NCBI GenBank assembly: GCA_013349435.1
Contig: DUZQ01000017.1
Span: 1-40,544, forward strand
From: Planctomycetota bacterium
GTDB lineage: Bacteria > Planctomycetota > Phycisphaerae > Sedimentisphaerales > Anaerohalosphaeraceae
Length of the DNA stretch: 40,544 bases
Direction: 5' to 3'
Shown: positions 1-40,544 of the stretch, one piece after another
How the letters are laid out: the number at the start of each line of letters is the position of its first letter
Numbering within the stretch: the stretch's first letter is position 1
Notes under the pieces: generated by a model
What the model saw: the letters and a program-made list of their open reading frames with translations, nothing else
Database searches by the model: none
What the model was told of the DNA's origin: nothing
Translations under genes and position numbers: made by a program

Positions 1-1
1 C

Positions 2-271
2 CTTAGCCTTGATGATAAGCTTTTTACAGTTCACAGGAAGCTCCCTGCTGAATCGCACATTACACTTGACGAGCGTTTTTGCGGTGAGTGTTCCAACCGA
101 ATATGCACATATATTTGCCCGGCGCAGGTTTATGTCTGGGATGATGCTGCAAAGAAAATCGACATCAGGTATGAAAACTGCCTCGAATGCGGCGCGTGCC
201 GGGTGGCCTGTGAAGCGATAGAGTGGGCAAATCCCCCATCGGGAGCGGGGATTGTGTATAAGAACAGTTAA
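2..271 (+). CDS. fixX: FixX-type ferredoxin, 5' end outside the window
   Basis: The frame is open from the window edge to a TAA at 269-271, giving about 89 visible residues. FixX is the small ferredoxin partner of the FixC/ETF-quinone oxidoreductase and passes electrons from FixAB flavoproteins toward quinone or low-potential acceptors. The sequence shows CGEC, then CTYICP, then a CLECGACRVAC cluster motif (CX2CX2CX3C) and the family ending EWANPPSGAGIVYK. FixX proteins are usually about 95 residues, so only a few N-terminal residues are missing. fixABC probably lie just upstream but cannot be seen. It is a housekeeping redox gene and probably lies outside the magnetosome cluster. Confidence 0.85.
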   Translation, partial: LSLDDKLFTVHRKLPAESHITLDERFCGECSNRICTYICPAQVYVWDDAAKKIDIRYENCLECGACRVACEAIEWANPPSGAGIVYKNS

Positions 272-298
272 CGCCAAAACAAAAAGAGACCTGATGAA

Positions 299-1000
299 AT
301 GGACATATTGACGGTGTTTTACGTTATATCCGGCTTTGCAATTGTGCCTTTGGTGGTTTACGGTTTATACGCCCGTTTTAAGGTCAATCGTCTGTTCGAA
401 AAGTATTCAAGGAAACCCGTTAAAAAGGGAATCACCGGAAGCCGCCTTGCCAGGACTATGCTCAACCGGTCCGGTCTGAATAATGTTGTTATCGAGGAGG
501 TCGGCGGTACACTCAGGGATCATTACGACCCCCGCCACAAGGTGGTCAGGCTTTCAGCCCGTGTTGCCCGCAATTCCTCTGTTGCTGCTGTTGGGATCGC
601 CGCCCATGAAGCTGCGCACGCAATACAGGACGGCTTAGGTTATCCGCCGGCAAAGTTCAGGAATAATATTGCGCCAATTGTGGAAAAAGCGGGATATTTT
701 ATATTGCCGCTATTGTTTTTGGGGCTCCTGCTGTCCAGGGTTGCAATGTCGTCCCTTTTTATACACCTTGCACTGCTTTTATTCCTTGGGATAGTCGTTT
801 TTTACCTGGCAACATTGCCTGTCGAGCTGGACGCATCAGCCAGAGCTTTGCGATATATAAAAGAAAACGATGTAGCTGATGACAAAGAGCTTGAAGGGAT
901 TAAGAAGGTGCTCAAGGCCGCTGCTCTTACATACATTATCGCACTGGCTCTTGCTATAGTGCAGTTTCTCAGTTTGTTAGGGACCAATAAGAGAAGATAA
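299..1000 (+). CDS. YugP-like membrane zinc metallopeptidase
   Basis: A 233-residue protein of the neutral zinc metallopeptidase family 2 (YugP type). It has one N-terminal membrane helix (about residues 5-24), the zinc motif HEAAH at 103-107 with E104 as general base, and hydrophobic helices near 135-183 and 205-228. Length and layout match the family. Substrates of this family are poorly known; a role in membrane-protein turnover is only inferred. ATG 299 follows fixX by 27 bases and has only a weak purine-rich ribosome site. Position suggests the left shoulder of the magnetosome cluster, not a known magnetosome function. Confidence 0.85.
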   Translation: MDILTVFYVISGFAIVPLVVYGLYARFKVNRLFEKYSRKPVKKGITGSRLARTMLNRSGLNNVVIEEVGGTLRDHYDPRHKVVRLSARVARNSSVAAVGIAAHEAAHAIQDGLGYPPAKFRNNIAPIVEKAGYFILPLLFLGLLLSRVAMSSLFIHLALLLFLGIVVFYLATLPVELDASARALRYIKENDVADDKELEGIKKVLKAAALTYIIALALAIVQFLSLLGTNKRR

Positions 1001-1029
1001 AACACAAAGTCGAGGTAAGGAGTAATCGT

Positions 1030-1146
1030 ATGACACTTGGACAATTGTTACTTTTGGTGTTGATTGTTGTGGTATTCTGGCTTGCAAGCAAGCTGAAAAA
1101 GACCGAGCGGCGAATCGATAAACTGGAAGGCAAAGACGACGAGTAA
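1030..1146 (+). CDS. 38-residue single-helix membrane micro-protein
   Basis: A short frame with a strong AAGGAG ribosome site about 9 bases before ATG 1030. It encodes an N-terminal hydrophobic helix (residues 4-21, rich in Leu and Val) and a charged tail, KLKKTERRIDKLEGKDDE. The next gene starts 11 bases after its stop, so it sits in the same operon. The layout (helix first, then a Lys/Glu helix containing ERRIDKLE) is repeated by the 43-residue protein at 24483-24614. No family is recognised. Small membrane proteins are typical of magnetosome clusters (MamI and MamL are examples), so a structural role is plausible but unproven. Confidence 0.65.
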   Translation: MTLGQLLLLVLIVVVFWLASKLKKTERRIDKLEGKDDE

Positions 1147-1157
1147 GGACAAAAGGC

Positions 1158-1880
1158 TTGAGCTTTGACAAAACCCGTTCTGGTGAAAGTCCGGGCCGGT
1201 ATATCCGGCCGGCCTGCGTTATTTGTGGTATGGTTGCCGGCTTTTTGGGTTGTCTGATATATTCGCATCTGAAAAAAGGCGCCCATAGTTTTTTCAGCGC
1301 TGCGGCCGGTAATCCGAAAACAGATAAGCCGATTGTACAAACAGCGTTTAGAAGCGCTCCGGAGGATACCGCTTATGCCGCCCTTTCCGAATCGGCTTCT
1401 TCTGCGGCAAACTTATCAGGCAAAGAGGATTCAGACTGGGGCGTGTCGCTGGCGGTTCTCGGTTCAGGTTTGCGGGATTCGCTTCAAGTACCGGCTGATA
1501 TCGACGGGATTGTAATTTTATCGGCAGAACCGGGCGGCGGAGCCGATGAGGCGGGTCTGCAGTCCGGCGATGTGATTGTCGGGATTAACGGTAAGCCCAT
1601 AACAGATATGAACGATTTTTTCGAGGCGATTGCCGCCGGCGATGACGATGCGGCACTTCTGGATATTTACAGCAAGGGGCGGTCGCGTTTCGTGGCAATG
1701 GATTCATCGGCTGTTGCTGCAACCGCCCGGCAGAGGCAAACAGGCCTTGTTGGCAGGATAATTTCCATATTTACCGACGATGATAACGTCGTGCTTGTCG
1801 AACATATAAATGAAGACGATGATTATGAAAAGCCGGTATGTAAAAGGCTCGAAGAATCCGGGCAGCGTTACGATGATTAA
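1158..1880 (+). CDS. Membrane-anchored single-PDZ protein (MamE C-terminal-like)
   Basis: A 240-residue protein with one N-terminal membrane helix (about 17-38), a linker, one PDZ domain (about 93-180, including PGGGADEAGLQSGDVIVGING) and an acidic tail. With N-terminus inside, the PDZ domain faces the periplasm or organelle lumen, as in MamE and MamP. The PDZ is nearly the same as the second PDZ of the proteins at 12315 and 14571 (DWG, PGG, DDFFEA, LLDIY). It lacks a protease domain and any CxxCH heme motif. The start is TTG 1158 with AGGAC upstream; no better start gives the membrane helix. It directly precedes a PDZ-less protease, so the two may act as a split MamE. Confidence 0.75.
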   Translation: MSFDKTRSGESPGRYIRPACVICGMVAGFLGCLIYSHLKKGAHSFFSAAAGNPKTDKPIVQTAFRSAPEDTAYAALSESASSAANLSGKEDSDWGVSLAVLGSGLRDSLQVPADIDGIVILSAEPGGGADEAGLQSGDVIVGINGKPITDMNDFFEAIAAGDDDAALLDIYSKGRSRFVAMDSSAVAATARQRQTGLVGRIISIFTDDDNVVLVEHINEDDDYEKPVCKRLEESGQRYDD

Positions 1881-1900
1881 ACCAACCAAAAGGTGTGCAG

Positions 1901-2830
1901 ATGACTATAAAAGAATGGCTTTTGAGAAACATCTTATGGGTGCTGGTGGCCCTTGTAGTGATTAATTTTCTCATAGTATATTGGGGCACCGTCAATCTGG
2001 GAATTTACGGGGGCAGAGATTCGGTGCTCGGATGGAATCTTCTTGGGCGCAAGAAATTACCCCTTGCCGAGCGGACTACAACAGCCGCCGGTAGCGAAGC
2101 GGCGATTCCCGGTAAGGGTGCGAGTTCTGTTTCAAGTACCAACCTGATATTGACATGTTCCGACGATGATTTGGCATCCGCGTTTGCTTCGGTGAGGCCC
2201 GCGGTTGTCAATATTACCGCCGACAAGACAACACCGAGAAGAGGCGGGCCTTCTTTGGCCGGCACAGTAGCTTTCGACGACCCTTCTATACAATTTGTCG
2301 AAGAAGCATCGTTGGGGTCAGGCATTATCGTTGACCGGCGGGGATATATCGTAACGAATGCTCACGTTGTAGCCAGCGCCGTAAATATAAAGGTTGTAAC
2401 CTTCGGATTCGAAAGAACGGTGCATCCGGCTGTAATCATTCGCAAGGATATGGAAAATGATATTGCGATTTTGAAGATTGAGCCTGACTCGCCCATGCCT
2501 GCCGCTGTTCTCGGAGACTCCGATATGATAAAGGTGGCCGACAGGGTTTTGACCGTAGGGGCGCCTTTCGGGCTTGAGCAAACGGTTACGGCGGGAATCA
2601 TAAGCGATGATTCAAGAAACCTTGTTATAGATGGAGCGACATACCAAGACATGATTCAGACGGATGCGGCTATCAACAGGGGCAATTCAGGCGGCCCTCT
2701 TATCAATGTAAGCGGAGAGGTCATAGGCATAAACACCGCGATATATGCTCCCACCGGCGTATTTGCGGGCGTCGGATTTGTAATTCCCATCAACAGGGTA
2801 AAACCAATTGTGAAAGAAACTGTCAGGTAA
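1901..2830 (+). CDS. mamE: MamE-like trypsin/HtrA-fold serine protease, no PDZ
   Basis: A 309-residue membrane-anchored protease (helix at about 10-28) with an HtrA-type domain from about residue 90. The catalytic triad is intact: H155 in TNAHVV, D187 in ENDIAIL and S263 in NRGNSGGPL. MamE processes magnetosome proteins and promotes crystal maturation; this protein has the protease half but no PDZ domains and no CxxCH magnetochrome motifs. Start ATG 1901 is preferred over GTG 1895 because AAAAGG lies at a good distance from it. The symbol marks the nearest magnetosome relative; a general DegP-like protease is the alternative, disfavoured by context and by the CSDDDL segment shared with the pseudoprotease at 11352. 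Confidence 0.8.
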   Translation: MTIKEWLLRNILWVLVALVVINFLIVYWGTVNLGIYGGRDSVLGWNLLGRKKLPLAERTTTAAGSEAAIPGKGASSVSSTNLILTCSDDDLASAFASVRPAVVNITADKTTPRRGGPSLAGTVAFDDPSIQFVEEASLGSGIIVDRRGYIVTNAHVVASAVNIKVVTFGFERTVHPAVIIRKDMENDIAILKIEPDSPMPAAVLGDSDMIKVADRVLTVGAPFGLEQTVTAGIISDDSRNLVIDGATYQDMIQTDAAINRGNSGGPLINVSGEVIGINTAIYAPTGVFAGVGFVIPINRVKPIVKETVR

Positions 2831-2834
2831 AAAA

Positions 2835-3041
2835 ATGTGGCGAACGGCAATAATCATAATAGTCGTTTTGTTCGTTTTTCTGTTTATAGCAGGCAATATG
2901 CACACGACTCAGGTAAATCTGCCTTTTGGAAAAGGCTTTGAGATAAGAACTGTTTTTCTTTTGTTTCTGAGTTTTCTTCTCGGTTACGGCGCCGCGTATT
3001 TTGCAGGAATTATAAAAAATTCAAGGAATCGCAGAGACTAA
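2835..3041 (+). CDS. mamL: MamL-like / LapA-domain small membrane protein
   Basis: A 68-residue protein with two membrane helices (about 4-21 and 38-60) joined by a short segment with PFGKGFEI, and a basic tail (KNSRNRRD). This is the LapA/DUF1049 layout shared by MamL, a small protein needed for magnetosome membrane formation in Magnetospirillum. The N-terminal helix followed by a polar MHTTQVNLPFG segment resembles MamL. The gene starts 4 bases after the protease stop and is followed closely by a CDF gene, so it is co-transcribed. A general LapA-like protein cannot be excluded from sequence alone. Confidence 0.65.
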   Translation: MWRTAIIIIVVLFVFLFIAGNMHTTQVNLPFGKGFEIRTVFLLFLSFLLGYGAAYFAGIIKNSRNRRD

Positions 3042-3052
3042 ACTAACCCCAA

Positions 3053-3925
3053 ATGAATATAGGCAATACACACTCAAATAGCGAAGAATCTATTCGTCCG
3101 GTTCTCGCGGGATTTTTTGGGAATCTGGCACTTGCTTTTTTAAAGCTTGGATTTGTCTTGCTGGGCGGAAATAAGCTGATTCTGATGGACGGTCTTTTCT
3201 CTCTTATGGCCGTGTCCGCTTTTTCGATTCCGTGGCAGGCACGGGTCTTAGAAAACAGAGGCAGCGACTCACGGTATCCATACGGCCTTGGCAAGATACT
3301 TTTTATAAATATGGCCGTTGTGGGTTTGCTCGGCCTGGTTCTTGCCGCTCACATGCTCTACTACAGTCTGATAGTGATGGCCGGGCTTAAAATGGGCGGT
3401 TCTTACACCCTGGCGGTAATGGTAACTCTGATATCAATAATAACCAATGAGGTACTCTACCGATACCTGAGGGGTAAGAGCAAAAAATCCTCGAACGGTA
3501 TGCTCGCCATGAGCGGGCGGTATAACCGGTATGGAAGCTGGATTTCAACCTTCGTTTTACTGCTTTTAATACTTGCCGGTCTCGGTGCAGGATATCTTAT
3601 AAGGGTCGGCATCGCTGTTATCTCGATTGCTGTTTTCTTTGTGGGGCTACGGATGGTTTTTCTTGGTTTTTCCGGCATTATGGACAAGGTTCCGTCGCCC
3701 AAAATCCTGGAGCGTATAAGGACGTATGCACAAAAAGTGAGCGAGGTGAAAGAAATTGTAAACATAAAGGCCCGCTATGTTGGAACACTGCTGCATATCG
3801 ATATGTGGATAAGCGTCGGCAACGACCTGAGTATGGAAAAAGCCGACAATATCGCCCGGCGTGTGAGGCGGCAGTTGATGGAGAAGATTCCGTTTGCACG
3901 GGAAGTAAATATTATTATCGCATGA
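3053..3925 (+). CDS. CDF-family protein lacking the metal-site residues
   Basis: A 290-residue cation diffusion facilitator homologue with six predicted membrane helices and a C-terminal cytoplasmic domain (ARYVG, then DMWISVGNDLSMEKADN) like that of MamM and MamB. The usual membrane metal site is lost: the helix-2 HxxxD is F49 and A53 (MDGLFSLMA), and the helix-5 pair (E/H)xxxD is Y157 and G161 (GRYNRYGS). It is therefore unlikely to transport metal by the CDF mechanism. In Magnetospirillum, CDF proteins also act as scaffolds (MamM stabilises MamB), so a structural or regulatory role is inferred. ATG 3053 has no clear ribosome site and is close behind mamL. Confidence 0.8.
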   Translation: MNIGNTHSNSEESIRPVLAGFFGNLALAFLKLGFVLLGGNKLILMDGLFSLMAVSAFSIPWQARVLENRGSDSRYPYGLGKILFINMAVVGLLGLVLAAHMLYYSLIVMAGLKMGGSYTLAVMVTLISIITNEVLYRYLRGKSKKSSNGMLAMSGRYNRYGSWISTFVLLLLILAGLGAGYLIRVGIAVISIAVFFVGLRMVFLGFSGIMDKVPSPKILERIRTYAQKVSEVKEIVNIKARYVGTLLHIDMWISVGNDLSMEKADNIARRVRRQLMEKIPFAREVNIIIA

Positions 3926-4410
3926 TTACAAAAAAAATTGTCATCATTATTACTGCTGTCCTGATTGCAATAACTCTTTTGCCCGTATTGGCTGCGGCCT
4001 GGGGACCGTTGTATGCTAATATCGCGGCTACCGACAATGCTGATGACGGTTTTATCTTTAATCAGCCCAAAGATACCGGTTTCTATGAGATTACGGCAGA
4101 CCAATTGAGGGACAGAATTGAAGACAAATCCGACGACAACTTCATAATCATCGATATCAGGGATAACGCTTCTTATGACGAAGGCCACATACCCGGAGCT
4201 GTCAACATACCCTTAAACGAATTGGGCTATCGCGTGTTCGGACTGGATAAGACAGCAGATATAATCGTATATTGTTTTACAGGCATAACAAGCAAGGTCG
4301 CCTGCCGGATACTGGTAAACGCCGGGTTCAAGGATGTGTATGACATGACGGGGGGAATAAAGGCGTGGGATTACGCTCTTGAAACAAGCGACGGCAGAAT
4401 AAATATTTGA
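3922..4410 (+). CDS. Membrane-anchored rhodanese-domain protein
   Basis: ATG 3922 overlaps the previous stop (ATGA), giving 162 residues. A hydrophobic N-terminal segment (about 4-27) is a signal peptide or anchor, so the rhodanese domain (about 50-155) faces the periplasm or lumen. The active-site loop is C118-F-T-G-I-T-S, with the preceding DIRDNASYDEGHIPGAVNIP typical of the family. Rhodaneses handle persulfide sulfur or sense oxyanions. Its place among MamI, MamA and CDF genes hints at sulfur or redox chemistry in the organelle, but substrate and role are unknown. An in-frame start further upstream would lie inside the CDF gene and is not supported. Confidence 0.8.
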   Translation: MITKKIVIIITAVLIAITLLPVLAAAWGPLYANIAATDNADDGFIFNQPKDTGFYEITADQLRDRIEDKSDDNFIIIDIRDNASYDEGHIPGAVNIPLNELGYRVFGLDKTADIIVYCFTGITSKVACRILVNAGFKDVYDMTGGIKAWDYALETSDGRINI

Positions 4411-4442
4411 GAAACGTAAAAATTGCAGGAAAGGAGCAAGGA

Positions 4443-4640
4443 ATGTTGCACGTAATTGTAGGAATTGTCGCGATCGTGATTGGTCTGTGGGGGATAATGG
4501 GCAACTGGTATATGTTTAAGGATATGCTGGTTGCAATTGTGCCCTTTGTGTTGCTGTGCTTCGGAATAGTGGCGATACTGGGCGGTATCCGCAGTATGAA
4601 ATCAAAATGGGCCGTCAAAGAGGCAGGCCGGGAGGAGTGA
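4443..4640 (+). CDS. mamI: MamI-like magnetosome membrane protein
   Basis: A 65-residue protein with two hydrophobic helices (about 3-19 and 28-47) separated by WGIMGNWYMFKDML, followed by a basic tail. Magnetospirillum MamI has the same size and plan: G-rich first helix, Trp-rich turn, second helix with FG(I/L)VA(I/L)xxG. MamI is needed for magnetosome membrane invagination and magnetite nucleation. AAAGGAG sits about 8 bases before ATG 4443, which selects this start over one 36 bases upstream. It is immediately followed by mamA, 3 bases after the stop. Confidence 0.8.
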   Translation: MLHVIVGIVAIVIGLWGIMGNWYMFKDMLVAIVPFVLLCFGIVAILGGIRSMKSKWAVKEAGREE

Positions 4641-4643
4641 AAA

Positions 4644-5306
4644 ATGACAAAGAAAAACGATACGAAAGAAACTACCCAGGTCCGGGCCGTGCCGCTGACT
4701 CTCAGGGCACAGAGCTTCCTGCTCAAGCTCAAAGGCTGTCTTGACGGGCTTGTTGATGCGTACTGCAGCCTGACAAAAATAGAATCCGTTGAGGCAAGAG
4801 AGCTGGTCTCTAAAAAGGCTGCTGGACTGATGCATCGCGGTCAATACGGAAAAGCTATTGACCAATACAACAAACTGGTCGGCATGGGCAAAGAAGATGC
4901 GGGTCTTTATTACAACCTCGGTATCTGCTGTGAGCGGGAAGGTATGGACGCCGAGGCCGAGGAGGCTTATAAGAAGGCCTTTGAGACAGACAAAAACCTC
5001 ACCGATGCCCTTTACAGACTGGGTCTTATGGCCATAAAGAACGACGACGCCAAAGCGGCGGTGAAGTATCTCGGTACCCTTGCCCGCAAAGACAAAGACT
5101 CGTTCGACATTATGTACAACCTCGGTGTTGCCTACGACAAGCTGAAGGATTATGAAAAAGCGGCGGACAACTTCGCCAAGGCCGCAAAGATTGAACCGAA
5201 TTACTCCAAGGCCCACAAGAGACTTGGTTACACCTATGAGGCAATGGGCCGGCGCGAAGATGCGATGGAATGTTTCAAAAAGGCTATGGAACTGGAAGAA
5301 ATATAA
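4644..5306 (+). CDS. mamA: MamA, TPR scaffold of the magnetosome
   Basis: A 220-residue soluble protein with an N-terminal helical segment and about five tetratricopeptide repeats (residues about 55-218; for example GLYYNLGICCEREGMDAEAE and KAHKRLGYTYEAMGRREDAM). The last repeat ends FKKAMELEE, very like Magnetospirillum MamA (FKKANELDE). MamA coats the cytoplasmic face of magnetosomes and is thought to recruit other proteins. Length matches MamA. It is coupled to mamI and is followed 156 bases later by mamQ. A generic TPR protein is the alternative, but the neighbours make MamA most likely. Confidence 0.88.
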   Translation: MTKKNDTKETTQVRAVPLTLRAQSFLLKLKGCLDGLVDAYCSLTKIESVEARELVSKKAAGLMHRGQYGKAIDQYNKLVGMGKEDAGLYYNLGICCEREGMDAEAEEAYKKAFETDKNLTDALYRLGLMAIKNDDAKAAVKYLGTLARKDKDSFDIMYNLGVAYDKLKDYEKAADNFAKAAKIEPNYSKAHKRLGYTYEAMGRREDAMECFKKAMELEEI

Positions 5307-5462
5307 AACAGCCGGTCTCGAAAGGCCGAATTTTCGTTTTGCTCAGGCAGAGCACAGCAGAAGACGGATGAAAAACATCACTTTTCCGCTTCCGACCACC
5401 GGCTTTGTATTTCTGTTTTTCGGTTTCCTCCTTTCGGCCTTTGAAACCTGAAGGCAAAAATT

Positions 5463-6164
5463 ATGGCGGTTCCTTTTAGAAAAACCCGCAGTACAAAACG
5501 TCGGGAGCAGGTACGGGTTATCCTGGGGCCGGAGCATTTTCAAAGTAAACGACGGCTGCACTTGTTGGGCCGGTTTATCTTTGAACATTACCTGTCTATT
5601 TCCATAACCGTGGCGGCGGTTATTTGTGCATACACCAATATTTATTACTACAATAAGTTGATAAGGATGGAACAGCAGATAGGAAACCTGCGGGCACAGG
5701 TAGGAGCGGGTATTCAAATGAGGCAAAACATTGTTGTCAGCCTGACCGCGGCGGTGGACCGGTTTATAACTCATGAGCAGGGCATATTTACCAACGCGAT
5801 GGAGACAAGGGAGAACTCTATGGGCGTCTCGAATGATTTGACAAAGCTTGTTCAAAGCGAAGAGAAATTTTCTCCGTCCGGTTTAACAAAGCTTATGGCT
5901 GTTGCGGAAAATTACCCCCAACTGGTTTCAAGTCAGCCATACAAGGTGCTCGTCGAAAAGATAGGGCAGGTTGAAAGCTCTATTTACGAAAAGAGGATTG
6001 AGTACAACAACGCTGTAAATGTCTATAACACGCGTTTAAGCACTTTTCCGGTCAACATAATCGGAAGGATTCTGCGATTCGGGCTTGAACCCTATTTTTC
6101 CCGGGACAACAGGGCCGAGTGGGTATTTGGAATAGAAAATAAAAACGCAGAAATCGGAAATTGA
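5463..6164 (+). CDS. mamQ: MamQ, LemA-family magnetosome membrane protein
   Basis: A 233-residue LemA-type protein: a basic N-terminus, one membrane helix (about 43-62) and a long helical domain starting YYYNKLIRMEQQIGNLRAQV, with the conserved LemA pattern SSIYEKRIEYNNAVNVYNTRL near 180-200. MamQ is required for magnetosome membrane formation; LemA homologues outside magnetosomes have unclear roles. The final 25 residues (EPYFSRDNRAEWVFGI) replace the usual LemA end. The start ATG 5463 has only a weak AAGG site. The 156-base gap before it contains no clear gene. Confidence 0.87.
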   Translation: MAVPFRKTRSTKRREQVRVILGPEHFQSKRRLHLLGRFIFEHYLSISITVAAVICAYTNIYYYNKLIRMEQQIGNLRAQVGAGIQMRQNIVVSLTAAVDRFITHEQGIFTNAMETRENSMGVSNDLTKLVQSEEKFSPSGLTKLMAVAENYPQLVSSQPYKVLVEKIGQVESSIYEKRIEYNNAVNVYNTRLSTFPVNIIGRILRFGLEPYFSRDNRAEWVFGIENKNAEIGN

Positions 6165-6250
6165 ATTTGTCGAATCCGGCTCCATACGATGAGTTCCATA
6201 AATTTACTTTTTGCATTTTAATATTTGATATTGTCTTGGGGTATTAGTCT

Positions 6251-7150
6251 GTGGCGGTTGCCTGTAAACAATGTTATTGGTGTGCCAGGCATGTTGGTAA
6301 TTTGAACCTGTTAGGCAATATAGGCCTTCTTTTGATAAAACTTTTAGGGGGTATATTCGGTCACAGCGAAGCTTTAATCGCCGATGCCGTACATTCTCTC
6401 AGCGACGTTATTGTGTCGGTGATGCTTATCGTCGGCTTGAAGGTTTCCGCAGCCCCGCCGGATGATGACCATCACTGGGGTCACGGTCATGTTGAGTTTA
6501 TTGTAGCTATCGTAATAGGAACGTTGCTTGTCTGCGCGGCTATAACCATCGTGATTGTGGCATTGACGTCAATAGTTGAAGACGTTACACACGCTCCGGG
6601 CCTTCTGGCGGTATGGGCGGGATGTATAGCCGTTGTCGTTTGCGAGATTCTGTACAGACACGGTATTTGTGTCGGTGAGCAGATGAATTCCCCGGCGATG
6701 ATAGCAAATGCCAGAGAGAAAAGGTCGGATGCCTTCTCGTCGATTGCCGCCCTGACGGGTGTTTTCGGGGCCAGGATGGGTTTCGGTTTTCTTGACCCCG
6801 CCGCCGCTGTTGTTGTTGCTTTTATGATTGCCCGATTCGGGATTGAGACTCTTGTCTCGGGGGTCAGGGGCATAACGGATGAGTCTCTTGAGGACAGAGC
6901 AATGATTGCCAAGGTAAAAGAGTTTGTGCTGAAAGAGCAGGGGATAAAAGATATAGGTCGGCTGCGCGCCCGGCAGATCGGACAAAAAAAATGGGTTGAC
7001 ATCGAGGCAAAATTCGACCCTCAGATGAAGGTCTGTGAGGCGAAAGAAGCGATAGCCAATGTGAAGAAAAAAGTAACGGGCCGCTTCGAGGACGTGGCTG
7101 ATGTTGTAATTATATCCCGCGCAGCGGAGCCGGAGCTGAAAGAAATATAA
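6251..7150 (+). CDS. mamB: MamB-like CDF iron transporter, copy 1
   Basis: A 299-residue CDF transporter. It opens with a cysteine motif CKQCYWCARH (C5, C8, C11), then six membrane helices and a C-terminal metal-sensing domain. Helix 2 carries H48 and D52 (ADAVHSLSD) and helix 5 carries E156 and D160 (NAREKRSDAFSS). DDDHHWGHG lies between helices 2 and 3. The CVGEQMNSPAMIANA segment matches MamB. CDF proteins exchange cytoplasmic divalent metal for protons; MamB loads iron into magnetosomes. Start is GTG 6251, chosen because it includes the cysteine motif repeated in the adjacent copy. The 86-base gap upstream may hold a promoter. Confidence 0.9.
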   Translation: MAVACKQCYWCARHVGNLNLLGNIGLLLIKLLGGIFGHSEALIADAVHSLSDVIVSVMLIVGLKVSAAPPDDDHHWGHGHVEFIVAIVIGTLLVCAAITIVIVALTSIVEDVTHAPGLLAVWAGCIAVVVCEILYRHGICVGEQMNSPAMIANAREKRSDAFSSIAALTGVFGARMGFGFLDPAAAVVVAFMIARFGIETLVSGVRGITDESLEDRAMIAKVKEFVLKEQGIKDIGRLRARQIGQKKWVDIEAKFDPQMKVCEAKEAIANVKKKVTGRFEDVADVVIISRAAEPELKEI

Positions 7151-8050
7151 ATGACTGTTGCCTGCAACGAATGTTACTGGTGCGCAAGACATGTCGGCGG
7201 GATAAACCTGTGGGGCAACATCACCCTTCTTATCGTTAAGCTTCTTGGAGGCATGTTCGGCCGGTCTCAGGCGTTAATCGCCGATGCGGTTCATTCCTTA
7301 AGCGATGTTATAATAGCAATACTGGTTATCGTGGGTCTGAAGGTATCTTCGGCCCCGCCTGATGATGACCATCACTGGGGACACGGCAACATAGAGTTTA
7401 TCGTATCGGCAATAATAGGTGCGCTGCTTGTTTGTACGGCGATAACCATCACCATCGTATCCCTGGCTACGATTATACGGGGAGCCGTATATAACCCCGG
7501 TATCCCGGCGGTCTGGGCCGCCGCTATATCTGTTGTCGCAAATGAGATAATGTTCAGGCATTCCCTCTGCGTCGGTGAGCAGATGGATTCCCCCGCAATG
7601 ACAGCAAACGCCTGGGAGAACAGGGCGGACGTTTATTCGTCGCTTGCCGTGCTGGCAGGCGTCTTTGGTGCAAGGATAGGATTTGTGGTTCTTGACCCGA
7701 TAGCAGCAATTATTGTCGGCGTTATGATCGCCAAAAACGGCCTTGGGACACTTACATCAGGCGTCAAAGGCATAACAGACAGCGCTTTTGACAATAAGGC
7801 GATGATTTCTCAACTGAAAAGGATGGTCACAAAACAGCAGGGCATAATAGAAATAAGCAAGTTGCGCGGCCGAAAGGTCGGGCAGAAGCTCTGGATTGAT
7901 ATCGAAGCGATGTTTGAACCGCAGATGAAGGTATCCGAGGTTAAAAAAACAATTAACGTCATCAGGGAAAATGTGATTAATCAGTTCGACGGGATAGGAG
8001 ATGTTGTAATAGTATCCCGCATCCCGGGACCCCGGCTAAAGGAAATATAA
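7151..8050 (+). CDS. mamB: MamB-like CDF iron transporter, copy 2
   Basis: ATG 7151 directly follows the previous stop. The protein also has 299 residues and aligns without gaps to copy 1: CNECYWCARH at the N-terminus, H48/D52 in helix 2, the DDDHHWGHG loop, E156/D160 in helix 5 (NAWENRADVYSS) and a C-terminal domain with the LKEI ending. A recent-looking tandem duplication is clear; roughly half or more of positions are identical by eye. Classical clusters use a MamB/MamM heterodimer, so these copies may form such a pair. ANAWENR is closer to Magnetospirillum MamB than copy 1 is. The next gene starts 3 bases later. Confidence 0.9.
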   Translation: MTVACNECYWCARHVGGINLWGNITLLIVKLLGGMFGRSQALIADAVHSLSDVIIAILVIVGLKVSSAPPDDDHHWGHGNIEFIVSAIIGALLVCTAITITIVSLATIIRGAVYNPGIPAVWAAAISVVANEIMFRHSLCVGEQMDSPAMTANAWENRADVYSSLAVLAGVFGARIGFVVLDPIAAIIVGVMIAKNGLGTLTSGVKGITDSAFDNKAMISQLKRMVTKQQGIIEISKLRGRKVGQKLWIDIEAMFEPQMKVSEVKKTINVIRENVINQFDGIGDVVIVSRIPGPRLKEI

Positions 8051-8052
8051 CA

Positions 8053-11000
8053 GTGAAACATAAAAAGATAACGGATGATATGACACATAAAGAAGCGGAA
8101 CAGTTACTCGAACACAAGAAGCGTGTACTGAGGCGCTGGGCCATAGTAACGGGCTTTTTGGCTCTTGCGGCCTTCGGCCTGCTCGCAATGGATCTTCTTG
8201 ACCGCGTTCTCAAAGGGGGCCAGGACGGCTCGCTTGAGATAAACTACAGCAAAGTGGAAAAAAAGATTGCCTGGCTCGGCTCGGAAATACGTGACCTGGA
8301 TGCCACTATCAGTGACGCGCTGAGATTGACGTCATCAGACGGCGTTCTGGTAAATAATGTAACACCCGGTTCACCGGCGGACCGGGCCGGTCTTGTAAGG
8401 GGAGATGTTATTCTTTCCCTCGATGGAACGCCGACGGTTGATTCCTTTCAGATACAGGACCAGATTGGCCGGCTTGACCCGGGAGACACTGTTAAGCTTG
8501 TTGTCGATACTATAGACGGCCCAAAGAGAAATGTTTATGTTACACTTGGTGTCAAGCCGGATGATGACACGGCCACAACCGACACAAATATCAAAAAGGT
8601 AGCGGACGTATCTGACAAAACAGCCGACCCGGTGCTTCCGACACCGTGGGGAATATCCGTCTCTCCGTTGACCGACCAGGTCAAAGAGCAGTTCGGCATA
8701 CCGGCTACCGAGCAGGGAGTTGTCATTGTTGCCGTTGTTCAGGAAGGGCTTGCCGACTCGCAGGGCCTTGAAGTGGGTGATGTTATTGAGAGCATTAACC
8801 GGATTCCGACACCCAACCTGCAGGCCTTTTATCAGGCGCTCCGGGACGATGAGAGCGTCCTGATGGATGTTTATTCCCCGGACGAGGACAAGAGATTCTT
8901 TGTTACACTTCCCGATGAAGGCGATTCGGCGCCACAGGTGGTGTTGATGAGTTTTGACGAGGAGACACCAAAAACGAACCGCATAGTTGTCCCATCTGAT
9001 TCGGCGGGTCTGGATGGGCAGGTTTACTACCGGTTCGCATCCGCTGGGTATTTTATTTTGTACGACTTTACCGAAAGCAAAGCGACCGCTATCCAGAACC
9101 CGTATGCCGCCCAGGTTCGCGGTACGGGGATAACGGTAGCACAAATGCTGATAGGACAAAAGATTGACGCCGTAATAGCAGGCGCAATAGGTCCGCAATC
9201 GTTTGACACATTTTATTTAGCCGGGATTAAAATCTACGGACCTGCCACCGGCAGCGTGCGAACCGCGATAACAAATTATCAGTTGGATAGGTTGCCTCAA
9301 TTAAAGGAAGCCAACCTGGGTGGATACGGGTATTCCTCGGCGGCAACGCTCCCGGCGGGAGGCTCACCGTGGACAGAGGATTCCGAAGATGAAAGTGACG
9401 GTCTTTCCGGTCAGCCTTTGACAATTCCCCCTATGGGCAAACCCGACGAGTTAACACTTACCGCTCAGGGCGACGCTCGAGCAAGCAGGCCTGAAACCTG
9501 CGTCTGCCCCAATTGCGGCGCCGAGGTTACTCACCCGGCAAATACATCGTGTGCCGACATGGTATGTCCTGTATGCGGCTCACAGCTTATGACCGCAACA
9601 CCGGGAACGGATTCAATTACCGGTACGGATATAACAAGCCAGCTTCCGGCAACACAGATACCTACACAGCTAAGGCCTGTATCATTGACGGCGGGGACAC
9701 CGAGCCGGATTTCGGCAATACCGACGGCAAACAATCTCTGGGCTTTAAGCAATCAGCCTGAAAATGTTCGGCCTGTACAACAAACAGCGGCTACCACCAC
9801 ACAGGTATCAGTTTGTATATGTCCGCTGGACGGAACCACAGTAACTCATCCGATAGGTGTTCCGTGTTCGGCACTGCAATGTCCGGTTTGCGGCGGCAGA
9901 ATGGTAAGCGGTGCCAGTCCGACTGCCGGCGCGATAACAGCAACAGCCGGGATACAAACCGGCGGCAGCCCAATGGTTTCAACCAGCGCAATGCAAACCA
10001 GCAGTAAACCTGATGACATGCCGCCCATACAGCAGGCATTTTACTTAGTGCCGGTATCGAGCAAGCCGGATGACATACCACCAGTTCCTTCAGGTCAGGC
10101 TCAACAGGTGGTGTATATTCCGGTATCCGGCGGACCGCCACAGGAAAATGCCGGTGTGGGTCCATCCGACGCCGGTCCGGCGGTGGACGGACAGTCACAG
10201 GGTGGAGGACAGGCCGGTGCGGGGGCCGCTCAAAGCGGCCGGGCGACTTTGTGTGTTTGTCCTGTGTGTAATGTAACAGTAACACACCCGATAGGCGTTC
10301 CATGTGCCTCCCTTACGTGTCCTGTGTGCGGGTCCCGACTGGTCAACGCAGAACCCGGAGGCGCAACAGGCGGTGCGATGACCCCGACCGCAGGTATGCC
10401 GACCGGTGGGATACAAACGAGCAGTAAACCGGACGAGATACCCCCCATTCAACAGGCCTTCTATGTAATACCGATAGGTGGTAAACCGGATGATGTACCG
10501 CCTGTCCAGCAGGCGTTTTACCTTTTGCCGGTATCAAGCAAGCCTGAAGACATACCACCTTTAGGCCAGACCGTGCAAGGACCTTTGACTCCTACGTCCG
10601 GGGGGCCTCCACAGGATGGTTCCGGTGTAGGCCCGTCAGATGCGGGACCGGCGGTGGACGGGCAATCCCAGGGCGGCGGCCAGGCCGGTTCAGGTGCGGC
10701 CCAGAGCGGCCGTTCGACATTATGTATATGTCCTATGTGTAATGTAGCGGTAACACACCCAATCGGCGTCCCTTGCTCCTCGCTTACCTGTCCTGTTTGC
10801 GGCTCACGGTTGGTTAATGCCGAGCCCGGAGGCACAACCGGTGGCGGGGCAATGACAACAGCAGCGGCAACAACGGCTGCTTCAACATCGAGTATAGTTT
10901 ATGTAGCAGGCGCCTCCAGAAAGGTCGTTATTCCGTCAACCGGCAGGAGCCCGAAATCCGATATCGCACCACTTATGGACGAAGCCCGTTATTTCTTGAT

Positions 11001-11352
11001 GTTCGGCCTGGGAACGTATGACGCCGTACCAAATCCATATTACAGGGACAAAAGGGCAACCGGTACCGAAATTGCTCAATTCATAGTCTCTGAGGGTGGC
11101 GCTGTTGTTATATGCAATAACGTAAGCGCAACAGCCCTGAAAGCCCTTAAAGACCTCAAGGTCAAGGTATATACCGGTTTTGTGGGTACTGTCCAGCAGG
11201 CTGTCGAGATATACACTGACGGCAGGCTTAAGGATTCCGGAAGCGTTACAGGGACTGCCGTTGAGGACAGCACAAGCGAGCACGAAGGTGGTGGAGGTCC
11301 ACCATCGTCGAAGGACAAGAGAAAGGAAAAGGATGAGGCGGAGGTGTTTTAA
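8053..11352 (+). CDS. Large PDZ/NifX/cysteine-repeat magnetosome protein
   Basis: A 1099-residue protein of unusual make-up. In order: cytoplasmic tail, membrane helix (about 29-48), PDZ 1 (about 75-170), PDZ 2 (about 197-295), a NifX/dinitrogenase-cofactor-type domain (about 312-425), four cysteine modules beginning near 483, 588, 734 and 891, and a second NifX-type domain (about 957-1065), then a charged tail. The typical module is CxCPxC, THPIGVPC, CPVCG; the second module lacks one Cys (CPLDG). Pro-rich linkers repeat SSKPDDIPP and PIQQAFY. NifX-fold domains bind metal clusters; the cysteine modules look like zinc-ribbon or rubredoxin-type sites. No CxxCH is present. Start GTG 8053. It probably faces the lumen. 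Confidence 0.8.
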   Translation: MKHKKITDDMTHKEAEQLLEHKKRVLRRWAIVTGFLALAAFGLLAMDLLDRVLKGGQDGSLEINYSKVEKKIAWLGSEIRDLDATISDALRLTSSDGVLVNNVTPGSPADRAGLVRGDVILSLDGTPTVDSFQIQDQIGRLDPGDTVKLVVDTIDGPKRNVYVTLGVKPDDDTATTDTNIKKVADVSDKTADPVLPTPWGISVSPLTDQVKEQFGIPATEQGVVIVAVVQEGLADSQGLEVGDVIESINRIPTPNLQAFYQALRDDESVLMDVYSPDEDKRFFVTLPDEGDSAPQVVLMSFDEETPKTNRIVVPSDSAGLDGQVYYRFASAGYFILYDFTESKATAIQNPYAAQVRGTGITVAQMLIGQKIDAVIAGAIGPQSFDTFYLAGIKIYGPATGSVRTAITNYQLDRLPQLKEANLGGYGYSSAATLPAGGSPWTEDSEDESDGLSGQPLTIPPMGKPDELTLTAQGDARASRPETCVCPNCGAEVTHPANTSCADMVCPVCGSQLMTATPGTDSITGTDITSQLPATQIPTQLRPVSLTAGTPSRISAIPTANNLWALSNQPENVRPVQQTAATTTQVSVCICPLDGTTVTHPIGVPCSALQCPVCGGRMVSGASPTAGAITATAGIQTGGSPMVSTSAMQTSSKPDDMPPIQQAFYLVPVSSKPDDIPPVPSGQAQQVVYIPVSGGPPQENAGVGPSDAGPAVDGQSQGGGQAGAGAAQSGRATLCVCPVCNVTVTHPIGVPCASLTCPVCGSRLVNAEPGGATGGAMTPTAGMPTGGIQTSSKPDEIPPIQQAFYVIPIGGKPDDVPPVQQAFYLLPVSSKPEDIPPLGQTVQGPLTPTSGGPPQDGSGVGPSDAGPAVDGQSQGGGQAGSGAAQSGRSTLCICPMCNVAVTHPIGVPCSSLTCPVCGSRLVNAEPGGTTGGGAMTTAAATTAASTSSIVYVAGASRKVVIPSTGRSPKSDIAPLMDEARYFLMFGLGTYDAVPNPYYRDKRATGTEIAQFIVSEGGAVVICNNVSATALKALKDLKVKVYTGFVGTVQQAVEIYTDGRLKDSGSVTGTAVEDSTSEHEGGGGPPSSKDKRKEKDEAEVF

Positions 11353-12266
11353 TGGCACAGAGCAAACTCGAAAAAATGAAGGAAAATCGCAAGCGCTCTG
11401 CGGTTGATGCAGTCATGGTTATACTGGTTGTCGGATTTATCATTCTTATAGCATGTCAGTTACTTTTTTTCAGCTTCGAGATGCAACAAAGAACCAGAAC
11501 AACAGGCACCGTTCAGGACGGCTCTTCTGATGTCGTCGGCGCCGAATTAACCCTGACGTCGTCGCAGGTACAGCTTGTTTCGTGTTCCGATGACGACCTT
11601 CCAGATGCTGTGGCGGCGGCGAGGGGAGCGGTTGTAAATATAGATGTCGCCGGCGCAGATGTCGGTCCCTCGAACAGAAGGGGCGGACCTGCTTTGAGTT
11701 TTGATATGCCGTCAACAACGGCCCTGCAAACGGATGATGAAACGCTGGGTTCGGGGATTATCGTCGATTCCCGCGGGTATATTCTTACCTGCTATCACTT
11801 GATAAAAGACTATCCCATTGTCAGCGTTACTGTATTCGGCTCTGTTCGCCGGATATATAAGGCAAATGTAGTTGATGTCGATATCGCCAACGACCTTGCG
11901 ATACTGAAGATAGAACCGGAGTGGCCTTTACCGGTGGCGAAACCGGCAAACTCGGATATGGTCAAGATAACCGATACGGTTCTTGCAATCGGCTCGCCTT
12001 TTGGATTCGAACATACGGTAACGGAGGGCATTATCAGTGACAACAAACGAGGTATCGTCATTGGTGAAGCCGTATATGAAGATATATTTCAAACGGATGC
12101 CGCTATAAACCGCGGCAGCGCCGGCGGCGCACTGATAAACAGTGAGGGCCAAGTGGTTGGTGTTAATACCGCTATAGCATCTCCGTCGGGATATTTTTCA
12201 GGTATCAGTTTCGCGATACCAATAAACAAGGCCAGACCGCTTTTATTGAAAGCGATAGACGGATAA
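11352..12266 (+). CDS. mamO: MamO-like trypsin-fold pseudoprotease
   Basis: A 304-residue protein with one membrane helix (about 19-41) and an HtrA-type domain homologous to the protease at 1901. H149 (CYHLI) and D181 (ANDLAIL) remain, but the serine loop reads NRGSAGGAL with Ala257 at the nucleophile position, so it should be catalytically dead. Magnetospirillum MamO is also a degenerate protease reported to bind metal and promote mineral formation. The C-terminal TauE-like domain of classical MamO is absent. The symbol therefore marks functional analogy, and the loss could be independent. ATG 11352 overlaps the previous stop by one base. Confidence 0.75.
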   Translation: MAQSKLEKMKENRKRSAVDAVMVILVVGFIILIACQLLFFSFEMQQRTRTTGTVQDGSSDVVGAELTLTSSQVQLVSCSDDDLPDAVAAARGAVVNIDVAGADVGPSNRRGGPALSFDMPSTTALQTDDETLGSGIIVDSRGYILTCYHLIKDYPIVSVTVFGSVRRIYKANVVDVDIANDLAILKIEPEWPLPVAKPANSDMVKITDTVLAIGSPFGFEHTVTEGIISDNKRGIVIGEAVYEDIFQTDAAINRGSAGGALINSEGQVVGVNTAIASPSGYFSGISFAIPINKARPLLLKAIDG

Positions 12267-12314
12267 GGACTGATAATCTATTTTCATTCAACGAATAAAG
12301 GAGGCCTTAAGACT

Positions 12315-13547
12315 GTGGAAGAGAAAAAAACAAAAGGCAAGTTAAGCGCTCTGTTTGCCTTTGTGTTCGGCATAATACTTATGTTGGGTGTATATATCCT
12401 GTTCGAATTCGCCCCCAACAGGCTAAGGGCCGGTTCCACAGAAGAAACTACAGATACTGCAACCGGCATTTTGAAAACCGCCAATATTATGCAAACCACA
12501 ACAGCCGAAGAAACGCCCGTTTGCCCATCCGTTTTTTTGGGGGTGGAGATTACCCCAGTTAACGCTGTGATTGCCGAGCAGTTATCACTGCCGGGCGAGC
12601 GAGGGGTTCTTATAAACGGCGTAGTTGACAACTCCGGCGCACAAAAGGCGGGGCTTCAAAGAGGCGATTGTTTGATTGCTTTGGGCGGCAAGGCGATAGA
12701 GGACATCGAGGGTTTCAGGCAACTTTTAGCTGCGTACAATCCCGGCGACAACGTCAGAATAGCTTATATAAGAAATGCCCAAAAGGATACGGTGTACGTC
12801 CGGCTTACCGAACTGCCTGATACTGTGGAAACAGCCGGGGATACCGGCTCAACCGATACCAACTGGGGCATATCGATTTCAGAGCTCGGTTCGGCCCAAC
12901 GCGACTTACTCAACATCCCTTCGGATATAGATGGGGTGGCGATTCTTTCGGTAGCACCCGGAGGCACAGCGGATGCAGCAGGTTTGCAGCCGGGTGATGT
13001 TATCACGGGCATCGACAAGACACCCATATCCGGAATGGATGATTTTTTCAGCGCCTTATCATCCGACAATGACAATGTCGCCCTTCTGGATATTTACAGT
13101 GGAGGTACTATACGTTATGTGCCGCTGAATTCATCGGTTATTTTGGAACCAGGCGACCAGACGCAAAGTCAGGCAACGTTGCGGGAGAAGATATTTGCCC
13201 TGTTTGCCGGAGGAGTGCCGTTTGCAACCGATGAAGATAGAGATGAGGACGGGCCGAAAGGCGGCAAATTCGTCCAGGACAACGTCCGGCTTACAACAGG
13301 GGATAATCCCGCTTTCAACAGGCCTTCAACCGTGCCGGGAGATGAAAATACGGGCGGCACATCAAACTGGACACCCGGCACACCGGGCGGTACAAGCAGC
13401 ACTACGGGCATGAACAGGCCCTCGGAAGTACCGCCCCAGTTAAGCTCGACAAACGATACCGTATTATTTACAGGACTGTTGTTACTTTTGATTCTTTATC
13501 TTTCCTACAGGGAATACCACAGGCCGCCGGAGGTCAAAAAGAGTTAA
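12315..13547 (+). CDS. Double-PDZ protein with a membrane helix at each end
   Basis: A 410-residue protein: N-terminal membrane helix (about 11-31), PDZ 1 (about 72-165), PDZ 2 (about 183-278), a Gly/Pro/Thr-rich linker (about 300-375) and a second helix (about 380-398) with a basic tail. Both helices anchor it, so the PDZ pair should face the lumen. The PDZ pair is the same cassette as in the pyrophosphatase fusion at 14571. GTG 12315 is supported by a strong AAAGGAGG about 9 bases upstream. No protease or heme motif is present. PDZ pairs usually bind C-terminal peptides; partners are unknown. Confidence 0.8.
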   Translation: MEEKKTKGKLSALFAFVFGIILMLGVYILFEFAPNRLRAGSTEETTDTATGILKTANIMQTTTAEETPVCPSVFLGVEITPVNAVIAEQLSLPGERGVLINGVVDNSGAQKAGLQRGDCLIALGGKAIEDIEGFRQLLAAYNPGDNVRIAYIRNAQKDTVYVRLTELPDTVETAGDTGSTDTNWGISISELGSAQRDLLNIPSDIDGVAILSVAPGGTADAAGLQPGDVITGIDKTPISGMDDFFSALSSDNDNVALLDIYSGGTIRYVPLNSSVILEPGDQTQSQATLREKIFALFAGGVPFATDEDRDEDGPKGGKFVQDNVRLTTGDNPAFNRPSTVPGDENTGGTSNWTPGTPGGTSSTTGMNRPSEVPPQLSSTNDTVLFTGLLLLLILYLSYREYHRPPEVKKS

Positions 13548-14458
13548 TGACTGAGCTGACCGAAGAGAAAAAAAGTTTGTTGAAAAGGGTGCTCATCGCT
13601 TTACTCATAAGGCCTCCGGTTATTTTGATACTTCTTCCTCTGTGTCTGTTTTTGCTAAGCTACGGAGAAACACAAAACACAACGGTCGAGGAAAGGTTCG
13701 GCTTGTCTTCGTCGATAAAATCACCTTATAAAGACACAATAAAAGGTACCTTCGTTTATTCTTTCGCTTTTTGCGGCGATCCTCATATGTATTCAAAAGG
13801 AGACGGCTGCTTTGACGACCTTGACAGGGCGATAAAACTGAACCAAATAAGATTCGTTATATTCGGCGGAGACCTTACTTACCTTGGCGAAGAAGCCGAG
13901 TACAGTAATTTTATTGACCATATAAGCACACTGACATCACCTTCTTACCCTGCATTGGGCAATCATGATATTTATAACAACGGATGGGAGTATTACTGGA
14001 GATACTTCGGGCCTTCGGCATATTCTTTCAATGGTGGTAATGCCAAATTTGTTGTAATCGACAGCGCCGACGGCGAGATAGGTGATGCACAGATGGAGTG
14101 GATTCACAATCAACTGCGTAACAATAAACAACCCATTGTGTTTGTAGTAAGCCATATGCCGATATACGGCGACTCCTACGGAGTATATAAATTTCCCGAA
14201 ACAAAAGAAAAACAGCAGCTTATAGAGATTTTCGAGAAATATGAGGTGGATTTTGTTCTGCAGGGCCATTATCACGGCTTCGTGGATATTTCACACAACG
14301 GCGTCCGCTATATTACCTCGGGTAGTTTTTCCGACGGTCTTCTGGATTCAGGGATACGGCATTTTCTTTTAATTAAAGTGTACGGCCCCGAAGTTACCAT
14401 TGAACAGGTACCGGTCGGCCAAGACATACCGGTTCAATATATGGACGGCGCAATTTAG
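13547..14458 (+). CDS. Membrane-anchored calcineurin-like metallophosphoesterase
   Basis: A 303-residue protein with one N-terminal membrane helix (about 19-40) and a metallophosphoesterase domain. The metal-binding motifs are present in order: GDPH, GGDLTY, GNHD, SHMP and GHYHG. With the N-terminus inside, the catalytic domain should face the periplasm or lumen. The family splits phosphomonoesters or diesters with two metal ions, often Fe, Mn or Zn. ATG 13547 overlaps the previous stop (TAATG), so it is translationally coupled to the PDZ gene. It precedes a pyrophosphatase, which hints at phosphate chemistry in this cluster; substrate unknown. Confidence 0.85.
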   Translation: MTELTEEKKSLLKRVLIALLIRPPVILILLPLCLFLLSYGETQNTTVEERFGLSSSIKSPYKDTIKGTFVYSFAFCGDPHMYSKGDGCFDDLDRAIKLNQIRFVIFGGDLTYLGEEAEYSNFIDHISTLTSPSYPALGNHDIYNNGWEYYWRYFGPSAYSFNGGNAKFVVIDSADGEIGDAQMEWIHNQLRNNKQPIVFVVSHMPIYGDSYGVYKFPETKEKQQLIEIFEKYEVDFVLQGHYHGFVDISHNGVRYITSGSFSDGLLDSGIRHFLLIKVYGPEVTIEQVPVGQDIPVQYMDGAI

Positions 14459-14570
14459 TCGATTTGACCGGCTTTTATATAAATAGTCCGCCTTCGAGAA
14501 GAATATATGCAAACCGTCGTTCTGGGCGAATTCGGCATTTTTGTTCTGCGAGCCGGGAAGGGCTGAGCTT

Positions 14571-17474
14571 TTGGATAACCGAAACAAAGTGCAATTTGAC
14601 AGATGCCCCAAGGATTACGTTAAGTGGACCATAGTTGTAGCAGGTATGGTGTTCGCTTTTTTTTCTTACCTGCTGTATTCAAATGTAACAGGCCTTGACC
14701 TTAATCTTCCCGGAGCCGAGGCTATCGGTGAATTCACAGATTCAATCGAACAGGGAGCAATTATTAAAACAGTTGCGGATAAACAGGCATCTGCTTGGCC
14801 GGGTGCTTTTCTCGGAGTAACGATTGTCTCGGTGGATGAAGTTATTGCTGAACAACTGGGCATATCGGACGGACACGGAGTATTAATAAATAGTGTCATA
14901 AGCGGCTCACCAGCCGAGGAAGCGGGCCTGCAAAGAAGCGATGTCCTCGCCGTCATAAACAGCACCGCCGCAAAGGACATAGAGACATTCAAAGAAATTA
15001 CGGCGTCATTAGAGCCGGGCGATACCGTCAGAATCACTTATGTAAGAGACGGCAAAAAGAACCGCACGTATGCAACTGTTATCGAGCCGCCCGCCATTGT
15101 GCTAACTGCACAAACAGCGGATACAAATACCCAAATTACAGATGATTCCGATTGGGGTATATCAATTTCGGCAATCAATTCAACTCTGCGGGATACATAC
15201 GATATTCCCGGCGATATCGAAGGTATTATAATCGTATCAGTGGTACCCGGCGGTGCAGCGGACGAAGCAGGCCTTGCACGCGGCGATGTAATCGTAGGTG
15301 TTAATGGAAAATCAATATCAGATATTGACGATTTCTTTGAGGCAGCGGCATCCGATGAAGACAACACAACCCTTCTGGATGTGTACAACCTGGGTCAGTT
15401 TCGTTATATATCTATGGCTTCGGTAAACACAAACAATTCCATCTGTGGTGCCGATGAGCCGGTCCCTGTTGAGCAGTTGCCGAAATATGAAGCTCTGCTT
15501 CGGGCTGTGCCGTTAGTCGGCGTTGCGGGCTTGGGTTTTGCGCTGCTGGGCTATTTTTCTCTCTTCGGGTATCCGGCGGGTAATCAAAAAATGCAGTCTA
15601 TTGCCGAAAAAATCCGCTCAGGCACGGTGGTTTTTCTGAAACAGGAATATAAAATAACAGCGATTTTCCTGCTCGCGTCATTTCTTGCAATTTGCTTTAC
15701 ACTGTGTCTTTCTACAGCAATAGCTTTCCTTGCCGGTTCGGTCTGTTCGATGCTGCCCGGCTGGATTGGTATGAAAGCCGCTACCACCTCAAACGTACGA
15801 ACCTGCCAGGCCGCCGGGAAAAAAGGTCTGACCGAAGCGTTAAATGTCGCTTTTCTCGGCGGCTCTGTCATGGGTATCTCCGTGGCGTCCGTCGGCATCA
15901 TCGGGCTTGGCACTTATGCTCTTGTCGTACTGAACGGCGATTATCCGGGGGAACTGCCGTATGTTGTCGCCGGTTTCTGCCTTGGTGCTTCTTTCTTTGC
16001 ATTGTTTGGCAGAGTGGGCGGGGGGATATTTACCAAAAGTGCCGACATCGGGGCTGATATGACGGGCAAGATTGAATACAACCTGCCGGAGGACGACCCC
16101 CGTAATCCGGCGGTAATCGCAGATAACGTCGGAGATAACGTCGGAGATATTTCCGGCATGGGTTCGGACCTTTTCGAGTCTTATACCAGTTCTACGGTGG
16201 CAGCAATTATCATGGGACTTAGAACGGGCGAGTTAAAATATGTAGTACTGCCGCTCGTATTGATTGCAGCGGGTCTTATCTGCTGTCTGTTGAGCATCGC
16301 GGCAAGTAAACTTCTTAGCAGACGTGCCCATCCCCAGACCTTTTTGCGAAATGTTATTTATGTCGCAAACGGGCTGTTCCTCATCGCTGCCTTGGTGATA
16401 ATTATTGCCGTAACAGGCCGATTCAGTCTTTTTCTGACGGTTGTAATCGGTGTTCTGTGCGGGCTTTTGATCGGTCTTGAGACAGAGTATTTCGGTTCCG
16501 GATGGCCAATCAGACATATTGTGAATATGTCTAAAACAGGAGCCGCCACAAACATAATCGCCGGATTAGCGGTCGGTTTCACCGGTGCGCTGCTGCCCAT
16601 CATTACAATATGTGCGACTATAACCGTAACACTATTGCTGGCGGGGCTGTATGGGATTGGCCTTTCAGCGGTGGCGATGTTGGCGACAATGGCAATTATT
16701 ATGTCCATCGACGCCTATGGCCCGATTGTCGATAACGCCGGCGGAATAGCGACCATGAGTCGGGCGGAAAAAGAAACTCGAAGAATAACGGACAAGCTTG
16801 ATGCTGCCGGCAATATTACGGCCGCGGTAGGCAAAGGATTTACAATTGGTGCCGGTGTAATAACAGCGGTGGCTTTGTTTGCAGCTTATATCGGCGGAAC
16901 GAAATTAGCAGACGCCGAGTTATTTACCCCTGCGGTGCTTGTGGGCTTGCTTCTCGGCGCCGTTTTGCCGCTTTTCTTTGCCGCCTGGACGATGGGGGCG
17001 GTTACCAGGATAGCGAACAAACTGGTTATTGAGGTTCGACGGCAGTTCAAAGAAATCAAAGGTTTATCAACCGGTAAAGCCGAGCCGGATTCCGACAGTT
17101 GCGTAAATGTCATTGCACGTGATTCATTAACGGCCACGATCGTCGCGGGTGTAATTGCTATCGCTTCGCCTTTTGTCGTGGCCTTTACTTTGAAGGTGGA
17201 GGCGCTGGGCGGTTTTTTAGTCGGTTCAATGATTGTAGGAGCGGTATTAGGGCTTAGTATGTCTATCGGCGGAGGTGCGTGGGATAACGCCAAGAAATGG
17301 ATTGAGAGTCATCGTGAGGATGGGGACGATATGGAAGACGCCTATAAGGCGGCGGTGGTCGGAGATATGGTGGGTGACCCGTTTAAGGATGTTTCAGGTC
17401 CGGCTATGAATATCCTCATAAAGCTGATGGTTACTATTTCGCTGGTATTTTGTTCGGTCCTTTGTTCAACGTAA
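14571..17474 (+). CDS. Double-PDZ fused to membrane-embedded ion-pumping pyrophosphatase
   Basis: A 967-residue fusion. It has a membrane helix (about 19-41), PDZ 1 (about 75-165), PDZ 2 (about 193-285) and then, from about 305 to the end, a full-length membrane pyrophosphatase. Pyrophosphatase motifs are intact: GGGIFTKSADIGADM near 483, EDDPRNP and DNVGDNVGD near 518, DAYGPIVDNAGG near 715, GNITAAVGKGF near 747 and GDPFKDVSGP near 935. These enzymes split cytoplasmic PPi and pump H+ or Na+ outward or into a lumen. The Ala after GNIT is the K+-dependent type. Start TTG 14571 is chosen for its GGGAAGGG site; TTG 14541 is an alternative. The PDZ pair closely matches neighbouring magnetosome proteins. 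Confidence 0.92.
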   Translation: MDNRNKVQFDRCPKDYVKWTIVVAGMVFAFFSYLLYSNVTGLDLNLPGAEAIGEFTDSIEQGAIIKTVADKQASAWPGAFLGVTIVSVDEVIAEQLGISDGHGVLINSVISGSPAEEAGLQRSDVLAVINSTAAKDIETFKEITASLEPGDTVRITYVRDGKKNRTYATVIEPPAIVLTAQTADTNTQITDDSDWGISISAINSTLRDTYDIPGDIEGIIIVSVVPGGAADEAGLARGDVIVGVNGKSISDIDDFFEAAASDEDNTTLLDVYNLGQFRYISMASVNTNNSICGADEPVPVEQLPKYEALLRAVPLVGVAGLGFALLGYFSLFGYPAGNQKMQSIAEKIRSGTVVFLKQEYKITAIFLLASFLAICFTLCLSTAIAFLAGSVCSMLPGWIGMKAATTSNVRTCQAAGKKGLTEALNVAFLGGSVMGISVASVGIIGLGTYALVVLNGDYPGELPYVVAGFCLGASFFALFGRVGGGIFTKSADIGADMTGKIEYNLPEDDPRNPAVIADNVGDNVGDISGMGSDLFESYTSSTVAAIIMGLRTGELKYVVLPLVLIAAGLICCLLSIAASKLLSRRAHPQTFLRNVIYVANGLFLIAALVIIIAVTGRFSLFLTVVIGVLCGLLIGLETEYFGSGWPIRHIVNMSKTGAATNIIAGLAVGFTGALLPIITICATITVTLLLAGLYGIGLSAVAMLATMAIIMSIDAYGPIVDNAGGIATMSRAEKETRRITDKLDAAGNITAAVGKGFTIGAGVITAVALFAAYIGGTKLADAELFTPAVLVGLLLGAVLPLFFAAWTMGAVTRIANKLVIEVRRQFKEIKGLSTGKAEPDSDSCVNVIARDSLTATIVAGVIAIASPFVVAFTLKVEALGGFLVGSMIVGAVLGLSMSIGGGAWDNAKKWIESHREDGDDMEDAYKAAVVGDMVGDPFKDVSGPAMNILIKLMVTISLVFCSVLCST

Positions 17475-17484
17475 AGGAGCCAAG

Positions 17485-17970
17485 GTGAGTTTTGAAGACA
17501 TTGTTTGTGATGTTGCCAATAATATGGGCCGGCTTGCAGGTAAAGGCCGTAACATATTATTTTCGGCCCGGAAAAAGCTCGAAGACTCAGCGCAAGGACT
17601 GAATCCAAAGGAGCTGCCCCAAAAAATTCGCAACGCCGTTTTCGAGAAACTCTCTCGCACTCTCTACAAACAGGCTGAGTTTGTGTTGGGCAAGGTCTCG
17701 GAGCGAATGGAAGTGATAGATGAAGTTGCCGGGCCCTTTTATGAAAAAGTCAATGCCTTAAACTCCCAGGGCCCGGTCAGCGAAGGGCAGTTATGGCAAG
17801 CTTTGAATTCAATCGAAGCGGCTAAAAAACTAACTGACGAAGAAAAGGTCCTGTTGGTAAACATTTTCGGAGCAATCATCGGCTCCGCCAGGTCTAAATA
17901 TGTTGATGCTGTTGTTCTTGAAGAGGACGCGGTTTCGCGGGACAAAATTGATCCCCCAAGCCGGGACTGA
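17485..17970 (+). CDS. Helical protein of unknown function, paralogue A
   Basis: A 161-residue soluble, mostly helical protein with no family I recognise. It starts at GTG 17485 behind AAAGGAG, 11 bases after the pyrophosphatase stop. It is homologous along its length to the protein at 20082: similar N-terminus (MSFEDIVCDVANNMGR against MSLTDVISDFAHGMGK) and a shared GPVSE, LT(D/E)(D/E)E(K/R) and LV segment. The C-terminal region is the same place where 20082 and the PAS protein at 20592 share a tail motif. A cytoplasmic magnetosome-associated adaptor is one guess; nothing in the sequence fixes a function. Confidence 0.7.
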   Translation: MSFEDIVCDVANNMGRLAGKGRNILFSARKKLEDSAQGLNPKELPQKIRNAVFEKLSRTLYKQAEFVLGKVSERMEVIDEVAGPFYEKVNALNSQGPVSEGQLWQALNSIEAAKKLTDEEKVLLVNIFGAIIGSARSKYVDAVVLEEDAVSRDKIDPPSRD

Positions 17971-18001
17971 CCGATAAATCCGGCACAGATTCGAAAAAGG
18001 A

Positions 18002-18203
18002 TAATTAGTATCTGTTGTGGAAACGTTATTTTGTCATTCCTGCACCGTATCGGAGTACGGCATAAACTCCAGCAGGAATCCATTTTTTAGACCGTGGACC
18101 CCTGCTCCCTGCCCCTGCCTCCGCAGGGGTAACATTCCTTCGCAGGGACAGGCTTCGCAGAGGCGACAGAGTAATGTCGGTTTTCCGCAACAGGAACTAA
18201 TTA
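18002..18203. repeat. MITE-like element, copy 1 (202 bp)
   Basis: Terminal inverted repeats of 22 bases match at 19 positions: the left end begins TAATTAGTATCTGTTGTGG and the right end, read in reverse complement, begins TAATTAGTTCCTGTTGCGG. The interior has no open frame of note and holds its own palindromes, including CATTCCTGC at 18034 paired with GCAGGAATC at 18072. A second copy lies at 23479-23627 in the opposite orientation. It fills most of the 312-base gap between 17970 and 18283. Short elements with terminal repeats and no gene are typical of MITEs moved by a transposase elsewhere. Confidence 0.75.
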
Positions 18204-18282
18204 AGCAGAAAAACCAGCCTTAATTCACAAAAGCCGAGCTGGAATATGCTTACAGTTTATAGTTTTTGTGGGATTGCGGATT

Positions 18283-19107
18283 ATGGAACTGAGTGAATAT
18301 GAAAAAATCAGTTTGAAAAAAATAAGGAAATGGGAGAAACAAAAGCACAAGGGCCTTCACAAGAAAGTGCTGGATATTACCTCCAGGCCGGTGAATTACC
18401 TGGCTGGCAAGATTGGCCCTGAAAAACTAAAAAAAATCGAAAACGCCATCGGCAAAACCGTTGAGAACTTACTGTACGTATCAACCTTTACAGTCGATCC
18501 CGAAGATTTGATAAAAAGGGCTCATGCACACGGTGTGATGATAAAAAACCTGTCGGAACTTAAAACATGTAACCTCGAGTTGCTTGACGAATGCAATCGG
18601 GTGCACATAAACTTCCATGAAAAGGCAAGCGCCATTCAGGGTGCAGCGGCGGGGCTTGGAGGCATGCTGACGGCAACAGCGGATATAACGGCGCTATTAG
18701 TTCAGGATTTTCATATGATTCAGGAAATAGCGTATTGCTATGGTTACGACCCCAACGAAGTTATCGAGAAAGAGATTATATTAAGAATAATCGAAATCGG
18801 TGTCGGCGGCTCGGAGGTAAAATTCAAGGCCTTAAAAGAAATCGGTTCCTTAAAAACGATTAAGAGCAAATCAGGCAAAAAAACCACGACCCAAAAAGGC
18901 GTCTCGGTTCTGGGTTCAAAAGCCCTGGAAGAATATATCGAACATCTGACTGCCGCCCTGATTGTACGTTTAGTGCCTCGAGCACTGCCTGTAGTGTCAA
19001 TGGTGGTAAGCGCTCACTCAAACCACGAAATCATCGAACACTCGGGAAATGCAGCTTTTATGATATACAGAAAACGGTTCATCGGAAGAAAAAAGAAAAT
19101 AGTGTAA
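18283..19107 (+). CDS. EcsC-family protein
   Basis: A 274-residue protein of the EcsC family. The family region is clear at about 115-165: AAAGLGGMLTATADITALLVQDFHMIQEIAYCYGYDP, followed by a second helical region and an SKALEEYIEHLTAALIVRLVPRALPVV stretch. The hydrophobic parts are weak membrane helices; the N- and C-termini are strongly basic. EcsC function is poorly known. ATG 18283 is preferred to GTG 18268, although neither has a strong ribosome site. It is the first gene inside the segment bracketed by the two MITE-like repeats. Confidence 0.8.
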   Translation: MELSEYEKISLKKIRKWEKQKHKGLHKKVLDITSRPVNYLAGKIGPEKLKKIENAIGKTVENLLYVSTFTVDPEDLIKRAHAHGVMIKNLSELKTCNLELLDECNRVHINFHEKASAIQGAAAGLGGMLTATADITALLVQDFHMIQEIAYCYGYDPNEVIEKEIILRIIEIGVGGSEVKFKALKEIGSLKTIKSKSGKKTTTQKGVSVLGSKALEEYIEHLTAALIVRLVPRALPVVSMVVSAHSNHEIIEHSGNAAFMIYRKRFIGRKKKIV

Positions 19108-19162
19108 TATATAATATATCGATATAAGAATAAGAAGCGGAATACAAACATAGGAGATAAAG

Positions 19163-19585
19163 ATGGAAACGATCGATTACTACTGTCCGACAACCGTAAC
19201 AAGTACGGTTGGATATACCATGGGTCGGGCTGTCGGGGCTGTAAGGTCCGTCACAATTCAAGCTGTAGATCCCGTTAAAGCCGGTGCAGTGGTAGCCCTT
19301 GGATGGGGAGGCATAGCGGCTCTGATAAATGCCAAAAAATACAGGCAGGGAAGGATGACAAAACGGGATGCTGTTCTTGACACGGGAGGTGAAGCGGTAG
19401 GTTTGGGTGTGGCTTCCGGACTCGGTTTATTGGCCAGTAATGCTGCAAGATTGTCAACTATGTTTGCGACTACTTCGGCCTTGGTACCCTTTGCGATAGG
19501 CGTTGTTGTTACCGCAAGCTCGAAAGTGGTATGGGATTGCAATGTGAAAAGACATCTCAAATGTGAAGCAACACCGGTTGCATAA
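19163..19585 (+). CDS. Glycine-rich hydrophobic membrane protein
   Basis: A 140-residue protein with AGGAG seven bases before ATG 19163. Three hydrophobic stretches (about 39-55, 75-92, 98-118) are rich in Gly, Ala and Val. The run GEAVGLGVASGLGLLASNA and the final part resemble the C-terminal half of the protein at 23673 (DSAGLGLAAGLGVATAQAV). The basic loop KKYRQGRMTKRDAVLD separates helices 1 and 2, and the tail is basic. No family is recognised. Gly/Leu-rich membrane proteins such as Mms6, MamD and MamG occur in magnetosomes, so a membrane or crystal-associated role is a guess. Confidence 0.7.
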   Translation: METIDYYCPTTVTSTVGYTMGRAVGAVRSVTIQAVDPVKAGAVVALGWGGIAALINAKKYRQGRMTKRDAVLDTGGEAVGLGVASGLGLLASNAARLSTMFATTSALVPFAIGVVVTASSKVVWDCNVKRHLKCEATPVA

Positions 19586-19714
19586 TCATGTATTTATAAT
19601 TGCAACCGGCTGTAAAAACAAAGGTTTGCACGCATAGTTGATTGTGTGATTTTGAAGCTTCCAGGGGAAAACGCCATCGAATTCTTTGTGGAAACCTTAT
19701 AAATGGTAGTATAG

Positions 19715-20062
19715 ATGGATCCTATCAGGCACAAGTTGAGTTTGTTGTTGACGGAAACCGCCCGTAACCGAATAAGGACTCTTGAACCGGATTCTCCGTG
19801 CGCAGAGGAATTAAGCAAAATCGGCGAGGTTGATGACATTATAGTCCAGGAAGTCGAAAAGCTCTGCAGCACCGCCACGTTGGCCCAGATTGCACGGATT
19901 CTTTACCTTGCGGCACTGATAAAGACAACATCGGGACGGAGAAGAGAAGCGATAAAAAACGATATCAAGCTGATAGCAGAAAAACTGGTGGCCAGAACCG
20001 AAAGCGAAACCGGCCCGTTAAGGCTGCCCGAGACCTGCCGCCATTTACTTCTGAGCCTTTAG
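19715..20062 (+). CDS. Small helical protein, unknown function
   Basis: A 115-residue, all-helical, soluble-looking protein with no recognised family and no membrane helix. The core region VDDIIVQEVEKLCSTATLAQIARILYLAALIKTT looks like a compact helical bundle, followed by a charged segment. ATG 19715 has only a weak GGTAGT upstream. It is followed 19 bases later by the gene at 20082, so they probably share a transcript. Its position between the glycine-rich protein and the paralogue B gene suggests a magnetosome-accessory protein, nothing more. Confidence 0.55.
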   Translation: MDPIRHKLSLLLTETARNRIRTLEPDSPCAEELSKIGEVDDIIVQEVEKLCSTATLAQIARILYLAALIKTTSGRRREAIKNDIKLIAEKLVARTESETGPLRLPETCRHLLLSL

Positions 20063-20081
20063 TTAAACCGCAGGACTTAAT

Positions 20082-20537
20082 ATGAGTCTCACTGATGTTA
20101 TTAGTGATTTCGCCCACGGCATGGGAAAATTCATCGGAAAAAGTTTCAATGCCCTGTCCTTGTTCCGAAATGCCTTAAGAGAATCCGCAGGAAAGCTGCG
20201 ACCCCGGGACTCAAGTGAAAAAATCCGAGCTATCGTGATTGAAGAGTTAACACATTTGCCGGCCAAAGAAGCCGAACTTTCAGGGACTGATTTTGAGAAA
20301 CGACTTCAACTTATGGCTGATACCATACTGGCTCTTCAGGAGAAGATCAACGAACTTGGCTTTCGTGGACCGGTAAGTGAAACAGACATGTTTGAAGCGA
20401 TGGATTCGCTTAAAGCCACCGAGCTCCTTACCGAGGATGAAAGAGCTATACTGGTAACTGTCTTTAGGCAAAATATTGCGATTCAAAAGCCGAATCTCAT
20501 CGACACGCCCATAATTCAGAACTCATTAAGCGGGTAA
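20082..20537 (+). CDS. Helical protein of unknown function, paralogue B
   Basis: A 151-residue helical protein homologous to the one at 17485. Shared features are the N-terminal amphipathic segment with MGKFIGKSFN, the middle GPVSETDMFEAMDSLKA and the C-terminal TEDERAILVTVFRQNIAIQKP. That last segment recurs at the end of the PAS/coiled-coil protein at 20592 (DDEKSVLENIFRHNIELQKP). No family is recognised and there is no membrane helix. The AGGAC before ATG 20082 is a fair ribosome site. The shared tail could be a docking peptide; this is inference. Confidence 0.7.
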   Translation: MSLTDVISDFAHGMGKFIGKSFNALSLFRNALRESAGKLRPRDSSEKIRAIVIEELTHLPAKEAELSGTDFEKRLQLMADTILALQEKINELGFRGPVSETDMFEAMDSLKATELLTEDERAILVTVFRQNIAIQKPNLIDTPIIQNSLSG

Positions 20538-20591
20538 GGTTGTTATGGGCAGGTGTTTAATAAAGGTTGGAATTGTGGTTTATTTCTTGAA

Positions 20592-21545
20592 ATGGGTGTA
20601 AACATGGATGATATAATTGCTGTCCACAAACAAGTCGAACAAACGTTGCGCCGGCTCAAGGCAACTGCCGAACGAGCGAGGGAGGGGATTGTTGCGCTCG
20701 ACCTCGAGGGAGTCATTCAGTTTGTTAATACGGCCTGGACCCAGATGTACGGATATAAGGGGCCGGATGATTTGGTTGGCAAGCAGATTAGCGCTTTGCG
20801 CACCAAAGGTCGGATGAAAACCGATATAGCCGGGTTCATAGACAAAGCCGTACAAAAAGGCGAATATGCTGGCCGGTTGGAATGCTTTCGAAAAGACGGG
20901 ACTCCATTTGCGGCAGATATACTTATGGTATTATTCAACGACGATGGGGGCAAGGCCGCCGGCCTTGTCGGTTTTACCGAAGATTTGACCGAACAGGAAC
21001 ATACTAAGGAGGAATTGAGGCAATTTCGCAGCCGGATGGATGAGCTTGTCAGCCGACAAACAGAAGAATTAGAGGCCACCAATGAACAGTTACAACAACG
21101 GTTAACTGAGCTTGAGCAGGACGAGGAGCAGTTAAGGAAACAGGCTGCTGAATTGACATCAGAAAACAAGCAACTTCGGGGGCAAATCCGCAAACACGAA
21201 CGAGCGAAAGACGAATTGAAGTTACACTGCGACAAGCTTGACCAACGCTTGAGGGAACAGAGTGAACAATTAACTGTTGCGGCAACAAAGCTCCGGGACG
21301 AAACAACCAGGCGCCACCGGCAAGCTGAACGCTTCAGCCAGAAAACCGAAGAGTTAAAAGCCGCCGGTGCACAACTGCAGGCTCAAATTTACGAACTGAG
21401 CACCACCTGTACTGATAGTGAAGCAGACATCTTAAAAAAATCAGATTCGTTTGAGGTGGTTGTAGCCCCCGCTGATGATGAAAAATCTGTGTTGGAAAAT
21501 ATTTTCAGGCATAATATCGAACTTCAAAAGCCTCAGCCCGATTAG
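20592..21545 (+). CDS. PAS-domain protein with long coiled coil
   Basis: About 317 residues. A PAS domain fills about residues 15-125 (REGIVALDLEGVIQFVNTAW, GKQISALR, FRKDGTPFAADILM, GLVGFTEDLTEQ). A long coiled coil follows (about 130-280, heptads rich in Glu, Gln, Leu and Lys), and the C-terminal tail DDEKSVLENIFRHNIELQKPQPD matches the neighbour at 20082. There is no kinase, GGDEF or methyl-accepting domain, so the PAS signal is not read out by a usual enzyme. ATG 20592, ATG 20604 or GTG 20553 could be the start; none has a clear ribosome site. Coiled-coil proteins help shape crystals and chains in some magnetotactic bacteria; a link here is inferred. Confidence 0.75.
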   Translation: MGVNMDDIIAVHKQVEQTLRRLKATAERAREGIVALDLEGVIQFVNTAWTQMYGYKGPDDLVGKQISALRTKGRMKTDIAGFIDKAVQKGEYAGRLECFRKDGTPFAADILMVLFNDDGGKAAGLVGFTEDLTEQEHTKEELRQFRSRMDELVSRQTEELEATNEQLQQRLTELEQDEEQLRKQAAELTSENKQLRGQIRKHERAKDELKLHCDKLDQRLREQSEQLTVAATKLRDETTRRHRQAERFSQKTEELKAAGAQLQAQIYELSTTCTDSEADILKKSDSFEVVVAPADDEKSVLENIFRHNIELQKPQPD

Positions 21546-21630
21546 TGTTATGTTACATGTACTTTGGGGAATTTTTGTTCTACTTAATATCCCGGCTGCA
21601 CTTTTTTCTCTGGGCACGGTTATTTGCCTC

Positions 21631-21814
21631 GGTGCCACGGGCAAACCATCCCATGAGCTTGCCGGCTCAGAGGCTGACACACTTGGTGTCTCATTATATT
21701 TGTGTTGTGGCGGGTGCCAGCCTTGGAGCCTGTCCCGTGCATCGACCCGGGGCCGAAGGCGAAAGTGATGGAATTATTCTAAACGGCCAAGGCTGCGCTT
21801 GCCAGTGGCACCCG
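21631..21814. repeat. Intergenic repeat with GGTGCCAC/GTGGCACC ends
   Basis: The segment begins GGTGCCACGGGCAAACCATC and ends GCGCTTGCCAGTGGCACCCG, so its ends form an inverted repeat around GGTGCCAC. The same two end modules occur side by side at 40059-40170 (CGCTTGACAGTGGCACCCG, then GGTGCCACGGTCAAACCAT). This marks a dispersed repeat family of the genome. It may be a decayed mobile unit or a transcribed hairpin; no gene is inside. Confidence 0.6.
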
Positions 21815-22221
21815 GATAAATTCGTTAAAATCCCCTATATCGGTGCCATCCCGGCGCGCCGGGATTTGGCCGTTCGGAAACAACGGTATCCCCTCAGTTA
21901 ATGTTTAACAGATCAGTATGTCTCAGACAAAGATTCTTTATTATGATTGTAACCCGAACCTTTTTTTAAAAAAGCTTTGTTGTGGACCCTTTACGTTAAT
22001 ATTTAAATATTGTTACCATTAGAAGACGAATAACAGAGACCCGGCGGCTATTCATAACAACAGAAGCCTGCCGGCGTAAGCCGGCGGATACAGGTACATT
22101 GCTTTCTTCAAATTTGATAGATGTATTCACTTTATAGTTTACTTCGCAATACACACGCATCTAAACGTATATATACTATGTGCTATGTGTATATACCAAT
22201 ATCTGCAAGTTTGGTTTCAAA

Positions 22222-22248
22222 ATATTCAGATATTAAAGTTCTGAATAT
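22222..22248. promoter_or_regulatory. Perfect palindrome upstream of mamK
   Basis: ATATTCAG at 22222-22229 and CTGAATAT at 22241-22248 are perfect 8-base inverted repeats separated by 11 bases, 37 bases before the mamK start. Placement just ahead of the ribosome site (AAAGGAG at 22271) fits an operator for a dimeric regulator or a leader hairpin. It does not match a Fur box. The long spacer makes a protein operator less certain. Confidence 0.35.
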
Positions 22249-22284
22249 ATATGTCCGATAAACCTGATATAAAGGAGAAAATGT

Positions 22285-23403
22285 ATGGTTATAAAGCACG
22301 AAAAAATACGGAGCACAAAACAAGCCGGCAAAAAAAACAGGCCAAATTCTTCGGTTTCCAAAATTCCTTCTCCTTTTGCCCCAAAAGGCAAGGCTCTCTT
22401 CGTGGGCATAGATCTGGGGACCTCCCGGGCATCCATAGCAGCAAGCAACGGTGTTCGGGAGGTAATGCCCACATACGTAGGTTATCCCAAGGATAATATA
22501 TCTGAAGAGTTATTAGGTAATAAGCCACTTTTTGGAGATGCGGCACTGAAACACCGCTTAAGTTTAGAGCTTGTCCGCCCTTTAGCACATGGTGTCATCC
22601 AGAATAACGGCAAATCTGGAAACAACAAGTATCTGACGGCTGCTAAGCAATTGGTGCGGTACCTTCTGCAAAAAGCACGTCCGAAACCCGGCCAACCTGT
22701 ATATGGTGTAATAGGGGCACCGGCACGAGCAAGTATCGCCAGTAAACGCATTCTTATAGATGCAGCCAGTGGCATCCTCGATGCGGTTATGATTGTTTCT
22801 GAGCCTTTTACAGTGGCTTATGAGCTTGGCGTTCTCGACCAGGCACTGGTTATCGATATTGGCGCAGGAACTGTAGATTTATGCCGTTTGCATGGAACAC
22901 TGCCCCAAAATCAGGACCAGATTACATTGGATCAAGCGGGTGATTATGTTGATGATGCCCTTTCAAAAATTATCCGCAAGAAATACCCAAAGGCACAGTT
23001 TTCTATAAATATGGTTAGAAAACTGAAGGAACGCCATGGTTTTGTCTCGGAAAACTCGGACCGGGTAAAGGCAAAATTCCCTGTCGATGGCAGGCCTCGC
23101 GAATTTGATGTTACCGATGAATTGAGAAAAGCCTGCAAAAGCATAGTGCCTGGAATGGTCAGCTCGATTGCCAAACTTATTGCCACATACGACCCTGAGT
23201 TTCAGCAAGCCTTGCGCTCCAATGTAATATTGGCCGGCGGCGGCAGCCAAATGGTGGGACTGCCTGAATTAATTGAAGATGCGATGGACGAATTAGGCGG
23301 CGGCCAGGTAAGCCGGGTTGATGAGCCGCTTTTTGCAGGCTCAAACGGGGCGTTAAAAATGGCGCGGCGAATGCCGGTACATTTCTGGAAAGTGTTAACG
23401 TAA
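22285..23403 (+). CDS. mamK: MamK, actin-like magnetosome filament protein
   Basis: A 372-residue actin-superfamily ATPase. Phosphate loop 1 is VGIDLGTSRAS (about 40-50), phosphate loop 2 is VIDIGAGTVDL (about 189-199), and the C-terminal part has AGGGSQMVGLPELI and GSNGAL. MamK polymerises into filaments that hold the magnetosome chain. The match to MamK (VGIDLGTSR, GNKPLFGDAAL, RPLAHGVI) is better than to MreB or ParM. A Lys-rich N-terminal extension of about 35 residues precedes the actin fold, longer than in classical MamK. AAAGGAG lies 8 bases before ATG 22285. The gene stands apart, with long gaps on both sides. Confidence 0.92.
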   Translation: MVIKHEKIRSTKQAGKKNRPNSSVSKIPSPFAPKGKALFVGIDLGTSRASIAASNGVREVMPTYVGYPKDNISEELLGNKPLFGDAALKHRLSLELVRPLAHGVIQNNGKSGNNKYLTAAKQLVRYLLQKARPKPGQPVYGVIGAPARASIASKRILIDAASGILDAVMIVSEPFTVAYELGVLDQALVIDIGAGTVDLCRLHGTLPQNQDQITLDQAGDYVDDALSKIIRKKYPKAQFSINMVRKLKERHGFVSENSDRVKAKFPVDGRPREFDVTDELRKACKSIVPGMVSSIAKLIATYDPEFQQALRSNVILAGGGSQMVGLPELIEDAMDELGGGQVSRVDEPLFAGSNGALKMARRMPVHFWKVLT

Positions 23404-23478
23404 AACCTGTCCCAAAACCATACAAGAACCTGTGTCTTTTGTACATATATCGTTTTTGCAGGGTATTTTACAGGCTCT

Positions 23479-23627
23479 TAATTAGTTCCTGTTGCGGAAA
23501 AACTTCCTTGCTCTGTCACCCCTGCCAAAGCAGCAAATCAACGGCCGGAAAAGTGGATACCTGCCCCTGCTTGCACAGGGCTGACATTCTTTCGGGGAAG
23601 TAAAGGTTCCGCAACAGATACTAATTA
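23479..23627. repeat. MITE-like element, copy 2 (149 bp), inverted
   Basis: The left end begins TAATTAGTTCCTGTTGCGG and the right end, read in reverse complement, begins TAATTAGTATCTGTTGCGG; the 22-base ends match at 19 positions. The TTCC-type and ATC-type ends are swapped compared with copy 1 at 18002-18203, so this copy lies in the opposite orientation. It is shorter than copy 1 and no gene is inside. It occupies most of the gap between mamK and the gene at 23673. Confidence 0.75.
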
Positions 23628-23672
23628 GAAAAATTATGCAAAATTTCAATTAATTACAGAAAGGGGTTCATT

Positions 23673-24227
23673 ATGAAAGAGTGGTCAAACAAACCATCCA
23701 GTTTGGTTCAGGCAAGCTCGACACCTTTAAAAACAGTGTCACAAAACCCGTCCGGTATTGCCGGCTCGTCAATTGTTAATACATCAGGCAGTGCCGTCGT
23801 TAAAACCGGTTCGGCTTCTGTAACCTTAACCAGCGGCAGCTCGAGCACGGTTGTCTCTACCTCATCAACAGTGCACCTTGGGCAAAGCGCTGTTGCAGGA
23901 GCAGCTACGGTTGCTCCTCTTGCAGCAGGCACATTTGCAGGTGGTTTAGCTGCCGTATTTTATGGTGTATCGAATATGATTAAATACGGAAAGAACGAAA
24001 AAACCGGGATACGGGCGGCTAAGGACACCGTAAAGGATTCTGCGGGCTTGGGGCTCGCCGCCGGTTTGGGCGTGGCGACAGCTCAAGCAGTTGCAGGCAC
24101 TGGTTTTGCTCTGGGGACCACAGTAGCAGTCCCTGTAGCAGCAGGTGCCGGGGTCGCATACGCAAGTATGAAGATCTGGAGGAAGATTTTCTCCGAAAAA
24201 AAGACACCTGCAAAAACAAAAAGCTGA
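23673..24227 (+). CDS. Ser/Thr-rich, Gly/Ala-rich membrane protein
   Basis: A 184-residue protein with AAAGGGG before ATG 23673. The first half (about 1-75) is Ser/Thr/Val-rich and looks like a low-complexity or beta-repeat stalk. The second half has hydrophobic Gly/Ala-rich helices (about 78-105, 122-145, 146-168) and a basic tail ending KTPAKTKS. The GLGLAAGLGVATAQAV stretch is like the protein at 19163. No family is recognised. Leucine-glycine-rich membrane segments recall Mms6, MamD and MamG of magnetite-forming bacteria, but there is no direct homology I can claim. Confidence 0.65.
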   Translation: MKEWSNKPSSLVQASSTPLKTVSQNPSGIAGSSIVNTSGSAVVKTGSASVTLTSGSSSTVVSTSSTVHLGQSAVAGAATVAPLAAGTFAGGLAAVFYGVSNMIKYGKNEKTGIRAAKDTVKDSAGLGLAAGLGVATAQAVAGTGFALGTTVAVPVAAGAGVAYASMKIWRKIFSEKKTPAKTKS

Positions 24228-24255
24228 GAGAACAAAGTTTTGGGAGGAAAAAATA

Positions 24256-24486
24256 ATGGCTTTAAAACTTAAGACAGGCTCGGCATTGACTGCCGGTAGC
24301 GGATTGGGACTTGGATTAGGAAACGGCCATGCCTATGCAGCCACGGGGACTATTCTGGGGCCGCTTGGAATAGCGGCACTGGCGGCGGGTGGGGCGGTTT
24401 TAGTTGTTATGGGAATTAAAAAACTGGCCGGTTCGGATGAGAAAAAGGAATCAAAAGCAAAAACATTAAAAGGGGATACACAATGA
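24256..24486 (+). CDS. Small LG-repeat-like membrane protein with charged tail
   Basis: A 76-residue protein preceded by GGGAGG. It contains a Leu-Gly run (GSGLGLGLGNGHA, about residues 14-26), a hydrophobic helix (about 34-55) and a Lys/Glu/Asp tail (KKLAGSDEKKESKAKTLK). Mms6, MamD and MamG of Magnetospirillum also combine LG repeats, a membrane helix and, in Mms6, a charged tail that touches the mineral. The match is in style, not in alignable sequence. Its stop overlaps the start of the next gene (ATGA), so the two are translationally coupled. Confidence 0.65.
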   Translation: MALKLKTGSALTAGSGLGLGLGNGHAYAATGTILGPLGIAALAAGGAVLVVMGIKKLAGSDEKKESKAKTLKGDTQ

Positions 24487-24614
24487 CTGTTGGAGCATTA
24501 ATATTATTGGCTCTTGCGACCGGAGAGGTCGTAGCTTTGGTGAAAGTCGGCAAACAGAACGAGCGAATCAAAAAGCTCGAAGAGCAGGTCGCCAAACAGA
24601 AGAAAAGGGAATAG
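24483..24614 (+). CDS. 43-residue membrane micro-protein
   Basis: ATG 24483 overlaps the previous stop. The protein has a hydrophobic N-terminal helix (about 3-20) and then a charged amphipathic tail, NERIKKLEEQVAKQKKRE, with coiled-coil heptad spacing. The same design occurs in the 38-residue protein at 1030 (ERRIDKLEGKDDE). Both could anchor partners to the magnetosome membrane through the tail. No family is recognised; the tight coupling to the LG-rich gene supports that it is expressed. Confidence 0.6.
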   Translation: MTVGALILLALATGEVVALVKVGKQNERIKKLEEQVAKQKKRE

Positions 24615-24639
24615 CAGGTAACCTATGGGCATTTAATCC

Positions 24640-25077
24640 TTACTTTGATTTGCGTTTGCAGGCCCTGCAAATGCCAAACATCTTCATCGTGTCCCTGGAA
24701 ACAGTAAAATCGTGTTTTTTTGCCAACTGCCTTTGAATCTGCTCAAGTCTGGGGCTGGCTATCTCGACAATCCTGCCGCACTTGATACAGACCAGATGGT
24801 GATGATGCTGATGTTTGTATTTGTGCTCGTATCGCCTGGCGCCGTCCCCGAAATCGGTCTCTCTTGCCAGGCCTGCATCGCATATCACCTTCATTGACCG
24901 ATATACGGTGGCAAGGCCGATTTTGGTGTTTTTCTTTCTGACAAGTTCGTAAAGGTCGTTAATCGTGGAGTGTTTCTCCGTCTTCAGGAATATATCCAGA
25001 ACTTGCTCTCTCTGCCTGCTGTAAAGCAAGCCGTTGCTTTTCAAATACCGCCTGAGAATATCCTTTGCAGATTTCAT
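24640..25077 (-). CDS. fur: Fur-family ferric uptake regulator
   Basis: A 145-residue Fur-family repressor. The winged-helix region is at about 10-85 (SRQREQVLDIFL, TKIGLATVYRSMKVICDAGL). The metal sites follow: HKYKHQHHHHLVC (a His-rich version of the HHHD site), a CxxC pair in VCIKCG and a second CxxC in CRAC near the end. Fur binds Fe(II) and represses iron-uptake genes. ATG 25077 has GGAGGA upstream. It faces the porin-feoAB operon, and both sides of the 479-base gap carry Fur-like sites, which supports Fur over Zur or PerR. Zur cannot be fully excluded. Confidence 0.88.
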   Translation of the reverse strand: MKSAKDILRRYLKSNGLLYSRQREQVLDIFLKTEKHSTINDLYELVRKKNTKIGLATVYRSMKVICDAGLARETDFGDGARRYEHKYKHQHHHHLVCIKCGRIVEIASPRLEQIQRQLAKKHDFTVSRDTMKMFGICRACKRKSK

Positions 25078-25095
25078 ATATCCTCCGCGAACAAT

Positions 25096-25116
25096 TGACC
25101 ATAATTATCAATCTCA
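25096..25116 (-). promoter_or_regulatory. Fur-box-like site in the fur leader
   Basis: Read on the minus strand, the 21 bases match the extended Fur box consensus at 16 of 21 positions, including the central GATAAT half. The site lies about 10 bases downstream of the fur -10 element, near the expected transcription start, and about 19 bases upstream of the fur start codon. This suggests autoregulation. The match was made by eye against the known consensus. Confidence 0.65.
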
Positions 25117-25125
25117 TTTTGCCGG

Positions 25126-25154
25126 ATTTTACAATAACCCAAATGCCGTGTCAA
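25126..25154 (-). promoter_or_regulatory. Predicted sigma-70-type promoter of fur
   Basis: On the minus strand, TTGACA (25154-25149) is a perfect -35 element. It is followed after 17 bases by TAAAAT (25131-25126), a near-consensus -10. It points toward fur, and the Fur-like site at 25096-25116 covers the expected transcription start. The spacing is ideal, which makes chance occurrence unlikely. Confidence 0.7.
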
Positions 25155-25425
25155 CACCTCGTCAACTGGCGGAAAAATCTTTCACACCATTTTGTGAGGT
25201 AATGACAAATTTTTATGAATCTGCTTGAGATGTCGAAGTTGTTTTTGAGAAAAAACCACCGAATTCAGACGACCTTGATACCACTGAGACATTATGCTTC
25301 GCCGCGATGTATCATCTTAACCTATATGCACTTATGAGCATTAAACAGTTATCTGTTAAGTCGTCACACCCGGAGCCAGGCTCTTGAGTAAATCAATCCG
25401 GTGATTTTTGAAAATGAGAAAACAG

Positions 25426-25454
25426 TTGACAAAAAGAGGGTGATATTTTATCAT
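25426..25454 (+). promoter_or_regulatory. Predicted sigma-70-type promoter of the iron operon
   Basis: TTGACA (25426-25431) and TATCAT (25449-25454) are separated by 17 bases, and the expected start site is near 25460. It drives the porin gene and probably feoA, feoB and the genes behind them. The Fur-like site at 25463-25483 lies just downstream, where a bound repressor would block the start. Confidence 0.72.
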
Positions 25455-25462
25455 TGTAAGAG

Positions 25463-25483
25463 TGAGAATGAGAATCACAGTCA
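25463..25483 (+). promoter_or_regulatory. Fur-box-like operator before the porin-feo operon
   Basis: The sequence TGAGAATGAGAATCACAGTC and the next base match the 21-base Fur consensus at 16 of 21 positions and include the classic GAGAATGAGAATCA core. It sits at about +3 to +23 relative to the predicted start. This implies that iron represses the porin, FeoAB and perhaps the whole downstream block. Confidence 0.75.
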
Positions 25484-25556
25484 CTCAAATTGTAAATGTA
25501 CGATGTGTGAAAAATGAAGCACGGAATTAACAAGGAAGTCAAGGAGACAAAAACAA

Positions 25557-26822
25557 ATGAAAGTTACAGAGTCAGGGAGCGGCGTATTGTTTTGCGCCAT
25601 AGTGTTTTTGGCTATGGCGGGGATTTGTAAGGGACAAGCTGGTGAGAATGATATCTGGAACAGAAGTACTTTAACAAACGGCTTTTGGGGACTAAACAAC
25701 GAATTGACAAACGAGGGAATAGAGTTGGGTTTTGGTATTACCAGTATTTATCAGGTTAATGTCAGGGGTGGAAGCGGCACCGGCGCTCGAAGGGGCAGAC
25801 ATTCAGGCAGTTATGATTTGGAATTGTCGGTGGACCTTCACAAACTGCTTGGATTCGAGACGGGCGGTATCTATATGCTTGTCGAGGGCGGCTGGCCGGA
25901 TGCCGAAGGTATTGACGCGGCCTCGGTAGGCAGTTACTTCGGGGTAAACGCCGATGCAATAGGCAATGATGCAATGCTCGTCAAAGAGCTTTACTATCAG
26001 GGACCTTTATTCGGAGATTCCTTTACTATTATGCTCGGTAAGATAGATTTTACCGGTGTATTTGACGCAAGTGCTTACGCCGATGACGAATGTACCCAGT
26101 TTCTCAACGCCGCTTTTGTCGATAACCCGACGATACCGTTTCCCGATTATAGTCTCGGCATAGTCCTTAACTGGGATATAACCGATTCATTGTACCTGGC
26201 CGGTGGTGTAGCCGACGCCCAGGCCGACGGCAGAGAAACAGGTTTCAGAACCGCTTTTTACGATGAAGATTATTTCTTCTACGCTCTTGAGACCGGGATA
26301 ACGCCGAAGCTTAATTCGACCAACGGCCTGATGCCGGGTGCATATCGCGTGGGTATGTGGGTGGACGGCCAGGACAAGGGAAGGTTTTCCAATAGCAGAA
26401 ATTATCGTGACGACACCGGAGTTTACGTTAGCTGCGACCAGATGGTTTACAAGGAAAACAACAGTCCGGATGATTCACAGGGATTGGGTATTTTCGGCAG
26501 GTTCGGCTATGCCAACAGCGACCTTAACCCCGTCGGCAACTTCTGGAGTATAGGTCTGCAGTATGAGGGCCTGCTTTACGGCAGGGACAATGATATTCTC
26601 GGGATAGGTTTCGCTCAGGGGATATTCAGCGATTACGCCGGTGCAAATGACGGCGCAGACTATACCGAAAACCACGAAAACGCTCTCGAGGTTTACTACA
26701 ACGCACAGGTTGCACCCTGGCTGAGTTTAAGCCCGGGTATTCAGTATATAAGTAATACCGGTGGCGATGAGACCGTTAAGGATGCGGTCGTATTGGGTCT
26801 GAGAGCGCAAATGATATTCTAA
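25557..26822 (+). CDS. OprB-family outer-membrane porin
   Basis: A 421-residue protein with a signal peptide (about 1-26) and a beta-barrel ending in Phe (GLRAQMIF), as outer-membrane proteins do. The family is OprB (carbohydrate-selective porin): an N-terminal segment WNRSTLTNGFWGLNNELTNEGIELGFGITSIYQVNVRGG and repeated Gly-Tyr-rich strands. OprB porins usually pass sugars, but several iron-regulated members exist. Here the Fur-like operator and the FeoA gene 54 bases downstream suggest a role in iron or siderophore-free metal passage; this is inference. AAGGAG lies about 11 bases before ATG 25557. Confidence 0.82.
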   Translation: MKVTESGSGVLFCAIVFLAMAGICKGQAGENDIWNRSTLTNGFWGLNNELTNEGIELGFGITSIYQVNVRGGSGTGARRGRHSGSYDLELSVDLHKLLGFETGGIYMLVEGGWPDAEGIDAASVGSYFGVNADAIGNDAMLVKELYYQGPLFGDSFTIMLGKIDFTGVFDASAYADDECTQFLNAAFVDNPTIPFPDYSLGIVLNWDITDSLYLAGGVADAQADGRETGFRTAFYDEDYFFYALETGITPKLNSTNGLMPGAYRVGMWVDGQDKGRFSNSRNYRDDTGVYVSCDQMVYKENNSPDDSQGLGIFGRFGYANSDLNPVGNFWSIGLQYEGLLYGRDNDILGIGFAQGIFSDYAGANDGADYTENHENALEVYYNAQVAPWLSLSPGIQYISNTGGDETVKDAVVLGLRAQMIF

Positions 26823-26876
26823 GGTGTGAGAAATAGTAGTGTAAGAAAGACGCCTTGAGTAAAAAGGAGATAAAGA

Positions 26877-27167
26877 ATGGGCGAAACAGGTACTGGTACC
26901 GACAAGAAAGGCTTTGCAGTTAACAGGGTCTCACTGCTTCAGATGCGGCCGGGCCAGAAGGGTAAGATAGTGGAAATAAGCGGCGGCTACGGCCTGGCCC
27001 GCAAGCTCGAAGCGTTGGGAATCAGAACAGGCAAAGAAATCACAAAGATAAGTGAGCAGTTGATGAGAGGCCCGGTGCTTTTGCAACAGGGCCGTACGCA
27101 GGCTGCCGTGGGATTTGGTATGGCCTCGCGGGTATTAGTGGAAGTTAATGCCGAGGATGAAAAATGA
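26877..27167 (+). CDS. feoA: FeoA, ferrous iron transport accessory protein
   Basis: A 96-residue SH3-like FeoA domain (about 20-92) with RPGQKGKIVEISGG, RKLEALGIRTGKEI and GFGMASRVLVE typical of the family, preceded by a short polar N-terminus. FeoA binds FeoB on the cytoplasmic side and helps iron uptake. AAAAAGGAG before ATG 26877 is a strong ribosome site. Its stop overlaps the feoB start (ATGA), so the two are coupled. FeoA/FeoB homologues are found within the magnetosome clusters of several deep-branching magnetotactic bacteria. Confidence 0.88.
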   Translation: MGETGTGTDKKGFAVNRVSLLQMRPGQKGKIVEISGGYGLARKLEALGIRTGKEITKISEQLMRGPVLLQQGRTQAAVGFGMASRVLVEVNAEDEK

Positions 27168-28882
27168 AAATCCTTCTTATGGGAAATCCTAATGTCGGCA
27201 AGAGTGTCGTTTTTAACCGCATCACCGGTGCAAATGTCATTGCCTCGAATTACTCCGGCACGACCGTTGAATTCACGAAGGGCAGCATGAAGCTCAGCGA
27301 CAGGCGCGTCGAGCTTATCGATGTACCCGGAACATATACCCTCGAGCCGACCTGCAAAGCGGAGCAGATAGCTGTTGAAATGCTCAACGAGCATACCAAC
27401 GGAGATGTAATCATTAATGTCGTTGAGTCCACGAACCTGGAGCGCAGTCTGAATCTGACACTTCAACTGCTTAAAAGCAAAATTCCCGTTGTTGTGGCAC
27501 TGAATTTCTGGGATGAGACAAAGCACAAGGGGATATCAATTGATGATAAAAAGTTGGAACAGATTCTTAAAGTGCCCTGTGTCCCGATTTGTGCCGTAAC
27601 CGGAGAAGGTATCAAGCATTTGGTGGAAAAGCTCGAGGATGCGAAGCCTTCCGACTTTGAATATGAAGACAGCCGGAGGTGGCAAAAGATAGGCGACATT
27701 GTGAATGAAGTGCAAACTATTACCCATCGGCACCATACCTGGCTGGAAAGGCTCGGAGACGCCTCGGTCAGGCCGCTTACCGGCATTCCTATGGCTATCA
27801 TAGTGATGTTTTTGGCGTTTAAGGTTATACGCTTTATCGGTGAAGGACTGATAGGTCGCGTGGGCGAGCCACTGTTTGAAAATTTCTGGATGCCGGTGGT
27901 AATGAAACTTTCGACTATTATGGGGGGTGGCGGATTTGTTCATGACCTTGTCATAGGCCAGCTCATCGACGGCGAAATAGATTTTGGACAGTCCTTCGGT
28001 TTATTGACTACAGGGCTTTTTGTTCCGATTGGTGCGGTCCTGCCTTATGTATTCGCGTTTTATGTGGTCCTGTCACTGCTGGAAGATTCAGGTTTTATAC
28101 CCAGACTAGCTGTTATGGTAGATACCCTGATGCATAGAGTCGGTTTACATGGTTTCGCAATAGTGCCTATGCTGCTCGGGCTTGGATGTAATGTACCGGG
28201 TGCATTGGCAACAAGAGTTCTTGAGACCCGCAGAGAAAGATTCATTTCCGCGACTCTGCTATCTATTGCAGTTCCCTGTGCGGCCCTGCAGGCGATGATT
28301 GTGGGACTTGTAGGACAATATGGTGCCGGATACCTCGCGATTATTTATGGAACATTGTTTGTAGTCTGGGTATTGCTTGGCGTTATCTTCAACAAAACCG
28401 TCAAAGGCGAGTCGCCGGAGATATTTTTAGAGATACCCCCTTACAGAATTCCCTACCTAAGGAGCCTGGCAAAGAAGATTTGGATAAGGATAAAGTGGTT
28501 TCTTAAAGAGGCGATCCCCTTTGTGCTGCTTGGAGTACTTATTGTAAACCTGCTGTACACATTTGGAATAATTCAGTTCGCGGGGAAAATTGCAGCCCCG
28601 GTCGTCACCCGGATTCTCGGACTGCCGCAGGAGGCGGTTGGCGCGTTGATAGTAGGTTTTTTGCGAAAGGACGTTGCCGTGGGGATGCTTATTCCGCTTG
28701 GACTGACAGTCAAACAACTGGTTATAGCATCGGTTGTGCTGGCGATGTATTTTCCGTGCGTGGCTACCTTTGCAACGCTTGTCAGGGAATTGGGGATCGC
28801 AGATATGCTCAAGTCCGCCGGTGTTATGGTCATATCCAGCCTGGTGGTGGGGGGGCTGCTAAATCTAATCCTGCCGGGGTAA
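27164..28882 (+). CDS. feoB: FeoB, GTP-dependent ferrous iron transporter
   Basis: A 572-residue FeoB. The N-terminal G domain has G1 GNPNVGKS (7-14), G3 DVPGTY (about 53-58) and G4 NFWD (about 115-118). The membrane part has the two gate motifs with conserved Cys: GLGCNVPG and YFPCVATFATLVRELG. It moves Fe(II) across a membrane. At 572 residues it is shorter than typical FeoB (about 650-770) and stops soon after the second gate motif. Near its end is a run of seven G in phase for a -1 frameshift into the CDF frame that follows, so a longer fusion product is possible. Confidence 0.9.
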   Translation: MKILLMGNPNVGKSVVFNRITGANVIASNYSGTTVEFTKGSMKLSDRRVELIDVPGTYTLEPTCKAEQIAVEMLNEHTNGDVIINVVESTNLERSLNLTLQLLKSKIPVVVALNFWDETKHKGISIDDKKLEQILKVPCVPICAVTGEGIKHLVEKLEDAKPSDFEYEDSRRWQKIGDIVNEVQTITHRHHTWLERLGDASVRPLTGIPMAIIVMFLAFKVIRFIGEGLIGRVGEPLFENFWMPVVMKLSTIMGGGGFVHDLVIGQLIDGEIDFGQSFGLLTTGLFVPIGAVLPYVFAFYVVLSLLEDSGFIPRLAVMVDTLMHRVGLHGFAIVPMLLGLGCNVPGALATRVLETRRERFISATLLSIAVPCAALQAMIVGLVGQYGAGYLAIIYGTLFVVWVLLGVIFNKTVKGESPEIFLEIPPYRIPYLRSLAKKIWIRIKWFLKEAIPFVLLGVLIVNLLYTFGIIQFAGKIAAPVVTRILGLPQEAVGALIVGFLRKDVAVGMLIPLGLTVKQLVIASVVLAMYFPCVATFATLVRELGIADMLKSAGVMVISSLVVGGLLNLILPG

Positions 28883-29697
28883 AGCCCGCCCCATTAATAA
28901 CAAACCTGCTCCGGCAAACTTACACCCCGCATATAGTAAAGAAACAATATCCGGGAGAACCTGTTATACCACCTGAAGAAAAAAAAGATATAATTTTTGT
29001 CTCGCTTGTCTGCAATATCTTGCTTGTGATAGGCAAAGGTATCACCGGAATACTGGCAAACAGTAATGCACTCATAGCTGACGCAATTCATTCCACGACC
29101 GATGTTATCGCTTTTATTATAAATTATCGTGCCTGCGAAAATTGCCGGATGTATGGCAGGATAGACAGGAAGGGAACAAGTAAAAAAGTCCGCCGAAAAG
29201 TTGTCGAGACCGAAATACGGGCAACATATTACATGGGTCTTTTTCTTTTGACGGTTGGCATGGCTATTTGTTTTCACAATTTTATGATTCTTGTGCTTGA
29301 CAAGACAGAAAAGCCGGACCTTATAACTGTTTTCGTTGCTTTTGTTGTTTTAGCCGTCTATGCCGGACTATATAAATATTCAGCCAGCAGCGAAAATAAA
29401 GCTGCAAAAGATTGCGTCCTTACCGGCAAGAACACGCAATGGCAAAACAAGATGAACCTGGTTTCTGGAACTGTCGTTGTAATTGGACTGACCGCATCGA
29501 TGTTAGGCTTTATTTTCATGGACGAATTAGCCGCTGTTGTTGTTGGCAGTATTTTGGCGGCGATGGGGATTAAGTTAATTATCGAAACCGGTTCCGGCCT
29601 TAGCGAAAAAACCAAGCAACATTTTAAGCCCGTGGTTTTCAGCAGTATCTTAATATCAATAGTCTTATCAGCTATTTCCCTCTCAATTCAATTATAA
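28756..29697 (+). CDS. CDF-family membrane protein, C-terminal domain lost; start uncertain
   Basis: Clear CDF homology begins near 28930 (IIFVSLVCNILLVIGKGITGILANSNALIADAIHSTTD, with H112 and D116 counted from GTG 28756). Helix 5 has Q230 and N234 (TQWQNKMNLVSG) instead of the usual acidic pair, and the C-terminal cytoplasmic domain is absent. There is no ATG, GTG or TTG between the feoB stop and the first helix. The only in-frame start, GTG 28756, lies 127 bases inside feoB with no ribosome site and would add an unlikely N-terminus. A -1 frameshift at 28849-28855, a non-standard start or a sequencing error must explain it. Function as a transporter is doubtful. Confidence 0.65.
   Translation: MRGYLCNACQGIGDRRYAQVRRCYGHIQPGGGGAAKSNPAGVKPAPLITNLLRQTYTPHIVKKQYPGEPVIPPEEKKDIIFVSLVCNILLVIGKGITGILANSNALIADAIHSTTDVIAFIINYRACENCRMYGRIDRKGTSKKVRRKVVETEIRATYYMGLFLLTVGMAICFHNFMILVLDKTEKPDLITVFVAFVVLAVYAGLYKYSASSENKAAKDCVLTGKNTQWQNKMNLVSGTVVVIGLTASMLGFIFMDELAAVVVGSILAAMGIKLIIETGSGLSEKTKQHFKPVVFSSILISIVLSAISLSIQL
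28849..28855 (+). promoter_or_regulatory. G GGG GGG slippery heptamer at the feoB end
   Basis: Seven consecutive G follow a T and fit the X XXY YYZ form in the feoB frame (GTG GGG GGG). A -1 slip here would skip the feoB stop at 28880-28882 and continue through AAKSNPAGVKPAPLIT into the CDF helices, giving one FeoB-CDF polypeptide. The same homopolymer is also a common place for sequencing errors, so both explanations stand. I see no strong downstream pseudoknot by eye. Confidence 0.4.
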
Positions 29698-29706
29698 AAG
29701 CAAGTT

Positions 29707-31083
29707 ATGCTCGGCAAGAAAAATCTGGCAAAAGCCGCTGTTTTTTTATTGTTTATCCCGGCCTTGTTGAATTCAACGCCTGAGTGCTTTGCTGAGTCAG
29801 TAACCAAAAGAGATCTGGCAGACGTTTTGCCGGCTGCCGATGCCTTTGCCAAAAAGACAGAACCCTTCGCCCATTATCTTGGTTACACTACCGACGGTGG
29901 ATATCTTATGGGAGTGGTTTTTCTGACAACAGAGGTTGTTCCAGCTGAAAGTTGGGGCTACCGCGACCAGATAGCAATCCTTGTCGGCGTGGACGCAAGG
30001 GGCAAGATTACCGGCGTAAAAGTGTTGAGCGAATTTGAGAGTCCAAGATACACAAAAGGCTTGCTGGCCGACGGAAGCTGGTTTCTGACACAGTTTGAAG
30101 AAATGGATGCAGGTGACAACTTTATCCTCGAATCAGATGTGGACGCTATAACAGGTGCTACGATAACTTCAAGCGCGGTTACCCGTTCGATAAAGGCAGG
30201 CCTTGAGTTGGTTACAGAGCAGGTCTTACGCCAACATGTAGATAAAGACAACCCGATCGAGCACTTATTTTTTCAGCATCTGCTCTGGCAGATGGATTTT
30301 TTCTTTTTATGGGGCATGGTCGGCCTGGCGTTCTGGTCATTCTTCAAGAAGAACGAGCCATTGCGTTACTTTATACTGGGGCTGAGCTTTGCCTATTTAG
30401 GCATTTTGATGGGAGGCGGGTTTTCCATAAACGATATTTTAAGACTTTTATCCGGCCACAATCCTGTGTTTTTGAACAACCTGTACTGGTACAGCCTTGT
30501 TGTTATCGCAATAGGTTCAACAGTTATAGCCGGAAGGTTCTACTGCGGCTGGCTTTGCCCGTTTGGTGCTTTTACTGAAGTGCTGTTTGGCCTGGTGCCG
30601 ACACAGTGGCGGATTACCGGAACGGCAGACAAATACCTCAAGGTTGTAAAATACGTCAATCTTGGGATTTTACTTCTAATCGGCCTTTTGTTTGCAAACA
30701 ACATCCTTGCAATTTATTTAGCCGGAATCATAGAACCATTTGCCACATTTTTTAATCTGCACGGCGATCTGATATCATGGATTTGGCTTTTATTGATGCT
30801 GGTTTTTTCGGCTTTTGTTTCGCGGTTTTATTGCAGATATTTCTGCCCTTTGGGTGCTTTTTTCGCTTTGTTAAGCGGCTTTTGTTCTTTATTAAGACTA
30901 AGACGGATAAGCGTTAATTTGCCACAGGATAACTGCAAAGGGTGCAGACTGGCTCAAAAAGGATGCCGGATGAATGCTATCAGTTATGATAACCAGTCAA
31001 AAAGGCCAAGCATCGACCGAAGCGAGTGTTTTATGTGTAATACCTGTGCGGCAACCTGCCCGGTAGAATCGAAAAGGCTCTGA
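29707..31083 (+). CDS. NosR/NirI-like FMN and Fe-S membrane flavoprotein
   Basis: A 458-residue protein: signal peptide or anchor (about 9-29), a periplasmic FMN-binding domain with DAITGATIT, where T154 should carry covalent FMN, then about five membrane helices with two CxxxCP motifs (C280/C284 and C376/C380), and a cytoplasmic 4Fe-4S part (CKGCRLAQKGC and CFMCNTCAATCPVE, about 409-455). This is the NosR/NirI and RnfG-like layout, which moves electrons across a membrane to periplasmic flavin. It lacks the extra C-terminal region of NosR. In a magnetosome cluster it could set the Fe(II)/Fe(III) balance; this is inference. ATG 29707 follows the CDF by 9 bases. Confidence 0.85.
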   Translation: MLGKKNLAKAAVFLLFIPALLNSTPECFAESVTKRDLADVLPAADAFAKKTEPFAHYLGYTTDGGYLMGVVFLTTEVVPAESWGYRDQIAILVGVDARGKITGVKVLSEFESPRYTKGLLADGSWFLTQFEEMDAGDNFILESDVDAITGATITSSAVTRSIKAGLELVTEQVLRQHVDKDNPIEHLFFQHLLWQMDFFFLWGMVGLAFWSFFKKNEPLRYFILGLSFAYLGILMGGGFSINDILRLLSGHNPVFLNNLYWYSLVVIAIGSTVIAGRFYCGWLCPFGAFTEVLFGLVPTQWRITGTADKYLKVVKYVNLGILLLIGLLFANNILAIYLAGIIEPFATFFNLHGDLISWIWLLLMLVFSAFVSRFYCRYFCPLGAFFALLSGFCSLLRLRRISVNLPQDNCKGCRLAQKGCRMNAISYDNQSKRPSIDRSECFMCNTCAATCPVESKRL

Positions 31084-31907
31084 TGAAAACCGATATGGGA
31101 TATTGGTTAAGGAAAAACCGGTTAATCGCGGTAACAATTATATCGCTTGCCCTAAACGTCGTTGCAGCCTTTATTATTTATCAGGACTCAAAAATAACAA
31201 TCGACAGCCATGAGAAGAATCTTATTAAAGCCGAGCCTCTTGATTATGAGACTTTCAAGAACCGATGGGGTAATGCATGGCTTGGTTTAGAGGTTGCCGA
31301 TGTTACCCTGGAAGTAGCGCTAAGAAAATCACTTGATAGAGCCGAAGGAGCATACGTAAAAACCGTCGCAGCCGGCTCTCCCGCCCAGAAGGCAGACATT
31401 GCCCCGACAGACGTAATACTTTCTTTCAACGGCAGAAAGATAAGAACCCCTGAACAACTCCAAAGCGACCTGTCAGGCAGCGAGGTGAGCGGCGAGGTTT
31501 ATATGTGTGTAGCAAAAGACGATTACAGGCTTACGGTGTATGCAGTGCCCGAGGAAAGACCGGCGTATCTTACGCCTGTAACCAAGACTTTTCCTCGGTT
31601 GGGGATTGAAGTTGCTGAAGTTACCTTTGGCAGCGATGAGGCCGAAAAACTCCAAGAAGCGGCTAAGGCCGGCGGTGTCCTGGTTGAGATGGTTTTGGCT
31701 GATTCCCCGGCAGAAAAAGCCGGCCTGCAAAAAGACGACGTTATAATGTCCTTTAATTCGCGAAAGACAAGGACCTTAAGGGAGTTTTTGTCCGACCTCG
31801 CAGGCTGTCAGCCCGGTGATAACGTCCGTATGTGTATAATGAGAGATGATTATCGAAAGACAATATATGTTACTCTTGAGGATGATTCGATATTTCTCGA
31901 AATATAA
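31083..31907 (+). CDS. Membrane-anchored double-PDZ protein
   Basis: A 274-residue protein with one membrane helix (about 13-33) and two PDZ domains (about 60-150 and 172-268). Both PDZ domains keep SPA(Q/E)KA, DVI(L/M)SFN and a Cys near the end (YMCVAKDDY, RMCIMRDDY). It lies after the NosR-like gene with a one-base overlap (TGATGA), so it is coupled to it. The overall plan matches the other PDZ proteins here (12315, 14571) and resembles MamP without its heme motifs. It is the last gene of the cluster, 35 bases before the tRNA. Confidence 0.8.
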   Translation: MKTDMGYWLRKNRLIAVTIISLALNVVAAFIIYQDSKITIDSHEKNLIKAEPLDYETFKNRWGNAWLGLEVADVTLEVALRKSLDRAEGAYVKTVAAGSPAQKADIAPTDVILSFNGRKIRTPEQLQSDLSGSEVSGEVYMCVAKDDYRLTVYAVPEERPAYLTPVTKTFPRLGIEVAEVTFGSDEAEKLQEAAKAGGVLVEMVLADSPAEKAGLQKDDVIMSFNSRKTRTLREFLSDLAGCQPGDNVRMCIMRDDYRKTIYVTLEDDSIFLEI

Positions 31908-31942
31908 AAACCGGGCGGAAGACCCTCTCGGTAATCGCGAAA

Positions 31943-32015
<73 letters not shown>

Positions 32016-32085
32016 ACAACGAATAATCTACCACAAAATCCTCACTCCCGCAAGTACATTTGGATTTTAAGTTGCTACCGAATTG

Positions 32086-33063
32086 TCAGGAGGTTTTTGC
32101 AGCTTCTGAACGGCTCCGGATACCCTGCAAAAGCACGGCGAAGATGATAATCAGGCCCTTTATGACCTGCTGAGAATAGCCGGGCACGTTTTTTAAGTTC
32201 ATGATATTGCCTATCATTCCGAGAATAAAGACCCCCAAAAGAGTGTTAAGGGCGGTCCCTTTGCCTCCGCTAAGACTCGCACCCCCTATCACAACTGCTG
32301 CTATAGCGTCAAGTTCCATCCCCGGATTTACCACAGCAGAGCCTACCCCGGTCCTTGCTGTGCTGATTATGCCGGCAACGACTGCGAAACCGCCTGATAT
32401 ACAATAAACGCCGAACTTATAGACGGCGACACGAATGCCGGAAAGCCTTACCGCTGTCTCGTTGCTGCCGATAGCAATTACCAGCCTGCCGAAAACCGTA
32501 TATCGCAAAAGCACAAATACAATAACGAATATCAGAAACATCACAAAGACCGGCTGGGGGATACCGAGCCAGTAATCGCTGCCGAAATTTTTCAAGGGTT
32601 CGCCGGCTTCTGTAAGCAGGATGGGCCTGCCCTTCGAGATGATAAAAGCAAGGCCGCGTGCGATTGTCATTAAAGCCAGCGTCGCGACAAAGGGGGCTAT
32701 CCGCCTGTTTGCAACGAGAAAACCCGAAGAACTCCCCAACAGTACTCCGATTATAATGGTACAGATGACCGAGGCAAACAGCGGCATCGGCACAACCGAA
32801 TCGGGCAGGAGGAAATAAGCGACGAGCACACTCGCCAGCGCCGAAATCGAACCAACCGAAAGGTCTATCCCAGCCGTTAATATAACCAGCAGCATCCCCA
32901 TGCTAACGGCCCCTATGCCGGCCATTTGCCGAAGGAGATTGAATATATTTCGCTGACTGAAAAAAACATCCGAGGCAAAAGATGACGCTATTAACAGCGC
33001 AACAAAGATGACTATCGTGTTATATTTAAGCAGCAAGTTGACGGCTTTGGCGATTTTATTCAC
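32086..33063 (-). CDS. Ribose/autoinducer-type ABC permease (RbsC family)
   Basis: A 325-residue permease with about nine membrane helices, the typical GIDLSVGS start of the BPD_transp_2 fold, FVATLALMTIARGLAF and the GGASLSGGKGT loop near residue 260. It forms the channel of a sugar importer together with the ATPase at 33239 and the binding protein at 35039. The family imports pentoses, hexoses or autoinducer-2. Order is binding protein, ATPase, permease on the minus strand. The specific sugar cannot be read from sequence. Confidence 0.88.
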   Translation of the reverse strand: MNKIAKAVNLLLKYNTIVIFVALLIASSFASDVFFSQRNIFNLLRQMAGIGAVSMGMLLVILTAGIDLSVGSISALASVLVAYFLLPDSVVPMPLFASVICTIIIGVLLGSSSGFLVANRRIAPFVATLALMTIARGLAFIISKGRPILLTEAGEPLKNFGSDYWLGIPQPVFVMFLIFVIVFVLLRYTVFGRLVIAIGSNETAVRLSGIRVAVYKFGVYCISGGFAVVAGIISTARTGVGSAVVNPGMELDAIAAVVIGGASLSGGKGTALNTLLGVFILGMIGNIMNLKNVPGYSQQVIKGLIIIFAVLLQGIRSRSEAAKTS

Positions 33064-33115
33064 TTCTTACAATCTCCCTTTTTTCAAGCAGCGCCCCATA
33101 GCAAGCCTTGTAACT

Positions 33116-33222
33116 GTCATTCTGAGCGCGGCCCTGTACCATCTGGTACAGAGCGCATCAAAGATTCTCACTCCCTCGTACGCCAGAGATTCTTCACTTC
33201 GCTGCACTCCGTTCAGAATGAC
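33116..33222. repeat. GTCATTCTGA intergenic inverted repeat
   Basis: The left end GTCATTCTGAGCG and right end CGTTCAGAATGAC form a 107-base inverted repeat lying in the 175-base gap between the permease and ATPase genes. The inner part has TACCATCTGGTACAG and AGATTCTTCACTTCGCTGCA. This repeat type is common between genes in many bacteria. It may fold in the operon transcript and affect the permease level. Confidence 0.6.
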
Positions 33223-33238
33223 GATTTCCAAAAGTTTT

Positions 33239-34744
33239 CTATAGAGCGTAAGCCGGTTGTTTAACAATTGCCAGGTTCATTATATTTTCTTCTGTCAGTT
33301 CGTCTTTTTCAAGGACACCCTGGACACATCCTGCTCGCATAACCAACACCCGGTCACAAATTCCTATTATCTCGGTCATCTCCGATGAGATAACGATAAT
33401 AGCTAAACCGTCGGCGGCCAATTCATTAATGAGGTTATATATCTCGACTTTCGCTCCCACATCCACACCCCGCGTCGGCTCATCTAAGATTATAACCCTG
33501 CAATCGGTGCCGAGCCACTTGGCTAAGACGACCTTTTGCTGGTTGCCGCCGCTCAAATCCGCAACATCGGTCTCGGTACTGCTGGTTTTGATTGCAAGTT
33601 TTTCAATCAACTTTTTGGTGTTCTTTTTCTCCGCTGCCTGCTTTATGAACCCGAATCCGGAAAATCTTTCGGACAGGCTCGGCATAGTTACGTTTTTCCT
33701 TACGGACATTGAAAGTATGGTTCCCTGCTCTTTGCGGTCTTCCGGCACAAAACCAATACCTGCCTTTACGGCATCGGTCGGCGAATTTATTTTAAGCGGG
33801 CGGCCATCAAGCGTAATCGTGCCGGTATCTTTAGGGTCCGCGCCGAAAATCGCCCGCATCGTTTCGGTTCTGCCGGCTCCGACCAGTCCGGCGATGCCAA
33901 GAACCTGACCGGCTCTTACTGAAAAGGAGAAGTTTCTTACTTCTTTTCCTTTTGTGAGATTCTCGACGCAGAACAGCTCGTCGCCTATTGCACAATCGCG
34001 TTTGGGAAACATAGCTGCGAGTTTTCTTCCTATCATCATGCTGATAACGTCATCGGTGCTCACCTCGGCGGGGCCGACCGAGCCGGTAACGACACCATCC
34101 TTGATAACGGTAATGACATCTGCAATCCGGAAAATTTCGTCGAGTCGGTGAGAAATGTAAATTATGCTTACATCCTGCTGTTTGAGCCTTCTTAGAACCT
34201 CGAAAAGCCGCTCTGTTTCGCGTGGGGCTAAGACGGAAGTAGGCTCGTCCAATATGAGGATTTTTGCCTTTTCCGACAGGGCCTTTGTTATCTCCACTAC
34301 CTGTTGATAAGCCACCGTTAAGTCACCTACAGTACTGCGGGGGTTTATCTCGAAGCCGATACTATTAATCAACTCATCGGCGTCTCTGTAAAGCCTGGAC
34401 CGGTTTATGAATCCTTTCTTGCTGCCGAGATGGTCGAGGTAGATATTTTCGGCAACCGTCAGGTCGGGCGCTAACGCAAACTCCTGATAAATGATGGCAA
34501 TACCCAGTTTTCGGCCCGTATGCGGATTCGGGATACTCACCTCTTTGCCGTCGATTTTTATCCAGCCTGCGTCTTTTGAGTATGCGCCGGAAAGAATCTT
34601 CATCAGCGTTGACTTGCCTGCTCCGTTTTCGCCCACCAGCGCGTGTATCCGGCCGGGCCTAACCCTAAAGGATACATCTTTTAGCGCATTAACACCACCG
34701 AACGACTTGCCGATGCCGGTCATCTCAACGCGATATTCAGACAT
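33239..34744 (-). CDS. Sugar ABC transporter ATPase (RbsA/MglA family)
   Basis: A 501-residue protein with two ABC domains. The first has Walker A GENGAGKST, a Q loop (IIYQEF) and Walker B ILILDEPTS. The second has a degenerate Walker A (GLVGAGRTE), the signature LSGGNQQK and Walker B VIILDEPTR. This tandem arrangement is typical of ribose/galactose/autoinducer importers. ATG 34744 is chosen because GGAAGG lies about 8 bases upstream, rather than TTG 34750. It is the second gene of the minus-strand operon. Confidence 0.9.
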   Translation of the reverse strand: MSEYRVEMTGIGKSFGGVNALKDVSFRVRPGRIHALVGENGAGKSTLMKILSGAYSKDAGWIKIDGKEVSIPNPHTGRKLGIAIIYQEFALAPDLTVAENIYLDHLGSKKGFINRSRLYRDADELINSIGFEINPRSTVGDLTVAYQQVVEITKALSEKAKILILDEPTSVLAPRETERLFEVLRRLKQQDVSIIYISHRLDEIFRIADVITVIKDGVVTGSVGPAEVSTDDVISMMIGRKLAAMFPKRDCAIGDELFCVENLTKGKEVRNFSFSVRAGQVLGIAGLVGAGRTETMRAIFGADPKDTGTITLDGRPLKINSPTDAVKAGIGFVPEDRKEQGTILSMSVRKNVTMPSLSERFSGFGFIKQAAEKKNTKKLIEKLAIKTSSTETDVADLSGGNQQKVVLAKWLGTDCRVIILDEPTRGVDVGAKVEIYNLINELAADGLAIIVISSEMTEIIGICDRVLVMRAGCVQGVLEKDELTEENIMNLAIVKQPAYAL

Positions 34745-34855
34745 TTGCAACCTTCCTTATTCAGACCGACCGTATCTGTATTTGGACACGGATTAACACC
34801 GTTTCCTTAATATATTCTTTAGACACGGATTAACGCAGATTAACACTGTTGTTCG

Positions 34856-34887
34856 GTGCCGCCCTTTTCTTCAGAAAAGGGCGGCAC
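34856..34887. repeat. Long hairpin between binding-protein and ATPase genes
   Basis: GTGCCGCCCTTTTC at 34856-34869 and GAAAAGGGCGGCAC at 34874-34887 form a perfect 14-bp stem with loop TTCA. It lies in the 294-base gap of the transporter operon, downstream of the binding-protein gene. Such hairpins commonly stabilise the abundant binding-protein message and lower expression of downstream genes. It has no strong T-run on the minus strand. Confidence 0.6.
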
Positions 34888-34941
34888 TCAAGGGATTTCT
34901 CTCATTATTTCCGGCAGCGCCCCGATCTTGAAAATATTCAG

Positions 34942-34960
34942 CCCCGCGTTTTACGCGGGG
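34942..34960. terminator. Short GC hairpin, terminator-like
   Basis: CCCCGCGT (34942-34949) and ACGCGGGG (34953-34960) form an 8-bp stem with a three-base loop followed by TTTAAT on the plus strand. On the minus strand, the direction of the operon, the following bases are only moderately T-rich, so it may act as a weak attenuator after the binding-protein gene. It is one of two hairpins in this gap. Confidence 0.35.
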
Positions 34961-35038
34961 TTTAATAAAGAATGCAGGTTAGGCCCCTTGTCCTCCGTAG
35001 ATTTATGCGAGGGAGGACGGCCCACCGATATCTTGTAT

Positions 35039-36100
35039 TCAAAAGACTGCATCGGGGTCATAGTATTTGTCCACATTCTTCTTAGTGATACATACAGCAG
35101 GGGTGTAAGACTTCTTCGGAAAATTCGTCTCGCCCGCCAGCACCTTCAGGCCGATTTCGATAGCGGTCTCGGCGATAAGCACCGGGTTATTCATTCCGGT
35201 TGCGCCATATTCGCCCTTTTTGATTAATTCAAGCGCCTCTTTCTGCCCGTCGGCACAGGCTAAGACAAGGATATCATCCTGTCTGCCCGCTTCCTTAATC
35301 GCCTCTATTGCGCCAAGGGCCATGCTGTCGTTCTCGGCCAACATCACGTTCATTTCGGGATGGGCGACAATCATATCCTCCATCGCCTTAAGTCCGCCCT
35401 CATGCGACCAGTTGCCCCACCCCTGGGCGACTATTTCAAAGCCCATTGATGCGGTTGAGCGAAGCTGCTGCTCGATAATACCGCGAAAAACACCCTGCCT
35501 GCGCTCCTTTCCGACAGGATTACCCTGCACTCCGCTAAGAAGACCTATCTTGATATACGCACCCTCCATTTTTTTGACGAGCCATTCGCCGATAAGCTCA
35601 CCGTTTGCAAGGTTATTGGATTGGACGGTAGTAATAAAATCGGCGGCAGGGTCGATAGAGCTGTCAATCACAATCACAGGCACGCCCGCTTTTGTGGCCG
35701 TCCTGGTCGCCGGGATAAGACCCTGTGGGTCCTTGGGATTCAGGATTAAAAGATCTATGCCCTGAGTGAGCATATCCTCCACGTCAGCTAATTGCTTGAC
35801 CATATCATCGCGGGCCTCGGTGGAGATAAACTGCATACCGTATTCGGCGGCCTTTTTCTTGGCTGCGTTTACCTGGGCGTAAAAATACGGCGCCCCAAGG
35901 GTGTACATAGATACGCCGACCTTAATGTCCTTGTAATCCTTTTTCAAATCCCCGGCTGGAGCCGCTTTGGTGGATTCGGCCGTGCTGCTTTCCCCAGCCG
36001 GCTTAGAATCACAACCGGCAATTAGTGTCGCTGCTACTGCAATTACCACAAGCAAAACGAGCGATTTTCGGAATGGTTCAATTTCGGGTGGCAGCCTCAA
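35039..36100 (-). CDS. Sugar-binding lipoprotein of the ABC importer
   Basis: A periplasmic binding protein of the ribose/autoinducer type 1 family, about 353 residues. It has a signal peptide with lipobox TLIAGC (C30 would be lipidated), a low-complexity linker, and the family core from VGVSMYTLGAPYFYAQ, with DLLILNPKDPQG, GVPVIVIDS, MLAENDSMALGA and GATGMNNP. It delivers the sugar to the permease. The start is uncertain: TTG 36100 falls exactly inside an inverted repeat, and no ATG or GTG precedes the signal peptide in a sensible place. The frame stays open much further upstream, but that stretch would ruin the signal peptide. Confidence 0.85.
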   Translation of the reverse strand: MRLPPEIEPFRKSLVLLVVIAVAATLIAGCDSKPAGESSTAESTKAAPAGDLKKDYKDIKVGVSMYTLGAPYFYAQVNAAKKKAAEYGMQFISTEARDDMVKQLADVEDMLTQGIDLLILNPKDPQGLIPATRTATKAGVPVIVIDSSIDPAADFITTVQSNNLANGELIGEWLVKKMEGAYIKIGLLSGVQGNPVGKERRQGVFRGIIEQQLRSTASMGFEIVAQGWGNWSHEGGLKAMEDMIVAHPEMNVMLAENDSMALGAIEAIKEAGRQDDILVLACADGQKEALELIKKGEYGATGMNNPVLIAETAIEIGLKVLAGETNFPKKSYTPAVCITKKNVDKYYDPDAVF

Positions 36101-36173
36101 GCGCAGCTTGGGGATGGCGAGGCTCCAGAAACGGCACAGCCATCCCCAAATCCCATGGATTTGAGGCTGCCAC
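36088..36173. repeat. Nested palindromic repeat at the binding-protein start
   Basis: GTGGCAGCCTCAA (36088-36100) and TTGAGGCTGCCAC (36161-36173) are perfect 13-base inverted repeats. Inside them TTGGGGATGGC (36108-36118) and GCCATCCCCAA (36139-36149) form a second perfect pair. The 86-base unit covers the only plausible start codon of the binding protein, TTG 36100, so it may have inserted there and replaced the original start. Confidence 0.65.
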
Positions 36174-36502
36174 ACTGTATGGAACGCCAAATCAATGTTA
36201 CCCAAAATCTGATTTGTTTGAACCGTATCCAGTTTTTTCAGGTTATGCATTGCTGTTCTATCCTGAACATTTTTAATCATGATACTTTTGCTAAGATGAT
36301 ACACGAGTTCACTGCTCAAGTCCACCGGTTTTCCAGACGCTCTTTTCAGTACTTCATTAATTTTTTTGCAGAATCCATCTATTTTGTACAGAGGCACTGT
36401 TGCTTTTTCAATACGGTTATGATATTCTGCGTGATGGTGATGCTTGGCACGGCGGCTAAGCGTCGAGGACGAAACTTGCAAGCATATCAACAGGAGATGA
36501 AT
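36174..36502. other. Divergent intergenic region
   Basis: About 330 bases between the minus-strand binding-protein gene and the plus-strand PurF-like gene. It should contain two divergent promoters. I see no confident -35/-10 pair. Both strands are open over much of the stretch, but the translations have no recognisable domain, and no start with a ribosome site supports a gene. Confidence 0.5.
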
Positions 36503-37987
36503 ATGAGCGGGATTTTCGGAGTGGTGTCTCAAAAGGATTGCGCCCAAACACTATTTTACGGTACAGATTATCATTCACATCTGGGCACCGAATACGGCGG
36601 CCTGGCGGTACTCGGCAAGGATTTCACCCGGCAGATACACGACCTGACCCAGGGCCAGTTCAAGTCAAAATTCTTCGATGATTACAAATCCATGCATGGT
36701 AACAAGGGTATCGGTGTTATCAGCGATTATGACGAGCAACCAATCTATTTGAACTCAAGATTCGGGCCGTTTTGTATCGTAATCTGCGGATTTGTGGAAA
36801 ACGCCGAGGAACTAACAGCCGAACTGTTAAATAAGGGTATATCCTTCAGCGAGGTAAGCCGACGACCTGTGAACACACCCGAACTGATGGCAAAACTCAT
36901 CAACCAGGGGGATAATTTGATAGACGGCATACAGTATATGTTCGATGCCATTGAAGGCTCCTGCTCACTGCTGCTGTTGCATAAAGACGGAATATACGCA
37001 GCGCGGGACAGATTCGGATACACTCCTTTGGCTGTCGGCAGGCGAGCAGATGCCTGGGCGGTTACAAGTGAGACCAGCGCCTTTCCCAATAACGACTTTC
37101 AGATTTTAAAGTATATAGAACCGGGCGAGATAGTTTTAGTTAATGAAGCCGGCCTTGTGCAAAAAAGACCGGCGGCGGGAAAACAGAATCAGATATGTGC
37201 GTTCCTTTGGATTTATACCGGCTTTCCCGCCTCAAGCTATGAGGGGATAAATGTCGAAGTGGTAAGGGAAAGGTGTGGCCGATACCTCGCCAGGCATGAC
37301 AAGGATATCGAAATCGACCTCGTCTCAGGCATCCCCGACTCCGGGTGTGCCCACGGATTAGGCTATGCGATGGAGTCGGGTAAACCCTTCAGACGTCCTC
37401 TGGTCAAATACACGCCCGGATACGGCAGGAGCTATACCCCGCCTTCGCAGGAGACGCGCGACCTGATTGCAAAAATGAAGCTGATACCGATTAAAGAAGT
37501 AATCAAGGGCAATAGTATAGTCGTATGTGAAGATTCGATTGTCAGGGGAACTCAACTGAAAAACTTCACTATAAATAAACTGCGGGATTGCGGCGCAAAA
37601 CAGATACACGTCAGGCCGGCCTGCCCGCCGCTGATGTTCCCGTGCAGATTCAATCTGTCCACACGTTCGATACACGAACTGGCCGCGCGAAAGGCCATCC
37701 GCGCCCTCGAAGGCCGGGACCTTGAAGATGTGTCGGAGTATATAGATAATAAATCCGAAAAATATAAAAAAATGGTCCAGTGGATTGCCAAAGACCTGGA
37801 CGTTACAACTCTCAGGTATCAGACTATTGATGATATGGTCAAAGCAATCGGCAGAGACAAAGAAAATCTGTGCACGTACTGCTGGACCGGCGAGTGCCCC
37901 AAAGCCGCACGCCCAAAAAAGCCGCCGGTCAAAATAGAAGAAGTAAAGCAGCCACAGACGAAAAAACCTGCCCAAACTTTTGCTTGA
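36503..37987 (+). CDS. Amidophosphoribosyltransferase-like protein, catalytic Cys replaced by Ser
   Basis: A 494-residue PurF-like protein: N-terminal Ntn-hydrolase glutaminase domain (about 1-225) and C-terminal phosphoribosyltransferase domain with the PRPP loop VVCEDSIVRGTQL near 340. PurF makes phosphoribosylamine, the first step of purine synthesis. The start MSGIFGVVSQKDC has Ser where classical PurF has the catalytic Cys right after Met. I recall a PurF subtype in other phyla that also lacks this Cys, so the enzyme may use ammonia or another partner. The C-terminal CTYCWTGECP looks like iron-sulfur ligands. ATG 36503 follows AGGAG by 7 bases. Confidence 0.83.
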   Translation: MSGIFGVVSQKDCAQTLFYGTDYHSHLGTEYGGLAVLGKDFTRQIHDLTQGQFKSKFFDDYKSMHGNKGIGVISDYDEQPIYLNSRFGPFCIVICGFVENAEELTAELLNKGISFSEVSRRPVNTPELMAKLINQGDNLIDGIQYMFDAIEGSCSLLLLHKDGIYAARDRFGYTPLAVGRRADAWAVTSETSAFPNNDFQILKYIEPGEIVLVNEAGLVQKRPAAGKQNQICAFLWIYTGFPASSYEGINVEVVRERCGRYLARHDKDIEIDLVSGIPDSGCAHGLGYAMESGKPFRRPLVKYTPGYGRSYTPPSQETRDLIAKMKLIPIKEVIKGNSIVVCEDSIVRGTQLKNFTINKLRDCGAKQIHVRPACPPLMFPCRFNLSTRSIHELAARKAIRALEGRDLEDVSEYIDNKSEKYKKMVQWIAKDLDVTTLRYQTIDDMVKAIGRDKENLCTYCWTGECPKAARPKKPPVKIEEVKQPQTKKPAQTFA

Positions 37988-38043
37988 CTTAAAACAGATT
38001 TGTGTGTAAAAGGCTTAAAGGTCGTTTGTAGCACAAAAGGTAG

Positions 38044-38061
38044 GGTGGGCCTTGGCCCACC
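38044..38061. repeat. GGTGGGCC hairpin repeat
   Basis: GGTGGGCC and GGCCCACC form a perfect 8-bp stem with a TT loop in the gap between the PurF-like gene and the DUF4870 gene. The surrounding TAGGGTGGGCC text is a common intergenic repeat type. There is no T-run, so it is not a clear terminator. Confidence 0.5.
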
Positions 38062-38113
38062 GTTGAAACTGTCGTTTTGTAATTCATATCAGTGATTGTA
38101 GGGAGACAAAAAA

Positions 38114-38524
38114 ATGGACGAAAATGTAGAAAACCAAGCCCAAAACGAACAAACCCCACCAGAACCCACACCGCCCCAGGCCGATGAAAATCCGTCTGAA
38201 GGACCCTCACAGAACGCCAAAAATATGGCGCTGCTGTGCCACCTGCTGGGTTTCTTCACCTGCTTCATCGGGCCGCTGATTGTATGGCTGATAAAGAAGG
38301 ATGACGACCCTTATATTGACCAGCAGGGTAAAGAGGCCCTGAACTTCCAGATTACGGTGACCCTTGCTTCTATAGTCGGAGGATTGCTATCTGTGATATG
38401 TATCGGCCTGTTGCTCCTGGCGGTGGTAGGCCTTGCGGACCTTATCTTCGTAATCATGGCGTGCGTGGCAACCAGTAAGGGCGAGGCCTATCGGTATCCT
38501 GTTGCAATTCGGCTTATCAAGTAA
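38114..38524 (+). CDS. DUF4870 (Tic20-like) membrane protein
   Basis: A 136-residue protein: a polar Pro/Glu/Gln-rich N-terminus (about 1-35), then three hydrophobic helices with the DUF4870 pattern MALLCHLLGFFTCFIGPLIVWLIKKDDDPYIDQQGKEALNFQI and a C-terminal YRYPVAIRLIK. The family is widespread and of unknown function; it resembles the Tic20 fold. It is preceded by AGGGAG about 10 bases before ATG 38114. Not linked to magnetosomes by sequence. Confidence 0.87.
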   Translation: MDENVENQAQNEQTPPEPTPPQADENPSEGPSQNAKNMALLCHLLGFFTCFIGPLIVWLIKKDDDPYIDQQGKEALNFQITVTLASIVGGLLSVICIGLLLLAVVGLADLIFVIMACVATSKGEAYRYPVAIRLIK

Positions 38525-38547
38525 CCGAGTATCAGAGATTTAATAAA

Positions 38548-40032
38548 ATGAATCGACGTGAATTTGTCAAAGCGATGGGGCTTGGCGCTGCTGCTCTTGC
38601 CATGCCCGGTTGTATGCAAAATCTGGCTGGACCCGAGCGGTCGAAGCCGAACTTTGTAATTATCTTCACCGATGACCAGGGCTATGCCGATGTCGGCTGT
38701 TATGGGGCAGAAGGTTTTACAACGCCCAACCTGGACCGGATGGCCTCCGAGGGGATGCGATTCACCGATTTTTATTCCTCCAATGCCGTCTGCTCTCCTT
38801 CACGCGCCTCACTTCTGACCGGATGCTACCCGACCCGTGTCAGCATCCCGGATGTCCTATTCCCCGGTGGTGAGGACATCGGGCTCAATCCCGAGGAAAT
38901 CACGATCGCCGACCTGCTCAAAACCCGCGGCTACGCCACTGCCTGCATCGGTAAATGGCATCTCGGTCATAAGCCCGATTTCCTGCCCACACGCCAGGGG
39001 TTTGATATGTACTACGGCATCCCCTACAGTAACGATATGGAAATCGACCCGAAGATGGAGCTCGCCGGCGACATCAAGCTCAACGAAGGTATGACAGTTG
39101 AACGCATACGCACAGAAGAGCCAAGAGGTCACCGGGTCCCTCTAATGCGCGACGAGCAGGTCATCGAATACCCGTGCGACCAATCGACCCTGACAAAACG
39201 CTACACCGAAAAGGCCCTCGAATTCATTACCGCCAACCAAAACCGTCCGTTCTTCCTTTACCTGCCGCACACGATGCCGCACGTTCCGCTTTTCGCCTCG
39301 GAAAAATTCAAAGGTAAATCGGAGCGGGGCATATACGGCGACGTCATCATGGAGATTGACTTCTCGGTCGGACAAATACTTTCGACACTGAAACGCCTGG
39401 GACTCGATGACAATACACTTGTGATATTTACCTGCGACAACGGGCCTTGGCTGGCCTTTGGCGGCCACGGCGGTTCGGCGAAACCCCTGCGCGAAGGAAA
39501 GTTCACCACCTTCGAAGGAGGGTTCCGCGCTCCGTGTATAATGCGCTGGCTTGGTAAAATCCCCGCCCAAAAAGTCTGCTCAGAAGTCGCCGGAACCATA
39601 GACTTCCTCCCGACCATAGCTCACCTCGCGAGTGTCCCTGTCCCTGATGACCGCGTCATCGACGGCAAAAATATATGGCCGCTGATGACAGCCGAAGCCG
39701 GTGCCCGTTCTCCCCACGAAGCGTACTTTTACTACCATGAAAACGACCTTCAGGCCGTAAGAAGCGGCAAGTGGAAGCTGCACTTTCCTCATGAATATCA
39801 TAAGGTTATAGAGCCGGGTTCTGACGGCCGGGGCGGTGAAGTTGACCAGGGCTGGATTGGTCTGTCACTGTTTGACCTGGAAAACGACATCGGCGAGCAG
39901 CACGATGTCTCCGACGGGCATCCCGATGTAGTGGAACGACTGACTGCATTTGCAGATAAGATGCGAGCTGACATCGGCGATGCTGCTACCAGAGTAAAGG
40001 GAAAGAACATAAGACCTCCAGGGCGTGTGTAA
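38548..40032 (+). CDS. Type I sulfatase, Tat-exported lipoprotein-like
   Basis: A 494-residue sulfatase. The N-terminus MNRREFVKAMGLGAAALAMPGC is a twin-arginine-like signal with a lipobox Cys. The catalytic motif C82-S-P-S-R is where a formylglycine must be formed by a maturase. Metal ligands appear at FTDDQGYADVGCYG, IGKWHLGH, HTMPHVP and TCDNGPW. It cleaves sulfate esters, probably from polysaccharides. Sulfatases of this type are numerous in Planctomycetota and support that assignment. ATG 38548 lies 23 bases after the DUF4870 stop. Confidence 0.92.
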   Translation: MNRREFVKAMGLGAAALAMPGCMQNLAGPERSKPNFVIIFTDDQGYADVGCYGAEGFTTPNLDRMASEGMRFTDFYSSNAVCSPSRASLLTGCYPTRVSIPDVLFPGGEDIGLNPEEITIADLLKTRGYATACIGKWHLGHKPDFLPTRQGFDMYYGIPYSNDMEIDPKMELAGDIKLNEGMTVERIRTEEPRGHRVPLMRDEQVIEYPCDQSTLTKRYTEKALEFITANQNRPFFLYLPHTMPHVPLFASEKFKGKSERGIYGDVIMEIDFSVGQILSTLKRLGLDDNTLVIFTCDNGPWLAFGGHGGSAKPLREGKFTTFEGGFRAPCIMRWLGKIPAQKVCSEVAGTIDFLPTIAHLASVPVPDDRVIDGKNIWPLMTAEAGARSPHEAYFYYHENDLQAVRSGKWKLHFPHEYHKVIEPGSDGRGGEVDQGWIGLSLFDLENDIGEQHDVSDGHPDVVERLTAFADKMRADIGDAATRVKGKNIRPPGRV

Positions 40033-40058
40033 AATCAGATAAAAAATACACTGCCAAG

Positions 40059-40170
40059 CTAACGCTTGACAGTGGCACCCGAATATATATAGCCTTATAA
40101 GGGTGCCACGGTCAAACCATGCCCTGAGTGACCGGAGGGAGTCGAATGGGTTGTTTGGCCGTGTAGAAAC
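40059..40170. repeat. Second copy of the GTGGCACC repeat family
   Basis: CGCTTGACAGTGGCACCCG and GGTGCCACGGTCAAACCAT occur here about 20 bases apart, matching the end modules of the repeat at 21631-21814. Together they form an inverted repeat around GTGGCACC. No gene is contained. Confidence 0.55.
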
Positions 40171-40206
40171 AAAGGTATTGTCAACGATAATGTGTAACTA
40201 CTGTAG

Positions 40207-40260
40207 GGTGCGATGCCGCCCAGGTCCGGCCTGGCGCTTCGACAGGACGGGAATCGCACC
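40207..40260. repeat. GGTGCGAT/ATCGCACC inverted repeat
   Basis: GGTGCGAT (40207-40214) and ATCGCACC (40253-40260) are perfect 8-base inverted repeats enclosing a GC-rich inner part with GGTCCGGCCTGGC. It belongs to the class of short intergenic palindromes seen elsewhere in this window. No coding sequence is inside. Confidence 0.5.
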
Positions 40261-40282
40261 ATTTTCAAGTTGAGAATTTGGT

Positions 40283-40459
40283 ATGCGATTTTTGATAAAG
40301 CTGTTTATTAGCGTGTGCATTATCGTCCTTTGCACACAGATTGGCCGAAAGCTGCCCACGTTGGCCGGCCTTATAGCCGTGATGCCGCTTACCGGCTTTA
40401 TCGTACTGCTCTGGCTTTATGGGGATAATCGAAAGGATCCCGGTCATTGTGAAATGTGA
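40283..40459 (+). CDS. DUF3147-like membrane protein, shortened
   Basis: A 58-residue frame with two hydrophobic helices. It resembles the N-terminal half of DUF3147 proteins (MRFLIKLFISVCIIVLC, then RKLPTLAGLIAVMPLTGFIVLLWLYGDN). Family members are usually about 110 residues. Here the frame stops soon after WLYGDN, and a perfect hairpin repeat (40460-40478) begins right at the stop. This suggests the gene was cut short by repeat insertion or is naturally short. The ribosome site is weak. Function of the family is unknown. Confidence 0.5.
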   Translation: MRFLIKLFISVCIIVLCTQIGRKLPTLAGLIAVMPLTGFIVLLWLYGDNRKDPGHCEM

Positions 40460-40478
40460 GTCCCGATAGAATCGGGAC
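40460..40478. repeat. GTCCCGAT hairpin after the DUF3147-like gene
   Basis: GTCCCGAT and ATCGGGAC form a perfect 8-bp stem with an AGA loop, directly after the stop of the DUF3147-like frame. No T-run follows, so it is a repeat more than a terminator. Confidence 0.5.
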
Positions 40479-40544
40479 ATCACGTCACGGAGAATGGGAG
40501 CTTTCGGCCGTATTAAGTTTGATGTGCCGCGTTATCGTGAGCAC

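What the first reader, a model, noticed from the sequence alone, without database searches (positions are those of the whole stretch)
14571..17474. Magnetosome-type double PDZ fused to an ion-pumping pyrophosphatase
Seen: one frame joins a membrane helix and two PDZ domains, nearly identical in motif to neighbouring magnetosome PDZ proteins, to a full-length membrane pyrophosphatase with all catalytic motifs. Known: membrane pyrophosphatases place both termini on the outside or lumen side, so an N-in helix plus lumenal PDZ pair fits the topology exactly. Inferred: this tethers a PPi-driven pump to the magnetosome. I know of no described magnetosome pump of this kind.
Basis: partly seen in the sequence, partly recalled or inferred. 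Interest (0 to 1): 0.95.

Follow-up and report, generated by a model that had tools for sequence, protein, structure and literature searches.

The report
Magnetosome-docked pyrophosphate-driven ion pump
One bacterial gene joins a magnetosome-type docking module (two PDZ domains) to a complete pyrophosphate-driven ion pump and sits inside magnetosome gene clusters of three planctomycete genomes, so it would likely give this magnetic organelle its own powered pump, a kind of part that none of the titles and abstracts listed in my searches reports.

Summary
Window 14571-17474 encodes one 967-aa protein: an N-terminal membrane helix, two PDZ domains and a full-length membrane pyrophosphatase (mPPase). 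It is not an assembly chimera: 37 protein clusters (90% identity) share the architecture, and two other MAGs carry it in a near-collinear magnetosome cluster. The window's genome matches MAG_18080_pl_157, a published planctomycete MAG with a magnetosome cluster.

In all 161 held genomes of the order, a strong MamQ and the fusion occur in the same 3. No fusion was seen away from mam genes, but context was readable for three genomes only. Of 29 catalytic, gate and K+-site positions, 28 are invariant in 37 of 37. The signature fits K+-dependent Na+ or Na+/H+ pumps; an H+ pump is not excluded. The fused pumps form one clade, apart from the hosts' second mPPases included. The PDZ pair groups with neighbouring magnetosome PDZ proteins rather than HtrA.

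Likely mechanism (inferred): lumenal PDZs dock the pump in the magnetosome membrane, where cytoplasmic PPi drives cations into the lumen. Localisation and transport are untested. No title or abstract listed in my searches reports such a pump.

The parts
14571..17474 (+). PDZ-PDZ-membrane pyrophosphatase fusion gene (967 aa; longest ORF from 14541)
   Evidence: 37 fusion clusters including this one
14616..14690 (+). N-terminal membrane helix (residues 16-40), predicted N-in
   Evidence: hydropathy and charge count; helix in the model but low pLDDT there
14805..15086 (+). PDZ1 (residues about 79-172)
   Evidence: PF13180/PF17820/PF00595, beta/alpha pattern in the model
15147..15428 (+). PDZ2 (residues about 193-286)
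   Evidence: PF17820/PF00595, model
15477..17471 (+). complete membrane pyrophosphatase, 16 predicted transmembrane helices by my count (residues 303-967)
   Evidence: PF03030 1-645; Foldseek ranks 1-36 are solved mPPases, TM-score by target 0.82-0.89
16167..16181 (+). ion gate DLFES: D6.50, E6.53, S6.54
   Evidence: 37 of 37 fused proteins; mapped through the VrPPase alignment with the numbering of PMC5150537 / PMC10897367
16821..16835 (+). K+-site region A12.46 ... G12.49-K12.50
   Evidence: A and G 37 of 37, K 35 of 37 with 2 R; A aligns with VrPPase A537
13547..14458 (+). metallophosphoesterase directly upstream, N-terminal anchor by eye; conserved hydrophobic C-terminal tail, candidate PDZ ligand
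   Evidence: PF00149; tail YMDGxI in 4 of 4 genomes
12315..13547 (+). double-PDZ membrane protein, closest PDZ relative of the fusion within the window
   Evidence: 46% identity; same PDZ clade
8053..11352 (+). MamE-like double-PDZ protein with FeMo-Co-type and Cys-rich repeats; conserved C-terminal -AE(I/V)F tail, candidate PDZ ligand
17485..17970 (+). unknown small protein 10 bp downstream, also next to the fusion in G756 and G798
6251..8050 (+). two CDF transporters of MamB/MamM type
   Evidence: NF033616 / NF033615, 213-239 bits, below the curated cut-off of 350
5463..6164 (+). MamQ (LemA family)
   Evidence: NF040966 81 bits, below cut-off 250; among 161 genomes of the order, 67-76% identical matches only in G756 and G798
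4644..5306 (+). MamA-like TPR protein
   Evidence: NF040959 143.9 bits, below cut-off 200
11352..12266 (+). trypsin-like domain protein of MamE/MamO type
   Evidence: best model DegP-type TIGR02037 205 bits, MamE 185 bits, both below cut-off
1895..2830 (+). second trypsin-like domain protein of MamE/MamO type
   Evidence: TIGR02037 231 bits, MamE 211 bits, both below cut-off
22285..23403 (+). MamK actin-like protein
   Evidence: NF040964 426.7 bits, over cut-off 400

Best explanation
The gene encodes one polypeptide that joins a membrane helix and two PDZ domains to a complete membrane pyrophosphatase, and it is predicted to be held in the magnetosome membrane by lumenal PDZ contacts and to pump Na+, perhaps with H+, into the lumen by hydrolysing cytoplasmic pyrophosphate. 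Shown: the fusion, its conservation, its place in the magnetosome gene cluster, its intact catalytic and gate residues, the one-clade grouping of the fused pumps and the grouping of its PDZ pair with neighbouring magnetosome PDZ proteins. Inferred: N-in helix and lumenal PDZ pair (charge pattern plus known mPPase topology); docking of the PDZs to lumenal partners, of which the conserved C-terminal tails of the upstream metallophosphoesterase (YMDGxI) and the MamE-like protein (AE-I/V-F) are the best candidates; a lumen-positive cation gradient that powers secondary transport such as cation/iron exchange by the MamB/MamM-type carriers. As mPPases are homodimers (PMC10897367 abstract), it would offer four PDZ domains, which suits clustering.
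For: Architecture. Real and conserved: 37 clusters; junction in two further MAGs with matching neighbours; purifying selection. Magnetosome cluster: MamK over the curated cut-off, MamA/B/M/Q/E-type neighbours; fusion and strong MamQ in the same 3 of 161 genomes. Dedicated copy: all three carriers also have a separate mPPase match elsewhere (G798's is split at a contig edge), and the two I put in the tree (window genome, G756) lie in a different clade. Pump intact: 28 of 29 functional positions invariant in 37 of 37, K12.50 in 35 of 37; fold matches VrPPase/TmPPase. Class: E6.53, A12.46, G12.49 = Na+ or dual class in Table 1 of PMC10897367. PDZ pair: one clade with 9 of 10 cluster PDZ rows, SH-aLRT 99. 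MamE needed for magnetosome protein localisation: passages of PMC3905215 and PMC4902198.
Against: No localisation, binding or transport data. The ion is open: PMC5150537 says some K+-dependent H+-PPases also carry E6.53; 16.46 is N, and that paper prints D16.46 for TmPPase and N16.46 for VrPPase; the best-scoring solved sequences are of the H+ pump VrPPase (473-475 bits against 420 for TmPPase); NCBIfam passes it both as sodium-translocating (NF001960, 723.9 against 546) and as V-type H+ pump (TIGR01104, 663.8 against 651.9). If H+ were pumped in, the lumen would acidify, whereas magnetite is said to need a basic environment (PMC3905215). The main fused clade changed 19 positions that are near-invariant in the unfused rows (T749I, T933M, T941V and others), and position 728, E in the unfused rows printed, is T in 29, E in 5, Q in 2 and I in 1 of 37, so coupling could be altered. 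G802 has a cluster fragment but no fusion; its 4.9-kb contig ends 694 bp after the phosphoesterase gene, so this is inconclusive. Genomic context was visible for three genomes only. PDZ ligands are a guess from tails.
Confidence: 0.62

Rival explanations
1. The fusion is a working pump of the general cytoplasmic membrane, and the periplasmic PDZ pair is a sensor or quality-control arm, like the PDZ domains of HtrA/RseP proteins, not a magnetosome address.
For: PDZ pairs are common in periplasmic HtrA proteases; the best PDB sequence hits of the pair are DegP/DegQ-type proteases.
Against: The pair groups with magnetosome-cluster PDZ proteins apart from 14 HtrA rows (SH-aLRT 99); the gene lies within the cluster in all three genomes, with four genes between it and mamK in G756; each genome has a separate mPPase match already.
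Confidence: 0.2
2. The mPPase part mainly clears PPi from the cytoplasmic face of the organelle, or serves as a large membrane anchor, and ion transport is incidental or uncoupled.
For: Lineage-specific changes at near-invariant positions in the helix 12 and helix 16 regions.
Against: The gate residues S5.43, D6.50, E6.53, S6.54, N16.46 and K16.50 are invariant in 37 of 37, which an anchor or uncoupled hydrolase would not need.
Confidence: 0.12
3. The fusion is an assembly or gene-calling artefact.
For: The genome is a MAG; one database relative (P0026) is an odd splice to another transporter and is seen in one cluster only.
Against: 37 clusters, two further MAGs with the same join and matching neighbours, low dN/dS on both sides of and across the join.
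Confidence: 0.01

Closest known systems
K+-dependent Na+-translocating membrane pyrophosphatase (Thermotoga maritima TmPPase, 4AV3) and Na+/H+ co-pumps
   Same: Full-length domain, 16 helices by my count, catalytic residues, E6.53 / A12.46 / G12.49 signature
   Different: N-terminal membrane helix and two PDZ domains; lineage-specific changes; 16.46 is N, not D
Vigna radiata vacuolar H+-PPase (4A01)
   Same: Best sequence and fold match among solved structures; a pump of an organelle membrane fed by cytoplasmic PPi (general knowledge)
   Different: VrPPase has its gate glutamate at 6.57; here 6.57 is S, G or A and 6.53 is E
MamE / MamP magnetosome PDZ proteins
   Same: N-terminal helix and PDZ domain(s) (PMC3905215 passages), encoded in the magnetosome cluster
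   Different: No protease domain and no CXXCH magnetochrome; MamE model 54 bits against cut-off 800, MamP 44 against 300
Acidocalcisome / volutin-granule H+-PPase of Agrobacterium and Rhodospirillum
   Same: An mPPase in the membrane of a bacterial compartment (PMC3198990, passages)
   Different: Different compartment; docking module and mam cluster not mentioned in the passages seen (not tested by sequence)
MamN (Na+/H+-antiporter-like) of Magnetospirillum
   Same: Membrane protein of the magnetosome cluster thought to influence lumen pH (PMC3905215)
   Different: Antiporter homologue, a secondary transporter; the present protein is of a primary-pump family

Membership tests
Membrane pyrophosphatase (PF03030) | Full-length domain above the curated cut-off | tested here: met
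   728.4 bits against 29.7, profile 1-645 of 645
Membrane pyrophosphatase (PF03030) | 16-helix fold | tested here: met
   AF2 model, mPPase blocks mostly pLDDT 75-96, 16 helices by my count; Foldseek ranks 1-36 TM-score by target 0.82-0.89 to VrPPase, TmPPase and PaPPase
Membrane pyrophosphatase (PF03030) | Catalytic Asp/Glu/Lys/Asn set | tested here: met
   Invariant in 37 of 37; the list of catalytic positions is recalled
Membrane pyrophosphatase (PF03030) | PPi-dependent ion transport | not testable with these tools
   Needs vesicle assay
K+-dependent Na+- or Na+/H+-PPase subclass | A12.46, G12.49 and E6.53 | tested here: met
   37 of 37, class table in PMC10897367
K+-dependent Na+- or Na+/H+-PPase subclass | Separation from K+-dependent H+-PPases that also have E6.53 | tested here: inconclusive
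   PMC5150537 lists such pumps; NCBIfam passes both a sodium and an H+ model
MamE / MamP | Trypsin-like domain and/or CXXCH magnetochrome | tested here: not met
   Absent from the sequence and Pfam list; NCBIfam scores far below cut-offs
Magnetosome-cluster protein | Encoded inside a mam gene cluster in several genomes | tested here: met
   Window, G756 (= DUZJ01000030.1) and G798 (= JABMRO010000260.1)
Magnetosome-cluster protein | Located in the magnetosome membrane | not testable with these tools
   Needs tagging or proteomics
HtrA/DegP protease | Protease domain before the PDZ pair | tested here: not met
   No trypsin domain in the Pfam list

The most novel reading that the evidence does not exclude
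This is a primary ion pump dedicated to a bacterial organelle: a PPi-fuelled pump that carries its own lumenal docking module, arose once in magnetosome clusters, and energises the magnetosome independently of ATP and of the cytoplasmic membrane's gradient. The PDZ pair acts as an exchangeable address tag for membrane machinery.
Probability: 0.5. Interest if true: 0.92.

Novelty: new variant of a known kind. Interest (0 to 1): 0.82.

Why it matters
How the magnetosome lumen is energised and how its ion content is set are open questions; in the passages I read, carriers such as MamB/MamM, MamN and MamH are discussed, and no primary pump. A pump fused to a magnetosome-type PDZ pair makes the question directly testable: one gene, one substrate (PPi), one predicted address. 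It would also show a route by which bacteria deliver a transporter to an organelle, by covalent fusion to a lumenal docking module, and it would parallel the vacuole and the acidocalcisome, where PPi-driven pumps energise a compartment.

Tried and rejected
Assembly chimera: rejected (independent copies). Fusion derived from the host's own mPPase: not supported; the genome's second mPPase (C46, 859-aa frame) falls in another clade with other planctomycete-order copies, while the nearest unfused kin are short mPPases P0033, P0191 and L026 (candidate division BRC1). Loci of unfused kin: L025, L026 and L027 gave no match at E <= 1e-5 to the 11 mam-cluster queries checked there, and the 11.1-kb contig of G009, with a 49% identical unfused pump, matched the window proteins only by that pump. 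L025 and L027 are only 8.5 and 6.3 kb.

MamK as a marker of magnetosome clusters: dropped. MamK-like matches at E <= 1e-60 occur in 141 of 392 phylum genomes (91 over the cut-off) while the fusion was found in 1 of 392. MamQ was used instead: its three strong matches (E <= 2.5e-99) stand apart from LemA-family background (next best 4.9e-25; 135 of 161 genomes pass 1e-12).

PDZ pair binding the MamB/MamM tails: considered and set aside because CDF tails are cytoplasmic (PMC3905215 passage) and this PDZ pair is predicted lumenal; the same paper, however, reports MamE PDZ binding to the MamB C-terminus. A Na+ gradient driving MamN-type H+ removal: set aside, since Na+ pumped into the lumen would push such an antiporter the wrong way.

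PDZ pair as a general address tag: P0026 joins the same PDZ pair and the first mPPase helix (86% identical to P0022 over 340 aa) to an ArsP/YraQ-type permease (PF03773, 73.5% identical to P0065 over 325 aa), but it is the only such protein among the 120 hits listed of 1900, so it may be a chimera. TmPPase alignment: one search was meant to print one, but its three alignments were all of VrPPase, so residues were mapped through VrPPase.

Rows dropped: the first mPPase tree used 30 fused and 35 unfused rows, and warned that P0031 was a long branch joining the other fused rows. The second, with P0182-P0188 added, used 28 of 37 fused proteins and 31 unfused and gave no such warning for P0031; 21 rows of the first set were left out to save time and remove some long branches, one of them a duplicate. 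The PDZ tree used 12 of 37 fused rows, 10 cluster PDZ rows and 14 HtrA rows; the fused rows are not one clade there (2 changes), because neighbouring PDZ proteins fall inside them with modest support.
Full report
OBSERVATION. The frame at 14571-17474 (longest ORF from 14541) encodes a membrane helix, two PDZ domains and a complete membrane pyrophosphatase: PF03030 over positions 1-645 of 645 at E = 1.1e-218, and PDZ_2/PDZ_6/PDZ with two stretches each. The likelier start is TTG 14571, 967 aa (database form P0001). Residue numbers below are for the 967-aa form.

THE FUSION IS REAL AND RECURS IN METAGENOMES. A search with residues 60-420 of the 977-aa form returned 63 proteins, of which 30 (window included) have PDZ plus the pyrophosphatase domain, 945-989 aa. 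A second search from one of the more divergent of these, P0031, returned 62 proteins and 7 further fusions: 37 clusters in all. Both searches are limited to proteins that share 5-residue words with the query and scored about 8000 candidates each, so 37 is a lower bound. Two GTDB r220 contigs carry it: JABMRO010000260.1 (L023) and DUZJ01000030.1 (L024). The other 20 of the 22 loci of that pattern scan match only from query residue 224 on, i.e. the pump part; records of the window's own genome may be left out there. Among the three fused genes (window, G756, G798) dN is 0.07-0.11 and dS 0.62-1.08 overall. Ratios by part are about 0.11-0.30 (PDZ1, PDZ2), 0.08-0.14 (junction), 0.07-0.11 (mPPase) and 0.2-0.6 (first helix, linker; short, low dS).

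WHOSE GENOME. The window's assembly has 3,144,921 bases in 139 contigs. These figures match Planctomycetes MAG_18080_pl_157 in a table of Uzun et al. 2020 (PMC7449369; passages read), which assigns three of its planctomycete MAGs to the SG8-4 order of Phycisphaerae and groups planctomycetes with the putative greigite producers. The identification rests on size and contig number. DUZJ01000030.1 belongs to MAG_11118_pl_115 of the same paper, from another metagenome, and its contig length equals that of G756:C30. The main text of that paper holds no 'pyrophosph' and no 'PDZ'; its supplements were not readable here.

GENE NEIGHBOURHOOD. The window holds a magnetosome gene cluster: MamK is over the NCBIfam cut-off; MamA, MamQ and MamB/MamM models match below their cut-offs; two trypsin-like proteins match DegP-type models somewhat better than MamE. 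In G756 orthologues of the window genes from 299 to mamK lie on one contig in the same order, except that the pair 18268/19163 stands before the double-PDZ gene and one extra CDF-type gene is present. There the fusion follows the double-PDZ and phosphoesterase genes and precedes three small genes, a PAS protein and mamK. G798 has the G756 order from mamA to the third small gene, where its contig ends (so mamK is not seen), without a match for the extra CDF gene and with one 543-aa ORF between phosphoesterase and fusion. Spacing in the window suggests co-transcription: the phosphoesterase gene overlaps the preceding PDZ gene, and the next gene starts 10 bp after the fusion.

DISTRIBUTION. Order: 4 of 161 genomes pass E <= 1e-60; in 3 (G000, G756, G798) the match spans PDZ and pump parts, in the fourth, G802, it is the double-PDZ protein alone. 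Strong MamQ (E <= 2.5e-99) is in the same 3 of 161. G802 has a 4.9-kb cluster fragment with four cluster genes that ends before the place of the fusion. Class sample: 131 of 397 pass E <= 1e-25, 2 of 397 span both parts. Phylum sample: 1 of 392, the window itself. The samples overlap, and the class and phylum searches scored only the best 5 candidates per genome. No fusion without mam genes was found, but genomic context was visible for three genomes only.

THE PUMP. In an alignment of all 37 fused proteins I tallied 31 positions. Of 29 functional ones, 28 are invariant and K12.50 is K in 35 and R in 2. The other two are 6.57 (S 30, G 6, A 1) and residue 728 (T 29, E 5, Q 2, I 1), which is E in the unfused rows printed. 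Invariant ones include the gate (S5.43, D6.50, E6.53, S6.54, N16.46, K16.50) and A12.46/G12.49. By Table 1 of PMC10897367 (passages) E6.53 with A12.46 and G12.49 is the signature of K+-dependent Na+ and dual Na+/H+ pumps. PMC5150537 (passages) warns that some K+-dependent H+ pumps also carry E6.53. A12.46 and the helix-6 positions were mapped through the VrPPase alignment (A537, D294, E301); the 5.43, 16.46 and 16.50 positions and the list of catalytic residues are recalled motif positions. VrPPase is the best-scoring solved sequence, and NCBIfam passes both a sodium and an H+ model, so the ion is open. The AF2 model has mean pLDDT 77.1; pyrophosphatase blocks are mostly 75-96, PDZ blocks mostly 58-82, and the N-terminal 40 residues are low (29-52), so the arrangement of domains is not informative. 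I count 16 transmembrane helices in its pump part, and Foldseek ranks 1-36 are VrPPase, TmPPase and PaPPase chains.

ORIGIN. The fused pumps form one clade in both trees (SH-aLRT 98, with a long-branch warning for P0031; 99, where P0031 has close kin and no such warning). Both were short searches without bootstrap, so a single origin is likely rather than proven. Nearest unfused kin are short pumps, one in candidate division BRC1; the second pumps of the window genome and G756 lie elsewhere. The main fused clade changed 19 positions that are near-invariant in 36 unfused rows (one a duplicate); P0031 keeps many of the old states, so the join probably came before most of these changes. The PDZ pairs of 12 fusions and 9 of 10 cluster PDZ rows form one clade (SH-aLRT 99) apart from the 14 HtrA rows; the window's 31083 protein does not join it.

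TOPOLOGY AND DOCKING (inferred). 34 of 37 fused proteins have more K/R before the first helix than after it; P0014, which starts inside the helix, P0028 and P0030 do not. Two cluster proteins that by eye have an N-terminal anchor and a lumen-side body end in conserved hydrophobic tails: the phosphoesterase (YMDGAI, YMDGEI twice, YMDGQI; 4 of 4 genomes) and the MamE-like protein (EAEVF, EAEIF twice, DAEIF; 4 of 4). HtrA-type PDZ domains bind such C-termini (general knowledge), so these are my candidate ligands. MamE loss mislocalises magnetosome proteins (passages of PMC3905215 and PMC4902198), which makes a PDZ pair a sensible address.

MECHANISM. Most likely PPi in the cytoplasm drives Na+, perhaps with H+, into the lumen and makes it positive and cation-rich; this gradient would feed carriers such as the CDF proteins, which use proton antiport (PMC3905215 passage). 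Which ion is pumped and what uses the gradient are not settled.

LITERATURE. Searches: magnetosome + pyrophosphatase (10 papers), magnetosome gene cluster + Planctomycetota (9), membrane pyrophosphatase + PDZ (0), magnetosome + proton pump (27, 20 listed), magnetosome + MamN + proton + vesicle (4), membrane-bound pyrophosphatase + fusion + domain architecture (1), magnetosome + PDZ domain + MamE + localization (7), magnetosome + pyrophosphate (32, 15 listed); two searches served other questions. No listed title or start of abstract reports a magnetosome pyrophosphatase or a PDZ-pyrophosphatase fusion. Of nine papers I saw only passages found by term; term counts in the texts of PMC7602337 and PMC9376291 were 0 for PPase, proton, pump and PDZ, and in PMC9160268 0 for pyrophosph and proton. 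The other listed papers were not opened, and most subscription-journal papers are not in the library.

VERDICT. Observation confirmed. The interpretation passed the computational tests run here; localisation and transport remain to be shown.

Noticed in passing
window 8053-11352: MamE-like double-PDZ protein carries a FeMo-Co-binding-type domain (PF02579, two stretches) and repeated Cys-rich motifs of the form C-x-C-P-x-C ... THPxGVPC ... CPxCG; P0032, P0189 and P0190 show the same PDZ plus PF02579 pairing.
   Followed up: partly
P0026 (675 aa, no locus held): The same PDZ pair and first mPPase helix are spliced to an ArsP/YraQ-type permease; one cluster only, so a real domain swap or a chimera.
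   Followed up: partly
window 1158-1880: PDZ protein of 240 aa with about one PDZ domain here, but 334- and 337-aa frames matching both PDZ domains in G798 and G756.
   Followed up: no
L024 7388-8597: The double-PDZ orthologue of 12315-13547 matches in two overlapping frames in DUZJ01000030.1, suggesting a frameshift or sequencing error.
   Followed up: no
L104 4057-5688: 543-aa ORF between phosphoesterase and fusion in G798, with no room for it in the window or G756.
   Followed up: no
141 of 392 planctomycete genomes: MamK-like actin (E <= 1e-60) is widespread in the phylum; whether those genomes have magnetosome clusters was not tested.
   Followed up: no
fused mPPases, residues 728, 749, 933, 941: Conserved mPPase positions are changed in the main fused clade (for example GNTT to GNIT, GDTVGD to GDMVGD, KDTSGP to KDVSGP); meaning unknown.
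   Followed up: partly
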